The position numbers were made by a program, and so were the translations under genes. Shown here piece after piece: positions 1 through 64,000 of a stretch of 64,000 bases of DNA. The notes beneath the pieces are model-generated. The model searched no databases and had not been told where the DNA came from. It was given only the letters and a program-made list of their open reading frames with translations. Numbering within the stretch: the first letter of the stretch is position 1; each line of letters begins with the position of its first letter. The DNA comes from Flavobacterium sp. LC2016-12 (GTDB lineage Bacteria; Bacteroidota; Bacteroidia; Flavobacteriales; Flavobacteriaceae): contig NZ_JADKPT010000001.1 of the NCBI RefSeq assembly GCF_015351595.1, positions 620,001-684,000 on the forward strand. The letters run 5' to 3'.

Positions 1-1497
1 GAGGCGTTCCAACAAGCAGATGGTTCAACAAAACGTAAATATGGAGGAACTGGTTTAGGATTATCAATCAGTCGTGAACTGGCAAAATTACTACGAGGAG
101 AAATAATTTTGCATAGTAAAGAAAATGAAGGAAGTACATTTACTTTATGTGTTCCTGTTTTTGGATCTAGTATCAAAAAGGTTGAAGTAGAAAAAGCACC
201 ACCTTTAGAAATTGTACCGACGGAAGAGGAAATGGAGGAAAAACCTAAAAACAAGTATTTAAGTGCTGTAATTCCGGATGAAATTGAAGACGACAGAAAT
301 GCAATTTTTGAAGGAGATAAAGTAATTTTGATCGTTGAGGATGATATCAATTTTGCTAAATCACTTTTAAATTTCACCCGTAAAAAAGGCTATAAAGGAA
401 TTGTTGCAGTAAGGGGAGACTATGCCTTAAATTTTGCTTTGGTTTATAAGCCTGTTGGCGTTTTATTGGATATTGAACTTCCGATAAAAAGTGGTTGGGA
501 AGTTTTGGAGGAATTAAAAAACAATTCTCAAACCAAACATATTCCAGTTCACATTATGTCTTCTCATAAATTGAAACAGGAAAGTTTACTGAAAGGAGCG
601 GTAGATTTCTTAGATAAACCGGTGGCATTTGATAAAATTCCGGAAGTTTTCCTTCGAATAGAAAGTATTATTAATAAAGAAGCGCAAAAAGTACTGATTA
701 TCGAAGACAATCCGAAACATGCTAAAGCATTGTCGTTTTTCTTAGAGAGCTATAATATTAATTCGGAAATAAAAAGTGAAGTTTCAGAAGGGTTGGATGC
801 ACTGAATAAAAAAGAAATTGATTGTGTCATTCTGGATATGGGAATTCCGGATAAACAAGCGTATGAGATTCTGGAAGGCGTAAAGAAAAATCCAGGCTTA
901 GAAAACTTACCGGTAATTGTCTTTACAGGAAAAAGTTTGTCTATTAAAGAAGAAGTCAAGATTAAAAAATATGCCGATTCAATCATCGTAAAAACAGCGC
1001 ATTCGTACCAAAGAATGCTCGATGAAGTTTCGCTTTTCCTTCATTTAGTTGAAGATAAAAAAGATCCAAAAGACAAAAAAGACAGTCATAAAAAGCTAAA
1101 TTTACTTAACAATATCCTGTTTGAGAAAAAGGTATTAATTGTAGATGATGATGTACGTAATATTTATTCATTGACAAAAGCCTTAGAAGTTTTTAAAATG
1201 AATGTGATTACCGCTTTTGATGGAAAAGAAGCCATTAAAATTTTAGGAGAACATACGGACACAGACATTGTTTTGTTAGATATGATGATGCCAAATATGG
1301 ACGGTTATGAAACAGCCGAAAAAATTCGCAGTATGCCTAAATTCCTGAATTTGCCACTTATTGCCGTAACAGCAAAAGCAATGACAGGCGACAGGGAAAA
1401 ATGTATTAAAGCAGGAGCTTCAGACTACATAACAAAACCAGTAGATATTGATCAACTGTTGTCGTTATTACGTGTTTGGCTATATGATAAAATATAA
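1..1497 (+). CDS. Hybrid sensor histidine kinase, C-terminal part with three receiver domains (5' end outside window)
   Basis: The reading frame is open at base 1 and ends at 1497, so only about 498 C-terminal residues are visible. Residues 1-50 are the end of an HATPase_c domain: the G2 box GGTGLGLSIS is followed by the last strand STFTL. Three receiver domains follow at about 107-215, 230-335 and 377-494. Each has its acidic pair (VEDD, IEDN, VDDD), a phospho-acceptor Asp (LLDIELP, ILDMGIP, LLDMMMP) and a Lys (LDKP, VKTA, ITKP). The sensor and HisKA parts lie upstream and cannot be judged. A lone receiver, CheR and CheB follow on the same strand, so a phosphorelay tied to methylation enzymes is likely. 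The TTG at 109 is internal and not a start. Confidence 0.93.
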   Translation, partial: EAFQQADGSTKRKYGGTGLGLSISRELAKLLRGEIILHSKENEGSTFTLCVPVFGSSIKKVEVEKAPPLEIVPTEEEMEEKPKNKYLSAVIPDEIEDDRNAIFEGDKVILIVEDDINFAKSLLNFTRKKGYKGIVAVRGDYALNFALVYKPVGVLLDIELPIKSGWEVLEELKNNSQTKHIPVHIMSSHKLKQESLLKGAVDFLDKPVAFDKIPEVFLRIESIINKEAQKVLIIEDNPKHAKALSFFLESYNINSEIKSEVSEGLDALNKKEIDCVILDMGIPDKQAYEILEGVKKNPGLENLPVIVFTGKSLSIKEEVKIKKYADSIIVKTAHSYQRMLDEVSLFLHLVEDKKDPKDKKDSHKKLNLLNNILFEKKVLIVDDDVRNIYSLTKALEVFKMNVITAFDGKEAIKILGEHTDTDIVLLDMMMPNMDGYETAEKIRSMPKFLNLPLIAVTAKAMTGDREKCIKAGASDYITKPVDIDQLLSLLRVWLYDKI

Positions 1498-1506
1498 TTA
1501 AAAAAG

Positions 1507-1600
1507 TTTTGCCATAGATTAAAAGATTTAAAGGGTTTCTTTCTAAAATTAAACATTGTGAATCCGTGAATCCCGATAGCTATCGGGAGTGGCAAAAAAT
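1507..1600. repeat. Intergenic repeat with 18-bp perfect palindrome
   Basis: The spacer between the hybrid kinase and the lone receiver starts with ttttgccatag and ends with tggcaaaaa, an inverted pair. Inside it lies a perfect palindrome at 1571-1588, tcccgatagctatcggga. The same gcca(c)-type word recurs at 41151-41394, 52600-52627 and 53660-53693. It could act as a weak terminator or an mRNA processing site within the operon. Confidence 0.6.
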
Positions 1601-1626
1601 AAAAAACAAACTAAAAGCAGGAGAAT

Positions 1627-1992
1627 ATGAATAAAAAAAGACTCTTAATTATTGATGATGATTCTAGAAATATTTTTGCTTTAGAAAATACTTTACGTGC
1701 CAAATCATTCGATTGTTTGTCTTGTTTAAGTGCAGAAGAAGCTTTGAAATTATTAGAATCAGACGAGCACATTGATGCCATTTTAATCGATATGATGATG
1801 CCGGAAATGGATGGCTATGAGGCAATTCCGCTAATAAAAGCGATTCCGTCAAGAAAATTGACTTTTGTAGTTGCGGTTACGGCACAGGCTATGACAGGCG
1901 ATAAAGAAAAATGTTTGGAGGCTGGGGCAGATGCCTACGTTTCAAAACCAGTTGATGTAGATAAATTACTTCAGGTGCTGAAGGAAATATGA
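1627..1992 (+). CDS. Single-domain response regulator (CheY-like)
   Basis: This 121-residue protein is one receiver domain and nothing else. It has the acidic pair in LLIIDDDSRN, the phospho-acceptor Asp in ILIDMMMPEMDGYEA, the Thr in AVTAQAMTGD and the Lys in YVSKPVD. It closely resembles the third receiver of the upstream hybrid kinase (DMMMPxMDGYE, AMTGDxEKC, SKPVD/TKPVD), which suggests duplication and a shared phosphate path. A purine-rich gcaggaga lies just before the start. The CheR gene starts 8 bases after its stop. Having no output domain, it may be a phosphate carrier or bind a target directly. Confidence 0.93.
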   Translation: MNKKRLLIIDDDSRNIFALENTLRAKSFDCLSCLSAEEALKLLESDEHIDAILIDMMMPEMDGYEAIPLIKAIPSRKLTFVVAVTAQAMTGDKEKCLEAGADAYVSKPVDVDKLLQVLKEI

Positions 1993-2000
1993 GATGAATT

Positions 2001-2810
2001 ATGATTGAAGATATCGAGTTAGAAACACTTATTAATGATGTTTACGAATATTATGGTTTTGATTTTGGAAGTTATTCGAGAGCTTCATTGAAAAGACGTG
2101 TGAACAGACTTTTTCATTTAGATGGATTTACCCATTTTCATGAATTTCTTTCCAGAGTTCGATATGACCCTGAATATTACAAAAGAATGGTAGACGAAAT
2201 CACGGTAAATGTAACTGAGATGTTTCGCGATCCCACTTTTTATAACGTTTTACGAAAAGAAATTTTACCATTACTCGGAACCAAACCTTTCATTAGATTA
2301 TGGCACGCAGGCTGCTCTACAGGCGAAGAAGTCTATTCCATGGCCATTATGCTTAAAGAAGCCGGTTTACTCCATAAATCGCTTATTTATGCTACGGACA
2401 TTAATGCGTCGGTTTTGGAAACAGCCAAAAAAGGAATTTTTCCGTTAAGAATGATGAAAGAATATTCAGAAAACTATCGTGATGCTGGTGGATTGGAAGA
2501 TTTTTCGAGTTATTATACTGCCAATTACGGTATTGCAAAATTTAATGAAGAACTCGCTGAAAAGATGGTTTACTCACAGCATAATTTGGTGTCAGATACT
2601 TCTTTTAATGAGTTTGATATGATTTTATGCCGTAATGTTTTAATTTATTTTGACAACGATCTTCAAAAGAGAGTCATTAATCTATTTGATGAAAGTCTGG
2701 CTGTTTTGGGATTTCTTGCTTTAGGAACGAAAGAAACCATAAAGTACTCGATTGCTCCAACGAAATACAAACAGTTTGAAAAGGAAAAGATATGGAGAAA
2801 AGTGAAATAA
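2001..2810 (+). CDS. cheR: CheR-type protein-glutamate methyltransferase
   Basis: This 269-residue protein matches CheR in length and order: an N-terminal helical domain at about 1-75, then a SAM-dependent methyltransferase fold. Visible motifs are TEMFRDPTFY, the SAM loop WHAGCSTGEEVYSMA and CRNVLIYFDND. In chemotaxis, CheR methylates glutamates of receptor proteins using S-adenosylmethionine. No methyl-accepting receptor is present nearby, so the substrate is unknown. The gene overlaps the next one (CheB) by 19 bases, which supports coupled translation, and sits directly behind a receiver gene. Flavobacteria glide and generally lack flagella, so a role in classical flagellar taxis is unlikely. 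Confidence 0.92.
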   Translation: MIEDIELETLINDVYEYYGFDFGSYSRASLKRRVNRLFHLDGFTHFHEFLSRVRYDPEYYKRMVDEITVNVTEMFRDPTFYNVLRKEILPLLGTKPFIRLWHAGCSTGEEVYSMAIMLKEAGLLHKSLIYATDINASVLETAKKGIFPLRMMKEYSENYRDAGGLEDFSSYYTANYGIAKFNEELAEKMVYSQHNLVSDTSFNEFDMILCRNVLIYFDNDLQKRVINLFDESLAVLGFLALGTKETIKYSIAPTKYKQFEKEKIWRKVK

Positions 2811-3385
2811 TATCAGGCTGTAAAGTGGTGATAATAGGCGGATCTGCAGGAAGTTTAAATGCATTGATGCAAATCTTGCCTGAAATACCTAAAATAAATG
2901 GTTTTGCAATGGTTATCGTCTTGCATCGAAAAAGTACTGACGATCAGACACTGGAAGATTTAATTAATTTAAAATCGAATGTACCCTTAAAACCTGTTGA
3001 AGATAAAACGCCATTGGTGCCGGGTTTTGTTTATGTGGCACCTTCAAATTATCATTTATTATTTGAAAAAAATGACTTATTAGCGTTAGATACTTCTGAG
3101 AAAGTAAATTTTAGCAGGCCAAGTATTGATGTTTCTTTTGAATCTGCTGCAGAAATTTATGGTGAATCTTTAGTGGGTATTTTATTATCTGGATCCAATA
3201 CTGATGGCACGTTTGGATTACAGACTATTCAGGCTCATGGAGGAACTGTTGTAGTTCAAAATCCGTTGGCTGCCGAAATGCCTTTTATGCCTAACAATGC
3301 TATTTTGTATACAGAACCTCATTTTGTTTTGCACAATCATGAAATCTTAAAATTGATTATTTCTATCAACAACCCAAATGATTAA
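2792..3385 (+). CDS. cheB: CheB-type methylesterase/deamidase catalytic domain without receiver
   Basis: The 197 residues cover only the CheB catalytic domain; the usual N-terminal receiver is missing. The catalytic triad can be placed: Ser in VIIGGSAGSLNAL, His in VIVLHRKS and Asp in LLSGSNTDGTFGL. CheB removes methyl groups from receptor glutamates and so opposes CheR. Without its own receiver it cannot be switched in the standard way, so the lone receiver or the hybrid kinase upstream may control it in trans. It overlaps cheR by 19 bases and its stop overlaps by 4 bases the stop of the convergent gene on the minus strand. Confidence 0.92.
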   Translation: MEKSEIISGCKVVIIGGSAGSLNALMQILPEIPKINGFAMVIVLHRKSTDDQTLEDLINLKSNVPLKPVEDKTPLVPGFVYVAPSNYHLLFEKNDLLALDTSEKVNFSRPSIDVSFESAAEIYGESLVGILLSGSNTDGTFGLQTIQAHGGTVVVQNPLAAEMPFMPNNAILYTEPHFVLHNHEILKLIISINNPND

Positions 3386-4155
3386 TTTCCAGGTTTTGGA
3401 GCTTCTTCTTCAGGCAGAATAACACGGTTTAATTCGGCTTCTTTTTCTGCTTTTTTTCTGGCTGCTTTTCCACGGCCTATTGGCAAACCTGCTGTTACAT
3501 ACAAAGATCTGTTGTATTGTACAGGTCCATCTCCCTTCATTACAGGAACCAATCCGTAATAATATTGAACCGTCATATTTAACCCGTTTCCGATATTCAT
3601 ATGATAACCGGCCCCAAGTGCAATTCCCGCATCGATAACATGTATTTGATCTCTAATGTTGTGTTTATATTCCACATCATCACCATTATAATCTTTATGA
3701 AATTTATCAAAAGCTTTGGCCAGTAATCCAAGCTGTGGCCCCGTTTTTAGATAAATATTATTTTTAAATTGATATTTAATTAAAATCGGAACATTAAAAT
3801 AACGTATCTCACGATCCACTTTTCCACCGGCAAAAGTATTATCTAAATTGGCATCACCTAAAGAATAAACGGGTAGACCATGCGCTCCCATAGGAGATTT
3901 TACGATTACACCGGTATTGATCATCCAGGCAGGATTTTTTTTAGATCGAATATCAAAGTAAAATCCAAGATTAAAACCCACTTCAGTGCCTGAGGTTTCC
4001 ATATTCGAAATCGTCGAAAAATTGACACCACCATCCAAACCAAATTCTAGAAAAGGAGAGTTCAGTTTGTCTCCAAAAAGCAAGGAAATTAAAACTTGCG
4101 ATTGTGCTGATGTTATACAAAAGAAAGCGATAAGTAATAATAAACCTTTTTTCAT
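3382..4155 (-). CDS. PorT-like outer-membrane beta-barrel protein
   Basis: The 257-residue product starts with a signal peptide (MKKGLLLLIAFFCITSAQSQ). The body alternates aromatic and polar residues as in small outer-membrane barrels. Phrases such as LEFGLDGGVNFSTI, GVIVKSPMGAH, KTGPQLGLLA and ALGAGYHMNIGNG are typical of the Bacteroidota PorT-like (outer membrane beta-barrel) domain. A charged tail (RGKAARKKAEKEAELNR) follows the last strand, an unusual end for a barrel. It lies 12 bases downstream of another membrane protein gene on the same strand, so they probably form one transcript. Function unknown. Confidence 0.75.
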   Translation of the reverse strand: MKKGLLLLIAFFCITSAQSQVLISLLFGDKLNSPFLEFGLDGGVNFSTISNMETSGTEVGFNLGFYFDIRSKKNPAWMINTGVIVKSPMGAHGLPVYSLGDANLDNTFAGGKVDREIRYFNVPILIKYQFKNNIYLKTGPQLGLLAKAFDKFHKDYNGDDVEYKHNIRDQIHVIDAGIALGAGYHMNIGNGLNMTVQYYYGLVPVMKGDGPVQYNRSLYVTAGLPIGRGKAARKKAEKEAELNRVILPEEEAPKPGN

Positions 4156-4167
4156 AGGATTAATGGA

Positions 4168-5289
4168 TTAAAGTCCAAAACGATACTGAAGACTGCCTAA
4201 TGCTTGTGTACGGCTACCTAAGAAACCAACTTCAGCACGAAACATTACATGTTTACTGAATTGGTATTGAGAACCAATAATGAAATTCCACATGTCTTTA
4301 GGTCTTTTTTGCAGCGAATATTGCACAGATGAAGACTCAGCGGTGCTCAAAGCGCCATCTAAAGAAGTCAAAATATCGCTGGCTTTACTAAGCGCTCTGT
4401 CTGCAGTATTATGTTTGGCAATATTTACAGGATTCGCTTGTTGTGCTGGAGATAATCCATCCCACCAAGTATCAACTTTTGTTTGGTTTTCTTCTATTTT
4501 GGCGAAACCGGTATCTACTTTTTCCTCAAGACCAGTTAAATCAAACATATCAGATAATGGAATATTTCCGTCAGTATCACCGTTGATGTGTACTCTAAAA
4601 GCACCAACCCAAACAGCAACATTGGTTTCTGGTTTAGGTAATTTAAAAGTTTTTCCTAGTCTTGGACCAAAAACATAAGAGAAGGCAGGTTTATCAAGAG
4701 AACTAATATCGGTCCAGGCCATGTTCATATCCAATGCCAGCCAGCCTCCGCCAATACCAATTGTTGGTGTCATACCCAAACCAAAAGTTGTCGCATCAAA
4801 ATTAGCCTTAGTACTAAAACTTGCAATTTGAGACCAGTTATTATCGGCATCCGGAACATAAATTCCGGCATTAATTTTAGTAGCTGTTTTGGCTTTTCCA
4901 AAAATTCCATAAATATTTAAGAAAGGAAGCAGCCAAATATCAGGTCTGATGGTTAGTGCACCAGCTTCTACGGTAGATTTATCGAATCGTACTATTTCAT
5001 CTAAATTATATTGAGGACCATTATTAAAACCTACTTCCAGGTTGCTAATTACAATTTCAGATTCCTGCCAAAAATAATTCACAGAAACTCCGGCAGAATA
5101 AGGTAATTTATATCCTTTTTGAGCAACTTTTTCTCCCCAGATAGGTAAGGCATATGGGTATTTTTCGACTTTAAGACTGTCTTTGAGCTGTTCATTTTTT
5201 TTACCAACTATTTTGTCAGTATAAACCTGACCAAAAATTTGCATGCTAAAGAATAATAGTGAGGCTGATATTAGTGTATTACATTTCAT
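4168..5289 (-). CDS. Exported outer-membrane protein of unknown function
   Basis: I do not recognise a named family with certainty. The 373-residue protein has a signal peptide (MKCNTLISASLLFFSMQIFG) and then strand-like segments rich in Gly and aromatic residues (LPYSAGVSVNYFW, FLNIYGIFGKAKT, GLGMTPTIGIGGG). A central region of about 60 residues (about 260-325) is helical and possibly coiled (KIEENQTKVDTWWDGLSPAQ). It ends LGSLQYRFGL; a C-terminal aromatic strand fits barrel insertion. It is cotranscribed with the PorT-like gene downstream. The helical insert inside a barrel-like protein is the odd part. Confidence 0.65.
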   Translation of the reverse strand: MKCNTLISASLLFFSMQIFGQVYTDKIVGKKNEQLKDSLKVEKYPYALPIWGEKVAQKGYKLPYSAGVSVNYFWQESEIVISNLEVGFNNGPQYNLDEIVRFDKSTVEAGALTIRPDIWLLPFLNIYGIFGKAKTATKINAGIYVPDADNNWSQIASFSTKANFDATTFGLGMTPTIGIGGGWLALDMNMAWTDISSLDKPAFSYVFGPRLGKTFKLPKPETNVAVWVGAFRVHINGDTDGNIPLSDMFDLTGLEEKVDTGFAKIEENQTKVDTWWDGLSPAQQANPVNIAKHNTADRALSKASDILTSLDGALSTAESSSVQYSLQKRPKDMWNFIIGSQYQFSKHVMFRAEVGFLGSRTQALGSLQYRFGL

Positions 5290-5605
5290 CGATTGTAGTG
5301 TTATAAAAATTATTAATAGAACTGCGAAAAATAAATAGGTAACTAATGTATTCTTTAAAAAAATGTATGTTATAGTCTGTATTGTAATTGAATAGGCTTT
5401 TGTATTTTAAAATTTGATTTGGTTCAATATGTTAATTATTGTTAAAGTTAAATAAATTTTCTTACCATTTGCAATCTTTTTTAAGAAAGTAAAATTTTTA
5501 AATAAAAATTTATTACCTGTATGTGATTAAAAAAAATGGTTAGGAAAGATATCAATTTCAATTATTTAGATTTTAATATAAAAAATAAATAGTATTTTTA
5601 CCATC
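5290..5605. other. 316-base AT-rich divergent spacer
   Basis: This spacer separates the minus-strand outer-membrane genes from the plus-strand metal-efflux genes and must hold promoters for both. A near match to the Bacteroidota -7 box on the plus strand is TAGATTTT at 5567-5574, but no well placed TTTG partner was found. No hairpin, repeat or further gene was seen. Confidence 0.4.
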
Positions 5606-5929
5606 ATGAAATGGATAGCAATACTATTATCAATTTATTTGATGGCACTTTCAAATATGCCTTGTGCAGATATGGAAGTGAATAGTGCTATGCATAAAAC
5701 AGCTCAGTTTTCATCTGAAGCTAATCATTCACACGATAAGGACAATGATTTGTGTTCTCCATTTTGCGCTTGCAATTGCTGCGGAGCGCAGATTTTGAGC
5801 TATCAGCTTTCTGAAAGTTTTGAGTTTCCTGTGGCTTTTACTATTATTTCAAAAGCTTTACCTAATTATAATTCTGTTTTTGCCTCCAATTTCTACGGAA
5901 GCATTTGGCAGCCTCCTCAAATAGCATAA
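5606..5929 (+). CDS. Small exported Cys/His-rich protein (DUF6660-like), first gene of metal-efflux cluster
   Basis: The 107-residue product has an N-terminal hydrophobic segment (MKWIAILLSIYLMALSNMPC), then a His/Asp/Cys cluster: HSHDKDND followed by CSPFCACNCCG. It ends with IWQPPQIA. Short proteins like this stand before CusA-type pumps in many Bacteroidota; I recall them as DUF6660. The metal-ligand residues and the position 93 bases before the RND pump gene suggest periplasmic metal sensing, chaperoning or leader control. A similarly built protein (His/Cys cluster, C-terminal Pro-Pro) is encoded at 23080-23427 before another transport operon. Function is inferred from context only. Confidence 0.7.
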   Translation: MKWIAILLSIYLMALSNMPCADMEVNSAMHKTAQFSSEANHSHDKDNDLCSPFCACNCCGAQILSYQLSESFEFPVAFTIISKALPNYNSVFASNFYGSIWQPPQIA

Positions 5930-6022
5930 TGATGCCCGGCTAGTTCGGGTTAGAGAGTTGTGGACTTTTCACAAAATGAATAGACAAACTTTGTCTAATT
6001 TCTCACGTCATTATATATTCAA

Positions 6023-9000
6023 ATGTTAGATAAAATTATACAGTTCAGTATAAAGAATAAGTTCTTTATACTGTTATTTACCCTTGTATTGATTGCATGG
6101 GGAAGCTATTCGCTTAAAAATTTGCCGTTGGATGCTCTTCCTGATGTCACCAATAATCAGGTGCAGATCATTACAACAGCTCCAACTTTAGCCAGTCAGG
6201 AAGTGGAACAATTGATCACTTATCCGCTGGAACAGGCTGTAAAAACAGTTCCCAATATTATTGAACTGCGTAGTATTTCCCGCTTCGGATTGTCTGTCGT
6301 AACTGTCGTCTTTGAAGACGATGTCGATATTTATTGGGCCAGAGAGCAAATATTTCAACGCTTAAAACAAGCCGAAGAAAACATTCCTGCTTATGCAGGT
6401 TCGCCTGAATTAGCTCCTATTACAACTGGTTTAGGCGAAATTTACCAATATGATGTTTATGCCAAAAAAGGCTATGAAAACAAATACGATGCGATACAAT
6501 TAAGAACTATTCAGGATTGGATTATTATTCCGCAACTACAAGGAATTAAAGGTGTTGCCGACATTAGTACCTGGGGAGGAAAGCTAAAACAATATGAAAT
6601 TGCGGTAAACCCAAATACATTAAACAGTCTTGGTGTTACGATTACCGAAATTTTTGATGCTTTAGAAAAAAACAATCAAAATACTGGGGGAGCTTATATC
6701 GAAAAAGATCAATATGCCTATTTTATTCGAGGTGTCGGAATGGCGAAAGGAATAAATGATTTGGGGAATGTTGTAGTTAAAAACCGCAATGGTTCGCCTG
6801 TTTTAGTCCGTGATGTAGCCGAAGTCCGTGAAGGAATTGCGTTGCGCTATGGTGCGTCAACCAAAGATGGAAAAGGAGAAATTGTTTCGGGTTTGGTTTT
6901 GATGTTAAAAGGAGAAAATTCCAGCGCCGTAGTCAACCGAATTCATGAAAGAATGATTCAGATTAACAAAAGTCTGCCGGAAGGAGTGGTTGCAGAGGCT
7001 TTTATTGACAGAGGGAAATTAGTCGATAATGCCATCGGAACAGTTACAAAAAACCTTTTAGAAGGAGCATTAATCGTCATTTTTGTGCTGATTTTATTTC
7101 TAGGGAACTTACGTGCAGGGTTGATTGTTGCTTCTGTTATTCCCCTAGCCATGCTTTTTGCCGTGATCTTGATGAATGCCTTTGGCGTAAGCGGAAATTT
7201 AATGAGTCTTGGGGCAATTGATTTCGGAATTATAGTCGATGGAGCTGTTATTATTGTAGAAGCAACGATGCATCATCTGCAAAAACTCAAAAGAAAAAAA
7301 GAGCTTTCGCAAGAAGAAATGGACATTGAAGTCTACAATTCGGCTTCAAAAATCAGGAATAGTGCCGCTTTTGGAGAAATCATTATTCTTATAGTATATC
7401 TTCCAATTCTGGCTTTAATTGGTACCGAAGGCAAAATGTTCAAGCCAATGGCAATGACGGTTGGATTTGCTGTAATTGGTGCCTTTGTGCTTTCATTGAC
7501 CTATGTACCAATGATGAGTGCGTTATTCCTTTCAAAAAATACAGAACACAAAACCAATTTCAGTGACCGAATGATGGTTTGGCTGGAGAATTTATACAGA
7601 CCATTTTTAGAGAAAGCACTACAGTTTAAAAAGATAGTTCTGGGAATCTCAGTGGGTTTATTTGCCATTGCATGGTTAGTTTTTAATAGTATGGGCGGTG
7701 AATTTATTCCGACTATTGAAGAAGGCGATTTGGCAATAAATGCCACCATTATGACAGGAAGTTCGCTTACGCAGATGGTAGAAACGACTACTAAATATGA
7801 GAAGTTACTGAAAGCTAAATTCCCTGAAATCAAAACGATTGTGACCAAAATTGGAAGTGGAGAAATTCCAACCGATCCAATGCCCATTGAAAGCGGCGAT
7901 TTGATTATTGTGCTAAAAGACAAAAAGGAATGGAAAGGCAAATACGATAATTGGGAAGACTTGGCCAATGCCATGAAAGAAGAAATGGAAATCATTCCCG
8001 GTGCCAATATTGAGATTTCACAGCCGATTCAGATGCGTTTTAACGAATTAATGACGGGAAGCCGAAGTGATATTGCCATCAAAATTTTTGGAGATGATTT
8101 AGAGATTCTGGATGCAAAAGCAAAAGAACTAATCTCAAGAATTAAAGATATTGAAGGAATCGGTGACTTAAAAGCCGATAAAGTAACCGGTTTACCACAG
8201 ATTACAATCAAATACGATTACAATAAAATCGCTTTATACGGATTGAATATTTCAGATATCAACCAAATTATTCGTTCGTCATTTGCAGGAGAAAGTGCCG
8301 GAAAAATCTACGAAGAAAGCAAAAGGTTTGATGTGGTCGTGAGAATGAATCAGGACAATCGTGCTGATATTAGCGATGTCAGCAATTTGTTTATTCCGCT
8401 ACCGAACGGACAGCAGGTTCCGCTTTCTCAGGTTGCTTCAGTTGATTACGAGCAAGGCCCGGTTCAGGTTACGCGTGAAGATGGGAAACGCCGAATTACT
8501 GTTGGATTAAATGTCCGCGGACGCGATATTAAAAGTGTTGTTGAGGAAATTCAGGAGCGATTAGTACGAGATTTTAATCTTCCTTCTGGATATTATGTAA
8601 CCTACGGCGGTCAATTTGAGAATTTGGTCAAAGCTACCAATCGATTAATGGTTGCATTACCTATTGCATTGGGATTAATATTGATTTTATTATATCTGAC
8701 TTTCAACAGCTTCAAACAAGCAGCATTAATTTTTACCGCCATTCCATTATCGGCCATTGGAGGTGTTTTTGCCCTTTGGATGCGAGGCATGCCGTTTAGT
8801 ATTTCAGCCGGAATTGGTTTTATTGCCTTATTCGGAATTGCCGTTTTAAACGGAATTGTACTGATTTCGTATTTCAATCAATTAAAAGCAGAAGGAATAC
8901 TCGATCCGTTACAAAGAGTTTTAATCGGAACCAAAACGAGATTACGTCCGGTTTTAATGACTGCGGCTGTGGCTTCGTTAGGATTTTTGCCAATGGCATT

Positions 9001-9166
9001 GTCCACAAGCGGTGGAGCAGAAGTGCAGAAACCTTTGGCAACTGTGGTTATTGGAGGTTTAGTTTCAGCGACATTATTGACACTAATCGTTTTGCCAATT
9101 CTGTATTTATTATTGGAACGTGGACTTAACCGCAAAGAGCGCAAAGATTTACGCAATGAACGCTAA
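6023..9166 (+). CDS. CusA/CzcA-type heavy-metal efflux RND transporter
   Basis: At 1047 residues this is full length for the HME-RND family, the inner-membrane proton/metal antiporter of a tripartite pump. The start MLDKIIQFSIKNKFF, the plug-domain phrase YPLEQAVKTVPN and the TM4 signature DFGIIVDGAVIIVEA at about 398-412 are typical; its Asp and Glu residues form the proton relay. Two large periplasmic loops and twelve membrane segments can be followed. The channel and adaptor genes follow 16 and 2 bases apart, giving an A-C-B order. Substrate could be Cu, Ag, Zn, Co or Cd; the P-ATPase nearby favours Zn/Cd/Co. The last residues (LNRKERKDLRNER) are encoded by the left arm of a dispersed repeat. 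Confidence 0.95.
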   Translation: MLDKIIQFSIKNKFFILLFTLVLIAWGSYSLKNLPLDALPDVTNNQVQIITTAPTLASQEVEQLITYPLEQAVKTVPNIIELRSISRFGLSVVTVVFEDDVDIYWAREQIFQRLKQAEENIPAYAGSPELAPITTGLGEIYQYDVYAKKGYENKYDAIQLRTIQDWIIIPQLQGIKGVADISTWGGKLKQYEIAVNPNTLNSLGVTITEIFDALEKNNQNTGGAYIEKDQYAYFIRGVGMAKGINDLGNVVVKNRNGSPVLVRDVAEVREGIALRYGASTKDGKGEIVSGLVLMLKGENSSAVVNRIHERMIQINKSLPEGVVAEAFIDRGKLVDNAIGTVTKNLLEGALIVIFVLILFLGNLRAGLIVASVIPLAMLFAVILMNAFGVSGNLMSLGAIDFGIIVDGAVIIVEATMHHLQKLKRKKELSQEEMDIEVYNSASKIRNSAAFGEIIILIVYLPILALIGTEGKMFKPMAMTVGFAVIGAFVLSLTYVPMMSALFLSKNTEHKTNFSDRMMVWLENLYRPFLEKALQFKKIVLGISVGLFAIAWLVFNSMGGEFIPTIEEGDLAINATIMTGSSLTQMVETTTKYEKLLKAKFPEIKTIVTKIGSGEIPTDPMPIESGDLIIVLKDKKEWKGKYDNWEDLANAMKEEMEIIPGANIEISQPIQMRFNELMTGSRSDIAIKIFGDDLEILDAKAKELISRIKDIEGIGDLKADKVTGLPQITIKYDYNKIALYGLNISDINQIIRSSFAGESAGKIYEESKRFDVVVRMNQDNRADISDVSNLFIPLPNGQQVPLSQVASVDYEQGPVQVTREDGKRRITVGLNVRGRDIKSVVEEIQERLVRDFNLPSGYYVTYGGQFENLVKATNRLMVALPIALGLILILLYLTFNSFKQAALIFTAIPLSAIGGVFALWMRGMPFSISAGIGFIALFGIAVLNGIVLISYFNQLKAEGILDPLQRVLIGTKTRLRPVLMTAAVASLGFLPMALSTSGGAEVQKPLATVVIGGLVSATLLTLIVLPILYLLLERGLNRKERKDLRNER

Positions 9167-9260
9167 GTAAAAATTAAAGAAAATGAAAAACTCAATATAT
9201 ATATTCAGCCCAAACCCCTTCGCGAACTTCGCGCAAAAAACCTTGCGCACTTTGCGGTTA
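9126..9260. repeat. Inverted-repeat element spanning the cusA-type stop and the TolC-type start
   Basis: Left arm 9126-9163 (ttaaccgcaaagagcgcaaa and on) and right arm 9222-9260 (ending cgcactttgcggttag) are imperfect inverted repeats of about 36 bases around a 58-base centre. The left arm forms the C-terminal codons of the pump gene; the right arm encodes KTLRTLRL in the signal peptide of the channel gene. Relatives occur at 10457-10552, 11727-11760, 25149-25345 and 53660-53693. Confidence 0.8.
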
Positions 9261-10433
9261 GGAACGTTCCTATTAGTCGGTACGTTTGCACAAGCCCAAC
9301 AAGCAATCAGCTTAGAAAAAGCAATAGAACTTGCAAAATCAAACAACATCGATTTAAAAATTGCCGATAAAGAAATCGAAAAACAAACCGTTCTAAAAAA
9401 GACTGCATTTCAGGCAGATCCGCTCCAGGTACAATACCAGGGCGGGCAATTCAATAGTGCCGATTTTGACCATAACGTCTCAGTTCAGCAATACTTCCCA
9501 ATAGGAAATATTACAAAAGCGAATCGACAATTGCAGGAAGAATTGGTAAAACTGGCCGAAAAACGAAAAGCGTTATCTTCTTATGAAATTGAAAAGGCGG
9601 TAACATTGGCGTATTATCAATATTTGTACGGCGTTTCAATTCAAAGATTAAATTCGGAATTAAATGAAATTTACATCAAATTTCTAAAGAATGCCGAATT
9701 GCGTTTTAAAACCGGAGAAAGCGGAAATATTGAAGTCATCAGTGCCAAAGCGAAAGTAAAAGAAATTGAGACGCAGAAAGCACAATTAGAATACGATTTG
9801 GCGATCTACCAAAAACAATTGCAGTTTTTTGTTCAAACAAATGAAAACATTATTCCGGATGAAAAAATAGCTTTACAATATGCTATTATGAAAGAAGAAG
9901 GAAATTCGAAAGCAGAAGGTTTATTGACCGATTATTATCAACAACAGATTTCGGTTTATCAGAAGGAAAGCAACACCTACAAAGCGATGAGAACGCCAAA
10001 ATTAGGTTTAGGTTATTTTGCTCAAAGCATCAACACTGATTGGTTGTATCAGGGTTTTACGGCAGGTTTACAGATTCCGTTGTTTGGCGGAGTAAACTCG
10101 GCAAAAGCCAAAGCTTCTGAGATCAGTATTTCACAGTCGCAATTGGCTTTGGATAAAAACAAATTAACATTGAATCTGCAACAGCAGGAATTGCAAAACA
10201 ACTTTGCAAAACAACAAAAAGCACTCGATTACTATCAGAATGAAGGTTTGCAATATGCTGATCAGATTATCAGTACGGCACAAAAAAGTTATGCCAATGG
10301 CGATATGAGTTATTGGTCGTACATCAGTTTTTTAAATCAGGCTATTGATATTAAAAAACAATATGCTGAGGCGACTCATAATTACAATCAAAGTGCCATC
10401 GAACTTCAATTTCCAACCATCAAAAATAATTAA
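9183..10433 (+). CDS. TolC-family outer-membrane channel of the metal-efflux pump
   Basis: The 416-residue protein has a signal peptide ending TFAQAQ and then two long helical repeats with the heptad-like pattern of TolC proteins (ISLEKAIELAKSNNIDLKIA at the start, and again from LQIPLFGGVNSAKAKASEI). It should form the outer-membrane exit duct for the RND pump encoded just upstream and the adaptor just downstream. The n-region of the signal peptide (NPFANFAQKTLRTLRL) is read from a dispersed intergenic repeat, so this leader is recent compared with the mature protein. A start further in would lose the signal peptide, so the ATG at 9183 is kept. Confidence 0.9.
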   Translation: MKNSIYIFSPNPFANFAQKTLRTLRLGTFLLVGTFAQAQQAISLEKAIELAKSNNIDLKIADKEIEKQTVLKKTAFQADPLQVQYQGGQFNSADFDHNVSVQQYFPIGNITKANRQLQEELVKLAEKRKALSSYEIEKAVTLAYYQYLYGVSIQRLNSELNEIYIKFLKNAELRFKTGESGNIEVISAKAKVKEIETQKAQLEYDLAIYQKQLQFFVQTNENIIPDEKIALQYAIMKEEGNSKAEGLLTDYYQQQISVYQKESNTYKAMRTPKLGLGYFAQSINTDWLYQGFTAGLQIPLFGGVNSAKAKASEISISQSQLALDKNKLTLNLQQQELQNNFAKQQKALDYYQNEGLQYADQIISTAQKSYANGDMSYWSYISFLNQAIDIKKQYAEATHNYNQSAIELQFPTIKNN

Positions 10434-10435
10434 AA

Positions 10436-11689
10436 ATGAAAAATATATTAAATAGCTTAACCGCAAAGAACGCTAGGGAGTTTACGCAAAGGTCGCAACG
10501 TGTAATTTCCTTGCGTGCTTTGCGCTTTTTCCTCTTTGCGTTCCTTGCGGTTACGTTCACCAGCTGCAATGAAAAGAAAGAGGAAGAAACACACGAAGAA
10601 GAAAAATCACAGACAGAAGTTGCTTTAACCGCTTCTCAATACAAAACTATTGGCATTGAAACCGGTTTTATTGAAAACAGAAACCTCAATAAAGTCATCA
10701 AAGCCAACGGATACACGACTGTTCCGCCACAAAACTCCGCTGAAGTTTCGACTTTAATTGGTGGAACCGTGAAAGATATTTTTGTTTTGGAAGGCACTTT
10801 TGTCAATAAAGGAAAAGTGTTGGCTACGATTCAAAATTTGGAAGTAATCGAAATGCAGGAAGAATATCATTCGGCTACGGCCAATATCGAATATTTGCAA
10901 TTGGAATACAATCGCCAGAAAACATTGAGCGACGAAAATGTAAATCCGAGGAAAACGTTTCAGGAAGTAAAGGCGAGATTAGCGGCAGAGAGGGCAAGAT
11001 TACAAGCAGCGAAGAACAAATTAGATGCTTTACATGTAAGCACAAAAGGAAGCACGTCACTAGTACCAATCGTGGCGCCAATAAACGGTTACGTCGGTAA
11101 AATAAGTATTGCAAAAGGTGCTTATGCTCAAACAGGAGTTTCGTTGTTTGAAGTGGTTGATAACAGCCAAATGCATTTGGATCTGAATGTTTACGAGAAA
11201 GATTTAGGATCAATTTCAGTGGGACAGGTAATTGATTTTGTGTTGACGAATCAATCCAATAAATCAATTAAAGGAAAGATATTCGGAATCAATAAATCCT
11301 TTTCAAATGAAAGCAAAACGGTTGCCGTTCACGCCAAGATCGAATCAGCAGATGCCAAAGGACTGATTCCGGGAATGTATGTTTCTGCCAATATCAACAT
11401 CACCAATGCGACTGTTCCTGCCTTGCCAAAAGACGCTGTAGTTCGAAATGCCGATAAATATTTTGTTTTTGTAGAGGAAGCAGAACATCAGGAAAAACAA
11501 ACCGGCAAAGAAGAAAATCACGAGAAAGAAATTCATTTTAAAGCCATAGAAGTTATTCCGGGAACGACTGATTTAGGTTTTACAGAATTGAAGTTTGTAG
11601 ATGAAATTGCTCCGAATGCTAAAGTCGTTACAGAAGGTGCTTTTTATTTGTTGTCTGCGATGAAAGGCGGGGGCGAGCATGAACATTAA
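10436..11689 (+). CDS. Efflux RND periplasmic adaptor lipoprotein (CusB/CzcB type)
   Basis: The 417-residue membrane-fusion protein joins the RND pump to the outer channel. After a lipobox (TFTSC at about residue 44) comes an acidic linker, a barrel-sandwich half (AEVSTLIGGTVKDIFV), a helical hairpin (residues about 145-200), the second half (VPIVAPINGYVGKISIAKGA) and a beta-barrel domain. A His/Glu-rich insert (EEAEHQEKQTGKEENHEKE) and the C-terminal GGGEHEH could bind metal. It starts 2 bases after the channel gene stop. The first 43 residues are much longer than a normal lipoprotein leader and are largely encoded by an inverted repeat, so a shorter ancestral leader was probably replaced. 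Confidence 0.9.
   Translation: MKNILNSLTAKNAREFTQRSQRVISLRALRFFLFAFLAVTFTSCNEKKEEETHEEEKSQTEVALTASQYKTIGIETGFIENRNLNKVIKANGYTTVPPQNSAEVSTLIGGTVKDIFVLEGTFVNKGKVLATIQNLEVIEMQEEYHSATANIEYLQLEYNRQKTLSDENVNPRKTFQEVKARLAAERARLQAAKNKLDALHVSTKGSTSLVPIVAPINGYVGKISIAKGAYAQTGVSLFEVVDNSQMHLDLNVYEKDLGSISVGQVIDFVLTNQSNKSIKGKIFGINKSFSNESKTVAVHAKIESADAKGLIPGMYVSANINITNATVPALPKDAVVRNADKYFVFVEEAEHQEKQTGKEENHEKEIHFKAIEVIPGTTDLGFTELKFVDEIAPNAKVVTEGAFYLLSAMKGGGEHEH
10457..10552. repeat. Inverted-repeat element inside the adaptor signal-peptide region
   Basis: Arms 10457-10500 (starts ttaaccgcaaagaacgc) and 10508-10552 (ends tgcgttccttgcggtta) are imperfect inverted repeats of about 44 bases with a very short centre. 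The whole element is in frame and encodes from LTAKNAREF to about LAV of the lipoprotein leader. It is the same family as 9126-9260 and is read in the same frame in its right arm (SLRALR here, TLRTLR there). Confidence 0.82.
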
Positions 11690-11707
11690 AATAGTTTTCT
11701 TTGTTTA

Positions 11708-11890
11708 AGGTTTCAAGTTTCAAGTTGAGAAACTTTGCGACTTAGCGCCTTTGCGCGATTAAATAAAAAAATATTAGATAAAAACAATTGTCGTAAAATA
11801 TGTAACTTTAGAAAGTGTTTCATTTAGAACGTGGATGACGCGGATTTTAGATCCAATCCAGGCATCAACATAAAACTTGAAACTTGAAAC
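11708..11890. repeat. 183-base element with aacttgaaac terminal inverted repeats
   Basis: The spacer between the adaptor and the P-ATPase begins with ggtttcaagtttcaagtt at 11709-11726 and ends with aacttgaaacttgaaac at 11874-11890, near-perfect inverted ends. A third partial copy lies at 11897-11907. A gcaaag-family word sits inside at 11727-11760. No coding potential was seen. It has the build of a miniature inverted-repeat element, but no target-site duplication was established. Confidence 0.65.
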
Positions 11891-11911
11891 AAAAAAACTT
11901 GAAACTTCCCT

Positions 11912-13906
11912 ATGGAACATACAGATGAAAAAATAATTAAAAAGAAAAAGAACCAATCCGGTTGCTGTTCAGCTCATGAAGAGCACCATCATGTCGAAAA
12001 TGACGGACACGATCACGATCATGATCACGAACATAATGCTGATGGCAGTTTGTTTCAAATGTTTTTGCCTGCGATAATTTCATTTGTTTTATTATTAATC
12101 GGAATTGGGCTTGACAATTACTTTCCGCAAAACTGGTTTTCGGGTTATGTTAGAATTGGCTGGTATATCATTGCTTATTTGCCGGTTGGACTTCCGGTTT
12201 TGAAAGAAGCTTACGAAAGTATTATGAAAGGGGATGTCTTTTCAGAATTTTTCCTGATGTGCATTGCTACAATCGGTGCTTTTGCCATTGGAGAATATCC
12301 TGAAGGTGTTGCAGTTATGCTGTTTTATACTATTGGAGAAAACTTTCAGGGACTGGCAGTCGCACGAGCTAAATCGAATATTAAAAGTTTACTAGATCAG
12401 CGTCCGGATGAAGTCACTATTTTAGAAAATAATGTAGCGACAAAGGCCAAAGCGTCTGATGCTAAAATTGGATCAATTATTCAGCTAAAAGCTGGAGAAA
12501 AATTAGGTTTAGATGGAGAATTATTGTCTGATAACGCTTCGTTTAATACTGCAGCTCTTACCGGTGAAAGTAAACCTGCGACCAAAGTAAAAGGAGAAAC
12601 TGTTTTGGCCGGAATGATTAACGGAAATACAATCGCGCAGGTAAAAGTTACAACCGATTATAAAGACAGTAAATTGTCCAGAATCCTTGAAATGGTTCAG
12701 AATGCGACAACTAAAAAAGCACCGGCTGAATTGTTTATTCGGAAATTTGCCAAAATCTATACACCAATTGTAGTGTATTTGGCCATTGCCATTTGTTTGT
12801 TGCCAATGCTTTTTGTTAATAATTATGTTTTTAGTGATTGGCTTTACAGAGCTTTGGTATTTCTTGTAATTTCCTGTCCTTGTGCCTTAGTTATCAGTAT
12901 TCCGCTTGGTTATTTTGGGGGAATTGGAGCAGCAAGTAAAAATGGAATCCTTTTTAAAGGAAGTAATTTTCTGGACAGTATTTCGACAATTCAAAATGTT
13001 GTAATGGATAAAACCGGTACCATGACAGAAGGCGTTTTTAAGGTTCAGGAAGTAATTATATATCACGATGTCGATAAAGGAGAAATACTTAAAATGGTTA
13101 ATGCTTTAGAAAGTCAAAGTACACATCCAGTGGCGACGGCAATTCACAATTACGTAGGTGAAATTGATGCTGCAATTGAATTGAAAAATGTAGAAGAAAT
13201 TTCAGGTCATGGTTTAAAAGCCGAAATCAACGGAAAAGAATTGCACGTTGGAAATTTCAAATTAATGGATAAATTCGGTATTAAATATGATTTAGATCCG
13301 AATGAAGTAGTTTACACGACAATTGCGATTGCTTATAACAAGAAATTTGCTGGTTACTTAACCATTGCAGATGAAATTAAAGAAGATGCTCAGGAAGCGG
13401 TCAATAAATTAAAAGCATTAGGCGTCAAAGTAACGATGTTAAGTGGTGATAAAACAAATGTAGTACAGTTTGTAGCCCGAAAACTTGGAATCACAAATGC
13501 TTTTGGAGATTTGCTTCCGGAAGATAAAGTCAATAAACTCAACGAAATTAAAGCTAAAAATCAAACTGTAGCTTTTGTTGGCGATGGCGTAAATGATGCT
13601 CCTGTAATTGCTCTAAGTACGGTCGGAATTGCGATGGGCGGTTTAGGAAGCGATGCCACCATTGAAACCGCAGATATTGTTATTCAGGATGATAAACCAA
13701 GTAAAATTCCGATGGCAATCAACATCGGAAAACAAACCAAAAAGATTGTCTGGCAAAATATTACTTTGGCTTTTGTAGTAAAAGCCTTTGTGCTGATATT
13801 AGGTGCCGGCGGTCTCGCAACCATGTGGGAAGCTGTTTTTGCTGATGTTGGCGTGGCGCTGTTGGCGATTTTAAATGCGGGGAGAATTCAGAAGATGAAG
13901 TTTTAG
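11912..13906 (+). CDS. Heavy-metal translocating P1B-type ATPase (Zn/Cd/Pb-like)
   Basis: The 664-residue pump has all P-type motifs: TGES at about 216, the membrane SCPCALV at about 320, the phosphorylation site DKTGT at about 366, THPVA at about 403 and GDGVNDAP at about 556. The last membrane helix carries FADVGVALLAILNAGR, with the Asp typical of Zn/Cd/Pb exporters (subgroup P1B-2). There is no N-terminal CxxC metal-binding domain; instead the first 45 residues hold GCCSAHEEHHH and a DHDHDHEH run, probably a soluble Zn-binding tail. It exports metal from cytoplasm to periplasm, where the RND pump could pass it out of the cell. The ATG at 11912 lies just past a repeat-filled spacer. Confidence 0.93.
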   Translation: MEHTDEKIIKKKKNQSGCCSAHEEHHHVENDGHDHDHDHEHNADGSLFQMFLPAIISFVLLLIGIGLDNYFPQNWFSGYVRIGWYIIAYLPVGLPVLKEAYESIMKGDVFSEFFLMCIATIGAFAIGEYPEGVAVMLFYTIGENFQGLAVARAKSNIKSLLDQRPDEVTILENNVATKAKASDAKIGSIIQLKAGEKLGLDGELLSDNASFNTAALTGESKPATKVKGETVLAGMINGNTIAQVKVTTDYKDSKLSRILEMVQNATTKKAPAELFIRKFAKIYTPIVVYLAIAICLLPMLFVNNYVFSDWLYRALVFLVISCPCALVISIPLGYFGGIGAASKNGILFKGSNFLDSISTIQNVVMDKTGTMTEGVFKVQEVIIYHDVDKGEILKMVNALESQSTHPVATAIHNYVGEIDAAIELKNVEEISGHGLKAEINGKELHVGNFKLMDKFGIKYDLDPNEVVYTTIAIAYNKKFAGYLTIADEIKEDAQEAVNKLKALGVKVTMLSGDKTNVVQFVARKLGITNAFGDLLPEDKVNKLNEIKAKNQTVAFVGDGVNDAPVIALSTVGIAMGGLGSDATIETADIVIQDDKPSKIPMAINIGKQTKKIVWQNITLAFVVKAFVLILGAGGLATMWEAVFADVGVALLAILNAGRIQKMKF

Positions 13907-13938
13907 AGCTATAATTGACTGATCGAGGAATGATTTTA

Positions 13939-15552
13939 TTAGTCTTCGTCAGTCCATTCTTGATCAGAAAAAACTAGAAGTCTATTTTCATGTAAATAGT
14001 CGTATTGTTGTTTTGTGAGATAAACAACTTGTGCGTCTTGTCCCCCTGTAAATAAATCATAGAAATGCCCCTTAATTTTATTTTCGACTAAAACGGATTT
14101 TAAAAATTCAAAGAAATCTACATCGATCCAATCATCATTTATTTTGAAAGTTTTAGAATACGATTTATTTCCTATTTTAAATTTTAAAGTTGTTTTTTTA
14201 CTTTTTTCAATATCAAAAATATTTGAAATGTTTACTGGATTGAATTCATTATTTGAAATTTTGGCTAATTCTTTTAGAAGTTCTGCATAGGGATCTTCAA
14301 GATTGGAAAGTTCTGTGTCGTACCAATATATCATGTTTGCAAAAGCAGACAAAACTTCGTTATAACTTCTGTTTTCCTGCATCGAAACTTTTTCTTTTGC
14401 TTCATTAATTTGAGTAGGTGACAGATGTGAAAATAGACCAATTTTAGTGTACTCTTCGATTGCCTTTTCAATTTGTTCGGTGGTTGGCTTGCTTTTAAAG
14501 TCTTCATAACTAGGTCTAAAATAAGAATCAGATTCCTGAAGGACTTTTTCTTGTTCTCTTGTCAAAGCGATTATTCCAAAAATTTCATCATTAATAGCTC
14601 TTCCGTTATAGGTTTTAACCTCATGAAGTCTGTATGCAGAATGCTGATCAGCCAAAATTTTGTTGAATATTTTATAATATTCCTGAGAATCTATTTTACC
14701 ATTAGAATATTTGTTTTTACTTGGTGTGTAAAGATTATAAAAACTTTTCTGTTTGTATTTTTTCTCATTTGATTGAAGGGAAACAATAAAATTATAAAAT
14801 TTACTGTCATCATCAGGCATTTCATTATCGAGTTCAATTTGAAAATCAAAATTAGTAAAAGCCAATTCGGGAATTGTCCCTGCTGTTTCTTTATGGATAA
14901 GTTCCAGATATTTTACTGGTTCAGTTGGATAATTATTTAAATTAATAATTACCGACTTATTACAATATGAAAGAAAGTCAATTGGATTTTCGATTTTTTC
15001 ATTTTCTATTGCGATGATGAGATTGTCATATTGAAGGCCAACTATTCCATTATCCCTAAGTTTGTTAGCAAATTTTTTAAGTTTATCAGAAGACATATAA
15101 TCTGCCTTAAGTGATTGGTTTGCAATTTCATTTATTAATTGAAGTTGGTAGGTATAAAAATTGTCATTTATTTTTTTCTGAAATTCCAAATACTGTTTTT
15201 CATTAATAAGTTCGGACTTTTTCAGTTTTGATAAATACGCACTAAGTTCAAGATTTTCTTTTTTCTGTTCTTCTGTCGTTAATTTAGTGTTTTCAAAAAT
15301 GTTATGGCTAAAAAAATCAGAATAGAAATTTCCTGTCAATTTTTTGTATTCGATTTGAAATAAACAATATAAATAAGTGGCGTTAGTTTTGGTTTCAATT
15401 TTCTCCTGAAACTTTTTGAAGTCTTTCAAATCTTTATTTTCAAGCAATTTATTTTCAAGTAAATTTTGTAAAGCACTATTTTCAGATTGCGCATTAAGAC
15501 CAATTGATTTTAAAAAAATAAGGAACACTATTATCTTAAGCAGATTTGCCAT
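13939..15552 (-). CDS. Exported protein of unknown function
   Basis: I do not recognise this 537-residue protein. It begins with a signal peptide (MANLLKIIVFLIFLKSIGLN) and is Lys/Glu/Asn-rich with mostly helical segments. It has no obvious membrane helix after the leader, no lipobox and no C-terminal sorting domain. A few patches may be conserved: GIIALTREQEKVLQESDSYF at about 330, ENRSYNEVLSAFANMIYWYD at about 395, and the end TGGQDAQVVYLTKQQYDYL. Repeat-like pairs of the type LTKQQYDYL and LTREQE could be two short related modules. It stands alone, convergent with the P-ATPase gene 32 bases away. Likely periplasmic. Confidence 0.6.
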   Translation of the reverse strand: MANLLKIIVFLIFLKSIGLNAQSENSALQNLLENKLLENKDLKDFKKFQEKIETKTNATYLYCLFQIEYKKLTGNFYSDFFSHNIFENTKLTTEEQKKENLELSAYLSKLKKSELINEKQYLEFQKKINDNFYTYQLQLINEIANQSLKADYMSSDKLKKFANKLRDNGIVGLQYDNLIIAIENEKIENPIDFLSYCNKSVIINLNNYPTEPVKYLELIHKETAGTIPELAFTNFDFQIELDNEMPDDDSKFYNFIVSLQSNEKKYKQKSFYNLYTPSKNKYSNGKIDSQEYYKIFNKILADQHSAYRLHEVKTYNGRAINDEIFGIIALTREQEKVLQESDSYFRPSYEDFKSKPTTEQIEKAIEEYTKIGLFSHLSPTQINEAKEKVSMQENRSYNEVLSAFANMIYWYDTELSNLEDPYAELLKELAKISNNEFNPVNISNIFDIEKSKKTTLKFKIGNKSYSKTFKINDDWIDVDFFEFLKSVLVENKIKGHFYDLFTGGQDAQVVYLTKQQYDYLHENRLLVFSDQEWTDED

Positions 15553-15648
15553 ATTGTCGTTAAATGAATAATGAGAATTGTTTCTTTTTACAATTTTCTG
15601 AATGAAAAAGTAATATCAAATAAATGAAATAAATGTTTATGTTTTTAA

Positions 15649-16047
15649 TTACTTCTTCAAATGTTTTGGTTCCTGAATTTCGCCATTCCCAAAAGACCAA
15701 TTCTCAAGTCCATTATTTTCCAGTAAAACAATGATAACATTGTTTATCAAAATTGGGGTTGAAGACGAAATTCTGGTTGCGATTTGATGATACAATTTCT
15801 TCTTCTGTTCCAATGTCCTTCCTTGTCCGGCAATGATTTGAACATAAACGATTTGTTCTGAATGTGAAATTCCGAGATAACTCTCCGGATATTTTATTTG
15901 ATGATTTTCCAGTTCTTCAATAACATGAAAATAATCATCCTTCGGAATATGAAATTCTTCTATTAAGGATTGATGAATCGATTCTGAAATGGTATTTTTT
16001 GTTTCCAATGAAAGTTTCTTCGGAAGACTGATTCTGACAAACGGCAT
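15649..16047 (-). CDS. Tautomerase-family protein
   Basis: The 132-residue protein starts MPFVRISLPKKLS, so Pro-2 would become the N-terminal catalytic proline after Met removal, the hallmark of the 4-oxalocrotonate tautomerase superfamily. Two beta-alpha-beta halves are visible, the second from YVQIIAGQGRTLEQKKKLY. The end has the ENNGLENWSFGNGEIQ phrase seen in YrdN-like Tautomerase_2 proteins. A small-molecule keto-enol isomerase is expected, substrate unknown. It is 97 bases from the unknown exported protein start and is probably transcribed apart from it. Confidence 0.8.
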   Translation of the reverse strand: MPFVRISLPKKLSLETKNTISESIHQSLIEEFHIPKDDYFHVIEELENHQIKYPESYLGISHSEQIVYVQIIAGQGRTLEQKKKLYHQIATRISSSTPILINNVIIVLLENNGLENWSFGNGEIQEPKHLKK

Positions 16048-16111
16048 TTTTGTGTAGTTTTTGTTTTCTGTAAAAATAAAGAATTATAAACCTTTAAAAA
16101 TAAGAAATGGA

Positions 16112-16762
16112 TTAAAAACTTAATTCAATCTTAGCGCCTTTATTTTCAATTCTAAGATCTATTTTATTGCTTTTTGAGGGAATTTCAGTTGGATACCAAT
16201 TTCGATATGGTTTTACTATAATAAGCAAACCTTCATCATCGCCAATCGCAGCAAAATTTTCACTATTGTAATTTTTAGCAAAAAAAAACAACCCATATTC
16301 TTCTATTAATTCTGCACCTAATTCCATTGGGTTTTCGTCAATAATACCAATTTCGCTAATGTTTAATATTGATTTAGAACTAAATTCCTTTATTTGAAAA
16401 TTATCCAGATCATGTCTGGCAATAAACTCCAGTAAATTCCCATTATTATCATAAAAATAAACAGCATTGGCATTCCAGGTTTCAAAGTTGGCAATGATGC
16501 GTTTGTCCTGAATGATTATCAAATCGACTTTGTCAGCACACCATTGAATGGCCTCTTCCAGTTTGTTTTCAGGAATATTAAAAGCAAAATGATAAATAGA
16601 ATCAAATTCAGGGTTTTCAATAAATTTTAAAATCGAACTTCCCGCCTGAATAGTGAGGGAGTCAGACTTTTTTTCAAGGATTTTAAGACCAAGAATATCG
16701 TTATAGAATGTCTCAGTATCTTGAATATTGTTGGTTTGAATTTGAATTTGCTGGAGCTTCAT
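16112..16762 (-). CDS. VOC-family (glyoxalase/bleomycin-resistance-like) protein
   Basis: From the ATG at 16762 the protein has 216 residues and opens with MKLQQIQIQTNNIQDTETFY, a typical first strand and helix of a vicinal-oxygen-chelate domain. The first VOC module continues with NDILGLKILEKK and IYHFAFNIPENK to FYDNNGNLLEFIARHD. The second half (about 130-216) keeps strands but lacks a clear second module, so the metal site may be incomplete. In-frame codons extend to a TTG at 16804, but those residues are not VOC-like. Enzyme substrate cannot be told. It is followed closely by the tautomerase gene on the same strand. Confidence 0.78.
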   Translation of the reverse strand: MKLQQIQIQTNNIQDTETFYNDILGLKILEKKSDSLTIQAGSSILKFIENPEFDSIYHFAFNIPENKLEEAIQWCADKVDLIIIQDKRIIANFETWNANAVYFYDNNGNLLEFIARHDLDNFQIKEFSSKSILNISEIGIIDENPMELGAELIEEYGLFFFAKNYNSENFAAIGDDEGLLIIVKPYRNWYPTEIPSKSNKIDLRIENKGAKIELSF

Positions 16763-16926
16763 AACGGGTCTATTTTGAGAAGAGCAGAGTTCTTTTCGTT
16801 TCAAACAAATTTAAAAAATGATAATTTAAATTTTGTTAAGGACCTATTTTAAACTTCAATGCGTGGATAGTAAATTATTATGAAGATGTAGCAAAGAGAC
16901 AAGAGCTGGCAATGCTATTTTTGAAA

Positions 16927-16958
16927 AAAGCCTATTTCAAATTAATGAAATAGGCTTT
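16927..16958 (-). terminator. Rho-independent terminator after the ABC permease operon
   Basis: A perfect 13-base stem (aaagcctatttca / tgaaataggcttt) with a 6-base loop is followed on the minus strand by a T-run. It lies 27 bases past the stop of the last gene of the 22813-16985 operon. Confidence 0.85.
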
Positions 16959-16984
16959 ATATCAATTATAATGAACTGAAAAAC

Positions 16985-18337
16985 TTAGAAAATTTGCTTT
17001 TTTCTATTGAAGTTTAGCCAGCCAAAACTCATTAAAATTAAATTGAACAGGAGCAAAGGAAGCAACGCTTTTGCAAAATCTAATTTTGAGTTATCATTAA
17101 AAGTTTCAATCTTAAATTCCTCCCATTTTTCCTGATTTACGGGAGCATTGTCGAATATTCTAGGATAAAAATGCAATCGCAATTTTTCATGAAATTGCTT
17201 GGTTTCCTTTAAAAATAAAAGCTGATTTTCCAGATCAGATTTAGCAATCTCGTTCAGTTGTATTTGCGTATGAAGCGTTGGTACAAACTGCGCTATAAGT
17301 TTGCTGGCCCGATTGCGCTGTTTTAGTTTCAACTCCAATTCTCTGGATTGAATTGCCGATTCGTCGTCGCCCATTTGCTGCATCGCGTAATACCAAAGCC
17401 AGCTGAATTCGGTGTTTGGTAAAGGATAGTGTTTAAATTGTGGATAATGCGTGTAGAATTTGTCAAGTGTAATTTGTTTATCCATATCCCATTTTTCATG
17501 ATAGGCGTTTCTTTGTTTTAAAGTTAGTTCTAAAGCCTCCGGAACAGGGTATTTATTGACAATATAAGAGTTAATAACTGCAGGTAATATGATAATCATA
17601 AAAAGCCAGATAGTCAATAAAATTACAGCATTGAAGTTTGAATTTTTTTGTAGTGAAACAATAAAGAAACAGACCGAAAACCAAAAAAGAATATATAAAA
17701 TACCAAGTCCGTAAAAGGCAAGCAACGATTGATCTAACGGAATATTCAGAAAAAACGCTGCAATAGTGAGTACAACGGTAAGCACCGCAATTAGGCTTAC
17801 TATTCGGATGTAAAACAATTTTAGGATATAGAAATTTATATTGGAACTCTGTGTGGCAACAATTTTCCATGTACCGCTTTCCTTTTCTTCGGAAATGATA
17901 TTATACGAAAAGGCGATAATCAAAAGCGGAAAAAGATAAATAAGCACAAAACCAAAATCGAGATTTCCCGCCAACAGATTATTTGGATTATTTAACTCCG
18001 AATCATATTTCTGTGCTTCCAAACCACGAATCGTGACACTTTGTATCGACGGATTTACATCACGTTGTCCGATGGCCAGACTGTTTATGGGTAATGTTTT
18101 ATTGACCAGCGAAAATTTTATGTAATACAACAAGAGCCCCATTTCATCTTTATGAAAAGCCGCATTTCGTGCAATGTTTTCTTTTTGATAAAGCGCTGTT
18201 TCTGCTATATTTTGCTGCTGTTTTTGTTGGAATTGACGACCAATTAAAAGGCTTATAAAACCAATGAGCAGTAAAAAAAGCAAACCAATTTTGGTTCCTT
18301 TCGAGCGTATGAAATTTTTAAATAATAATACTAACAT
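16985..18337 (-). CDS. ABC-2-type transporter permease (DUF3526-like), second of two
   Basis: The 450-residue membrane protein has one N-terminal helix (about 14-32), a long extracytoplasmic segment to about 125, a cluster of five helices to about 260, a second large extracytoplasmic domain and a last helix near 425. The EExGT motif EEKESGTWKIVATQ is characteristic of ABC-2 permeases, and the two large outside domains match DUF3526 proteins. The paralogous permease ends 1 base upstream, so the two are translationally coupled and probably make a heterodimer with the ATPase at 22118. Related permeases (NosY, GldF class) export or extract lipids, proteins or metal chaperones; substrate here unknown. 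Confidence 0.87.
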   Translation of the reverse strand: MLVLLFKNFIRSKGTKIGLLFLLLIGFISLLIGRQFQQKQQQNIAETALYQKENIARNAAFHKDEMGLLLYYIKFSLVNKTLPINSLAIGQRDVNPSIQSVTIRGLEAQKYDSELNNPNNLLAGNLDFGFVLIYLFPLLIIAFSYNIISEEKESGTWKIVATQSSNINFYILKLFYIRIVSLIAVLTVVLTIAAFFLNIPLDQSLLAFYGLGILYILFWFSVCFFIVSLQKNSNFNAVILLTIWLFMIIILPAVINSYIVNKYPVPEALELTLKQRNAYHEKWDMDKQITLDKFYTHYPQFKHYPLPNTEFSWLWYYAMQQMGDDESAIQSRELELKLKQRNRASKLIAQFVPTLHTQIQLNEIAKSDLENQLLFLKETKQFHEKLRLHFYPRIFDNAPVNQEKWEEFKIETFNDNSKLDFAKALLPLLLFNLILMSFGWLNFNRKKQIF

Positions 18338-18338
18338 A

Positions 18339-19790
18339 TTAGATGGCTTTAAGGTTTTTAGCTGCTATTTTAAGGAAGATAAAAAGCAGGATAATCCAGA
18401 GAATGAGTGAGATAATAGAAAGAATTTCAGTTTTTAAAACGGCCAGAATTCCTTTTGGATCATAATGAAAAGAATCAATATCGGCCCAATGGTCTTTGTC
18501 AATTGTGAGTGGTTTATCTGTTGGTTCCGGCTTTTTATTACTGATATATTTAATTTGTAACGCATTCATTTTTTGCGCCATATTATAACGGTAATTTTCG
18601 GCTTGTTTTTGAAAATCGATGTAAGAATCGTAATCCGTGTTGGATAATCCCATTGATAAATTTTTCATGGCGATATAAGGGTTTAGGAACGAAACGGCTT
18701 TCGAAAAACTATTTTGCCTTTCATAAATTTGAAGTAAATCTTCCAAGTGCTGATTATAAATTTTTGAGCTGATTTTTTCTCCTTCGGTCATAATAAAACC
18801 GGAATAATTAAACGGAAGTTTCTGTACCGAATCTACTTTATAAGCACGAAATAAGGAATCTTTGATTGCTTTATAATGCGGATCATTTGGGTTATGGCTG
18901 TCGCCCTGTTTCAGAATATCTTTTTCAATATTACTGTTGAATTGCACTTTCGAAGGTGCTTCAAAAATATAAGCGCCAACGGCCTGTGTTGTTCTCGGCA
19001 AAATAATAGTAAAGAGTAGCCAAATTCCAATTAAGGAAATCAGCGCTTTTTTTGATGTTTTGCTTAAAGCAGAAATCAGAACAGCAATGGCGCAGAAAAA
19101 CAACAGGTAAAGAAAATGAAAGAGAATGAACAATAGCAATTTTATCGTTTCATCCGTTGAAATGGTAAAGTTTTGAAGGAGCATCCAAACTAAAATAAGT
19201 ACTAAAACTGCAGGTATAAAAAGTATCATAATAACGCTCGCTACCCCAAGTATTTTTCCAAATAAAAGCTGTTTCCAACTGATTCCCTGACTTAAAAGAA
19301 GTTTCAATGTTCCGTTTTCTCTTTCGGATGCGACCGAATTAAATCCGAGGAAAAAAATCAACAGTGGTAATAAAACCTGAAAAACCATTGCAATACTAAT
19401 TTCTCCAAAACGCATAATACTGTTGGAGAATCCTGCTTCAGAGAAATTGGCTGTGTTTTGTTTGTGCGCTTCAAGAAATATGGCATTCCCGAAAAAAGGC
19501 TCCATTCCAAATTCAAAAACACTTAAAGACGTGCTTTTACGAAAGGCAAAATTTCCATAGTGCGCCATCCGATGGGGATTTTTATCCGGATTGCTCAGCC
19601 AGTCTTCCCGCGACTGATGCTGGTATTTTTCACTGGTTTCGTTTTGGCTGTTGTAGTTTTTCCAACCCGATAGCGCTGCAAATAATAAGAGAGCACCAAT
19701 AAATAGTGAGATTATAAATACGGCCGAATTTTTAAAAACCGTATTTCTTAGATGTTTTGCTATTAAAAGTTCTATATGTATGGATTTCAT
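18339..19790 (-). CDS. ABC-2-type transporter permease (DUF3526-like), first of two
   Basis: The 483-residue protein is built like its downstream paralogue: an N-terminal helix (about 20-40), an extracytoplasmic part, then helices with ASERENGTLKLLLSQ (ERxGT variant of the EExGT motif), IGIWLLFTIILPRTTQAVGA, a large outside domain (about 270-430) and a final helix (LSIISLILWIILLFIFL). The outside domain carries AVSFLNPYIAMKNLSMGLS, a phrase common in DUF3526 permeases. It starts 5 bases after the TonB-dependent receptor stop, so receptor and permeases are one unit. It should pair with the second permease and the ATPase. Confidence 0.87.
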   Translation of the reverse strand: MKSIHIELLIAKHLRNTVFKNSAVFIISLFIGALLLFAALSGWKNYNSQNETSEKYQHQSREDWLSNPDKNPHRMAHYGNFAFRKSTSLSVFEFGMEPFFGNAIFLEAHKQNTANFSEAGFSNSIMRFGEISIAMVFQVLLPLLIFFLGFNSVASERENGTLKLLLSQGISWKQLLFGKILGVASVIMILFIPAVLVLILVWMLLQNFTISTDETIKLLLFILFHFLYLLFFCAIAVLISALSKTSKKALISLIGIWLLFTIILPRTTQAVGAYIFEAPSKVQFNSNIEKDILKQGDSHNPNDPHYKAIKDSLFRAYKVDSVQKLPFNYSGFIMTEGEKISSKIYNQHLEDLLQIYERQNSFSKAVSFLNPYIAMKNLSMGLSNTDYDSYIDFQKQAENYRYNMAQKMNALQIKYISNKKPEPTDKPLTIDKDHWADIDSFHYDPKGILAVLKTEILSIISLILWIILLFIFLKIAAKNLKAI

Positions 19791-19795
19791 GCCAA

Positions 19796-22090
19796 TTAAA
19801 ATTTATAAGTTACAGTCAGGTTTGCGTTTCGCGGACTTCCGGGAAACAATCTCAAATAGTTTTGAGCGCCTAACCAATACGTTTTATTAAATAAATTGCC
19901 TGCATTGACCGCAATTTGAATATTGCTATTATTTGGTTTATAATACAAAGCAGCGTCAAAAATCGTAAAATCTGGAAGTGTGAAATCTCTTGTAAACCAA
20001 GGTATTTTGCTGCTTTGATATTGCATACCGAAACCAACGCCAAAACCTTTTAAAACAGTCTCTGCAGCAAAGTTGTAGCGTGTCCATAAATTGGCGCTAT
20101 TTTTTGGTGTATTTTGCTTTCGTGCACCAATAAGTGCAAGGTTCTGATCATTGATTATCTCAGCGTCAATGAAACTGTAAGAAGCATTAATCTGCCACTG
20201 CGGTGTAATATATCCAGCCAGATCACATTCAAAACCACGGCTGCGCTCAGCGCCTCTTGTTACTAATAAGTCCGGATTGGCTGGATCATTAGCATTCATC
20301 AAAATATTACGCTGATTGATTTCATAAAATGCAGCATTAAAACTCATCGTATTATTAAGAAAGACGGCTTTTAAGCCTACTTCTTTTAAATTGCTTTCCA
20401 ATGGATCAAATAAACTTCCCGCAGGCAAAGTACCTGTTTGCGGCATTAAAGTAACGGTATTCGATTGTGGCTGATAACCTTCAAGATAAGTAGTGTAAAC
20501 GTTTATGGCTTTGTTTATGGCGTAAGTGATCCCAACTCTCGGCAGTAAAGCCGATTTCTTTACGGTCAATTCATTATTTGATTCGTAGTTGGTAATATCT
20601 TCAAACCATTCTTGTCGCAGGCCTAGTAAAAAGGTAATTCTTTGCCATTGAATCTGATCCTGAATATAAAGGGCGTTTGTTGTGGTTAAAGCCGATGGCA
20701 AAGCAGTTCGAACATTTAAAGTATAATCGTCAGCACTTGTGATTTTATAAGACGGATTATTTAAATTAAAATAATCTACATTGGGTTTCGGCATTACAAC
20801 GCCATCAATAGTGGTAGTCTGGTAATTATCGGCATTTGCCGGAATAAATGAACCGGCTATAGTTCCGTCTTTTAATAGATAACCACGTGCCGCATTTTGC
20901 CCGCCGCCTTTATTTTTGTTCCAACTGCTTAAATTATATCCTGTCAGTAGTTTATGGTTCAGTTTTCCCGTTTTAAAATCAAAATTTAAATAAGCACTTA
21001 AGTTATCAATATCCCAATTTTGCTCGCGCTGAACAAACTGCATCATGGCCAGACTTGTTACCGGCTTATTATTCATATCAACTGCAAAAGCATTTGTGGT
21101 TCTGTGTTCCTGAAGATCTTCTGTCCAGGTTTGTTTCATATAAGAAGCATTAAAACCAATTTTAGAATTGAATTTATGTGCAAAATTGGTCATCAAAATC
21201 ATTTCTTTTGATTTGAAAAAATCACTCGCAGCACCTAAATTTAAGCTGATTGGCGTTTTGTTTAAATCGGTTTTTCCCGCCACGGCACCAAAAATAGGCT
21301 GACCCCGATCCAGATTGCCGTTCATACTGCTTAAAATTAATTCTGTATTAATAGCTGTTTTTTCATTCGGGATATAACTGAAAGAGGGTGATAGCAGAAA
21401 TGACTTATTGTTGACCAGATCCCGAAACGATTTTGCTTCCTGATAAGCACCATTTACGCGATATAAAAGTGTTTTTGATTCGTTTAACGGCCCTGTAAAA
21501 TCTAATGTTCCTCGAAGTGTGCTGAAACTGCCAACGCTTAGACTCACTTCTTTTCGATCTGTCGCCAAAGGTTTTTTGGTCACCATATTGATGCTTCCAC
21601 CCGGATCTACAGACGAGAATGTGGCACTCGAAGGTCCTTTTATAACTTCTATGCGTTCGATATTAGTTGTCAAAGGCTGTAGAAAGTAATATTGTCTGGT
21701 TCGCATTCCGTTAATAATTTGGCCCTCTTCATTTTGACTTATACCACGAATCGTATATTGATTGTAATAGCTGGCCGGAATAACACCACTGGCCATTTTT
21801 ACGGCATCTGCCAAATAAAAAGCACCTTTATCTGCAATTAATTCTTTGGTAATGGTCGAAATAGATTGTGGAATATCTTTATTTAATGCTGCTGTTTTTG
21901 TAGCAGAAAAAGAGTAGTCGCTGTTGTATTTTCGTGTCGAACGGCCAATGATTTCGACTGTTTGTAATTCATTTTTTTCCATTTGAATGGAGTCCTGAGC
22001 AATGCTGTCTTTAACTTTTTTGCTGATGCTTTGCGAATGCAGGTTTTGCGCACTTATGAATAAGAATAGAAAGGAAAGTAGATTTTTCAT
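19796..22090 (-). CDS. TonB-dependent receptor (FhuA-like, siderophore/metallophore type)
   Basis: The 764-residue receptor has a signal peptide, a short N-terminus without a carboxypeptidase-like domain, a plug (about 55-170; KDIPQSISTITKELI, YTIRGISQNEEGQIINGMRT, IEVIKGPSSATFSSVDPGGS) and a 22-strand-type barrel ending NLTVTYKF with a terminal Phe. Plug motifs of the IxVIKGPSS..PGG type mark the siderophore receptor subfamily. It imports a metal-chelate or similar compound with TonB energy. Its place between an ABC ATPase gene (27 bases upstream) and the two permease genes of that ABC system is unusual, because DUF3526-type permeases are usually exporters. Confidence 0.92.
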   Translation of the reverse strand: MKNLLSFLFLFISAQNLHSQSISKKVKDSIAQDSIQMEKNELQTVEIIGRSTRKYNSDYSFSATKTAALNKDIPQSISTITKELIADKGAFYLADAVKMASGVIPASYYNQYTIRGISQNEEGQIINGMRTRQYYFLQPLTTNIERIEVIKGPSSATFSSVDPGGSINMVTKKPLATDRKEVSLSVGSFSTLRGTLDFTGPLNESKTLLYRVNGAYQEAKSFRDLVNNKSFLLSPSFSYIPNEKTAINTELILSSMNGNLDRGQPIFGAVAGKTDLNKTPISLNLGAASDFFKSKEMILMTNFAHKFNSKIGFNASYMKQTWTEDLQEHRTTNAFAVDMNNKPVTSLAMMQFVQREQNWDIDNLSAYLNFDFKTGKLNHKLLTGYNLSSWNKNKGGGQNAARGYLLKDGTIAGSFIPANADNYQTTTIDGVVMPKPNVDYFNLNNPSYKITSADDYTLNVRTALPSALTTTNALYIQDQIQWQRITFLLGLRQEWFEDITNYESNNELTVKKSALLPRVGITYAINKAINVYTTYLEGYQPQSNTVTLMPQTGTLPAGSLFDPLESNLKEVGLKAVFLNNTMSFNAAFYEINQRNILMNANDPANPDLLVTRGAERSRGFECDLAGYITPQWQINASYSFIDAEIINDQNLALIGARKQNTPKNSANLWTRYNFAAETVLKGFGVGFGMQYQSSKIPWFTRDFTLPDFTIFDAALYYKPNNSNIQIAVNAGNLFNKTYWLGAQNYLRLFPGSPRNANLTVTYKF

Positions 22091-22117
22091 TTTAGGTTGA
22101 TGGAAACTCTTTTCCCT

Positions 22118-22813
22118 TTAAACAGTTTGTAAATAAAGCGCTTCCAATTCATTTGCAGATATTTTCTCAGCCTCAATAATGGTGACGAGATTACCTTGTT
22201 TCATAATTCCAATATGGGTGGCAACTTCACGTGCCCTGAAAATGTCATGTGTAGCCATTAAAATAGCAGTTCCGTCCGCTGAAAGTTCTTTTAGAATCTG
22301 GGAGAATTCGTTAGAAGCCTTTGGATCTAGACCGCTGGTAGGCTCATCTAACAAGAGAACCTTCGCTTTTTTGGCAATAGCAATGGCAATGCCCACTTTC
22401 TGACGCATTCCTTTTGAATAACCACCAAGAGGTTGCTGATGTGCCGATGCTTGCAGTCCAGCTTTGCTTAGGAAATAAGTTAATTCTCCATTAGAATATT
22501 TAAATCCGGCCAAAGACGAGAAAAACTTCAGGTTTTCCATACCGGTAAGATTCGGATAAAGCATTACTGTTTCGGGAATGTATGCAACGAATTTTTTTGT
22601 TTCCTGAGCATTTTCAGCTACTGAAACACCATTAATTTCCAGTTCTCCACTCGTAGGTTCAATGAAGCCCAGAAACAGATTGATAGTAGTCGTTTTTCCT
22701 GCTCCGTTTTGACCTAAAAGAGCGAAAATTTCTCCTTCTTTAATTGTTAGATTCAGTTTATTAAGAGCGATTTGATCGCCATATTTTTTAGTCAGATTCT
22801 CAGCTGTAAGCAT
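22118..22813 (-). CDS. ABC transporter ATP-binding protein
   Basis: The 231-residue ATPase has Walker A GQNGAGKTT, Q-loop region, signature GGYSKGMRQK (a form common in NosF/CcmA-like exporters rather than LSGGQ), Walker B VLLLDEPTSGLDP and the H-loop MATHD. It is the first gene of a four-gene minus-strand run (ATPase, TonB receptor, two DUF3526 permeases) and so should energise the two permeases. A small Cys/His-rich exported protein is encoded 266 bases upstream on the same strand. Confidence 0.93.
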   Translation of the reverse strand: MLTAENLTKKYGDQIALNKLNLTIKEGEIFALLGQNGAGKTTTINLFLGFIEPTSGELEINGVSVAENAQETKKFVAYIPETVMLYPNLTGMENLKFFSSLAGFKYSNGELTYFLSKAGLQASAHQQPLGGYSKGMRQKVGIAIAIAKKAKVLLLDEPTSGLDPKASNEFSQILKELSADGTAILMATHDIFRAREVATHIGIMKQGNLVTIIEAEKISANELEALYLQTV

Positions 22814-23079
22814 AGTTTATTGTTTAAATTATGAGTTTGAATGAATAGAAACCGTAAAATGACAGAAGCATTCTGTTCGTAAACAGTGCTTTATCGTGTT
22901 TTTCGGAAAAAGAAGGATGATGTATGAAGCTAATACAATAGCTTTATTTCAACATTTAAAAAATGCCGTTTTATAACTTATCGATAATTTGGATAAGGGG
23001 TATAAATACAGTTTTCTTTCGTCCAGATCTAGAAAATGGACAAACAAGTATGGCTTTTATAAAATGTTGAAGGTAATGC

Positions 23080-23427
23080 TTAAAGAGCAGGAGGTGCTCT
23101 TAATGCAAATAGACTGCCTTTGAAGAAAGTTGAAATTGATTTTGTATATAAAAATACTTCAGAAGTTTCAATTTGTACTTTTTCAAAAGATAAGGACTGA
23201 AAAGAATTCGGAATAAAAGTACTAAAAGCAAAATGACAAATAGGACATTTAGTATCAACGGAATGGCTGTGCGTTATTTCCTTTTGATTAGCACTGGTAT
23301 GATGTTCACAGTGCTTTTCTGTTAATTGTGTTAAAAGATGTTCGTAAGAATGGACCGTCTGAAACAGCATTGCGGACAATACCATTAGAGACATCAAAAA
23401 ATTAATAATAATAACTTTCTTTTTCAT
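23080..23427 (-). CDS. Small exported Cys/His-rich protein (DUF2946-like)
   Basis: The 115-residue product has a signal peptide-like N-terminus (MKKKVIIINFLMSLMVLSA), then HSYEHLL, KHCEHH, THSHSVDTKCPICHFAFS and the end LFALRAPPAL. A His/CxxC cluster followed by a C-terminal RAPP is the pattern of DUF2946-like proteins that stand near copper and metal receptor genes. It precedes the ABC/TonB-receptor operon and is similar in plan to the small protein at 5606-5929. Its own promoter with an overlapping dyad is visible upstream. A metal-responsive or metal-carrying role is inferred, not shown. Confidence 0.65.
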   Translation of the reverse strand: MKKKVIIINFLMSLMVLSAMLFQTVHSYEHLLTQLTEKHCEHHTSANQKEITHSHSVDTKCPICHFAFSTFIPNSFQSLSFEKVQIETSEVFLYTKSISTFFKGSLFALRAPPAL

Positions 23428-23461
23428 TCTTTTTGGGAGAACTATGCGAATTACAACAAAC

Positions 23462-23481
23462 GCAACAGTGTTGCAAATATA
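23462..23481 (-). promoter_or_regulatory. Promoter -7 box with overlapping GCAAC-N3-GTTGC dyad
   Basis: On the minus strand TATATTTG (23474-23481) is an exact match to the Bacteroidota -7 consensus TAnnTTTG; a TTTCG about 19 bases upstream may serve as -33. Immediately downstream, over the expected transcription start, is the perfect dyad gcaacagtgttgc (23462-23474). The start codon of the small Cys/His protein follows about 35 bases on. A repressor bound at the dyad would block initiation. Confidence 0.5.
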
Positions 23482-23552
23482 GTTATCTTAATTAGAAACG
23501 AAAGGAAATCACTTTATCTTTTTGAGATTTTTAAGTTAAGTTTTCAATACTT

Positions 23553-23987
23553 TTAAAGATTGCTGTACAACAGCTGCAACGTATGAAAGTCTGATGATCC
23601 GTCAAAATATTTATGCAATGCCTCCTGAAATATGGGTTCCGAGTTTTGAATGCTGGCAAATAAAGTCAAACATGATTGTAATTTTTCATCATCAGGATTA
23701 CCGAATATATCCGTTGCTGTTTTTTCTTCGTTTTTGATTAATTCTTCAGTGATTTCAATCAAATGTTTTCCAAGAATGGGATGCTCCAGAAATGCTATTG
23801 CTTCATCGGCATTTTTAATTTCGTAGAATTTTGAGGTATCACAAGAGGCCATTCCTTTAATCTGAGGAAAAATAAACCACATCCATGGAGACTCTTTTTT
23901 GCCCTTTTTGATTTCAGAAAGAGCCGAAAGGTATAATTTATTCTGCGCGTCTAAAAAACGCATTAATTCGTTGTTATTGTAGGCCAT
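23553..23987 (-). CDS. DUF1810 family protein
   Basis: The 144-residue protein matches DUF1810: MRFLDAQNKLYLSALSEIKKGKK, then SPWMWFIFPQIKGM, and later LTLFASIQNSEPIFQEALHKYFDG. The family is cytoplasmic, single-domain and of poorly known function; structural work links it to the NADAR-like superfamily that acts on ADP-ribose-type compounds. It stands alone between the metal-transport operon and the DapB-like gene. The start at 23987 fits the family's usual N-terminus. Confidence 0.85.
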   Translation of the reverse strand: MAYNNNELMRFLDAQNKLYLSALSEIKKGKKESPWMWFIFPQIKGMASCDTSKFYEIKNADEAIAFLEHPILGKHLIEITEELIKNEEKTATDIFGNPDDEKLQSCLTLFASIQNSEPIFQEALHKYFDGSSDFHTLQLLYSNL

Positions 23988-24398
23988 TATGTACTGATTT
24001 TGTTTGGGACAATCAGGCCATAAAACTACTTAAAATTTGTTTAGTTGGACATTATGAAATCTTTTTTTTATTGTGGTTTTTCTAAAAATAGGATAATGAA
24101 AAATTAAGCACTTTTTAATCTGCTAAATTTGTGAATTCTTTATTTAAAGAAAGAAAATAATAGAAGAGTAATTAATTACGAAATAGGGAAATAAATATTT
24201 AGCACTATTATTCTGATTAACTCTGGTTTTAATTGTTACAAATGCCTCTTTTTACTAGTATTCCTGTGATAATATTTCTATTTTAGCAAGAGAGGATAAT
24301 TATCAGCTTAGATAATAATTGAATTTTAGACTTGACAAAAACTTCAAAAAATGTCAATTTCTGTTAACGGGTATTTCGCCCAAATAAAAAAATAAATT
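23988..24398. other. 411-base divergent spacer without gene
   Basis: No tRNA-like fold or small reading frame could be supported. An exact TAnnTTTG box (TAAATTTG, plus strand) is at 24124-24131, but it lies 268 bases before the DapB-like start and has no clear -33 partner. It could mark a long leader or an unseen small RNA. Confidence 0.35.
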
Positions 24399-25148
24399 AT
24401 GAAAATAGGACTAATCGGATTCGGAAAGACTGGAAAATCAGTAGCATCAATACTGCTGGAGAATAAAAATTTCTGCTTAGAGTGGGTTTTAAGACAAAGT
24501 ACCGTTTTAGAACACAGATCAGTTCCGGAATTTTTCGGAATTCAGTCAGATGAACCCGGATTAATTTATTCCAGTTCCAAAACATCAATAGAAGAGCTTT
24601 TAGACAAACATCCTGTTGATGTCATTATTGATTTTTCTTCGAATGAAGGAATTTATGATTATGGAGAACTGGCAGCGACAAGGAATATTAAAATCATTTC
24701 GGCTATTTCTCATTATAAAGAAAAAGAACTTCAGTTATTAAAGAAATTGTCGCTTAAAACCACCGTTTTTTGGTCACCAAATATTACACTTGGAGTGAAT
24801 TATTTACTTTTTGCAGCTAAGTTTTTGAAGAAAATTGCACCCTGGGTTGATATTGAAGTGAATGAAGAACATTTTAAAAAGAAAGAAGGAACTTCGGGAA
24901 CCGCAATAAAAATTGCTGAAGCATTAGATGTTGAAAAAGAGAATATTAATTCCGTAAGAGCAGGAGGAATAGTAGGCAAACATGAAGTTATCTTCGGATT
25001 TCCTTATCAAACCGTCAGATTAATTCACGAATCAATCTCAAGAGAAGCTTTTGGAAGCGGCGTTGTTTTTGTTGCCGAAAACCTTAAAGACAAACAAAAA
25101 GGGTTGTATAATTTTGAAGATATTTTATCGCCTTATTTTGCTGTGTGA
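24399..25148 (+). CDS. DapB-like dihydrodipicolinate reductase paralogue
   Basis: The 249-residue protein has the DapB layout: an N-terminal NAD(P)-binding Rossmann fold (MKIGLIGFGKTGKSVASILL), VDVIIDFS, NITLGVNYLLF and the C-terminal SGTA loop, GGIVGKHEVIFGFPYQTVRLIHES. DapB reduces the dihydrodipicolinate intermediate of lysine and diaminopimelate synthesis. The active-site stretch differs from the usual E-x-H-H-x-x-K-x-D-A-P-SGTA: here it reads NEEHFKKKEGTSGTA, so the first catalytic His is Glu while the second His and the Lys remain. A standard dapB is probably elsewhere in the genome and this copy may act on another substrate. Confidence 0.8.
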   Translation: MKIGLIGFGKTGKSVASILLENKNFCLEWVLRQSTVLEHRSVPEFFGIQSDEPGLIYSSSKTSIEELLDKHPVDVIIDFSSNEGIYDYGELAATRNIKIISAISHYKEKELQLLKKLSLKTTVFWSPNITLGVNYLLFAAKFLKKIAPWVDIEVNEEHFKKKEGTSGTAIKIAEALDVEKENINSVRAGGIVGKHEVIFGFPYQTVRLIHESISREAFGSGVVFVAENLKDKQKGLYNFEDILSPYFAV

Positions 25149-25345
25149 TTTGCCGCTAAGGCACTAAGACACAAAGTTTTTTTAAGTTTTTGAACTTTAG
25201 AAAATGTTTTTAATCTCGCAAAGTCGCGGAGCCGCAAAGTTTTTTAAGTTTTATACTTGGCGCCTTTGTGCCTTTGCGTGAAATTTGGAAGGGAATAAAA
25301 AAACTGCAGAAATAATCACGCAAAGGCGCGAAGTCGCAAAGTTTA
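25149..25345. repeat. Cluster of gcaaag-family dispersed repeats
   Basis: Four copies of the gcaaag word family lie in the spacer after the DapB-like gene: at 25149-25180 (ccgctaaggcactaagacac), 25211-25247 (tcgcaaagtcgcggagccgc), 25259-25287 inverted (ggcgcctttgtgcctttgcg) and 25315-25344 (cacgcaaaggcgcgaagtcg). Inverted and direct copies could fold into a long hairpin between two convergent genes. Confidence 0.75.
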
Positions 25346-25355
25346 TTAATTTTCA

Positions 25356-25458
25356 CCTTAGAAACCTTAGAAACCTTAGAAACCTTAGAAACCTTAGAAA
25401 CCTTAGAAACCTTAGAAACCTTAGAACCTTAGAACCTTAGAACCTTAGAACCTTAGAA
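25356..25458. repeat. Tandem array: 7 x 9-mer plus 5 x 8-mer (ccttagaa/a)
   Basis: Twelve head-to-tail units are present: seven of ccttagaaa (25356-25418) followed by five of ccttagaa (25419-25458). The array ends 4 bases before the stop codon of the minus-strand succinate dehydrogenase iron-sulfur gene. Unit length shifts once, as expected from slippage. It is not CRISPR: there are no spacers. Confidence 0.95.
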
Positions 25459-25462
25459 GAAC

Positions 25463-26209
25463 TCACTTTCTAAAAATCAAAGCTTTAGTATATTCAGCAT
25501 TCATTTTTGCGATTGAAAGAATAGAAATTTCCTGTGGGCATTCGATTTCGCAGGCTCTGGTGTCTGAACAATTTCCAAAACCTTCTGCATCCATTTGTTG
25601 AACCATGGTTAAAACCCTTTTTGAAGCTTCAATTTTTCCTTGCGGAAGCAAAGCTAAATGGGTGATTTTAGCACCCGTAAACAAAGCGGCACTTGCATTT
25701 TTGCAGGTCGCTACACAGGCTCCGCAGCCAATACAAGCGGCAGCATCAAAAGAAGCTTCGGCGGTTTCGTAAGAGATCGGAATACTATTAGCTTCCGGTG
25801 CCTGACCGGTTGAAGCTCCAATGAATCCTCCAGCTGTAATGATTTTATCAAAAGCGCTTCTATCGATTTTTAAATCTCTTAAAACAGGAAAAGCTTTGGC
25901 GCGAAAGGGCTCAATATATATGGTATCGCCATCTTTAAAACTTCGCATATGAAGCTGGCAAGTTGTAGTATTTTTAAGTGGTCCGTGTGCTCGTCCGTCA
26001 ATCATAATACCACATTGCCCACAAATTCCTTCTCTGCAGTCGTGATCAAATTCGATGACACGTTCTTTCTTGTGAATCAGGGATTCGTTCAAAAGATCCA
26101 GCATTTCAAGAAAAGACATATGCTCTGAAACGTTGTCTATTTCATAATCTACCATTTCTCCTTTGGAAGAAGTATCAAATTGTCGCCATATTTTAAGGTA
26201 TAATTTCAT
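25463..26209 (-). CDS. sdhB: Succinate dehydrogenase / fumarate reductase iron-sulfur subunit
   Basis: The 248-residue subunit carries all three cluster motifs: [2Fe-2S] in [13 protein letters not shown] with the fourth Cys in TTTCQLHM, [4Fe-4S] in [11 protein letters not shown], and the [3Fe-4S] region [15 protein letters not shown]. It passes electrons between the flavoprotein and a membrane quinone-binding subunit. It follows the flavoprotein gene with a 95-base repeat-filled gap and ends next to a tandem repeat array. No cytochrome b (SdhC) gene is adjacent, which is unusual for the Bacteroidota sdhCAB order. Confidence 0.95.
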
Positions 26210-26213
26210 AGCT

Positions 26214-26303
26214 AATTATTAATTGTTAATTATGAATTGCTTGCAAGTTGTAAAATGGAGCCTTATGGATTGTTAATTAATAATTTACAATTAACAATTC
26301 ACA
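26214..26303. repeat. Intergenic inverted repeat of taattgttaatt words
   Basis: The gap between the two succinate dehydrogenase genes holds taattgttaattatgaattg at its left and caattaacaattcacaatta at its right, an imperfect inverted pair. It could form a hairpin in the sdhA-sdhB message and set their ratio. Similar AT-rich words are common in this window's spacers. Confidence 0.55.
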
Positions 26304-26304
26304 A

Positions 26305-28215
26305 TTACTTATAGCTTCGCACAGCAAGTTCAACGGATTCAAATACAAGCGGTTCCTTATGAAGTTCAGGCTGCTGTTCTTTTCCTTTCCATTCCCAGGC
26401 CGAGACATAACAAAAATCGGCGTCGTTACGAACCGCTTCACCATCGGGAGTCTGATATTCTTCCCTGAAATGGGCACCGCAGGATTCTTCGCGCTGTAGG
26501 GCATCATGGCACATTAATTCGGCTAATTCTATATAATCGGCAATTCTTCCGGCTTTTTCTAATTCGCTGTTGAGTTTGTCATCGCCGGTAATTAGTAAGT
26601 CTTTTTCAAAAGAAGCTTTCAGTATTTTGATTTCTTCAAGTGCTTGTTCTAGTTTTTCTTTGCTTCTTGAAAGTCCGCATTTTTCGTATAATAAGCGTCC
26701 AATTTTTTTATGAAAATAATCGGTAGAAAGTGTGCCTTTACTGCTTAAAAACCGATTTAATTGCGATTGTACTGTTTTTTCAGCTTCTTCAAAAGCGGGA
26801 TGCGAAGTATCAATTTTTGGAGCATTTAGTTCTCCTGATAAATAATTCGGAATCGTGTAGGGCGCAATAAAATAGCCATCAACACACGCCTGAAGCAAAG
26901 AGTTTGCTCCGAGACGATTAGCGCCGTGATCTGCAAAATTGGCCTCTCCTAAGGCAAATAATCCAGGAATCGTAGTCATCAATTCGTAATCAACCCAAAG
27001 TCCGCCCATCGTAAAATGTGCCGACGGTGAAATCAACATTGGTTCTTTGTAAGCGTTGATTCCGGTAATTTTCTCATACATCGCAAAAAGATTGCTGTAT
27101 TTTGCTTCGATTTTATCTTTTCCCTGCGCTCTGATGGCATCTGAAAAATCAAGATAAATGGCATTTTTCATTGGTCCGACGCCATGTCCGGCATCTATTT
27201 GCTCTTTTGCAGCTCTTGACGAAATGTCTCTTGGAGCCAAATTTCCAAAGGATGGATATTTGCGTTCGAGATAGTAATCGCGCTCTTCTTCCGGAATTAT
27301 ATTCGGATTTCGGTCGTCACCGGCTGTTTTTGGAACCCAGATTCGGCCGTCATTTCGCAAAGATTCCGACATTAAAGTCAGTTTCGACTGGTTTTCTCCA
27401 TGTTGGGGAAGTGAAGTAGGGTGGAACTGAATCCAGCTTACACCCGCCATAAAAGCGCCTTTTTTATGTGCTCTCCAAATAGCAGAGCTGTTACAGCCCA
27501 TTGCCAAAGTAGAAAGATAATATACTTTTCCATACCCTCCCGAAGCCAATACAACCGCATCTGCCGCATGGCGTTCAATCGCTCCAGTTTCCAGATTTCT
27601 CGCAATTATCCCTTTTGCTTTTCCATCAATAACCACTAATTCAAGCATTTCATGACGGGTATTCAAATCAACTTTTCCCAAAGAAACCTGACGTAATAAT
27701 GCCTGGTACGCACCCAGCAAAAGTTGTTGTCCAGTTTGTCCGCGCGCATAAAAGGTTCTTGAAACCTGAACACCTCCGAAAGATCTATTGTTCAAATAGC
27801 CGGCATATTCTCTGGCAAAGGGTACGCCTTGCGCTACAGCATGATCGATAAGATGTGCGGAACATTCTGCTAAACGGTAAACATTAGCTTCTCTGGATCT
27901 GAAATCGCCGCCCTTAATAGTGTCATAAAACATTCGGAACGTACTGTCGCCGTCATTTTTGTAATTTTTAGCCGCATTAACGCCGCCTTGTGCCGCTACG
28001 GAATGGGCTCTTCTGGCAGAATCCTGAAAACAAAATGATTTGACATTATAACCTTGTTCAGCCAAAGAAGCCGCACAGGAAGCTCCGGCAAGTCCTGTTC
28101 CAACGACAATAATGTTTAGTTTTTTTCTGTTGGCCGGATTTACAAGTTTTGCTTTTGCCTTGTAATGGCTCCATTTTTCAGCTAGTGGACCTTCGGGTAT
28201 TTTTGAGTCAATCAT
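26305..28215 (-). CDS. sdhA: Succinate dehydrogenase / fumarate reductase flavoprotein subunit
   Basis: From the ATG at 28215 the protein has 636 residues. It shows the FAD-binding start [20 protein letters not shown], the covalent-flavin His in [28 protein letters not shown], the substrate-site phrases [10 protein letters not shown] and [12 protein letters not shown], and [17 protein letters not shown]. It oxidises succinate to fumarate, or the reverse. It belongs to the Bacteroidota/epsilon-type complex that normally has one di-haem cytochrome b subunit encoded just upstream; here the 176 bases upstream hold none. The in-frame TTG at 28245 adds ten residues not seen in the family, so the ATG at 28215 was chosen. 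Confidence 0.95.
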
Positions 28216-28391
28216 TTTTATTGGATTTAAAATGAATTCATACAAAACTTCTAAAAAACTGTGTCAGTTTTTTGGTACACTAATTTAAGATAAAATATTG
28301 ATTTTCGTGGAAATTAAAAGAAACTATTATTGATCTGGTTCTTTTGATTAACCAAATGAAAATTTTGCTTTTGATAAGAAAAAAACAAAAG

Positions 28392-28763
28392 CTATTTACC
28401 AATAATTTCTTTTCGATGCAATGTTCCCCATTCATTTAATGCTCCAATAACATCGTATAAAGTGTGGCTGTGAGCTGTTCTTGCGTATTCAACAGTTGGT
28501 GGAAAAGTATCATAAACCGTTCTGGTAACCAATTTATTTATCTCCAGATCTTTAAGTTCTTTCGAAAGCATTTTATCTGTAATTCCGTTTATGTCTTTAG
28601 AGATTTCCTTAAATCGTTTGGGCCTGTTTGATAAGGCAATCAAAATGGGCAATTTCCATCGGCCGCTTAAAACTTCCAATGCATCTCTCACAGGCAGCAA
28701 TGCTGCCAGACATTCTTCTGGTTCTCCGCACAACTCTTTTTTTAACTCGCTCTTTGTTTTCAT
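28392..28763 (-). CDS. HxlR-family winged-helix regulator
   Basis: The 123-residue protein is a single HxlR winged-helix domain: LSGRWKLPILIALSNRPKRF, then ISKDINGITDKMLSKELKDL (recognition helix) and a wing DTFPPTVEYART. Two cysteines (Cys12 and Cys18, in ELCGEPEECL) lie before the DNA-binding part, where redox or quinone sensors of this family, such as YodB and QsrR, carry a reactive Cys. It faces an azoreductase gene across 107 bases that contain a 38-bp perfect palindrome. The same pairing is known in Bacillus, where YodB represses azoR1, so an electrophile-responsive repressor is the best guess. Confidence 0.9.
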   Translation of the reverse strand: MKTKSELKKELCGEPEECLAALLPVRDALEVLSGRWKLPILIALSNRPKRFKEISKDINGITDKMLSKELKDLEINKLVTRTVYDTFPPTVEYARTAHSHTLYDVIGALNEWGTLHRKEIIGK

Positions 28764-28774
28764 ATTTATCCTGT

Positions 28775-28812
28775 TACTATCCTCAAGGATAGCGCTATCC
28801 TTGAGGATAGTA
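28775..28812. promoter_or_regulatory. 38-bp perfect palindrome, probable HxlR operator
   Basis: The sequence from 28775 to 28812 equals its own reverse complement over all 38 bases. Each half is itself a dyad: ctatcctcaaggatag and ctatccttgaggatag, separated by cg. Two adjacent dyads suit two regulator dimers. It lies 11 bases before the regulator start and 58 before the azoreductase start. Confidence 0.8.
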
Positions 28813-28837
28813 CTATAAAAGAGATAGCAAATGTAGA

Positions 28838-28845
28838 TAAGTTTG
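28838..28845 (+). promoter_or_regulatory. -7 promoter box for the azoreductase gene
   Basis: TAAGTTTG matches TAnnTTTG exactly and lies 25 bases before the azoreductase start. No clear TTTG -33 element was found at the right distance; the region 20-60 bases upstream is instead the palindrome, so a bound repressor would sit on or next to the -33 region. Confidence 0.5.
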
Positions 28846-28870
28846 TATCATAAACAAAATAAATACAATC

Positions 28871-29482
28871 ATGAGTAAAAGAATTCTGAATATAGTAACA
28901 AGCATCAAAGGAGATGCTTCGTTTAGTAATAAATTATCCAATGCTATTCTGGAGAAACTGAAAGCAGAACACAATGAAATTCAGGTACAAACACTTGACC
29001 TTTCAAAAACGCCTTTGCCTTATTTGACTGATCTGCATATAAGTGCAATTTATGTCCCTGCAGAACTTCATACAGAACCACAAAAAGACGCTCTTAAATA
29101 TTCAGATGCAGCAGTAAAAGATCTTTTAGAAGCGGATATTATTGTAATTGGTGTACCGCTTTACAATTTTGGAATTCCGGCAGTCTTAAAAGGCTGGATC
29201 GATCAGGTTGCAAGGGCAGGGAAGACTTTTAGTTACGATGAGAATGGTCCAAAAGGATTATTGACAGATAAAAAAGTATTCTTATCTATTGCTTCAGGGG
29301 CTATATTTTCCGAAGGTCCTTATAAAAGTTATGATTTTTCAGAATCGTATTTGCGTACGGTATTAGGCTTTTTAGGAATTACAGATATTACTACTTTTCG
29401 TGTAGAGGGAACTGCGATTCCTGATTTTGCTGAGAATGCTTTGCCGAAAGCTCTGGCAAGTGTCGAAGAATTTGCTTTCTAA
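28871..29482 (+). CDS. azoR: FMN-dependent NADH-azoreductase / quinone reductase
   Basis: The 203-residue flavodoxin-fold enzyme starts MSKRILNIVTSIKGDASFSN and has the family signature PLYNFGIPAVLKGWIDQVAR plus GKTFSY and a SGAIFSEGPYKSYDFSESYL segment. AzoR reduces azo compounds and quinones by two electrons with NADH, protecting thiols from electrophiles. It is cytoplasmic and likely a dimer. The divergent HxlR gene and the large palindrome between them suggest induction by quinones or similar compounds. A strong hairpin terminator follows at 29495. Confidence 0.93.
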   Translation: MSKRILNIVTSIKGDASFSNKLSNAILEKLKAEHNEIQVQTLDLSKTPLPYLTDLHISAIYVPAELHTEPQKDALKYSDAAVKDLLEADIIVIGVPLYNFGIPAVLKGWIDQVARAGKTFSYDENGPKGLLTDKKVFLSIASGAIFSEGPYKSYDFSESYLRTVLGFLGITDITTFRVEGTAIPDFAENALPKALASVEEFAF

Positions 29483-29494
29483 ATTCAAAATGAA

Positions 29495-29530
29495 AACCTA
29501 ACAGTCCCGAGGCTTCGGGACTGTTAGGTT
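29495..29530. terminator. Bidirectional rho-independent terminator
   Basis: A perfect 16-base stem (aacctaacagtcccga and its complement) with the loop ggct lies between the convergent azoreductase and thiolase genes. The tcccga core resembles the palindrome at 1571-1588. Confidence 0.88.
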
Positions 29531-29545
29531 TGACTATGTAAGTTA

Positions 29546-30826
29546 TTATTTCTCAATAATCATTGTAATTCCTTGTCCGCCAGCGGCACAAATCGAAATC
29601 AATCCTCTTCCGGAACCTTTTTCGTTTAATAATTTAGCCATAACGCCAATGATTCTTCCACCTGTTGCGGCGAATGGATGGGCGGCTGCCAAACTACTTC
29701 CTTTTACATTTAGTTTTTCTCTGTCAATAGCGCCAAGAGGTTTCTTTAAACCTATTTGCGCACTCAATTCCGGGCTTTCCCAAATTTTCAGGGTTGCTAA
29801 AACCTGTGCAGCAAAAGCTTCGTGAATTTCATAATAATCAAAATCCTGCAGATTTAATCCCGCTTTTTCTAACATTCTGCTGGCAGCAAATAAAGGCGCT
29901 AATAAAAGGTTCTGTTGATTTTTGACATATTCAATCGCGGCTACTTCAGCAAAAGTAATATAGGCCAAAATTGGAAGCCCGCGCTCTTTTGCCCATTCTT
30001 CGCTGGCTAAAAGTATGCAGGATGCACCATCTGTAAGCGGTGTTGAATTTCCAGCCGTTAATGTTCCGTTTACTTTATCGAAAGCTGGTTTTAAAGAAGC
30101 TAATTTTTCAATTGTGCTGTCTTTTCTCAGATTATTGTCTTTGTCTAATCCGTTGAAAGGCGTTATCATATCATCAAAAAAGCCTTCGTCATACGCTTTT
30201 GCCATATTCAAATGACTTTTAAGCGCCAGATTATCCTGATCTTCTCTTGCAATTTTATAATGTTTCGCCGTAATTTCAGTGTGTCCGCCCATCGAAAGTC
30301 CGGTTTGTGATTCTTCATTTCGCGGAACCAAAGGCGTCAAATCGGCTGGACGAAGTTTTAAAAACGTTTTGATTTTTTCTCCCAATGACTTTGCTTGTCT
30401 TGCATTAAGCAGAATTTTTCTCAGTTTTTCACTAACAGCAATTGGCATATCACTAATGGAATCAACACCTCCGGCAATTCCGGATTCAATTTGACCCAAA
30501 GCAATTTTATTGGCAACATAAATAGCACTTTCAATTCCGGTATCGCAGGCTTGCTGTACATCACAGGCAGGAGTTGCAGGATCAAGAGATGTTTTCATTA
30601 CACATTCCCGAATCAAATTGCTGTCGTAAGTGTGTTTGATCACAGCACCGCCCACTACTTCACCTAATAATTGGCCTTTTAAATTGTATTTATCAATAAG
30701 TCCGTTTAAGGCCGCGGTCATCATTTCCTGATTTCCAACATTGGCGTAAGCGGTATTGGCACGTGCAAACGGAGTTCGGTTATAACCTACAATGGCGACT
30801 TTTCTGATTGTATTACTATTATTCAT
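29546..30826 (-). CDS. Acetyl-CoA C-acyltransferase (thiolase)
   Basis: The 426-residue thiolase has the nucleophilic Cys in QQACDTGIESA (about residue 94), the His in AAAHPFAATGGRI and the second Cys in SICAAGGQG near the end. N-terminal VAIVGYNRTPFARANTAY is typical. It cleaves 3-ketoacyl-CoA in beta-oxidation or condenses acetyl-CoA. The length and the insert between about 125 and 200 resemble FadI-type thiolases more than short acetoacetyl-CoA thiolases. It is a single-gene unit with no beta-oxidation partner in view. Confidence 0.93.
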   Translation of the reverse strand: MNNSNTIRKVAIVGYNRTPFARANTAYANVGNQEMMTAALNGLIDKYNLKGQLLGEVVGGAVIKHTYDSNLIRECVMKTSLDPATPACDVQQACDTGIESAIYVANKIALGQIESGIAGGVDSISDMPIAVSEKLRKILLNARQAKSLGEKIKTFLKLRPADLTPLVPRNEESQTGLSMGGHTEITAKHYKIAREDQDNLALKSHLNMAKAYDEGFFDDMITPFNGLDKDNNLRKDSTIEKLASLKPAFDKVNGTLTAGNSTPLTDGASCILLASEEWAKERGLPILAYITFAEVAAIEYVKNQQNLLLAPLFAASRMLEKAGLNLQDFDYYEIHEAFAAQVLATLKIWESPELSAQIGLKKPLGAIDREKLNVKGSSLAAAHPFAATGGRIIGVMAKLLNEKGSGRGLISICAAGGQGITMIIEK

Positions 30827-30870
30827 CTTTAGATTTTTGTTTCAACAGAAATTTAATTTTCCAGTCTAAA

Positions 30871-30987
30871 GATAATTAGAAAATGTGGCAATTAGATAAT
30901 TAGATAATGAGAAAATATGGCAATTAGATAATGATATTGGTGCTAATAATTATCTCATTATCTAATTGGTACATTGACACATTGACA
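30871..30987. repeat. Intergenic repeat of aattagataatgag words
   Basis: Several copies of aattagataatgag-type words stand at 30871-30935, with an inverted copy attatctcattatctaatt at 30948-30966, followed by a doubled acattgac at 30971-30986. A sister cluster is at 48603-48654. It lies between the ends and starts of minus-strand genes and could form a long AT hairpin ending the regulator transcript. Confidence 0.7.
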
Positions 30988-30990
30988 CAT

Positions 30991-33900
30991 TTACTTATTC
31001 ATCGCAATATAATCAGACGGCGACATCGAAAAGTGTTTTTGAAAATTTCTTCCAAAGCTTGTCTGCGATTTATAACCGACCATTTCGGCGATTTCATACA
31101 TTTTATAATTTTCATTTAATAACAATTCTGCGGCTCTTTTTAAACGTACAATATTGATCAGTTCATTCGGACTTAAATTCGAAATATCCTTGATTTTTCG
31201 ATATAAAGTAGAACGGCTCATGTTCATGATTTCTGCTAATGATTCGACGCTTAAGTCAGGATCTGTGATGTTTTTCAGAATTTCGTCATCCAGTTTCTTT
31301 AAGAATTTTTCATCTGTTTTATTGTGCGCAATACTTTTGATGTGCGAAAGCGGAGAACTTGCATAATAGTTCATGATCTGTTTTCTGTTTTCAATCAGAT
31401 TATTAACCTGAACTTTTAAATAATCCATTGAGAATGGTTTTGCGATATAAGCATCGGCACCCACTTCTAAACCATCAATTTGTGACTTCAGGGAGTTTTT
31501 GGCGGTCAATAAAATTACCGGAATATGACTGGTTTCGAGATTTGTTTTAATCTCTTTACACATTGTAATTCCGTCCATAACCGGCATGGAGACATCGCTA
31601 ATAACGAGCTGAATGTTTTGGTTGTGAATGATTTTTATGGCGCTTTCGCCATTCTCTGCTTTTAAAATAGTGTAGGTTGAAGACAATTCAGAAGTAATAA
31701 AATTTAATAAATCTTCATTGTCTTCCACTACTAAAATTTGTGCTTTTTCATTTTTGGATTCTGTCTCAATTTTTTCAATTTTAGTCTGAACCTCTTCTTT
31801 CTCAGAGTCGGTGTACAACATAAATTCTTCTTTTTGGTGCAGCGGTACAATCAGCTCAAAAATATTTAATTCTGAATCCGGAATCAGTTGTAAATTTCCA
31901 TTGTGCAATTGTGTTAGCGAATGCGCCAGCGAAAGCCCAATTCCGGTTCCGGAAGTCGAATCCATATTATCAACCCTGAAAAAGGGTTCGAAAATCTTGT
32001 CCTTTAGCTGAAACGGAATCAAATTTCCATCATTCTTAACCACTAAAGTCAGTTTTTTATCATCTCTGAATAAAGAAATAGAAACCTTGTCTTTGGAGTA
32101 TTTAATAGCGTTACTAATCAAATTGCTCAGGATTTTTTTGAAGGCTTCCTTATCCACAAAAGCAAAAATGTCTTTTTCTCCTAAATTAAGTTCAAAATCG
32201 ATTCCTTTTTCTTCAATTAACGGACTGAATCTTAAATGTAAATTGCGAACCTGAGACGAGATATTGGCTTCCACGAAAGTGAGTTTCAATCCGCCAATTT
32301 CCGATTTTCTGAAGTCTAGCAATTCATTCACCAATTTCAGTAAACGTGAAGTATTCTTCTTCATTATAGAGAGATTCTGAGGTACTTCAGGCGATTGATG
32401 TTCCATCACCAAAAGTTTCTCCAAAGGTCCTTTTATAAGTGTCAAAGGCGTTCTGATTTCGTGTGCAACATTGGTGAAAAAGTCAATTTTAGCCTGATAG
32501 ATTTCTTTTTCTTTTTCGTCATTCAGGTGCTTTATTTTGCGGTTATTTTTAAGCTGTGTCAGATTTTGAGAATAACGAATGATGTAATAAAACGAACCGC
32601 AAATCAATAGAAAATAGAAAAAATAAGCATAAGAACTCGCCCAGAAAGGCGGTAGAATTACAATTTTCAGTTTCACTTCTTTACTCCAGACACCAAAACT
32701 GTTTAGTGATTTTACTTTAAAAACATAGTCGCCAGGAGCCAGTTCTGTAAAGAAAACTTTATTGTTTCTTTCGAGATAGACCCAGTCATTGTTGACAGTT
32801 TCAAGTTTATACCAGTATTCTGTAAGTTCAGGGGCAGTAAAATTTAAAGAAGCGAATTCAAGATTAAACGAAGATTGATCGTTGTTCAGTTCGAGTTCAT
32901 CAAGATGCGAAATAGATTGTTTTATAGGTGAATCATTTTCATTGGCGTCAATATCTTTATTGTGGATCTGAAGATTCGTGATGAACATCGAAGGTGTATA
33001 CTTGTTTTTAGTAAAATTCTTCGGATTGAAGCTGATCATTCCGTTTAAATTTCCAAAATACATATCGCCGTTGGTATCTCTAAAAGCCGAACTATAGTTA
33101 AACTGATCGCTCAATAAACCGTTGGCAGTCGTGTAAATTTTAATTTTTTTGTGGTTTGGATTAAATTTCACCAAACCTTTAGAAGTGGTTAGCCATAAAT
33201 TCTTTTCTCCATCTTCTAAAATAGAATAAACCACACTGCTTGGAAGTCCGTTTTTAGTAGTGAATTTTTTGAATGTTCTTGTTTTCTTATCAAATAAATT
33301 CAAACCATTTTCGGTAGCAAACCATAAGTTTTTATGGCTGTCTTCAAAAATCGAATTAATCGAATTGTTGCTAATGCCATCCGGATTTTTATAATCATAT
33401 ATAAAAACCTCTTTTTTATGTGTTTTTGAATTGTAGAAAAATAAACCATCTCTATAACTTCCGGCCCAGTAATTCCCATCACTATCTTCTTTAAAAACGG
33501 TATAGTGGGTGGTTTCGGGAAACATTTTTAAGATGTCAAAATTGTCATTTTGTTCATTGTACCGATAGATTCCCATCGTGGTAACAACTATTAAATCTTT
33601 GTTTTTTGTTTCACCAAAAGAAAAAATAAAATTACTTCTCAAGCCTGTTGAAGGATCATTGGCGCTGTAATGTTTGATAACTAAACCCGATTTTCTATCT
33701 AAAACATCTAATCCGTGTTCAAAAGTTCCAACCCAGATTTTGTCTTTTCGAGGCAATAAACCGTGGATGTTATAATAGGAAACACCACTTTTGCTTCCGT
33801 TTGGCAAATACGAAGTAAATTTCCCTGTTTTAGGATTAAAACGGTTTAAACCGGCATCTTCAGTACCAATCCAAAAATCGCCTGCGTCATCTTTATGGAT

Positions 33901-34941
33901 TTCCCTAACGGCGCTTCCGGTGATGGAATTCTGGTTTTTCTGCGGAAAATATTTCTTGAATTGGGTGTATTGTTTTTGATGGTAATTGATTCCGCCAAAA
34001 TAAGTACCAATCCAGATTCCGTTTTCTTTATCAATGGTAATAGAGTAGGCCGCATTGTCTGAAATGGCGTACGGATCATTGTAGTTTTTTTTGAGGTTAA
34101 CGCTCGTTTTTGTTTTAAGATTATAAACATAAACACCCGATTCGCTCGCAATCCAAAGTTCTGCAGTATCTTTTTTTCTAAACTGACGCACAAAAACGGG
34201 CTCTTTGGAACTGAATTTCAAATCAGAAGTCGTTTTGTTTTTTCTGTTATATAGTAGTACACCGTGATCCTGCGTTCCAATCAGAATATTTTCATTGTCT
34301 AAAGCATAAATTGTGGTGATTCTGAAACTGGTTTTATTGGAAGGAGGTGTTAAAGCGATATTTTCAAACGACAAACTTTCCTCAGAATAATGATATATTT
34401 TGTTCAGTGAAGAAGCCCAGATCTCGCCTTGTGAATCTCTTGCAATTGAGGTTGCCACAAAATATTTGTTAGGACTAAAAGTTTTGGTTTCTTTTTTGGA
34501 TGGAGCGTATTTGTACAATATATTGCCTGAAATAAACCAGATATTTCCCTTTTGATCATGATTTATATCGTTGATTCTGTCATTTATGGCCTCATTCAGA
34601 ACAGTAAAATGATCTGTTTTTTTATCATACTGATACAACCCTTTATCAGTTCCCACCCAAATAGCGCCCCGATAGGCGTGCAATGACTGAACATAATTGC
34701 TTCCAAGACTATGAATTGGATCGTTTTGGCTTCTGTAAGTTTTAAAATGATAGCCATCGAACCTGTTCAAACCATCTTTAGTTCCAAACCACATAAAGCC
34801 GTCCTCATCCTGGATAGAGGTTATCACGGTGTTGTTAGAAAGTCCTTCTTCAACCTGAAAATGTTTAAAATAATATTCCTGTGCGTGAATAAAATTTGTT
34901 GAAAAAGTTAAAAAAAATAGTAAAAGAAAGAATTTACGCAT
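30991..34941 (-). CDS. Hybrid two-component system regulator of the PUL (HTCS)
   Basis: All sensing and output parts are in this one 1316-residue protein. After a signal peptide (MRKFFLLLFFLTFSTNFIHA) come about fourteen two-bladed propeller repeats (FMWFGTKDGLNRFDGYHF, IWVGTDKGLYQYD and so on) to about 690, a Y_Y_Y domain (ELAPGDYVFKVKSLN), a membrane helix near 770-790, HisKA with the phospho-His in FTNVAHEIRTPLT (about 826), HATPase (SGTGIGLSLAHSL), a receiver with Asp in VISDVSMPVMDG (about 1117) and a C-terminal AraC-type HTH (about 1227-1316). It binds a periplasmic oligosaccharide and activates the divergent susC operon. Confidence 0.96.
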   Translation of the reverse strand: MRKFFLLLFFLTFSTNFIHAQEYYFKHFQVEEGLSNNTVITSIQDEDGFMWFGTKDGLNRFDGYHFKTYRSQNDPIHSLGSNYVQSLHAYRGAIWVGTDKGLYQYDKKTDHFTVLNEAINDRINDINHDQKGNIWFISGNILYKYAPSKKETKTFSPNKYFVATSIARDSQGEIWASSLNKIYHYSEESLSFENIALTPPSNKTSFRITTIYALDNENILIGTQDHGVLLYNRKNKTTSDLKFSSKEPVFVRQFRKKDTAELWIASESGVYVYNLKTKTSVNLKKNYNDPYAISDNAAYSITIDKENGIWIGTYFGGINYHQKQYTQFKKYFPQKNQNSITGSAVREIHKDDAGDFWIGTEDAGLNRFNPKTGKFTSYLPNGSKSGVSYYNIHGLLPRKDKIWVGTFEHGLDVLDRKSGLVIKHYSANDPSTGLRSNFIFSFGETKNKDLIVVTTMGIYRYNEQNDNFDILKMFPETTHYTVFKEDSDGNYWAGSYRDGLFFYNSKTHKKEVFIYDYKNPDGISNNSINSIFEDSHKNLWFATENGLNLFDKKTRTFKKFTTKNGLPSSVVYSILEDGEKNLWLTTSKGLVKFNPNHKKIKIYTTANGLLSDQFNYSSAFRDTNGDMYFGNLNGMISFNPKNFTKNKYTPSMFITNLQIHNKDIDANENDSPIKQSISHLDELELNNDQSSFNLEFASLNFTAPELTEYWYKLETVNNDWVYLERNNKVFFTELAPGDYVFKVKSLNSFGVWSKEVKLKIVILPPFWASSYAYFFYFLLICGSFYYIIRYSQNLTQLKNNRKIKHLNDEKEKEIYQAKIDFFTNVAHEIRTPLTLIKGPLEKLLVMEHQSPEVPQNLSIMKKNTSRLLKLVNELLDFRKSEIGGLKLTFVEANISSQVRNLHLRFSPLIEEKGIDFELNLGEKDIFAFVDKEAFKKILSNLISNAIKYSKDKVSISLFRDDKKLTLVVKNDGNLIPFQLKDKIFEPFFRVDNMDSTSGTGIGLSLAHSLTQLHNGNLQLIPDSELNIFELIVPLHQKEEFMLYTDSEKEEVQTKIEKIETESKNEKAQILVVEDNEDLLNFITSELSSTYTILKAENGESAIKIIHNQNIQLVISDVSMPVMDGITMCKEIKTNLETSHIPVILLTAKNSLKSQIDGLEVGADAYIAKPFSMDYLKVQVNNLIENRKQIMNYYASSPLSHIKSIAHNKTDEKFLKKLDDEILKNITDPDLSVESLAEIMNMSRSTLYRKIKDISNLSPNELINIVRLKRAAELLLNENYKMYEIAEMVGYKSQTSFGRNFQKHFSMSPSDYIAMNK

Positions 34942-34995
34942 TGTTATAATTTTTATTTAAAAAACAGGCTTCAGCAAATCGTCTCAATCTTATTC

Positions 34996-35027
34996 CAAAT
35001 GTTGCAAGAATTTTATTTTTAGTCAAA
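34996..35027 (-). promoter_or_regulatory. Probable promoter of the HTCS gene
   Basis: On the minus strand TTTG (35024-35027) is followed after 20 bases by AACATTTG (34996-35003), a one-mismatch fit to TAnnTTTG. The expected start would give a leader of about 45-50 bases to the ATG at 34941. Confidence 0.45.
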
Positions 35028-35079
35028 ATTGATACAATTTGAATCATTTGAGAGAGATATTGACACAAATGAATCATTT
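35028..35079. promoter_or_regulatory. Direct repeats, candidate HTCS operator
   Basis: Two copies of attga(t/c)acaa..tgaatcattt stand at 35028-35049 and 35059-35079, about 31 bases (three helical turns) apart and identical except for two positions and one indel. They abut the HTCS promoter and lie about 255-305 bases before susC. Direct repeats suit an AraC-type output domain. Confidence 0.5.
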
Positions 35080-35333
35080 TATTTTGAATTAAAATCATCT
35101 ACTTTGAATTTTCAAATAAATCATATTGATAATTTTTAAGCAAAAAAAATAAGCTATCAATAAATTAAAGTTTGAAAAAATACATCATTAATAATTTAAC
35201 AGAAAAATGAACCAATTCTTATTAAAGAACAATATTAATTATTTTTTTGTTCGCATCCCGGACGATTAAAATTTTTAATATGACTTTACAAAACCAACCA
35301 AAAAAATGAAAAACTATCTAAAATGAAAAATCA

Positions 35334-38300
35334 ATGAAAACAAAGTTCACTCAAATTTTAAAGCAGAGATATTACCTCTTGTTTTTCTTTAGTTTATTAT
35401 TACAGCAAACGTATGCGCAGGAGCAGATTACGATCACAGGAACAGTTATTTCTGAAAATGGAGATCCAATTCCTTTTGCGAATGTTTTAATAAAAAACAC
35501 AAAAAATGGTGTTGCGACCGACTTTGACGGAAAGTATTCTATTGCAGCCAAATCAAACCAAACCTTGATTTTTAGCTCACAAGGATATAAAACCTTAGAA
35601 ATAGCTATTAACAATCAAACTACTGTAAATGCTTCTTTAACTGAAGATGCAATGAAACTCGATGAGATTGTTGTTGTAGGTTATGGTTCACAGCAGAAAA
35701 AAGACCTTACAGGAGCAGTTTCGCTGGTAAAAGCCGACGAAATCACGAAAAGACAGGTTACAACTGTGGCAGACGGATTACAAGGTTTAGTTACAGGTGT
35801 AAAGGTTCGTGGTGGCGGACGCCCCGGACAGGAAGCCAATATTGAAATTCGTGGTTTAAAAAATCTTCAGAGTTCTAATCCATTATATGTAATTGATGGT
35901 TTAGTGACAACAGCTAACAGAGATTTTAATCCTAACGATATTGAAAGTATTCAGGTTTTAAAAGATGCATCCGCGGCAGCCATTTATGGTTCAAGAGCGG
36001 CAAATGGTGTTATCATTATTACAACCAAAAAAGGTAAAAAAGGGCCACTTCAGGTTGAAGTTTCGGCGAAAACAAGTTTTACCACTATGCCAAGATATGA
36101 TTTAATGGAAACAGAAGAGTTTGCAAAATACAATAATATGGCGTACGATAATGCTGGATTTACAAGACAAAATCTAAATATGGCAGTGAATACAGACTGG
36201 CAGGATGAAGTTTTTGAAACCGGAATGATTCAGGATTACAATGCCAGTTTTGCAGGCGGAGGAGAAAATTCTACTTTTTTCATGTCGGCTAATTATTTTG
36301 GAAATCAGGGAACTGTCGTAGGGACTGATTTTGACAGAATCTCTTTCCGTGTAAATTCAAGTGGTTCAAAAGGAATTTTTAGCATTGGAGAAAACTTAGC
36401 GATCAGTAATTCCAAAACAGATGAAATGTCTGGAAATCCAATTATTGATGTATACAGATTAACGCCTACAATTCCGGTTTACGATCCTTCGAATCCTGGA
36501 GGATATGGTTACGGAAAACAAGGTGTTGCAGATACATTCGGTACAAATCCTTTAGCTATTGCAGATTTTGCTAATACTACAAATGAAAATTTCAGAATCA
36601 GAGGAAATGTCTGGTCAGAAATAAAATTCGCACCCTGGTTGAAATACCGTTTCAATTTTGGATACGAAACCAGCGTTGATTCTTATGAATTTTTAAGAAA
36701 AATTGGAAATTGGTCCTTAAATCAGCCGGTAGATCAATCATACACAGATCAAAATAGAGGAAGATCACAAACAATGCTGTATGAAAACACATTGACTTTC
36801 AAGAAAGAATTTGGCAAACATGATATCACTATTTTGGCAGGTCAGACTTTTCAGAAAGATACTTACGACCAAATTTACGGGACAAAGAGAAATCTTCCAA
36901 TAAATTCAGCAACAGGTGAATATTATACAGTTTTAAATCAAGGGGATTCGCCGGTAGTTGGGGGTTTCATAAACGAAGCAGCTTTGACTTCTTATTTAGG
37001 AAGATTAGAGTACAATTATGATAATCGTTATTTATTCAATGCTGTTATTAGACGTGACGGATCATCAAGATTTAGTGATGGCAATAAATGGGGTAATTTC
37101 CCGTCGGTTTCTGCAGGATGGAGAATCAGCAATGAATCCTTTTTTAAATCAGAATTCATTAAGGACTTAAAAGTAAGAGCGAGTTACGGAGAATTAGGTT
37201 CTGGAAATATTAGAGAATATGAATCTAAAAGTTTTATTAATAATTTCGGACAGGTTGTTTTAGGAGACGGACAAACTTTATATCCTTCTGCAACTCAGGT
37301 AAAACTTGCCAATTCTCAATTGCGTTGGGAAAAATTAAAACAAACCAATGTGGGGTTAGATCTTGGCGTTTTAAATAATGATTTGCGTTTTACAGCAGAT
37401 TATTTTATTGCCCGTACAGAAGATGTATTATTTGGTTTCCCGATCTTATTAACAACAGGAAATGATGGAGGAAACCCAATTTCTAATGCTGCAACTGTTG
37501 AAAATAAAGGTCTTGAGCTTGAATTGGCATACAGCAAAAAAATCAATGATTTCTCTTTTAATGCTTCTGTAAACTTCACAAAAGTAAACAACAAATTAGT
37601 TGCTTTAGGGAACGGTCAAAATGAAAACATTGTTGGAAACACAATGACCCGCAGCGGAAACCCGGTAGGAATGTGGTATGTACTTCAAACAGACGGCTTA
37701 TTTCAATCTGCAGAAGAAATTCAGAATTATAAAAATGCAGACGGAAAAGTTATTATGCCAAATGCTTTGCCAGGAGATATTCGCTTTAAAGATGTTAATG
37801 GTGATGGAGAAATTACAACTGAAGACAAAGATATCGTTGGAAGTCCATGGCCGGAATTTGAAATGGGTTTAAACGCCGGAGCGGAGTATAAATCTTTTGA
37901 TTTCTCTATGAACTGGATTGCTTCACATGGAGCTACTGTTTACAACGGATTTAGAAGTGTGGTAGATCGTTTTGACGACAATAGTAACTACAGAACAGGA
38001 ATTCAGCCGTGGACACCTGAAAACCCAAATACTGATTTTCCTAGAATTACAAAAGGTTCAACTTTAAACTCAAGAGGAGATAGTGATCGTTTCTTGGAAA
38101 GCGGTGACTTTATCAGACTAAAATACGTTGGTTTTGGGTACAATTTGCCTGATAGCGTTTTACAAAAATCAGGAATTACCAGAGCAAGATTAACATTATC
38201 TGCACAAAATGTAATTACAATTTCTAAATACAAAGGATTGGATCCTGAGTTCAGCAACAGTAATATTTTTGAGAGAGGTGTTGATAATGGCGCTTTCCCG

Positions 38301-38342
38301 AACCTTCAGACTTATTCTTTTGGTGTTGAGTTTAGCTTTTAA
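35334..38342 (+). CDS. susC: SusC-like TonB-linked outer-membrane receptor
   Basis: The 1002-residue receptor has a signal peptide (to TYAQ), a carboxypeptidase-like domain at about 30-110 (ITGTVISENGDPIPFANVLI), the DEIVVVGYGSQQKKDLTGAV TonB-box region, a plug (LQGLVTGVKVRGGGRPGQEA, PLYVIDGL) with the RagA/SusC signature AIYGSRAANGVIIITTKKGK, and a barrel ending YSFGVEFSF. It imports oligosaccharides bound by the SusD partner, whose gene starts 18 bases downstream. Three out-of-frame or short ATGs precede the start; only the ATG at 35334 gives the leader. Confidence 0.96.
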   Translation: MKTKFTQILKQRYYLLFFFSLLLQQTYAQEQITITGTVISENGDPIPFANVLIKNTKNGVATDFDGKYSIAAKSNQTLIFSSQGYKTLEIAINNQTTVNASLTEDAMKLDEIVVVGYGSQQKKDLTGAVSLVKADEITKRQVTTVADGLQGLVTGVKVRGGGRPGQEANIEIRGLKNLQSSNPLYVIDGLVTTANRDFNPNDIESIQVLKDASAAAIYGSRAANGVIIITTKKGKKGPLQVEVSAKTSFTTMPRYDLMETEEFAKYNNMAYDNAGFTRQNLNMAVNTDWQDEVFETGMIQDYNASFAGGGENSTFFMSANYFGNQGTVVGTDFDRISFRVNSSGSKGIFSIGENLAISNSKTDEMSGNPIIDVYRLTPTIPVYDPSNPGGYGYGKQGVADTFGTNPLAIADFANTTNENFRIRGNVWSEIKFAPWLKYRFNFGYETSVDSYEFLRKIGNWSLNQPVDQSYTDQNRGRSQTMLYENTLTFKKEFGKHDITILAGQTFQKDTYDQIYGTKRNLPINSATGEYYTVLNQGDSPVVGGFINEAALTSYLGRLEYNYDNRYLFNAVIRRDGSSRFSDGNKWGNFPSVSAGWRISNESFFKSEFIKDLKVRASYGELGSGNIREYESKSFINNFGQVVLGDGQTLYPSATQVKLANSQLRWEKLKQTNVGLDLGVLNNDLRFTADYFIARTEDVLFGFPILLTTGNDGGNPISNAATVENKGLELELAYSKKINDFSFNASVNFTKVNNKLVALGNGQNENIVGNTMTRSGNPVGMWYVLQTDGLFQSAEEIQNYKNADGKVIMPNALPGDIRFKDVNGDGEITTEDKDIVGSPWPEFEMGLNAGAEYKSFDFSMNWIASHGATVYNGFRSVVDRFDDNSNYRTGIQPWTPENPNTDFPRITKGSTLNSRGDSDRFLESGDFIRLKYVGFGYNLPDSVLQKSGITRARLTLSAQNVITISKYKGLDPEFSNSNIFERGVDNGAFPNLQTYSFGVEFSF

Positions 38343-38360
38343 TTTTAAAAAAATAGCATA

Positions 38361-39887
38361 ATGAAAAAAATAATAACAATAACCGTAGTTTTTTTAGGTC
38401 TCTTTTTCGCATCGTCTTGCGAAAATGAATTAGACCTGAACAGCCAGACTGATATTGAAACAGAACAATATTGGAAAACTGAAAGTGATGCACAAGCCGG
38501 AGTCAACTCAATTTATGCCATGTTTTATAAAGATGGATTATGGGCACGATGGATGTATTTTCGTTTAGATTTGACTTCTGATGAAGGTTATAGTGTAAGC
38601 CCATGGACAGAATTGGCAGATTGGACAAGATTCAATTACATCAATTATAATTTTTGGGAAGGGAATAATGTAACATGGAGAGATACTTACAAAGCTGTTT
38701 TTAGATGCAATCAGGTATTAGCCAATGTTCCCAATATCCCTTTTCAAAATGAAGATGATAAAAAGAAAATTTTAGCTCAGGCTAAATTCTTTAGAGCATT
38801 ACATTACTACTATGCTGCCATTCTTTGGGAAAATATTCCACTGGTTTTAGAGCCTTCTACGCCAGCTGATTTACCGCAGCAAAGAAATGTAACAGAAGTT
38901 TGGGCTCAGATCGAAAAAGATTTGAATGAAGCTTACGCAGATTTACCAAGAGATTGGGCAGGAGACCAGACAGGAAGACCAGACAAAGGAGCTGCAAAAG
39001 CTTTTCTTGCAAAAGTTTATATGCAACAGCATAAATGGACAGAAGCAAAAACGGCTTTAGAATATCTAATTTCTGGTGATGGAGCTAAGTACAGCTTAGT
39101 ATCGAACTACAGAGACAACTTTACAGATATTAATGAAAACAACAACGAATCTGTTTTTGAAATCCAGTTTGGAGATCAAAGAAAAGGAGGAACGGGTGAA
39201 GATCCAAATGCTGCAGTTTCAAGTAATCGTGCTCAGTTTTTTGCTCCAAGAAGTATTGGATGGTCTGACGGACAAGCTCGTTTTTGGTTGATCAATGCTT
39301 TCAAAGAGGAGCAAAATAAAGATGGTGATCTTGATATTCGTTTAAGATGGACATTATATTATCCAGATTTATTGGCTGATTTTGGAGACAAAACGTATGG
39401 TAAAGATTGGGAATGGAACAATAATGAAGCCTGGTTTAGAAAAGGAAGCCGTGACTACTATAGAAATAATGAAGATTATTACAGTCAGGTCAATTACAGA
39501 CTAATTCGTTATGCTGATGTTTTGTTACGTTACGCAGAAGTTTTAAACGAATTAGGAAATACGGCTGCCGCTTATCAATATGTTGATATGGTTAGAGCAC
39601 GTGTAAACATGAATACTCTTGCTGCAGCTCATCCCGAAATAGGTAATGATCACGATAAGTTTTTAGAAAGATTAAAAATGGAAAGAGTTTTAGAATTAGC
39701 CGGCGAAAGTGTTCGTTGGGAAGATTTAAAACGTTGGGGCGATTTAGATACGCAGGCTTCTGTTGATAAAATTGCACTTCGTGATCCTGATTTCAAAAAC
39801 TTTACAGTTGGTAAAAATCAAAGATTGCCAATTCCACAGGTTGATGTAGACAATAATCCAAATCTGGATCAACACCCGGAATATTAA
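38361..39887 (+). CDS. susD: SusD-like surface glycan-binding lipoprotein
   Basis: The 508-residue lipoprotein has the lipobox ASSC (about residue 20), then the SusD N-terminal phrase QYWKTESDAQAGVNSIYAMF and tetratricopeptide-type helices (ILAQAKFFRALHYYYAAILW, KGAAKAFLAKVYMQQHKWTE). The C-terminal RagB/SusD domain shows YRLIRYADVLLRYAEVLNEL and ERVLELAGESVRWEDLKRWG. It sits on the cell surface as the lid of the SusC channel. A terminator-like hairpin follows at 39896, so enzyme genes downstream may be expressed less. Confidence 0.96.
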   Translation: MKKIITITVVFLGLFFASSCENELDLNSQTDIETEQYWKTESDAQAGVNSIYAMFYKDGLWARWMYFRLDLTSDEGYSVSPWTELADWTRFNYINYNFWEGNNVTWRDTYKAVFRCNQVLANVPNIPFQNEDDKKKILAQAKFFRALHYYYAAILWENIPLVLEPSTPADLPQQRNVTEVWAQIEKDLNEAYADLPRDWAGDQTGRPDKGAAKAFLAKVYMQQHKWTEAKTALEYLISGDGAKYSLVSNYRDNFTDINENNNESVFEIQFGDQRKGGTGEDPNAAVSSNRAQFFAPRSIGWSDGQARFWLINAFKEEQNKDGDLDIRLRWTLYYPDLLADFGDKTYGKDWEWNNNEAWFRKGSRDYYRNNEDYYSQVNYRLIRYADVLLRYAEVLNELGNTAAAYQYVDMVRARVNMNTLAAAHPEIGNDHDKFLERLKMERVLELAGESVRWEDLKRWGDLDTQASVDKIALRDPDFKNFTVGKNQRLPIPQVDVDNNPNLDQHPEY

Positions 39888-39895
39888 ACTATTTT

Positions 39896-39929
39896 TAAGG
39901 GAATCAGATCACTCAATTTGATTCCCTTA
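39896..39929 (+). terminator. Hairpin between susD and the enzyme genes
   Basis: An 11-base perfect stem (taagggaatca / tgattccctta) with a 12-base loop follows the susD stop by 8 bases. There is no strong T-run after it, so partial read-through and 3'-end protection of the susCD message are plausible. Confidence 0.65.
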
Positions 39930-39967
39930 TCATAAAAGAACGATTGTTCATAATACAAAAAGTGATA

Positions 39968-41143
39968 ATGAGAAAAATAAAATTGTACCTAACGCTTACG
40001 TTAGCAGGACTTTTATTGCTTAGCTGCAACAAAACAAAAAGCAATTCTGAAGAAAACAAAAACGAAACAGCCACAGTCGAAAAAAGAGAAATCTGGACCA
40101 AAGAACAGGCTAATAAATGGTACGCAGAACAGCCCTGGATGGTGGGTGCCAATTATTATCCGAGCACAGCCATCAATCAGTTAGAAATGTGGCAGGCCGA
40201 TACTTTTAACGCAAAAAGAATTGATCAGGAATTAGGCTGGGCCGAGGGAATCGGAATGAATGTGATGCGAGTTTATCTCCACGATTTATTGCACAAGCAA
40301 GATGCCGAAGGACTTTACAAACGCATGGATACTTTTTTAGGAATTGCAGATAAACACCATATCAAAATACTATTTGTTTTGTTTGATTCGTGCTGGGATC
40401 CGTTTCCGGTTTTAGGAAAGCAACGTGCTCCAAAACCGCATACGCATAACTCAGGATGGGTTCAAAGTCCGGGACAAAAGGTATTGCAGGATTCAAAAGA
40501 ATATCCTCGTTTAGAGAAATATGTAAAAGAAACGATTTCTAAATTTAAAGACGACAACCGTATTTTGGGTTGGGATGTTTGGAATGAACCGGATAATATG
40601 ACGGGACCTTCTTACGAAAAAGTGGAAATTAAAAATAAAGCCGATTTGGTGCTGCCTCTTCTAAAAGACGTTTTTGTGTGGGCGAGAGAAAGCAATCCGT
40701 CACAACCATTGACTTCGGGAGTTTGGGTTGGAGACTGGAGTGATGAAGCTAAAATGAAACCAATGCACAAAATGCAGATCGAACAATCTGATGTAGTTTC
40801 TTTTCATAATTACAATACTCCTGCAGATTTCGAAAAAGTGATCAAACAATTGCAACGCTACGGAAAACCTTTGTTGTGTACTGAATACATGGCAAGACCA
40901 AACGGAAGCACATTTGCAGGTTTCTTACCAGTTGCCCGCAAGTATAATGTTGCTATGATCAATTGGGGATTGGTTGACGGAAAAACGCAAACCAAATACG
41001 CCTGGGACAGCTGGACAAAAACGTACACTGCAGAACCAGAAGTTTGGTTTCACGAAGTATTCCACACAGACGGAACGCCATATATCAAAGCCGAAACAGA
41101 TTTGATTAAAAAGATGACGGCTGAGGCGAATAAGAAGAATTAG
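39968..41143 (+). CDS. GH5-type glycoside hydrolase lipoprotein
   Basis: From the ATG at 39968 the protein has 391 residues, with lipobox LLSC near residue 19. The TIM-barrel signatures are GANYYPSTAINQLEMWQ, IGMNVMRVYLHDLLH, the acid/base Glu in GWDVWNEPDN and the nucleophile Glu in KPLLCTEYMARP, as in clan GH-A family 5. Such proteins are often labelled xylanase or cellulase, but the subfamily and substrate cannot be settled here. It is probably on the surface or in the outer periplasm. An in-frame TTG at 39944 was rejected because the lipoprotein leader starts at the ATG. Confidence 0.85.
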   Translation: MRKIKLYLTLTLAGLLLLSCNKTKSNSEENKNETATVEKREIWTKEQANKWYAEQPWMVGANYYPSTAINQLEMWQADTFNAKRIDQELGWAEGIGMNVMRVYLHDLLHKQDAEGLYKRMDTFLGIADKHHIKILFVLFDSCWDPFPVLGKQRAPKPHTHNSGWVQSPGQKVLQDSKEYPRLEKYVKETISKFKDDNRILGWDVWNEPDNMTGPSYEKVEIKNKADLVLPLLKDVFVWARESNPSQPLTSGVWVGDWSDEAKMKPMHKMQIEQSDVVSFHNYNTPADFEKVIKQLQRYGKPLLCTEYMARPNGSTFAGFLPVARKYNVAMINWGLVDGKTQTKYAWDSWTKTYTAEPEVWFHEVFHTDGTPYIKAETDLIKKMTAEANKKN

Positions 41144-41150
41144 ATAATTA

Positions 41151-41394
41151 TTTTTTGCCACAGATTTCACAGATTTAAATGATTATTTAAAATATTAAAA
41201 ATAGCCACGAATTCACGAATTTTTTTTACTGTATTATGCGCAATCATTCGTGAATTCGTGGCGAAAAAAAGTCATTTTAAATTAAAAATAGCCACGAATT
41301 CACGAATTTTTTTTCTACTGTATTGTATTCAATCATTCGTGAATTCGTGGCGAAAAAAAAATCATTTTAATCCATTAATCTGTGGCAAAAAAAA
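41151..41394. repeat. Two tandem hairpin units (gccacgaattcacgaat) inside an outer inverted repeat
   Basis: Two 87-base-spaced units each have perfect 17-base inverted arms, gccacgaattcacgaat and its complement, at 41204-41220/41246-41262 and 41291-41307/41335-41351. An outer pair gccacagatttcacagattt (41157 on) and aatctgtggc (near 41376-41385) flanks both, so the block is a nested palindrome between the GH5 and GH43-like genes. Reading frame through it is accidental. Confidence 0.92.
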
Positions 41395-41413
41395 CATTTT
41401 AATCTTAAGTAAA

Positions 41414-42469
41414 ATGAAAAAACATACAATAAAACAGCTCTTTTTTCTGGCAGCAATTCTGATTGGAATTTCTGCGAAAGCGCAACAACCAGATCCGCCG
41501 GGACAGGTGAAGGGAAATGAAAAACCTAAAAATGAAGCCTATCTTTTTGCACACATGACGCACAAAGATTATGGCAGATTGTATTATTCCGTTAGTTTGG
41601 ATGGTTTGCATTGGGATAATCTAAATGATGGAAAAAGGGTTTTTGAAGACTATAAAGGCCATCCGGATATCTGTAAAGGGCCTGATGGGAAATATTACAT
41701 CGCAGGAAACACGGGTGACGATGCGAAAAGCATCAATATTTGGGTTTCGGATGATTTAATTACCTGGAAAAAACATTCAGATTATACACCTGATTTAAAA
41801 AGCACGCCTGATTATGCGAATGCTTTACAGCGAATTGGTGCGCCAAAACTGTATTACGATGCACCTTCAGGAAAGTTCATCATGACCTGGCATACACCGC
41901 ATCTTGACGGAACAAAAGAAGATCCGGAGCGTTATTGGGCAAGTCAGCGAACTTTATATGTTTTGTCTAAAGATTTAAAAACTTTTGAAGGAACGCCAAA
42001 ACGTTTATTCGATTGGGATATGGGAACGATTGATGTTTTCATCCGTAAAGTTGGTGATTCCTATTATGCTGTTATTAAAGATGAAACCTATCCAACTTTG
42101 TACTGGACAACTGGTAAAACGATTAGAATTGCGAAATCAAAATCGCTTTTAGGACCTTATTCTTTGCCTCAGCAATCTATCAGTCCAAATTTCAGAGAAG
42201 CACCAATGTTGATTCCTTCACCGGATGATAAAGCATGGTATATGTATTACGAGCAATATCCAGGAGTTTCCTACGGATTATCAATTGCAGATAACCTAAA
42301 CGGACCTTGGTTTCAGGCTTCAGGATATACTTTTTTTGCCGATTGGGACAAATACAGTTTCCCTGAAAAAGTGCGCCACGGTTGTATGGTGACCATCTCA
42401 AGAAATGAATATGACAGTTTGGTTCAGCAATTTGGCCTGACCAAAACAGAATCAAAACCTAAAAAGTAA
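41414..42469 (+). CDS. GH43-like five-bladed propeller glycoside hydrolase
   Basis: From the ATG at 41414 the product has 351 residues with a signal peptide (MKKHTIKQLFFLAAILIGIS, cut near AKAQ). Propeller blades show the GH43 rhythm: AYLFAHMTHKDYGRLYYSVS, PDGKYYIAGNTGDD, INIWVSDDLITWKKH. Candidate catalytic residues are Asp in GHPDICKGPDG, Asp in GTIDVFIRKVG and Glu in NFREAPMLIPS, but the order and spacing are not those of classic GH43, so the family is tentative (GH43 or the related GH117-like group). The stop is directly followed by the next ATG (TAAATG). In-frame codons back to 41258 run through the repeat and are not part of the gene. Confidence 0.75.
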   Translation: MKKHTIKQLFFLAAILIGISAKAQQPDPPGQVKGNEKPKNEAYLFAHMTHKDYGRLYYSVSLDGLHWDNLNDGKRVFEDYKGHPDICKGPDGKYYIAGNTGDDAKSINIWVSDDLITWKKHSDYTPDLKSTPDYANALQRIGAPKLYYDAPSGKFIMTWHTPHLDGTKEDPERYWASQRTLYVLSKDLKTFEGTPKRLFDWDMGTIDVFIRKVGDSYYAVIKDETYPTLYWTTGKTIRIAKSKSLLGPYSLPQQSISPNFREAPMLIPSPDDKAWYMYYEQYPGVSYGLSIADNLNGPWFQASGYTFFADWDKYSFPEKVRHGCMVTISRNEYDSLVQQFGLTKTESKPKK

Positions 42470-44221
42470 ATGAAAAATATAAATAGTTTTTTGCTGGGAT
42501 TAATTTTTATTCCGTTGCTTTCCTGCAGTGATTCGTCAGGCGATCCAATTAAGGAAGAACCGAATGTTACACCAATTGAATCCAAACCTGTAACAGAAGG
42601 CATCAGAATAGCCTGGGATTATGCATCTCTGACTCAAATTTCAGATAAAAACAGTTCTGACTATAATGGTTACGCCAGATTAATTCAGTTAGACAGCAAA
42701 AAACTAATTTGTACTTATGAAGCTGGAGGAGCCATTTTGGTCAAAATCAGTAATGATTTAGGTTCAACCTGGAGCGCGCCCATTAAAGTGATTTCAGGAA
42801 CGGCTTCCGTAAATATGACAACGCCTGATATTTTGCAATTAAAAGATAATTCAATTTTGATTTGTTATAATCCGAGACCTATTGCAAATAATAGCGGAGC
42901 AAATTTTTCTATTAATACCATTAAAAGTATTGACGGAGGACTGACCTGGACGGATAATAAAATTGTTTATGAAGCAGCAGCAGAATTTGAAAACGGCTGC
43001 TGGGAACCTTCGGCATTACAAATTCCGAGTGGAGAAGTTCAGTTGTTTTTTTCTAATGAAAATGTATATAAAAATTCAAACGAGCAAAATATATCATTGC
43101 TTCGTTCTTCTGACAATGGTTCAACCTGGTCAGAAAGCCCTGAAATAGTAAGTTTTAGAACTGGAAAAAGAGACGGAATGCCATCGCCAATTCTGTTGAA
43201 AAATCAAAGCGAGATTGTATTTTCAATAGAAGATAATGGTACAAACAATCAGTTTAAACCTTATATCATCCGAAATACACTTTCAGAAAACTGGAAAAAA
43301 ACGGTTGACGCCTCCAGCAATAACAGAAATTATGCTTTAGCAGAAGAAATAAATGTTGCTGCCTACGCAGGTGCACCTTATTTGGCTCAGCTAAGTACGG
43401 GAGAGGTTTTAATGTCTTACCAAGGAACTGAAAATAGAGCCACGAACGAACTGGATAACGCTGAAATGAAAGTCGTAATCGGAACGAATCAGGCCAGAAA
43501 CTTTGACAGAAAATCGGTTCCGTTTTTAATTACTCCAGGGAAATCAGCTTTATGGAATAGCATTGAAGTTTTAGATGACGATACGGTTATTGCACTGACA
43601 ACGACCAATCAGTTTGGAAATTCATCTCAGGTTTGGATGATTAAAGGCCGTGTTTTAGCAGAAATTAATGCAGTAAATGCAACAGCTGTAATTGATGGAC
43701 AAAGCAACGAAGCCGAATGGAAGAAAACAGGTCCTGTTTTTATTGGCCAAAACGGAGCAACGCAACTGGAAGCAAATTTTAGTTATGATGCATTGTTTTT
43801 GTATGTTTTTGCAAAAGTGAAAGACAGCGAGGTTGTGAACGGAAACAGTATTGGCGAAAGCGATGGTTTTAATCTGTATTTAGATCCAAAGAATCAGAAT
43901 TTAGTAGCACCCGGAAATTCAATTTTTAAATTAGAATTTGGACAAACAGCTGCATTTTCAATGTCTGAGGGCGAAAATAGTAAATGGAAGAAATCAGATA
44001 AGATTCAGGGAATTGTTTCAACAACTGTAAAAACAGCTACGGGATATCAAATAGAAGCAAAGATTCCATGGAGTTTATTAGGAGGGATGCCTTCAAAACA
44101 AACAAGAATGGGCTGTAATGTAGAACTAAGAACAAAAGGCGGCACAAGTTATTTAGAAGGTATTTCGAGCAATATAGCTGAAAAACCGTATTCGTGGTCA
44201 AGTCTGAAATTGAATAATTAA
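42470..44221 (+). CDS. Sialidase-fold (GH93-like) enzyme with C-terminal CBM9-like domain, lipoprotein
   Basis: The 583-residue lipoprotein (lipobox LLSC near 19) has a six-bladed propeller with Asp-box repeats SNDLGSTW, SIDGGLTW and SSDNGSTW at about 60-390, and WEPSALQIPSGEVQLFFSNE, a phrase that recalls GH93 exo-arabinanases. From about 400 to the end is a CBM9-like domain (AVIDGQSNEAEWKKTGPVFI, DGFNLYLDPKN, GYQIEAKIPWSLLGG), which binds sugar ends. A role in removing arabinobiose-type units would fit the neighbouring GH43 genes, but the catalytic activity is inferred from weak phrases only. It starts immediately after the preceding stop codon. Confidence 0.72.
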   Translation: MKNINSFLLGLIFIPLLSCSDSSGDPIKEEPNVTPIESKPVTEGIRIAWDYASLTQISDKNSSDYNGYARLIQLDSKKLICTYEAGGAILVKISNDLGSTWSAPIKVISGTASVNMTTPDILQLKDNSILICYNPRPIANNSGANFSINTIKSIDGGLTWTDNKIVYEAAAEFENGCWEPSALQIPSGEVQLFFSNENVYKNSNEQNISLLRSSDNGSTWSESPEIVSFRTGKRDGMPSPILLKNQSEIVFSIEDNGTNNQFKPYIIRNTLSENWKKTVDASSNNRNYALAEEINVAAYAGAPYLAQLSTGEVLMSYQGTENRATNELDNAEMKVVIGTNQARNFDRKSVPFLITPGKSALWNSIEVLDDDTVIALTTTNQFGNSSQVWMIKGRVLAEINAVNATAVIDGQSNEAEWKKTGPVFIGQNGATQLEANFSYDALFLYVFAKVKDSEVVNGNSIGESDGFNLYLDPKNQNLVAPGNSIFKLEFGQTAAFSMSEGENSKWKKSDKIQGIVSTTVKTATGYQIEAKIPWSLLGGMPSKQTRMGCNVELRTKGGTSYLEGISSNIAEKPYSWSSLKLNN

Positions 44222-44280
44222 GAATAAAGAATAGTGAAGTAAAATTCACGTAAAATTGGTTAGTTAAGTTAGTGTTTGGA

Positions 44281-44313
44281 ATTACCAGGCTTTTGTGGAA
44301 ATAGCCTGGTAAT
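44281..44313 (+). terminator. Hairpin between the GH93-like and GH2 genes
   Basis: A perfect 11-base stem (attaccaggct / agcctggtaat) with an 11-base loop is followed by a short T-rich tract. It lies 60 bases past the stop and 31 bases before the GH2 start, so it would reduce transcription of the downstream enzymes. Confidence 0.7.
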
Positions 44314-44343
44314 TTATTTAATGTCTAAAAAAGGAAAATTGTA

Positions 44344-46158
44344 ATGAGAAATAAAACAATAATGCTGGTTGCCCTGTTTTTAGGATTTGCAGCAAATGCA
44401 CAATGGAAGCCACAAGGAGATAAAATCAAGACAAAATGGGCCGCTCAGGTTGATCCGAATAAAGCTTTACCAGAATATCCCCGTCCGATTATGGAGCGCA
44501 GCCAATGGAAAAATCTGAATGGTTTATGGAATTACACTATTCAGGATTTTGGAAAAACGGCACCTTCAAAATATGATGGGCAAATTCTGGTTCCGTTTGC
44601 GGTAGAATCAAGCTTGTCTGGTGTTATGAAACAAGTGGGAGCAGAGAAAGAACTTTGGTACGAAACTAATTTTTCAATTGAATCAAATTGGGAAGGCCAG
44701 AACATTCTTTTGCATTTTGGTGCTGTCGACTGGAAAACAGAAATCTTCATTAACGATATAAAAGTAGGTTCGCATACTGGCGGTTACACTCCGTTTACAT
44801 TCGATATTACGCCTTTTATCAAAAAAGGAAGTGCACAAAAATTGGTGGTAAAAGTTTGGGATCCTTCAAACGATGGCCCACAGCCACGAGGGAAACAAGT
44901 CAAAAACCCGGAAGGAATCTGGTATACACCTGTTACGGGAATTTGGCAAACCGTTTGGATTGAACCGGTAAACCCCAAAAATATCACCAATTTAAGAACA
45001 ACTCCAAATATTGATCAAAACAGTATCAATATCAAAGCAGAAGTTGCCGGAGCAGAAACGGGCGATATTGTCGAAATTGCTGTTTTCGAAGGAGCTAAGG
45101 AAATCGCTAAAGAAAAAGCGGTTGTAGGGGAAAGTTTGGATATTGTTTTGAATAATCCAAAATTATGGTCGCCTGAAAGTCCATTTCTATATCAGACAAA
45201 AATCAGTTTAATCAGTAAAGATAAAGTGGCTGATGAAGTTAAAAGCTATTTTGCTATGCGAAAAATTTCATCAAAAAGAGATGAAAATGGTATTGTTAGA
45301 ATGCAACTGAATAACAAAGATTACTTTCAGTTTGGTCCATTGGATCAAGGCTGGTGGCCTGACGGATTGTATACAGCGCCAACGGATGAAGCTTTGAAAT
45401 ACGACATTATTAAAACAAAGGAATTAGGTTTTAATATGATTCGAAAACACGTAAAAGTAGAGTCGCATCGTTGGTATACACATTGTGATCAATTGGGAAT
45501 TTTGGTTTGGCAAGATATGCCGAGCGGAGATGATCAGCCGATTTGGCAAGACAGAAAGTATTTTGATGGGACTGAATTACAGCGTTCTGCAAAATCAGAA
45601 GAAATCTACAGAAAAGAATGGAGAGAGATTATGGATCACTTATATTCTTATCCGAGTATTGTAGTCTGGGTTCCGTTCAACGAAGCTTGGGGTCAATTTA
45701 AAACGGTCGAAATTACCGAATGGACAAAAAAACACGACCCAAGCCGATTGACGAATTCATCAAGTGGAGGAAATCATTTTCAGACCGGAGATATCTTAGA
45801 TTTACACCACTATCCTGGACCGGAAATGTATTTATATGATGCAAGAAGGGTAACTGTTTTAGGCGAATATGGTGGAATTGGTTTGCCAATTGAAGGCCAT
45901 TTATGGAGAGCCAATGATAATTGGGGATATGTAAAATTCAAAAATGAAAATGAGGTTACTACTGAATATATCAAATATGCTCAAGTCTTAAAAAGCTTTG
46001 TAAAATCAGGATTTTCGGCAGCGGTTTATACACAAACAACCGATGTTGAAGGCGAAGTAAACGGATTTATGACGTATGACAGAAAAGTAGACAAGATGGA
46101 CTTTAAAAAAATAAACAAAATAAATACTGAGGTAATTAACGCCTTAAATAAAAAATAG
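44344..46158 (+). CDS. Glycoside hydrolase family 2 enzyme
   Basis: The 604-residue secreted enzyme has a signal peptide (to ANAQ), a GH2 sugar-binding jelly roll (YPRPIMERSQWKNLNGLWNY, VPFAVESSLSGV, YTPFTFDITPFI), an immunoglobulin-like domain and a TIM barrel. The acid/base Glu is in WVPFNEAWGQF and the nucleophile Glu in VTVLGEYGGIG. It is shorter than LacZ and lacks the C-terminal domains, as in the compact Bacteroidota GH2 group in PULs. Beta-galactosidase, beta-glucuronidase or arabinofuranosidase activity are all possible in this family. Confidence 0.9.
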   Translation: MRNKTIMLVALFLGFAANAQWKPQGDKIKTKWAAQVDPNKALPEYPRPIMERSQWKNLNGLWNYTIQDFGKTAPSKYDGQILVPFAVESSLSGVMKQVGAEKELWYETNFSIESNWEGQNILLHFGAVDWKTEIFINDIKVGSHTGGYTPFTFDITPFIKKGSAQKLVVKVWDPSNDGPQPRGKQVKNPEGIWYTPVTGIWQTVWIEPVNPKNITNLRTTPNIDQNSINIKAEVAGAETGDIVEIAVFEGAKEIAKEKAVVGESLDIVLNNPKLWSPESPFLYQTKISLISKDKVADEVKSYFAMRKISSKRDENGIVRMQLNNKDYFQFGPLDQGWWPDGLYTAPTDEALKYDIIKTKELGFNMIRKHVKVESHRWYTHCDQLGILVWQDMPSGDDQPIWQDRKYFDGTELQRSAKSEEIYRKEWREIMDHLYSYPSIVVWVPFNEAWGQFKTVEITEWTKKHDPSRLTNSSSGGNHFQTGDILDLHHYPGPEMYLYDARRVTVLGEYGGIGLPIEGHLWRANDNWGYVKFKNENEVTTEYIKYAQVLKSFVKSGFSAAVYTQTTDVEGEVNGFMTYDRKVDKMDFKKINKINTEVINALNKK

Positions 46159-46164
46159 GATTTT

Positions 46165-46347
46165 TTTAAACACATAGATACATAGGATTTAGTGTTGAAA
46201 AAAAGAAGGTAGAAGAAACTAGTTTCCACACATAGCATTAGTCAAAGTTTTAAACTGTAACAAAGCTTCCCGTTAAGCTATGTTTTTTTAAACAAGTGAA
46301 AACGCCTTTTTCAGACAAAGAAAAACTATGTCCCTATGTGTTTAAAA
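46165..46347. repeat. 183-base nested inverted repeat (ttttaaacacatag ends)
   Basis: The spacer between the GH2 and GH43 genes starts tttaaacacatagatacatag and ends ctatgtccctatgtgtttaaa, near-perfect inverted ends of about 21 bases. Inside are a second inverted pair, cacatagc (46230 region) and gctatgt (46276 region). It contains no reading frame and resembles the 11708-11890 element in size and plan but not in sequence. Confidence 0.75.
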
Positions 46348-46372
46348 CAGGCCAAAAAATAAAAAAATAAAA

Positions 46373-47401
46373 ATGAAAAAGCACTTAATTCTCTTTTTGC
46401 TAATGGTTGTTTCTGCTGGATATTCACAGCAAAAAACATTCTCGAATCCGCTTTTGCCTTCGGGGGCAGACCCTTACAGTACATACTACAAAGGCTATTA
46501 TTACTATACCAATACACTGGGAAACAGATTGGTTTTATGGAAGACCAAAGATTTGTCTGATTTAAAGAATGCCGAAAGTAAAACAATTTGGGAAGCTCCA
46601 AAAGGAACGGATTATTCGGCAGAAATATGGGCTCCTGAATTTCATATAATTAACGGAAAGTGGTACGCTTATTTCGCCGCAGATAATGGCGATAACAATA
46701 ATCATCGTATGTATGTTTTGGAAAATAAAGCATCAGATCCGTTTAAAGGAAAATGGGAATTTAAAGGAAAAATTGCTGCAAAAACGGATAAATGGGCCAT
46801 TGATGGAAATGTATTTGAGTACAAAAAACAGCTGTATATGATTTGGGCAGGCTGGGAAGGCGACACAAACGGGCAGCAGAATATTTACATCGCCAAAATG
46901 AAAAATCCGCTTGAAATTGAAGGGGATCGTGTTTTAATTTCCTCCCCAACACATGGGTGGGAAACGCACGGAGCACTGAATGATCCTGTTAATCCGCCTC
47001 AGGTAAATGTTAATGAAGGCCCCCAGTTTTTGCAAAATGGCGATAAAATTTTCATAGTGTTTTCGGCCAGTGGTTGTTGGACAGATTTTTATGCTTTAGG
47101 ATTATTAAGCTTCAATGGCGGTGACAATTTATTAGACACAACTGCCTGGAAAAAAGCCGATGAGCCAATTTTCAAGCAATCGGATAAAAACAAAGTCTAC
47201 GCACCGGGGCATAATTCTTTTTTTAAATCTCCGGACGGAAAAGAAGACTGGATTTTGTATCACGCCAATTCAAATCCGGGCGAAGGATGTGGTAACAAGA
47301 GATCACCAAGAATGCAAAAAATCAGCTGGGATGCAAACGGATTTCCGGTTTTGGGAGAACCAGTAAGTGAGGAAACGCAATTGGCTATTCCATCAAAATA
47401 A
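46373..47401 (+). CDS. GH43 enzyme, exo-alpha-1,5-L-arabinofuranosidase-like (GH43_26 type)
   Basis: The 342-residue secreted enzyme (signal peptide to GYSQ) is a single GH43 propeller. Catalytic residues can be placed: base Asp in PSGADPYSTYYKGYYY, pKa-tuning Asp in WAIDGNVFEY and acid Glu in NVNEGPQFLQNG. Phrases such as YYYTNTLGNRLVLWKTKDLS, IWAPEFHIINGKWYAYFAAD and TDFYALGLL resemble exo-1,5-arabinofuranosidases of subfamily 26. It would release arabinose from arabinan side chains or oligosaccharides in the periplasm. It is the best substrate clue in the locus. The epimerase gene follows 21 bases on. Confidence 0.88.
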   Translation: MKKHLILFLLMVVSAGYSQQKTFSNPLLPSGADPYSTYYKGYYYYTNTLGNRLVLWKTKDLSDLKNAESKTIWEAPKGTDYSAEIWAPEFHIINGKWYAYFAADNGDNNNHRMYVLENKASDPFKGKWEFKGKIAAKTDKWAIDGNVFEYKKQLYMIWAGWEGDTNGQQNIYIAKMKNPLEIEGDRVLISSPTHGWETHGALNDPVNPPQVNVNEGPQFLQNGDKIFIVFSASGCWTDFYALGLLSFNGGDNLLDTTAWKKADEPIFKQSDKNKVYAPGHNSFFKSPDGKEDWILYHANSNPGEGCGNKRSPRMQKISWDANGFPVLGEPVSEETQLAIPSK

Positions 47402-47422
47402 AAACATTTTAAAATCATCAAA

Positions 47423-48598
47423 ATGAAAAATATTCAAATAGCAGCAGTCGTTTTGCTGGCTCTTTTTCAATTTAATTGTAAAGACAATAAAAAGGATGTT
47501 CCATCTTCTGAAACAACTTCTGAAATAAAAACAGATTCGCTTAAAGCCGTTTTAGAAACTAAAAATTTTGATACTATAATTGATGGTAAAAAAGTCAATT
47601 TATATTGGATCGAAAATAAAGGAATAAAAGCTGCTTTTACCAATTATGGAGGAAGGTTAATTGGACTTTGGGTTGCTGATAAAAATGGTAAACAAACCGA
47701 TGTTGTAGTGGGAATGAGCAGCGCAAAAGGCTTTAAAACTTCAACGGAACCTTACTTTGGAGCAACCATCGGCCGTGTTGGAAACCGCATTGCTAAAGGA
47801 CAATTTACTTTAGAAGGAAAACAATATCAGATACCTTTAAATAACGGAAAAAATGCATTGCACGGCGGTGTAAAAGGTTTTCAGGATGTGGTTTGGGATG
47901 TCAATAAAACGAATGAAAACACTTTAGTTTTTAGTTATGTTTCTCAAGATGGAGAACAAGGTTTTCCTGGGAATTTAACAGTAAAAGTAACGTACACGCT
48001 TGAAGCAGATCAAACCATCAAAATGGAGTATGAAGCTACGACTGATAAAACTACTTTGGTGAATTTAACCAATCATGCCTTTTTTAATTTGAATGGAGAA
48101 GGAAGCGGTTCCATTTTGAATCACGAACTTCAGATTTACGCGAATGAATTTACGCCTGTCTATGAGGGATTAATCCCGTCAGGCGAATTAAAATCGGTTA
48201 AAAATACGGCTTTCGATTTTACTTCAAAACATACTATTGGCGAAAGAATTGAAACGAAGGATGAACAGTTGAAATTTGGAAAAGGCTATGATCATAATTA
48301 TGTTTTAAACGGAACTAAGAAAAACGGACTGAATCATGCGGCAACAATTTCTGGAGATAAATCAGGGATTACGTTGGATATTTATACCGAAGAACCGGGT
48401 TTACAGTTTTACAGCGGAAATTTCATGCAGTCTAAAAACACTTTTAAGTCGGGAGCCAAAGATGATTTTAGAACGGCTTTTGCCTTAGAGACCCAACATT
48501 TTCCAGATGCTCCAAATCAGCCAAAATTTGCGCCAATTGTTTTGAAACCGGGACAAAAATACCATACGGTTTCGTTGTATCAGTTTTCTGTGAAATAA
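47423..48598 (+). CDS. galM: Aldose 1-epimerase (galactose mutarotase), lipoprotein
   Basis: The 391-residue protein has a lipobox-like QFNC near residue 19, unusual for cytoplasmic GalM but common in PULs, then the mutarotase domain: AAFTNYGGRLIGLWVADKNG, PYFGATIGRVGNRIAKGQF, KNALHGGVKGF, catalytic His in LTNHAFFNLNGEG and Glu in FALETQHFPDAPNQ. It interconverts alpha and beta anomers of sugars such as galactose or arabinose after enzyme release. Anchored in the outer or inner membrane facing the periplasm, it would speed uptake of the right anomer. Confidence 0.92.
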   Translation: MKNIQIAAVVLLALFQFNCKDNKKDVPSSETTSEIKTDSLKAVLETKNFDTIIDGKKVNLYWIENKGIKAAFTNYGGRLIGLWVADKNGKQTDVVVGMSSAKGFKTSTEPYFGATIGRVGNRIAKGQFTLEGKQYQIPLNNGKNALHGGVKGFQDVVWDVNKTNENTLVFSYVSQDGEQGFPGNLTVKVTYTLEADQTIKMEYEATTDKTTLVNLTNHAFFNLNGEGSGSILNHELQIYANEFTPVYEGLIPSGELKSVKNTAFDFTSKHTIGERIETKDEQLKFGKGYDHNYVLNGTKKNGLNHAATISGDKSGITLDIYTEEPGLQFYSGNFMQSKNTFKSGAKDDFRTAFALETQHFPDAPNQPKFAPIVLKPGQKYHTVSLYQFSVK

Positions 48599-48602
48599 TT
48601 TT

Positions 48603-48654
48603 AATTAGAAAATGAGATAATTAGAAAATGAGATAATTAGATAATTAGAAAAAT
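48603..48654. repeat. Direct repeats of aattagaaaatgagat words
   Basis: Three to four imperfect copies of aattagaaaatgagata stand head to tail just after the epimerase stop. The same word family is at 30871-30987, at the other end of the PUL. Confidence 0.75.
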
Positions 48655-48726
48655 GTGAGATGCGCGGTGCGATTGTCATCCTGAACAAAGGATCGAAAAG
48701 AAATTCGACAAAGATTAAATGCGCAG

Positions 48727-48759
48727 ACCTTTGTCAAAGTTCAAAACTTTGACAAAGGT
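48727..48759. terminator. Perfect hairpin acctttgtcaaagtt
   Basis: A perfect 15-base stem with a caa loop lies between the epimerase and the last GH43 gene. The bases before it (gtcatcctgaacaaaggatc) look like another dispersed word. No clean T-run follows, so it may be an RNA-stability hairpin or repeat rather than a true terminator. Confidence 0.6.
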
Positions 48760-48797
48760 TCTTAAAAGTCTCATTAACACATCTAAAAAATATAAAA

Positions 48798-49775
48798 ATG
48801 AAAAAAATATTAACCCTAGTAAGTTCGCTATGCATTTTCGTGTGTTGTTCTCAGGAAAATAATCCTCCAAAAACAACAGAGCCTGAGCAAAAGAATATTC
48901 TTTTAGCAGATCCGACTATATTTTATGATAACGGAACCTATTATTTATACGGAACTACCGGAGGAGAAACGCCATTAAACGGACAAGGATTTATGGTTTA
49001 TAAATCATCCGATTTACAAAAATGGAAAGGGCCGGCAGGCTCTCAAAATGGATTGGCTTTAAAGAAGGGCGATGCTTTTGGTGACAAAGGTTTTTGGGCA
49101 CCACAGATTTTAAAGTATAACAATAAGTTTTACATGATTTATACGGCTAATGAAAATATTGCGATTGCAAGCAGTAATAGTCCGTTGGGGCCATTTAAAA
49201 ATGAATCTCAAAAGCCAATTATTGAAACAGGAAATCAAATTGATCCGTTTATTTTTATTGATGAAGATGGAAAGAAATATTTGTATCACGTAAGATTGAC
49301 AAAAGGAAACCGAATTTTTGTAGCCGAAATAAATGATGATCTTCAAAGCATTAAACCAGGAACTTTAACCGAATGTATCTCAGGAACCTTACCTTGGGAA
49401 AACACTCAAAATACAGACTGGCCCGTTACAGAAGGACCAACGGTTTTAAAACACGATGGTTTGTACTATTTGATTTATTCTGCAAATGATTTCAGAAATC
49501 CTGATTATGCTGTTGGTTATGCCACAAGTAAAAGTCCACTTGGTCCTTGGGAAAAGTCGGTTGACAGTCCAATAATCAGTAGAAAAAATGTAAAACAGAA
49601 TGGCATCGGCCATGGTGATGTTTTTTGGGGTAAAAACAATAAAATGCATTATGTTTTGCATACCCATTTTAATGAAAGTACTGTTGCGCCAAGAAAAACT
49701 GGGATAATTTCTATTGATTTTGATGGAAAAACTTTAAAAGCTGATTCTGGTAGTTTTATTTTTTTGAAAAACTAA
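48798..49775 (+). CDS. GH43 glycoside hydrolase, lipoprotein
   Basis: The 325-residue protein has a lipoprotein leader (lipobox FVCC near 16) and a single five-bladed GH43 propeller. Catalytic residues: base Asp in LLADPTIFYDNGTYYLYGTT, Asp in NQIDPFIFIDEDG and Glu in WPVTEGPTVLKHDG, with the expected spacing. It ends without an extra carbohydrate-binding domain. Endo-arabinanase, arabinofuranosidase or xylosidase activity is possible. It is the last gene of the locus, followed by a strong terminator. Confidence 0.9.
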   Translation: MKKILTLVSSLCIFVCCSQENNPPKTTEPEQKNILLADPTIFYDNGTYYLYGTTGGETPLNGQGFMVYKSSDLQKWKGPAGSQNGLALKKGDAFGDKGFWAPQILKYNNKFYMIYTANENIAIASSNSPLGPFKNESQKPIIETGNQIDPFIFIDEDGKKYLYHVRLTKGNRIFVAEINDDLQSIKPGTLTECISGTLPWENTQNTDWPVTEGPTVLKHDGLYYLIYSANDFRNPDYAVGYATSKSPLGPWEKSVDSPIISRKNVKQNGIGHGDVFWGKNNKMHYVLHTHFNESTVAPRKTGIISIDFDGKTLKADSGSFIFLKN

Positions 49776-49854
49776 ATGTAAAATTCGGTTATGTTAATTT
49801 AACTTAAATTATCAGGGTTGCACTATTATGATTATTTAGAATATTAAATATTTA

Positions 49855-49888
49855 ACAAAGGCCTGTTTCGAAAGAAACAGGCCTTTGT
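49855..49888 (+). terminator. Strong rho-independent terminator closing the PUL
   Basis: A perfect 15-base GC-containing stem (acaaaggcctgtttc and its complement) with a gaaa tetraloop is followed by cgttgttttt. It lies 80 bases past the last GH43 stop. Confidence 0.92.
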
Positions 49889-49937
49889 CGTTGTTTTTCA
49901 GTTGTTTGTAACACTAGGTGATAAAAAAAGACTTGTT

Positions 49938-49952
49938 CTTATTTAGAATAAG
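49938..49952. promoter_or_regulatory. Dyad cttatttagaataag, possible Fur-type operator
   Basis: A 6-3-6 inverted repeat (cttatt-tag-aataag) ends 9 bases before the -33 element of the siderophore-type receptor gene. AT-rich dyads of this kind fit Fur-family sites, but a match to a proven site in this genus could not be checked. Confidence 0.35.
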
Positions 49953-49961
49953 TAAAAATAA

Positions 49962-49993
49962 TTTGGAAAACAAGATATTAGGAATTACTTTTG
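49962..49993 (+). promoter_or_regulatory. Bacteroidota-type promoter of the TonB-dependent receptor gene
   Basis: TTTG (49962-49965) and TACTTTTG (49986-49993) match the -33 and -7 consensus elements exactly, 20 bases apart. The expected start is near 50000, giving a leader of about 20 bases. Confidence 0.72.
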
Positions 49994-50019
49994 CCAACGA
50001 AATTTAACAACTTATTACA

Positions 50020-52467
50020 ATGAATATAAAAACCATTAAAAAAGTTTTCTTCTATATGTTGCTATTAACCTCATTAAATATGGTTAGTCAGGAGCTGGGG
50101 AAAGTGACTGGAAAAGTTTCCTTAAGTGGAAACGTCCCTGCAGAAAATATTGCAGTTGCTCTTAAAGGAACTAAATATACTGCCGTTACCAATTCGAACG
50201 GACAATATGAAATTAAGAATGTAAAACCAGGCAGTTACGTAATTAGCATTCGTGCTGTCGGAATTCAGCCAGTTGAAGACAATATTGTAGTGAAATCGAA
50301 ACAAACTACAAATAAAAGCTTCTCACTTTCTGAAAGCCAGGAAGATCTCGATGAAGTTGTTATTACAAAAAATAAATACAAGCAAGACAAACCTTCTTTG
50401 TCATTGCGTCTTCAAACTCCCGTTTTAGAGATTCCTCAAAACATACAAATTATTAGTGGTCAGACTTTAAAAGACCAACAAATTACGAGTATGAGTGATG
50501 GTGTTATTCGTAATGTGAGTGGTGCTGTACGTTTAGAGCACTGGGGTGATTTGTATACTAATATTACAATGCGTGGTTCTCAAATTCAGGCTTTCCGTAA
50601 CGGATTTAATGTAGTTTCTTCTTTCTGGGGACCCTTAACGGAAGACATGAGTTTTGTAGACCATATTGAATTTGTAAAAGGACCGGCAGGATTCATGCTT
50701 TCAAGCGGAGATCCAAGCGGACTTTATAATGTGGTGACGAAAAAACCAACCGGAATTACAAAAGGGGAAGTTTCTGTACTTGGTGGAAGTTATGACTTTT
50801 ACAGGGTTAGTATTGATCTTGACGGTAAATTGGATAAAAAAGGAAAATTACTATACAGATTCAATGGAGCAGCACAAAATAAAGGTTCTCACCGTGATTA
50901 TGAGCATAATAACCGTTATGTAATCGCACCGGTAATTTCATATCAATTTGATGATAAAACAAAAATTACAGCTGAATATAATTTTCAGTATGCAAATATG
51001 ACTGAGGTAGGTTCTTATTATGTATTTGGACCTGAATCAGGTGGATACGGAACATTACCTGTCGGATTTACAATGACACAACCAGGTTTGCCAGATACGA
51101 ACATACAAGATCATAGTGGCTATTTAATGTTCGAGCATAAGTTTGATGACAATTGGAAATTAACTGCTCAAACTTCTTATTTTAAATACATTCAACAAGG
51201 ATATAGTTCTTGGCCAGGTGTTGTTGGTCCAGGTCCTGTAGATAGAGATTTTGATGGTGTGCCGGAAGGAACGCTTGCAGCTGGTGAAATTATAAGAAAT
51301 GTAGGTATCTGGGATGCAGAAAGTAATATGTATTTAGGACAAGTTTTTGTAAACGGAAAATTCAATACTGGAGCGGTTAGCCACAAAATTTTGGGTGGTG
51401 TCGATTTAGGAAGCAAGGATTATGCAGCAGATTGGGGACAATCACACGATCTTGATACTGTTGATAGCCCATTCAATGTTAACAGCCCAAATTATGGTCC
51501 ACCGTCTAATGGTTTCCCTGCTTTTGATCATACAACGCCACTTTCAATCAGAGCTAAAAATGCCGGAGGCTTGATGAGTTCAGAATATGCTGCAGGATAT
51601 ATTCAGGATGAACTTGGTTTCTTCCAAAATAAATTAAGATTAACACTTGCAGCAAGATATACATGGATTAGTCAGGCAAGCTGGGGTGGAGCTCCAATAG
51701 CAGACAACCATATTACGCCACGTGTTGGAATTAGTTATTCTGTAACTGAAAGTTTGGCAGTTTACGGATTATACGACCAGGCTTTTACACCTCAATCAGG
51801 AATTATTAAAAGCGGAGAAAGTGTAAAACCATTAACAGGTAACAATGTTGAAATTGGTATCAAAAAAGACTGGTTCGACGGTTCATGGAGCACTACTTTA
51901 GCGGCATATAGTATCTTAAAGAAAAACGAACTTACTTCAGATCCTGCTAATACACCAGGTGAACAATACAGTGTAGTTTTAGGAGAGAAAAGAGCACAGG
52001 GAATTGAGTTTGATTTAAGAGGAAAATTATTCGACGGACTTAATTTAATTGCGAATTATGCTTTTACAGAGTCTATCGTAAATAAAGTGGATCCGGCAGT
52101 TTCTGCAGCAACAGGAATTATGGTTGGAGATATTGTACCGGGTTATGCAAAACATGTAGCAAATGCATGGTTAAATTACACGGTTCAAAGTGGTAAAATT
52201 AAAGGATTTGGAGTGTCTCTTGGAGGAACTTTCCAAGACGGACGTCAAACAGATACATGGAGTGAAGGACTTCAAAAATTACCATCTTACTTTAAATTAG
52301 ACGGAGGTTTATCTTACGAAACAGGAAAAGTAAAAGTTACAGCGAATGTTTTCAATATTTTGGATAAATACCTTTACAGTGGTTCTTATTATGAGTGGCT
52401 TTCTGCTTATTACTGGCAGACGGAAGCACCAAGAAACTTTAGAGTTGGGGTAACTTATAAATTCTAA
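50020..52467 (+). CDS. TonB-dependent siderophore-type receptor with carboxypeptidase-like N-terminal domain
   Basis: The 815-residue receptor has a signal peptide (to NMVSQ), a carboxypeptidase-regulatory-like domain at about 28-110 (VTGKVSLSGNVPAENIAVAL), DEVVITKNKYKQ, a plug (LEIPQNIQIISGQTLKDQQI, NITMRGSQIQAFRNGFNV, IEFVKGPAGFMLSSGDPSGL) and a barrel ending FRVGVTYKF. The plug phrases put it with FhuA/FpvA-like receptors rather than SusC. It probably imports a ferric siderophore. It stands alone between two strong terminators with its own promoter; a dyad just upstream may give iron control. Confidence 0.93.
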   Translation: MNIKTIKKVFFYMLLLTSLNMVSQELGKVTGKVSLSGNVPAENIAVALKGTKYTAVTNSNGQYEIKNVKPGSYVISIRAVGIQPVEDNIVVKSKQTTNKSFSLSESQEDLDEVVITKNKYKQDKPSLSLRLQTPVLEIPQNIQIISGQTLKDQQITSMSDGVIRNVSGAVRLEHWGDLYTNITMRGSQIQAFRNGFNVVSSFWGPLTEDMSFVDHIEFVKGPAGFMLSSGDPSGLYNVVTKKPTGITKGEVSVLGGSYDFYRVSIDLDGKLDKKGKLLYRFNGAAQNKGSHRDYEHNNRYVIAPVISYQFDDKTKITAEYNFQYANMTEVGSYYVFGPESGGYGTLPVGFTMTQPGLPDTNIQDHSGYLMFEHKFDDNWKLTAQTSYFKYIQQGYSSWPGVVGPGPVDRDFDGVPEGTLAAGEIIRNVGIWDAESNMYLGQVFVNGKFNTGAVSHKILGGVDLGSKDYAADWGQSHDLDTVDSPFNVNSPNYGPPSNGFPAFDHTTPLSIRAKNAGGLMSSEYAAGYIQDELGFFQNKLRLTLAARYTWISQASWGGAPIADNHITPRVGISYSVTESLAVYGLYDQAFTPQSGIIKSGESVKPLTGNNVEIGIKKDWFDGSWSTTLAAYSILKKNELTSDPANTPGEQYSVVLGEKRAQGIEFDLRGKLFDGLNLIANYAFTESIVNKVDPAVSAATGIMVGDIVPGYAKHVANAWLNYTVQSGKIKGFGVSLGGTFQDGRQTDTWSEGLQKLPSYFKLDGGLSYETGKVKVTANVFNILDKYLYSGSYYEWLSAYYWQTEAPRNFRVGVTYKF

Positions 52468-52482
52468 TTTTTAGAAAAAAAG

Positions 52483-52530
52483 ATTAAATAAAAAAATATC
52501 CGCCAATTGGCGGATATTTTTTTATTTAAT
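52483..52530. terminator. 48-bp perfect palindrome, bidirectional terminator
   Basis: Bases 52483-52530 equal their own reverse complement. The core atatccgccaattggcggat has A-runs on one side and T-runs on the other, so it terminates transcripts from both directions: the receptor gene and the convergent oxidoreductase gene. Confidence 0.92.
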
Positions 52531-52627
52531 AGGTTCAAAGGGGCAGAGTGACAAAGGTTCAAAGGGTTTAGAGTCTTGTTTTTAGTTTCTAAAATCCTTT
52601 TAATCAGTGCAATCTGTGCCAAAAAAA
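52531..52627. repeat. Intergenic repeat words (ggttcaaagg; gtgccaaaaaaa)
   Basis: Two ggttcaaagg copies (52532 and 52556) and the word aatctgtgccaaaaaaa at the end recall the gccaca-family words at 1507 and 41151. It fills the space between the terminator and the oxidoreductase stop. Confidence 0.5.
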
Positions 52628-53647
52628 TTAACCTTTTTTAATTAGTGGAATCACTTTTGTACCGATGAGTTCTATCGCATTCATTAATTGTTTGTGTGTT
52701 AATCCCGCATTATCCATTTGGAAAGTAAATCGGTCTACGCCGCCAAGGGATTCGCTGTGTCTTAATAGTTTTTCAACTACACGTTCCGGACTTCCCACAA
52801 TTAAAACACCATCGTCATCAATAAGTCCGTCAAATTTGGCTTTGGTAACCGGCGGCCATCCACGCTCTAATCCTAATTTTGTCCAAAGTTCGGCATAACC
52901 AGGGTAGTATTCGTCTATGGCTTTTTCAGTAGTTGTTCCAACAAAACCTGGTGAATGTATTCCAACTTTTAACTCTTCGGGTTTATAACCTGATGCTTTT
53001 CCTGCTTCACGGTATAAATCGATTAAAGGGCGAAAACGGTGTGTCTGTCCTCCAATGATAGCCACCATTAATGGCAAACCTAATGATCCAGCTCTTACAA
53101 AAGATTCAGGAGTTCCTCCAACACCCAGCCAAACAGGTAATTTTTCCTGCAATGTTCTCGGATAAATTGGTAGATTATTTATGGCAGGGCGAAATTTTCC
53201 TGACCAGGTTACAAATTCATTGTCCCGAATTTGTAGAAATAATTCTAACTTTTCTTTAAAAAGCGCATCGTAGTCATTTAGATTAAATCCGAAAAGGGGA
53301 TAAGCTTCAATAGAAGAGCCGCGGCCCACTACAATTTCGGCGCGACCTTTTGAAATCAAATCCAAAGTAGCAAAACTTTGGTATACTCTTACAGGATCGG
53401 CAGCACTAAGCACTGAAACAGCACTAGCCAGTCGGATATTTTTTGTTCTCGCGGCGGCAGCACTTAAGATTACAACGGTAGCCGAATCTAAAAACTCTTT
53501 TTTATGGTGTTCTCCAATTCCAAAAACGTCAAGACCAACCTGATCTGCCAGTTCGATTCTTTGAAGTAATTGTTCCATTGCATCAACACTACTTAAATTG
53601 TTGCTGCCATACATTGCCGAAGCAAAACTGTCTATTCCTATTTCCAT
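52628..53647 (-). CDS. Luciferase-like (LLM class) flavin-dependent oxidoreductase
   Basis: From the ATG at 53647 the protein has 339 residues and starts MEIGIDSFASAMYG, the usual first strand of bacterial luciferase-like TIM barrels. Further marks are DVFGIGEHHKKEF, LASAVSVLSAADPVRVYQSF and the flavin phosphate-binding VVGRGSSIEAYPLFG. Such enzymes use FMNH2 or F420-like flavins to oxygenate or reduce small molecules; substrate unknown. In-frame codons to an ATG at 53704 read through a dispersed repeat (KKLCDFVPSWQKP) and are probably not translated. Confidence 0.88.
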   Translation of the reverse strand: MEIGIDSFASAMYGSNNLSSVDAMEQLLQRIELADQVGLDVFGIGEHHKKEFLDSATVVILSAAAARTKNIRLASAVSVLSAADPVRVYQSFATLDLISKGRAEIVVGRGSSIEAYPLFGFNLNDYDALFKEKLELFLQIRDNEFVTWSGKFRPAINNLPIYPRTLQEKLPVWLGVGGTPESFVRAGSLGLPLMVAIIGGQTHRFRPLIDLYREAGKASGYKPEELKVGIHSPGFVGTTTEKAIDEYYPGYAELWTKLGLERGWPPVTKAKFDGLIDDDGVLIVGSPERVVEKLLRHSESLGGVDRFTFQMDNAGLTHKQLMNAIELIGTKVIPLIKKG

Positions 53648-53659
53648 AATTTTAGGTTT

Positions 53660-53749
53660 TTGCCACGAAGGCACGAAGTCACAAAGTTTTTTTGCTTTAG
53701 GCATCAGGCAATATGCTTTAAGCTTTTTGGAAAGCCTATAGCTTAAAGC
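53660..53749. repeat. gccacgaaggcacgaag word plus agctttaagc hairpin
   Basis: A gcaaag/gccacg-family word is at 53660-53693. At 53715-53724 and 53740-53749 gctttaagct and agcttaaagc form a 10-base stem that may end the minus-strand DUF1634 transcript. Confidence 0.6.
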
Positions 53750-53767
53750 TTATAGCCTACATCCTAA

Positions 53768-54157
53768 TTAATGAGAGAACCCAAATGAAACACTGATCAA
53801 AATAATCAGAATTACAATCAGCGTAATAACAACATAAAGATAATCTTTCTCCAGAAGGAAAGAAAATAAAGAAAGCAAAACACGAAATACAGGCGTCAGA
53901 AAAAGTAAAATGATTCCGAAGAAGATCAGCGATTCTCCTTTTCCCTGAATAACTCCATTGTAAATATCTCCAATTACTTCAAAGATGTTTCTGTCATTTT
54001 CATGAAATACCGAGTAATTTTCGATATCTGTAGAATGTCCCATCAAATAAACAATTCCGCCAATAAAGGCGACTGATAAGGAAGTCCAAACGCCGTAACG
54101 CAATAAATTACCTACGATGTTTTGAAAATCTTTTTCTCCAAATTTTTCTTGCTGCAT
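53768..54157 (-). CDS. DUF1634 membrane protein
   Basis: From the ATG at 54157 it has 129 residues with three membrane helices: YGVWTSLSVAFIGGIVYLMG, SLIFFGIILLFLTPVFRVLL and YVVITLIVILIILISVSFGF. Helices 1 and 2 are joined by an outside loop (DIENYSVFHENDRNIFEVIG). DUF1634 proteins are usually encoded directly after a TauE/SafE permease, as here, where the stop of that gene is 4 bases upstream. They may be a helper subunit of the permease. A GTG at 54175 would add six residues and overlap the permease gene. Confidence 0.85.
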   Translation of the reverse strand: MQQEKFGEKDFQNIVGNLLRYGVWTSLSVAFIGGIVYLMGHSTDIENYSVFHENDRNIFEVIGDIYNGVIQGKGESLIFFGIILLFLTPVFRVLLSLFSFLLEKDYLYVVITLIVILIILISVSFGFSH

Positions 54158-54161
54158 ACTG

Positions 54162-54998
54162 TTAGATTTTTCCACTTAGTCCGTTATAAATCATATTTAC
54201 TGCCAAAACAAAAATCAGGCAGGCAAAAAATATTCTGAGTTTTTTAGGGTTTGTTTTTACTAAAACTTTAGCTCCGGCCATAGCACCGAATAAAACACCA
54301 ATAACTACCGGCATACAAATTCCGGGTTCGATATAACCTTTCTGAATATAAATGACAGAACTCGCCATCGCTGTAACACCCATCATGAAATTACTGGTTG
54401 TAGTCGAAACCTTAAATGGGATTCGCATAATGTTATCCATCGCAATTACCTTAAAAGCCCCGGAACCAATTCCGAGTAATCCCGACATCATTCCGGCAAT
54501 TCCCATCATACTGAAACCGCCAATTACATTTTTGGTTCCATAACTAATAACTTCGCCATCATGTGACGGATAAGTACCTTGTAATCTTAGTTTTTTTGCT
54601 AACGGACTTGATTCTAAAACAATATGTTCTTCTTTTTTTCGAAGGGAATTAATAGCTGAAAATATTAAAGTCATCCCAAATAAAACGGCGATGAAAGAAG
54701 TAGGAGCAATAGTGGAAAGGAGAGCCCCGCAAACAGCACCTATTGTGGTGGCGATTTCAAGAAAAATTCCCAAACGCATATTGGTAATTCCTTCCCGAAC
54801 GTAAGCTGCTGCAGAACCAGATGAAGTTGCAATTACAGAAACCAAAGCGGCACCAATAGCATAATGAATATCAACTCCCAAAATGACAGTTAAAAGCGGA
54901 ATAATAATGATACCACCCCCCAATCCTGATAATGAACCAATAAAACCTGCTAAAAAAGCGCCAAGAATCATAATCAGGGTAAACGTAAGTACTGTCAT
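54162..54998 (-). CDS. TauE/SafE-family sulfite/organosulfur exporter-like permease
   Basis: The 278-residue permease starts MTVLTFTLIMILGAFLAGFI and has about eight helices in two similar halves. Each half carries the family's glycine motif: GSLSGLGGGIIIIPLL in the first and MSGLLGIGSGAFKVIAMD in the second. Family members move sulfite, sulfoacetate or related anions. The helices are split by a cytoplasmic charged loop (RKKEEHIVLESSPLAKKLRL). An in-frame TTG at 55007 adds three residues; the ATG at 54998 is preferred. Its DUF1634 partner follows at once. Confidence 0.9.
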   Translation of the reverse strand: MTVLTFTLIMILGAFLAGFIGSLSGLGGGIIIIPLLTVILGVDIHYAIGAALVSVIATSSGSAAAYVREGITNMRLGIFLEIATTIGAVCGALLSTIAPTSFIAVLFGMTLIFSAINSLRKKEEHIVLESSPLAKKLRLQGTYPSHDGEVISYGTKNVIGGFSMMGIAGMMSGLLGIGSGAFKVIAMDNIMRIPFKVSTTTSNFMMGVTAMASSVIYIQKGYIEPGICMPVVIGVLFGAMAGAKVLVKTNPKKLRIFFACLIFVLAVNMIYNGLSGKI

Positions 54999-55166
54999 GC
55001 GGATCAATTTTGTTTTTGCTAATTTACGAATAGAAATTTGGTGAGAGAATTTTTAGGTGCTTAAAAAGTCCTTAAAAAAGCGAAAACGTTTTATTTTTTT
55101 TTAATAATTTAGGGAGAATAAAAGGGTATTAAACTTTCATTAACAGCAACAAAAAAAATTATCGGC

Positions 55167-55174
55167 TACATTTG
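55167..55174 (+). promoter_or_regulatory. -7 box for the thioredoxin-like operon
   Basis: TACATTTG matches TAnnTTTG exactly and lies 33 bases before the first thioredoxin-like gene. No clear TTTG is seen 18-22 bases further up. Divergent spacer 54999-55207 shows no other element. Confidence 0.5.
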
Positions 55175-55207
55175 TATGGATAATTCAGAAACAAATAATT
55201 CTATTGT

Positions 55208-55690
55208 ATGTTAAAAATTCAGACATTTAGTATTTCCGCCTTTTTATTTGTGGCTATTTCATCTTCGGCATATAGCCAAAATGTTAAGCTGCTCAATATC
55301 GACCAGCTTAACGAAAGAGTAAAAAATGGCAAAGACAGTACTTATGTGGTCAACTTTTGGGCTACCTGGTGTGCACCGTGCATTAAGGAATTGCCTCATT
55401 TTGAAAAACTTCAGGCCGATTATAAATCGGATAAGGTGAAAGTATTGTTGGTGAGCGTTGATTTTAAATCAAAGTTGACTTCAGCTGTTGTACCGTTTGT
55501 TAAAAGAAAGAATTTAAAAAATGAAGTTTTTCTATTGAATGAAAGCAGTCCGCAGGAATATATTGATCGTATAGATTCTTCATGGTCTGGAAGTATTCCG
55601 GCAACTCTTTTTATCAAAGGCGATAAGCGAAAGTTTATGGAAAACGAATTTACCTATGAGCAATTAATAACTGAATATAAAAAACTATAA
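55208..55690 (+). CDS. TlpA/ResA-like exported thioredoxin
   Basis: The 160-residue protein has a signal peptide (MLKIQTFSISAFLFVAISSS, to AYSQ) and one thioredoxin domain with the redox motif VVNFWATWCAPCIKELPHFE. The cis-Pro is in SGSIPATLFI. It is exported to the periplasm, where TlpA proteins reduce or exchange disulfides. The next gene, also an exported thioredoxin-fold protein, starts 3 bases after its stop, so the pair probably works together. Confidence 0.92.
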   Translation: MLKIQTFSISAFLFVAISSSAYSQNVKLLNIDQLNERVKNGKDSTYVVNFWATWCAPCIKELPHFEKLQADYKSDKVKVLLVSVDFKSKLTSAVVPFVKRKNLKNEVFLLNESSPQEYIDRIDSSWSGSIPATLFIKGDKRKFMENEFTYEQLITEYKKL

Positions 55691-55693
55691 ATC

Positions 55694-56305
55694 ATGAAAA
55701 AGATAATCCTTTTAGTTATGCTGGCATTTTCTGCCTTTCTTACGCAGGCACAAAATGCAACCCTTAAAGCTGGAGATACTGCACCGGACTTTAAATTGAA
55801 AAATGTTGATGGCAAAGAAGTTTCGTTTGCCAGTTTTCCAAAAGCAAAAGGATATATTGTAGTTTTTACCTGCAATAAATGTCCGTACGCGATAGGTTAT
55901 GAGCAAAGAATAATTGATCTGGATAATAAGTTCAGACCGCAAGGTTATCCGGTGATTGCCATCAATCCTAATGATCCGGAAGCTTCTAAAGCAGATACTT
56001 TCGAAAAAATGCAGGAACTGGCTAAAAGCAAAAAATATCCTTTCCCTTATTTATTTGATGCAGGCCAAAAGGTAACGGATCAATACGGAGCAAAACGTAC
56101 GCCGCATCTTTTTATAGTATCAAAAACGGCTAAAGGAAATGTAGTGGAATATGTTGGAGCAATCGACAATGATCCGGAAGGAAACAATCCACAAAAAACG
56201 AAATATGTAGAGGATGTGATTGCATCATTAAGAAGCAATCAAAAACCAGCGATTACTCAGACAAAAGAAATTGGCTGTACGGTTAAAAGAAAAGCAAAGA
56301 CTTAA
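55694..56305 (+). CDS. Exported AhpC/TSA-type thioredoxin-fold protein
   Basis: The 203-residue protein has a signal peptide (to LTQAQ), then a redoxin domain: LKAGDTAPDFKLKNVDGKEV, the Cys motif VVFTCNKCPYAIGYEQR, VIAINPNDPEASKAD and the cis-Pro segment YGAKRTPHLFIV. CNKC stands where thioredoxins have WCxxC, as in a common Bacteroidota redoxin subgroup. A third Cys occurs near the C-terminus (EIGCTVKRK). It is cotranscribed with the TlpA-like gene and may act as a thiol peroxidase or reductase in the periplasm. Confidence 0.9.
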   Translation: MKKIILLVMLAFSAFLTQAQNATLKAGDTAPDFKLKNVDGKEVSFASFPKAKGYIVVFTCNKCPYAIGYEQRIIDLDNKFRPQGYPVIAINPNDPEASKADTFEKMQELAKSKKYPFPYLFDAGQKVTDQYGAKRTPHLFIVSKTAKGNVVEYVGAIDNDPEGNNPQKTKYVEDVIASLRSNQKPAITQTKEIGCTVKRKAKT

Positions 56306-56327
56306 TTTGTCTTTCATTTATATACAA

Positions 56328-56355
56328 AAAACGCTTCAGATTTCTGAAGCGTTTT
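56328..56355. terminator. Rho-independent terminator after the thioredoxin pair
   Basis: A perfect 12-base stem (aaaacgcttcag / ctgaagcgtttt) with a 4-base loop lies 22 bases past the redoxin stop. A/T-runs on both sides make it usable in both directions. Confidence 0.88.
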
Positions 56356-56411
56356 ATATTTCATAGCATTTCTTACGTATTGTTTGTCATTCCTGGAATG
56401 ACAATAGTACG

Positions 56412-56705
56412 TTACAAACTCTTTAATTTCTTCATAAACACAGGAAAAACCTCGTTTAATTCGTCAAATAAAGGATTTTTACGATGCTTCAATTTCATCT
56501 CCCCAAACAATTTCAATCCCAATGCAAATTGTATTGCTTCAGATTCATTGTCGAATAAGTTTTTAGCCTTTATTCTTTCGATGATATCAAATATTTCATC
56601 GTGATTGCTAAATTCTATTCCGAGTTCTTTTGCAGGCTGTGTTTCGCCATTTGCATATTCTTTTAAACTTAATGTTAAGTAATATTTGTTTGATCTTTTT
56701 TCCAT
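56412..56705 (-). CDS. DUF3861 family protein
   Basis: The 97-residue protein matches DUF3861 over its full length: MEKRSNKYYLTLSLKEYANG, LGIEFSNHDEIFDIIERIKA, SEAIQFALGLKLFGEMKLKH and FMKKLKSL at the end. It is small, cytoplasmic and of unknown function. It starts 16 bases after the stop of the LytTR regulator gene on the same strand, so it is probably the third gene of that operon. Confidence 0.85.
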   Translation of the reverse strand: MEKRSNKYYLTLSLKEYANGETQPAKELGIEFSNHDEIFDIIERIKAKNLFDNESEAIQFALGLKLFGEMKLKHRKNPLFDELNEVFPVFMKKLKSL

Positions 56706-56721
56706 TTTATTAGAAGCTAAA

Positions 56722-57453
56722 TTATTTTATCCATTTGTCAACGATTACTTTAAAAGTCTCTTTGTATTGTTCGCCGACGGTAATTTCTGTTTTATTAATG
56801 AAGATTGAATTCTTACTGATCGCGCTTATTTTTTCAAGGGAAACGATAAAAGAACGGTTCATTCGCATGAATTTTGAAGAGGGTAGTTTTTCTTCCAACG
56901 CTTTTAATGAAATTAGCGACATCAAAGCTTTATCTGAATTTTCAAGATGCACTTTGACATAATCTTTTAAACTTTCGATATATAAAATGTCTTTTAAATT
57001 CACTTTCACCCATTGATATTCTACTTTCAAAAAGATAAAATCATCTTCAGCATTGGCTTGCGGATTTTCATTTGAAGTTTCTTGTGCTAACTGCAATACC
57101 TTGTTTGCAGCACGTAAAAACTCTTCATAGCTGAAAGGTTTTAAAAGATAATCAACAGCATTCACTCTATAACCTTCGATAGCATAATGATTGTAAGCCG
57201 TCGTAAAAACAATTTTTGGCAATGATCCCGGCTGTTCCTGTAAAAGGCGTGCCAATTCCATTCCGGTTAAATTGGGCATATTAATATCTAAGAAGACTAA
57301 ATCAGGCTGTTTTTCCCTGATTACACCCATGGCTTCAACGGCATTGTCACAACTGGAAATTAATTCCAGAAAAGGCGTCTGCTCGATAAAAGTTTCGACC
57401 AATTTTAACGCCAGAGGCTCATCATCAACTGCTATACATTTTAATGTTGTCAT
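56722..57453 (-). CDS. LytTR-type response regulator
   Basis: The 243-residue regulator has a receiver (acidic pair in CIAVDDEPLALKL, phospho-Asp in LVFLDINMPNLTG near 55, Lys in VDYLLKPFSYEEF) and a LytTR DNA-binding domain at about 140-243 (FIFLKVEYQWVKVNLKDILY, FMRMNRSFIVSLEKI). Its start codon overlaps the kinase stop by one base, so the two are translationally coupled. Divergent from the pair, 268 bases away, begins an AcrAB-type efflux operon, a possible target. Confidence 0.94.
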   Translation of the reverse strand: MTTLKCIAVDDEPLALKLVETFIEQTPFLELISSCDNAVEAMGVIREKQPDLVFLDINMPNLTGMELARLLQEQPGSLPKIVFTTAYNHYAIEGYRVNAVDYLLKPFSYEEFLRAANKVLQLAQETSNENPQANAEDDFIFLKVEYQWVKVNLKDILYIESLKDYVKVHLENSDKALMSLISLKALEEKLPSSKFMRMNRSFIVSLEKISAISKNSIFINKTEITVGEQYKETFKVIVDKWIK

Positions 57454-58496
57454 TAGTCTAAAGTTATTTGCAGTTTTACGTTATACATTCCGTTTTCGGC
57501 AATTCCAGCTTTCAGGGAATGTTTGTTTGGATAAATTAAATGAAGTCTTCGTTTTGTATTGGTTAGCCCGATACCGCCTTCATTTGTTGTAGAAGATTTC
57601 TCGAAATAAGTGTTTTCTACTTCAAAAGTAAGATCACTTCCATTTTGCACAAGTGAAATATGTATTTCGCTTTTATCTGTGGCGTGAACACCATGTTTAA
57701 AAGCATTTTCTACCAAAGGTAACAACAACATGGGAACAATTGGATAGTCGTGTATTTTTTCAGGAATGTTTGTGGTAATCGTTAGTTTGCTATTGGCACG
57801 AAGTTTCATCAGGGCAATAAAATCCTTCATAAAATCGGCTTCTTTTAGTAATGTGGTTCTTTCTTCTGTACTGTAAAGCAAGTAGCGCATCATTCGGCTT
57901 AAAGTGTGCAGAGCATTTCTGGAATCTTCAATGTCTGTGTAGGTAAGCGAATAAATACTGTTAAGCGAATTGAAAAAAAAGTGTGGATTAATCTGGGCTT
58001 TCAGCATTGCCAGTTCGGCCATGGTTTTATCCTGTTCTAATTTTTGTTTGTGCTGTGCAGCTTTTTGCCAATGCTGCAACATGGCAAAACTGGTACTGAT
58101 TCCTAAAACCAATAAGGTTAAACTGAAAACATAATTATCAAAATAATCATTTCTATATTTTTTAAAGCCTAAAAGAGCTGCCAGTTGATCACGCAGATCG
58201 GTATTGTAATTATATAAATAAGAGACAAGCTGCAGGGCAAAAACGATCCAGAGCGCCCACAGTAAAAACGGTGTTACGTTATCTTTTATGATTGTTTTTG
58301 GAACTATAATCAAGGCATTATAATAGAAAATAACGATCAGGAGAAATAAGACAAGAGATTGCCAAAACCAAAAAATGCCAGGAAGATTAATATTCCAGGT
58401 AAGCGGTATGTAAAACAGCTGAATGTATCCTAACAATATCCAGGTCAGGATATGTATTACGGGGAACATATAAGGTTTAAAAAAATTAAATGTCAT
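57453..58496 (-). CDS. LytS/YehU-type membrane sensor histidine kinase
   Basis: From the ATG at 58496 the kinase has 347 residues. Four membrane helices fill about 8-135 (IHILTWILLGYIQLFYI to YVFSLTLLVLGISTSFA), then a short coiled coil, the His_kinase domain with the phospho-His in AQINPHFFFNSLNSIYSL (about 170) and a HATPase-like domain (LLPLVENAFKHGV, GGIGLTNTKRRL). No periplasmic ligand domain is seen, so the membrane part itself may sense. An in-frame TTG at 58520 was rejected. Confidence 0.93.
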   Translation of the reverse strand: MTFNFFKPYMFPVIHILTWILLGYIQLFYIPLTWNINLPGIFWFWQSLVLFLLIVIFYYNALIIVPKTIIKDNVTPFLLWALWIVFALQLVSYLYNYNTDLRDQLAALLGFKKYRNDYFDNYVFSLTLLVLGISTSFAMLQHWQKAAQHKQKLEQDKTMAELAMLKAQINPHFFFNSLNSIYSLTYTDIEDSRNALHTLSRMMRYLLYSTEERTTLLKEADFMKDFIALMKLRANSKLTITTNIPEKIHDYPIVPMLLLPLVENAFKHGVHATDKSEIHISLVQNGSDLTFEVENTYFEKSSTTNEGGIGLTNTKRRLHLIYPNKHSLKAGIAENGMYNVKLQITLD

Positions 58497-58763
58497 TATA
58501 CTTTCTGATTTTAAGGACAATATTACTTTTTATTGCAATATAACAGAAAACCAATCGCTCAAAATGGAATCACAATCCATAAAAACCATTTTACAGCCGA
58601 CGAGCCTTTATCAAAATTACGGTTTTTTACTCAAACAACTTTTATCGGTTCTCACTCTATATTTATCGATTGTATCTGGCGCTTCGTCTATTGGGAAAAT
58701 TTTGTGTGAATAGTTTTAGTTCTTTTGTATCTTAGTAAATAGACAATCTCATATTTCATCAAA

Positions 58764-59930
58764 ATGAATAAGCAATCTTTTTTAAGCATTCTTGCTGCTT
58801 CAGTTATCATCGCTTCTTGCGGAAATAAAAATGATAAATCAGCTCAGGCTGGCGGTGCGCCAGAAATTAAGGAATATAAAACGTTAACTTTAGAGCCTAA
58901 AACAGCGACATTATATGCTGATTTCCCGGCAACTATCCAAGGACAACAAAATATAGAAATCCGCCCTAGGGTTGAAGGGTACATCGACAAAATTTTTGTT
59001 GATGAAGGTGCTGTTGTAAAAACAGGACAGCCTTTATTCAAAATAAGTGCTCCCGAATACGAGCAGGAAGTTAGAACGGCTTCGGCAAGTATTAAAAGCG
59101 CGCAGGCTTCTGTAAGTGCTGCGAGACTGGCTGTTAATAAAGTAAAACCTTTGGTTGAAAAAGGAATTATCAGTAAATACGATTTAGAATCGGCACAATA
59201 CAATTACGAATCGGCTATGGCTACTTTAGCACAGGCAAATGCCGCTTTGGTAAATGCTAAAACCAATTTAGGGTATACAACCGTAACAAGTCCGGTTAAT
59301 GGAGTGGTTGGTTCTATTCCGTTTCGTTTAGGAAGTTTGGTAAGTTCAAACACAGCTGATCCTTTAACGACAGTTTCAAGCATTGGTAATGTTTACGCGT
59401 ATTTTGCTTTAAATGAAAAAAAGCTTTTGGATTTTACTCAAAGTACAGCATCTCCAGGAACTACGCTGGCTCAAAAAATAAAAAATATGCCTGAGGTTTC
59501 GTTACTTCTTTCAGACGGTACAACGTATCCGGAGAAAGGAAGAGTTGAAACCGTAAATGGATTAATCAATACGGAAACAGGTTCGGTTACTTTTAGAGCG
59601 CGTTTCGGAAATCCAAAAAGCATCATCAGAAGCGGAAGTAGTACTACAGTTAGAATTCCAAATGAAGTTGTAGAAAAAATAATAATTCCGCAAAGTGCAA
59701 CCTTCGAACTTCAGGATAAGATTTTTGCGGTTACAGTTGGAAAAGATGGAAAAACTAAAAACGTCAATATTACAGTTTTAGAAAATACAGCAGGTAATTA
59801 TTATGTGGTTACAAGTGGTTTAAAAACAGGAGATGAAATTGTATTAGAAGGAGTTGCTTCTTTAAAAGACGGAAGCCAAATTAAACCTCAAAATCAGAAT
59901 CCAGAAACGGTATACGCCGACTTAAAATAA
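58764..59930 (+). CDS. acrA: RND efflux periplasmic adaptor lipoprotein (AcrA/MexA type)
   Basis: The 388-residue membrane-fusion protein has a lipobox (IIASC near 19), then the biotinyl-lipoyl half (IEIRPRVEGYIDKIFVDEGA), a helical hairpin at about 95-165 (AQASVSAARLAVNKVKPLVE), the second half (TVTSPVNGVVGSIPFRLGSL) and a beta-barrel. It links the inner-membrane pump to the outer channel. The pump gene starts 7 bases downstream and the channel gene follows, an adaptor-pump-channel operon. Confidence 0.94.
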   Translation: MNKQSFLSILAASVIIASCGNKNDKSAQAGGAPEIKEYKTLTLEPKTATLYADFPATIQGQQNIEIRPRVEGYIDKIFVDEGAVVKTGQPLFKISAPEYEQEVRTASASIKSAQASVSAARLAVNKVKPLVEKGIISKYDLESAQYNYESAMATLAQANAALVNAKTNLGYTTVTSPVNGVVGSIPFRLGSLVSSNTADPLTTVSSIGNVYAYFALNEKKLLDFTQSTASPGTTLAQKIKNMPEVSLLLSDGTTYPEKGRVETVNGLINTETGSVTFRARFGNPKSIIRSGSSTTVRIPNEVVEKIIIPQSATFELQDKIFAVTVGKDGKTKNVNITVLENTAGNYYVVTSGLKTGDEIVLEGVASLKDGSQIKPQNQNPETVYADLK

Positions 59931-59937
59931 AATAAAA

Positions 59938-62900
59938 ATGTTTAAAATATTCATACAAAGACCAGTACTTTCTACAGTAATATCGGTCATCATCGTAATT
60001 CTGGGTGTTTTAGGCCTTGTTGAGCTGCCTATTTCTCAATACCCTGATATCGCTCCGCCAACCGTAAACGTTTCAGCCAGTTATACGGGTGCGAATGCGG
60101 ATGTGGTATTAAAAAGTATCGTAATTCCGTTGGAAGAACAAATTAATGGTGTAGAGAACATGACTTACATGACCTCTTCAGCAACAAACGACGGAAATGC
60201 GTCTATCAAAATTTTCTTTAAAGTTGGGACAAATCCTGATTTAGCAGCGGTAAACGTGCAAAACAGGGTTTCGAGAGCTACGAGTTTATTACCGGTAGAG
60301 GTAACTCAGGCAGGGGTAACAGTAACAAAGAGTCAGAGTAGTAACTTGTTGATATTCTCTTTGTATAGCGACGATAAAGCATACGATCAGACTTTCCTTC
60401 AAAACTATGCTAAGATTAACCTTGTTCCTCAAATTCAGCGTGTCGTTGGAGTAGGAGATGTAACGGTTTTTGGTGCAAAAGATTATTCTATGAGAATCTG
60501 GTTAAGACCGGATATCATGCAACAATATAAATTGATTCCGAGTGATATTTCGGCTGCTTTGGCAGAACAGAATATCGAAGCTGCTCCAGGTAAATTTGGT
60601 GAAAATGGCGATCAGGCTTTTCAATATGTAATTAAATACAAAGGACGTTTAACCAGCCAAAAGGAATTTGGTGAAATCATCATCAAATCTGTTGGTAACG
60701 GACAAATGTTACGATTAAAAGATGTTGCCAAAGTAGAATTAGGATCGCTAAGTTATTCTTCAACGATTAAAACAAACGGTGTAGAATCTGCGGCGATGGC
60801 CATTAGCCAGACTCCGGGATCAAATGCTCGTGACGTAATCAACAATTCTAAAAAACTGATTGAAGAAGCGGCTAAAAACTTCCCGAAAGGAGTAAAATAT
60901 ACCATACTTGTTGACGTTAATGAAAATTTAGATGCTTCTATCGAAAAGGTAATTCACACTTTAATTGAAGCTTTTATATTGGTTTTTATCGTTGTATTTA
61001 TCTTCCTACAGGATTTTAGATCGACATTAATTCCGGCGATTGCGGTTCCGGTTGCTATTGTAGGAACGTTTTTCTTCCTGAGTTTATTCGGATTTACGAT
61101 TAACTTATTGACACTTTTTGCGATGGTACTTGCGATTGGTATTGTGGTCGATGATGCGATTGTCGTCGTCGAGGCCGTGCACGCCAAATTGGATCACGGA
61201 TATAAATCGTCTAAAAAAGCAACGATTGATGCGATGGATGAAATTTCCGGAGCGATCATTTCGATTACGCTTGTAATGGCCGCGGTATTTATTCCGGTAA
61301 CGTTCATTAACGGATCTACAGGGGTTTTCTACAAACAATTTGGTATTACATTAGCGGTTGCGATTATCCTTTCTGCTATTAATGCATTGACATTGAGTCC
61401 GGCATTGTGTGCTTTGCTTTTAAAACCACATGCTGACGATCATAAACATAAAAGTTTTATTCAAAGATTTTATACCTCGTTTAACGTTGCATTTGATAAT
61501 GTAACAAACAGATACAAACGTTCGGTTAGTTTCCTTTCTGTTAAAAAATGGATTGTATTGGCCTCTATTCTTATTGCCAGTGCCGCATTATTTTATATGA
61601 TGAAAACTACTCCATCTGCTTTCGTTCCTTCGGAAGATCAGGGAACTGTTTTTGCCAATATTAGTTTACCGCCATCGGCTTCTATGGAGCGTTCTGATGT
61701 AATAGCGAAACGAGTTGACAGTATTGCCAAAACGATTCCGGGAGTTAAAAACACGCTTCGTATTGTGGGGCAAAACTTTACAGCCGGAGCCGGTAGTGCT
61801 TACAGTATGGTTATTGTAAAATTAGTACCTTGGGATGAACGTGAGTTAAGCGTTAATGATGTAATTGGTCAGCTTTTTGCCAAAACAAGCGGAATTCGCG
61901 AAGCTAATATCTTCTTTATTTCACCACCAACGATTCAGGGATTTGGACAAAGTGGTGGATTCGAATTTCAGTTGCAGGACAAAGGAGGTCATACTACGGC
62001 GGAATTCTATAAAGTGAATACTGACTTTTTAGAAAAACTATCCAAACGTCCGGAAATACAATATGCGACAACACCATTTAATCCTGGTTTTCCACAATAT
62101 ATGATGGAAATTAATTTGGCTAAAGCCAAAGATGCAGGAGTTGCCGTAAACTCGATTTTGTCGACGATGCAAGGTTATTATGGTGGATTGTATGCTTCGA
62201 ATTTCAATAAATTCGGAAAACAATATCGTGTTATGATACAGGCTTCTCCGGAATTCCGTACCAATACAGAAGGATTAAATAAAATTTTTGTTCGTAACAA
62301 TGCGGGAACAATGGCTCCGATTACAGAGTTTGTAAAAATGACCAGAGTTTTTGGACCGGAATCGATTTCAAGATTTAACTTATTTACTTCTATTTCGATT
62401 ACAGGAGCACCAAACCCGGGCTTTAGTTCAGGAGATGCTATTAAGGCAATTCAGGAAGTGGCTGCTGAAAATTTACCAGCAGGTTATGGTTATGAATTCT
62501 CAGGTTTAACACGTGAAGAATTAGCTTCAGGAAGTGAAACTATTTTCATTTTTATTCTTTGTCTGGTGTTTGTTTACTTTTTATTAAGTGCACAATACGA
62601 GAGTTATATATTGCCATTTGCGGTGTTGTTCTCCATTCCGTTTGGATTGGCAGGAGCTTATTTATTCTCGATTATTTTCAAATTAAACAGTAATATTTAT
62701 TTGCAGATTTCCTTAATCATGTTGATTGGATTGCTGGCGAAGAATGGTATTTTGATTGTCGAATTTGCATTAGACCGAAGACGAAAAGGATTGCCAATCG
62801 TTCAGGCAGCAATTGAAGGAGCCGTAGCTCGTTTACGACCAATTTTGATGACTTCTTTCGCTTTTATTCTTGGACTTGTTCCTTTAATGTTTGCTACCGG

Positions 62901-63108
62901 AGCGGGAGCTGTCGGAAATAAATCGATCGGAACCGGAGCGGTTGGAGGTATGTTAATTGGAACCATTTTGGGAGTATTTGTTATTCCGGTATTGTTTATC
63001 ATTTTCCAGACTTTACAGGAAAAAGTAAGTGGTCCTGCTAAAGACGGTTATGATGATGACGATGATGATGATGAAGAAGTGCAATTGATCGAAGCTCATA
63101 AAGAGTAA
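59938..63108 (+). CDS. acrB: RND multidrug efflux transporter (AcrB/MexB type, HAE1)
   Basis: The 1056-residue pump begins MFKIFIQRPVLSTVISVIIV, with ELPISQYPDIAPPTVNVSA typical of the HAE1 subfamily. The proton-relay pair is in TM4, GIVVDDAIVVVEAVHAKL (about 402). The second half repeats the plan with AKNGILIVEFALDRR. It expels organic compounds such as drugs, bile-like detergents or dyes by proton antiport. The C-terminus is unusual: after KDGYD comes a run of seven or more Asp and then Glu, ending LIEAHKE, an acidic tail on the cytoplasmic side. Confidence 0.95.
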   Translation: MFKIFIQRPVLSTVISVIIVILGVLGLVELPISQYPDIAPPTVNVSASYTGANADVVLKSIVIPLEEQINGVENMTYMTSSATNDGNASIKIFFKVGTNPDLAAVNVQNRVSRATSLLPVEVTQAGVTVTKSQSSNLLIFSLYSDDKAYDQTFLQNYAKINLVPQIQRVVGVGDVTVFGAKDYSMRIWLRPDIMQQYKLIPSDISAALAEQNIEAAPGKFGENGDQAFQYVIKYKGRLTSQKEFGEIIIKSVGNGQMLRLKDVAKVELGSLSYSSTIKTNGVESAAMAISQTPGSNARDVINNSKKLIEEAAKNFPKGVKYTILVDVNENLDASIEKVIHTLIEAFILVFIVVFIFLQDFRSTLIPAIAVPVAIVGTFFFLSLFGFTINLLTLFAMVLAIGIVVDDAIVVVEAVHAKLDHGYKSSKKATIDAMDEISGAIISITLVMAAVFIPVTFINGSTGVFYKQFGITLAVAIILSAINALTLSPALCALLLKPHADDHKHKSFIQRFYTSFNVAFDNVTNRYKRSVSFLSVKKWIVLASILIASAALFYMMKTTPSAFVPSEDQGTVFANISLPPSASMERSDVIAKRVDSIAKTIPGVKNTLRIVGQNFTAGAGSAYSMVIVKLVPWDERELSVNDVIGQLFAKTSGIREANIFFISPPTIQGFGQSGGFEFQLQDKGGHTTAEFYKVNTDFLEKLSKRPEIQYATTPFNPGFPQYMMEINLAKAKDAGVAVNSILSTMQGYYGGLYASNFNKFGKQYRVMIQASPEFRTNTEGLNKIFVRNNAGTMAPITEFVKMTRVFGPESISRFNLFTSISITGAPNPGFSSGDAIKAIQEVAAENLPAGYGYEFSGLTREELASGSETIFIFILCLVFVYFLLSAQYESYILPFAVLFSIPFGLAGAYLFSIIFKLNSNIYLQISLIMLIGLLAKNGILIVEFALDRRRKGLPIVQAAIEGAVARLRPILMTSFAFILGLVPLMFATGAGAVGNKSIGTGAVGGMLIGTILGVFVIPVLFIIFQTLQEKVSGPAKDGYDDDDDDDEEVQLIEAHKE

Positions 63109-63127
63109 ATAATTTAATTCAAAAGAA

Positions 63128-64000
63128 ATGACTCATAGTTCAAATAAATATATTGTACTGGTATTGACAGCCGCACTTTTAAGTGCGTGCTCGATTACCA
63201 AAAAGTACGAACGTCCGGAAACTATTTCGACAGATAAATTGTATCGTGATCAGGCTTCCGCCGATTCGACTACGATTGCGAATATGCCCTGGCAAACTGT
63301 TTTTAAAGATGAAAAACTGAATGCGCTAATTCAAAAAGGATTAGATCAGAATTTAAATCTGAAAAATGCGATTGAAAATATTGTACAGGCTAATGCTTCT
63401 TTAGTTCAAAGTAAATTAGCTTATTATCCAACGCTGAATGTAGATGCTAATGTAACTCGTAATAAACAGTCACAAGCGGGATTAAATTTCCCTGCTGGAA
63501 TAAACATCAACACGTTGACTACAACTTATAAATTAGGTTTGAGTACATCTTGGGAAGCGGATATCTGGGGAAAATTGAGCAGTTCTAAAAGAGCAGCTTT
63601 GGCCACTTATTTAAGTACTGATGCTGCAAGACAAGCGGTTCAAACCCAACTGATAGCTGATATTGCCAACAATTATTTTTTATTATTGGCTTATGATAAA
63701 CAATTGGAAATCACAGAGGAAACCTTAGAAAGCCGAATCAAAAATGTGCAAACCATAAAAGATCTAAAAGAAGGTGCGATAGTTACCGGCGCAGCGGTTG
63801 TACAAAGTGAAGCCAACCAACACGCAGCAGAAGTATTGATTCCAGACTTAAAACGCAATATTCGTGAAGTAGAAAATGCAATTCATATTTTATTAGGAGA
63901 AGCTCCGGGGCCAATTGACAGAGGTGTTTTAGGAACTCAAAATATACCTGAGAATCTGGCGACTGGTTTGCCTTCTCAATTATTAGAAAATCGCCCTGAT
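63128..64000 (+). CDS. OprM/NodT-type outer-membrane efflux lipoprotein (3' end outside window)
   Basis: The frame is open from the ATG at 63128 to the window end, 291 codons. The product starts MTHSSNKYIVLVLTAALLSA followed by the lipobox Cys (SAC), so it is a lipid-anchored TolC relative. MPWQTVFKDEKLNALIQKGL and LGLSTSWEADIWGKLSSSKR are typical of the NodT subfamily. It starts 19 bases after the AcrB-type pump and completes the tripartite system. The second half of the barrel and helices is missing only because of the window edge. Confidence 0.93.
   Translation, partial: MTHSSNKYIVLVLTAALLSACSITKKYERPETISTDKLYRDQASADSTTIANMPWQTVFKDEKLNALIQKGLDQNLNLKNAIENIVQANASLVQSKLAYYPTLNVDANVTRNKQSQAGLNFPAGININTLTTTYKLGLSTSWEADIWGKLSSSKRAALATYLSTDAARQAVQTQLIADIANNYFLLLAYDKQLEITEETLESRIKNVQTIKDLKEGAIVTGAAVVQSEANQHAAEVLIPDLKRNIREVENAIHILLGEAPGPIDRGVLGTQNIPENLATGLPSQLLENRPD

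Follow-up and report, generated by a model that had tools for sequence, protein, structure and literature searches.

The window, a stretch of 64,000 nucleotides of Flavobacterium sp. LC2016-12, contains five contiguous genes on one strand that encode a small Cys/His protein, an ABC ATPase, a TonB-dependent receptor and two permeases. The order is the one described in an earlier note on this DNA, and re-measurement of the gaps between the genes returned the same 266, 27, 5 and 1 bases. The features of the locus are as follows:

23474..23481, minus strand: -7 promoter element TATATTTG, Flavobacterium TAnnTTTG type
23461..23475, minus strand: predicted Zur operator, a 7-1-7 inverted repeat (TGCAACACTGTTGCG) that shares positions with the -7 element
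23080..23427, minus strand: predicted metal-sensing leader peptide of CruR type, encoded by the small Cys/His gene (115 aa; CPIC, 45 aa, RAPP, 2 aa, stop)
23018..23044, minus strand: hairpin TTTGTCCA/TGGACGAA, starting 36 nt past the leader stop
22814..23079, minus strand: leader-ATPase intergenic region (266 nt)
22118..22813, minus strand: ABC ATPase, NosF/ZnuG-like (231 aa; Pfam ABC_tran 112.8 bits)
19796..22090, minus strand: TonB-dependent receptor, siderophore-receptor subfamily, FhuA/FoxA-like (764 aa; Pfam Plug and beta-barrel)
18339..19790, minus strand: DUF3526 permease A, NosY fold (483 aa; conserved H73/H77/E107/H109 in the outer loop)
16985..18337, minus strand: DUF3526 permease B (450 aa)

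The two permeases score 109.1 and 82.7 bits with the DUF3526 model (Pfam, cut-off 25). A single unit thus holds the ATPase and both permeases of an ABC-2 system, with a TonB receptor adjacent to them. The receptor reaches 287.4 bits with the siderophore-receptor model TIGR01783 (NCBIfam, curated cut-off 223.5) and is closest to FhuA/FoxA among solved structures. When the operon and its five neighbours were scanned with Pfam, none of the ten genes was biosynthesis-like, and none matched NosD-like or copper-enzyme families.

Conservation of the gene set and its nearest characterised counterpart

Eighty related loci were picked via permease A. All of them also have the second permease; the ATPase is found in 74, and receptor, ATPase and second permease occur together in 69. 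Rather than being missing from most relatives, the receptor accompanies the permeases in 75 of the 80 loci and is thus part of the unit, as the earlier note had it. An ATPase was counted as present if it lay at most 4.5 kb away, and six loci are without one by this measure; for three of them little upstream sequence is available (L107 459 nt, L137 490 nt, L140 2446 nt), while in L113 and L133 an ATPase is present, but beyond 4.5 kb. The ATPase, the TonB receptor and the two DUF3526/NosY-like permeases are a conserved unit whose clustering is far beyond chance, and this supports the idea of one coupled metal pathway.

The nearest characterised system is that of Caulobacter crescentus, in which znuK (CC1517), encoding a TonB receptor, adjoins znuGHI (CC1518-1520), encoding the ATPase and the two permeases of an ABC-2 transporter. 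Both are reported to be repressed by Zur, znuK being required under zinc starvation (PMC4176598), so that the word undescribed, which had been used for the present locus, was too strong given this published system of like gene set. The two share a receptor, an ATPase and two permeases, the promoter is overlapped by a Fur-family operator (a predicted one in the window), and zinc shortage is proposed for both. There are also differences. Firstly, the Caulobacter receptor and znuGHI are described as driven from one Zur-bound region, and they are probably divergent since the listed sites are reverse complements, whereas in the window the receptor lies between the ATPase and the permeases. Secondly, the operator reads GTTAT/ATAAC in Caulobacter and TGCAAC/GTTGC in the window operon. 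Thirdly, the passages of that report dealing with znuK/znuGHI mention no leader (PMC4176598), while a predicted one heads the window operon. The Caulobacter-type operator TGTTATNNNATAACA was not found within 2 mismatches in six proteobacterial relatives. Caulobacter vibrioides, which we take to be the same species as C. crescentus, was the only DUF3526-positive genome of 14 controls, and the genes matched there may be znuH/znuI.

The promoter and its predicted operator

The promoter is overlapped by a Fur-family-type operator sequence, TGCAACANTGTTGCA. TAnnTTTG is reported as the -7 promoter consensus of Flavobacterium (PMC9723704); it is fused to the box in all 25 Flavobacterium-type loci, and the fusion does not occur a second time in their 432 kb (both strands). 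A scan for sigma-70-type promoter and terminator patterns gave site numbers no higher than in shuffles. With up to 2 mismatches allowed the box is found at 23 sites in the own genome, compared to 9 for the reversed pattern. There are three one-mismatch sites, of which the operon's box is one; another lies in the divergent promoter between a MerC gene and a Fur-family gene that is followed by NRAMP:

C2:506266-506550: Fur-family regulator, candidate Zur, whose own promoter carries the box

NCBIfam gives this candidate no Zur, Fur or PerR assignment, every model being far under its cut-off (Fur-Bacillus 37.3 bits, Zur 33.1 bits), and manganese or iron would fit the neighbouring NRAMP gene equally.

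Across 296 genomes of the phylum the exact box occurs at 13 sites in 11 genomes (control: 1 site). Nine of these sites lie at genes for Fur-family proteins, ZIP, ZigA-like GTPase, AztD-like chaperone, MerC, TonB receptor or ABC ATPase, and the remaining four do not lie at genes of those kinds. In two genomes from another family of the same order a Fur-family gene is located within the operon cluster and has the box at its own start. The box is probably a Zur (zinc) box, since the same box fronts Fur-family regulator, MerC, ZIP, ZigA-like and AztD-like genes, and we propose it as a predicted Zur operator for Bacteroidota. A literature search, which did not extend to regulon databases, found no Zur motif for Bacteroidota, although one may exist.

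Upstream of the related loci the box (at most 2 mismatches, 500 nt scanned per locus) was detected in 35 out of 77 cases as opposed to 36 out of 1540 random stretches; L107, L137 and L140 were excluded as they have too little upstream sequence. In over half of the loci (42 out of 77) no such box is present in the 500 nt scanned. Seven of these 42 are Flavobacterium loci in which both half-sites are kept or nearly so, and in L095, L096, L113 and L126 boxes lie further upstream. No box was found that close in 8/8 Chryseobacterium, 3/3 Zobellia, 3/4 Aquimarina and 2/3 Pedobacter loci.

The first gene as a candidate leader

It is instructive to compare the small Cys/His gene to CruR (DUF2946), described as the leader of cruR-bfrG-bp2921 in Bordetella pertussis (PMC9426467). 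Both are first genes with a CXXC motif (CPIC in the window gene), and in both a spacing of 45 residues separates this motif from a RAPP near the C terminus. As in CruR/DUF2946 leaders, there is a long gap (266 nt) with metal-transport genes downstream, including a TonB transporter. The window operon differs from the CruR operon in its added Zur-type box, in an ABC-2 transporter in place of PepSY_TM, and in a weak Pfam score: the small protein obtains 15.4 bits (E 0.033) against DUF2946 (PF11162), below the curated cut-off of 23.7, and the Eleftheria leader at the corresponding place obtains 28.9 bits. CruR is reported to sense copper and to act by Rho termination, from a promoter described as having no Fur site (PMC12914433), and its complementation in trans is reported as not achieved. 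CutF-like leaders (Rhodobacter CutF; CopL relatives), which are reported to be common in Bacteroidota, are likewise described as small exported Cys proteins with PP near the stop and metal genes downstream.

A leader of CruR-like kind precedes 61 of the 80 loci and is missing in 19. A comparison between clades shows no invariant positions other than CxxC and the PP shortly before the stop. In part this pattern is built in, as a PP near the end of the ORF and, if available, a CxxC were the criteria by which the leaders were chosen. The fair test is the comparison with random anchors, in which the strict leader pattern was found in 64 out of 91 loci (one of them entered twice, as L012 and L084 come from a single genome) versus 2 out of 1258 anchors. 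The pN/pS of the small gene is 0.33 overall and 0.20 over the last 20 codons, its most constrained part, and the protein has no confident predicted fold (pLDDT 62).

By analogy, a regulatory leader of CruR type explains the small gene better than a working part of the machinery would; the CruR-like architecture, the constrained last codons and the low pLDDT all favour a leader. A secreted metal carrier, which would work with the receptor and the permeases and would fit either direction of transport, would agree with the N-terminal hydrophobic helix, the His/Cys clusters and the selection at protein level (pN/pS 0.33), and one locus (L016) has a His-rich lipoprotein-like ORF immediately ahead of the ATPase. 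However, the constraint is strongest at the very end of a low-confidence fold, invariance is limited to CxxC and PP (with the selection bias noted above), and the same architecture in CruR is reported to act in cis as a leader. The structural carrier was ranked down on the likeness to CruR and the cross-clade pattern, and we regard it as unlikely.

The metal read by the presumed leader might also be copper. The locus would then combine a copper-sensing leader like CruR, a TonB transporter for copper (cf. Bordetella CrtA) and NosFY-like delivery of copper to a periplasmic enzyme. NosDFY indeed matures a copper enzyme. The DUF2946/CutF-like leaders studied so far are described as copper-responsive, CruR and CutF among them, CruR heads a TonB-transporter operon, and the reported effect of zinc on BfrG is little on the protein and moderate on the mRNA. 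Yet the operator set includes the zinc genes ZIP, ZigA-like and AztD-like, the ten scanned genes lack NosD-like and copper-enzyme families, the leader has additional His residues beside its Cys (CPICH, HSH), and the Caulobacter counterpart is reported to be Zur-repressed (PMC4176598). Copper acquisition is thus quite improbable in our judgement.

As for the RNA, the folding energy at stop+15..+75 has a mean z of -1.64 in 27 Flavobacterium sequences, other stretches ranging from -0.46 to -0.90, and the hairpin is a weak candidate for an RNA element of the leader. Rhodobacter CutF is described as having a stem-loop over the Shine-Dalgarno sequence, whereas RNAalifold found no consensus structure in the leader-ATPase gap (no pairs in 18 segments).

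The permeases and the proposed zinc pathway

NosY is the best solved relative of the permease by sequence (hmmsearch E 1e-7) and ranks first by fold as well (Foldseek E 1.6e-4), in agreement with the NosY type assigned previously. An ATPase and a NosY-fold permease are also found in NosDFY(L) of nitrous oxide reductase maturation, from which the window operon differs in that its two permeases are unlike each other and carry large DUF3526 insertions, that it has a TonB receptor and that the ten genes scanned lack a NosD-like family. In 80 permease A sequences the conservation is 0.99 for H73 and 1.00 for each of H77, E107 and H109 (23 near-identical Flavobacterium-type loci were omitted from this set; second copies and plasmid loci were retained). 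These outer-loop residues are candidate metal ligands.

What is directly observed is a conserved gene order, the box, the way in which the leader is built and the conserved residues of the permease. On this basis we propose, with a probability of roughly 0.6, that this is a zinc-scarcity operon in which Zur-repressed zinc acquisition is joined by a second metal switch acting through a nascent peptide; zinc is the metal that we infer. Zinc-loaded Zur would bind TGCAACACTGTTGCG over the TATATTTG promoter and block transcription, and zinc shortage would free the promoter. Translation of the first gene would yield a leader, and the RAPP at its C terminus, by its resemblance to that of CruR, may stall the ribosome; metal at the CPICH of the nascent chain might alter the stall and so decide the synthesis of ATPase, receptor and permeases. 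Judging from the protein families, the TonB receptor would take zinc, as such or chelated, into the periplasm. The least certain steps concern the inner membrane, where the ATPase would use ATP to drive both NosY-like permeases, which probably form a heterodimer; metal may be accepted at the outer-loop His/Glu site (H73, H77, E107, H109) and then moved inwards or handed on.

The direction of transport deserves separate consideration. NosY and ABC-2 folds are exporters or mechanical couplers, and we know of no established importers among NosY-type transporters. The complex may therefore point outward, exporting or recycling a zinc chelator or stripping it of its zinc, while the receptor re-imports the loaded chelator and Zur control is kept. 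NosY being the best match, the siderophore subfamily of the receptor with FhuA/FoxA as nearest structures, and the Zur-regulated metallophores reported elsewhere (PMC6103462) are all consistent with this scheme; the ten scanned genes include no biosynthesis-like gene, however, and the conserved candidate ligands in the permease speak against it. We consider it possible but doubtful. Within the zinc-acquisition reading we also speculate, no less tentatively, that the NosY-fold heterodimer is a new mechanical type of zinc importer with an outer His/Glu site and its own TonB receptor, replacing ZnuABC in Bacteroidota and controlled both by a Zur operator and by an arrest peptide that is built like CruR and reads zinc. 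If a zinc importer with two switches is indeed present, it would be without precedent known to us, both as an ABC-2 importer of a metal and in having a nascent-peptide leader that senses zinc. With a CruR-type leader and a Zur-type box in one operon, leader and repressor become experimentally separable, and the transport direction of NosY-type complexes is opened to direct test.

An unnamed DUF3526/TonB cluster with at least 571 confirmed permease relatives would thereby become a testable zinc system; a literature search found no publication on DUF3526. The ABC-3 permease (ZnuB, PF00950) has no match at E 0.001 in the own genome, which is in line with the zinc reading, and none in the five further genomes with DUF3526 in a sample of 60. 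The non-overlap of DUF3526 and strong ABC-3 matches was dropped as evidence, as 48 of the 60 genomes have neither and it proves nothing. Within the genus the operon is patchy (2 out of 36 other genomes in one sample), which counts against the zinc reading; a strain of Flavobacterium johnsoniae (L068) carries it. DUF3526 occurs in 6 of the 60 genomes, the own one included, and ABC-3 in 6 below E 1e-30 (strong matches) and in 15 at E 0.001.

The operon and the conservation of its unit

The best-supported reading of the operon is Zur-repressed zinc acquisition, a counterpart of znuK/znuGHI of Caulobacter, with a leader of the CruR type as a second metal switch. Our literature search found no paper on DUF3526. 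The earlier note had described five genes with gaps of 266, 27, 5 and 1 bases, which is confirmed; all five are on the minus strand. Its family calls match our scans, in which the DUF3526 family cut-off is 25 bits. The features are as follows:

23481-23474: promoter element TATATTTG, overlapped by the operator
23475-23461: predicted operator ahead of the small gene, 7-1-7 inverted repeat TGCAACACTGTTGCG
23427-23080, minus strand: small Cys/His protein, 115 aa (the predicted leader)
22813-22118, minus strand: ABC ATPase, ABC_tran match
22090-19796, minus strand: TonB-dependent receptor, Plug and beta-barrel, TIGR01783
19790-18339, minus strand: permease A, DUF3526, 109.1 bits
18337-16985, minus strand: permease B, DUF3526, 82.7 bits

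The receptor lies above the cut-off of TIGR01783, a siderophore-receptor family, and the solved structures closest to it are FhuA, FoxA and similar. The window genome has 5.0 Mb, and the closest named permease A among the matches listed is that of Flavobacterium saccharophilum (96% protein identity).

The distribution in near relatives is patchy, i.e. DUF3526 was found in 6 out of 60 genomes, the window genome included; of the 36 other genomes from the same genus, 2 have it. A scan of named genomes gave at least 571 relatives of permease A; the best 80, nearly all from Bacteroidota, were taken on and searched with operon-gene profiles built from the window and related sequences. The earlier note had suggested surveying Bacteroidota for the gene order, and the neighbours do accompany DUF3526: within these best 80 of at least 571, the second permease is present at 80 loci, the receptor at 75 and the ATPase at 74, all three occur together at 69, and the order ATPase-receptor-permease A-permease B is exact at 58. 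No receptor was found by profile at L092, L093, L115, L117 and L136. Twelve plasmid records also carry a relative. Seven of the 10 examined have the unit annotated with a TonB receptor (Spirosoma, Hymenobacter (two), Aureibacter, Eleftheria, Comamonas and Blastomonas), and the Eleftheria plasmid has DUF2946 annotated as the first gene of the unit. Profiles recovered the unit with its receptor in the unannotated Novosphingobium (receptor divergent) and Variovorax records, while neither annotation nor profiles gave a receptor adjoining the unit in the Methylocystis record. This survey of neighbours at named loci and on plasmids shows that the unit holds across two phyla, its order varying.

L090, L096, L105, L113, L126, L127 and L133 have an additional pair of DUF3526 permeases near the first, and this additional pair is more diverged. 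At L096, L113, L126 and L133 the search gave a single ATPase gene for both pairs together. On the Novosphingobium plasmid (L020, 7062-7081) a long palindrome, TGATATGTTGCATCATATCA, is located between the divergent receptor and ATPase.

A predicted leader built like CruR

The small protein carries CPIC, 45 residues, RAPP, two residues and the stop. Spacing and RAPP are equal to those of CruR, a leader of the DUF2946 family from Bordetella pertussis with 45 residues from CXXC to RAPP, in which copper on the nascent chain is described as relieving arrest at RAPP, whereupon Rho ends transcription and the downstream TonB transporter is not made (PMC9426467). CutF-like leaders are reported as frequent in Bacteroidota (PMC9973294). 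Since the leader does not reach the Pfam cut-off for DUF2946 (15.4 vs 23.7 bits), we limit ourselves to saying that the small gene is built like CruR, and membership of DUF2946 itself is not claimed.

A leader with PP within its last 16 residues is present at 61 of the 80 named loci (again the best 80 of at least 571), 60 of them with CxxC; when other loci are added the values are 70 and 66 out of 91, and CxxC is absent from four leaders of this larger set. A strict definition (CxxC, then 40-55 residues, R/K two positions ahead of PP, and no more than 8 residues left before the stop) is satisfied at 64/91 loci as opposed to 2/1258 random anchors. The spacing falls into groups by clade (45, 43-44, 46 and 51-52; outliers 15, 47 and 64). 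Two Cys and two Pro are the only residues invariant over 34 leaders, which is partly built in, as the leaders were selected by such motifs. The 26 Flavobacterium-type leaders have a pN/pS of 0.33 overall and 0.20 over the last 20 codons, where each position of FFKGSLFALRAPP is at least 90% conserved. AlphaFold gave no confident fold past the N-terminal helix (pLDDT 62, pTM 0.34). RNA folding energy reaches its minimum in the stretch that directly follows the leader's stop codon (mean z of -1.64 for 27 Flavobacterium and of -1.42 for 42 others, as compared to -0.29 to -1.14 in other stretches), and the consensus RNA fold of the leader-ATPase region was empty. The metal of the predicted leader could be zinc or copper; our literature search turned up no paper that describes a CruR-type leader responding to zinc.

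Another small Cys-rich protein (5606-5929, plus strand; DUF6660, 53.1 bits; C-terminal end WQPPQIA) is encoded directly ahead of a CusA/CzcA-type efflux pump and is probably a further leader of the CutF kind, this time at efflux genes.

The predicted Zur operator and its company

The 7-1-7 inverted repeat (hereafter the box) is of the Fur-family type. Sigma-A promoters of Flavobacterium are described as having TAnnTTTG for their -7 element (PMC9723704). The fused pattern TAnnTTTGCAACnnn[GA]TTGC has one copy at each of 25/25 Flavobacterium-type loci and no other copy on either strand in the 432 kb of those loci. At up to two mismatches the window genome has 23 box sites, as compared to 9 for the reversed control. 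Three sites have one mismatch. One is the operon's own, and another lacks any gene start in the 500 bases around it. The remaining one lies in a promoter region from which two sets of genes are read in opposite directions: a Fur-family gene with an NRAMP transporter behind it on one side, and MerC plus a pyridine-nucleotide oxidoreductase on the other. The search found two Fur-family genes in this genome.

With up to two mismatches and 500 nt upstream, the box is present at 35 of 77 named loci and in 36 of 1540 random stretches. Seven of the 42 boxless loci are Flavobacterium with more diverged centres that still bear the fused pattern. By the same measure there is no box in Chryseobacterium (8/8), Zobellia (3/3), Aquimarina (3/4) and Pedobacter (2/3), and these loci may use another operator or signal. 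Tandem boxes, 35-40 bp apart, were seen at L088, L089, L091, L092, L093, L113, L126, L132, L133 and L144, and in the window genome at C2:506582 and C2:506618.

The exact box occurs 13 times, in 11 of 296 genomes of the phylum (control: one). Nine copies sit at recognisable metal genes, in some cases with the metal gene in second place. The genes, with some sites counting for two, are Fur-family (three), ZIP, a COG0523 GTPase (539.5 bits with the ZigA zinc-chaperone model, under the cut-off of 600), a protein resembling the AztD zinc chaperone (66.2 bits vs a cut-off of 400), MerC (two), TonB receptors (two) and an ABC ATPase preceded by a DUF1826 gene. Four copies (L058, L061, L062, L065) have no recognisable metal gene. 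In addition, two genomes from another family of the same order have a Fur-family gene inside the DUF3526/TonB cluster, with the box at its start. This company, judged from sequence, is the pattern expected of Zur, and thus we predict that the box is a Zur operator. Three points speak against Zur, namely that curated models fail to part the regulator from Fur/PerR, the Fur model scoring slightly above the Zur model, that the NRAMP gene beside the regulator is no zinc marker, and that 42/77 named loci are boxless within 500 nt upstream.

L016 and L015 come from two small genomes that belong to a different family within the order; their clusters include a Fur-family gene, and a His-rich lipoprotein-like ORF lies near the receptor. 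In L113 a MerC-family gene (4522-5040, plus strand; 88.5 bits) just ahead of the DUF3526/TonB cluster overlaps two predicted Zur boxes; MerC is likewise found at the regulator's promoter in the window genome.

The transporter and the Caulobacter system

The zinc assignment rests on the company of the operator and on one experimental relative. The Caulobacter set, to which we propose the window operon as counterpart, is known from its published description: znuK is a TonB receptor, znuGHI an ABC-2 ATPase with two ABC-2 permeases, the gene numbers are consecutive, Zur with zinc represses both, and znuK becomes necessary when zinc is strongly limiting (PMC4176598). A review counts znuGHI as an ABC-type zinc uptake system (PMC6103462). 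Among 14 control genomes, Caulobacter alone gave a DUF3526 match, and the window permeases are likely homologous to those of znuGHI. The Pfam search found no ABC-3 (ZnuB-type) permease in the window genome or in the other five DUF3526-bearing genomes of the sample; ZIP-family genes are present in the window genome.

The predicted model of permease A is good (pLDDT 87.9, pTM 0.86). It has four PDB matches at E ≤0.001, each of them a NosY chain from NosDFY, the nitrous oxide reductase maturation complex (best E 1.6e-4), and a profile search gave NosY at E 1e-7. Over 80 homologues the conservation of H77, E107 and H109 is 1.00, that of H73 0.99 and that of H299 0.95. In the model a short helix carries H73 and H77, separated by one turn, and E107/H109 are at a strand end. 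From ABC-2 permease topology, we presume that this region is the first outer loop. The model makes H73/H77/E107/H109 a reasonable candidate metal site.

Genes for metal efflux (6023-13906, plus strand) stand close to the uptake operon, no more than about 10 kb away; they are RND genes of the CzcA/CzcB type and a P-type ATPase of the Zn/Cd type whose start is His-rich.
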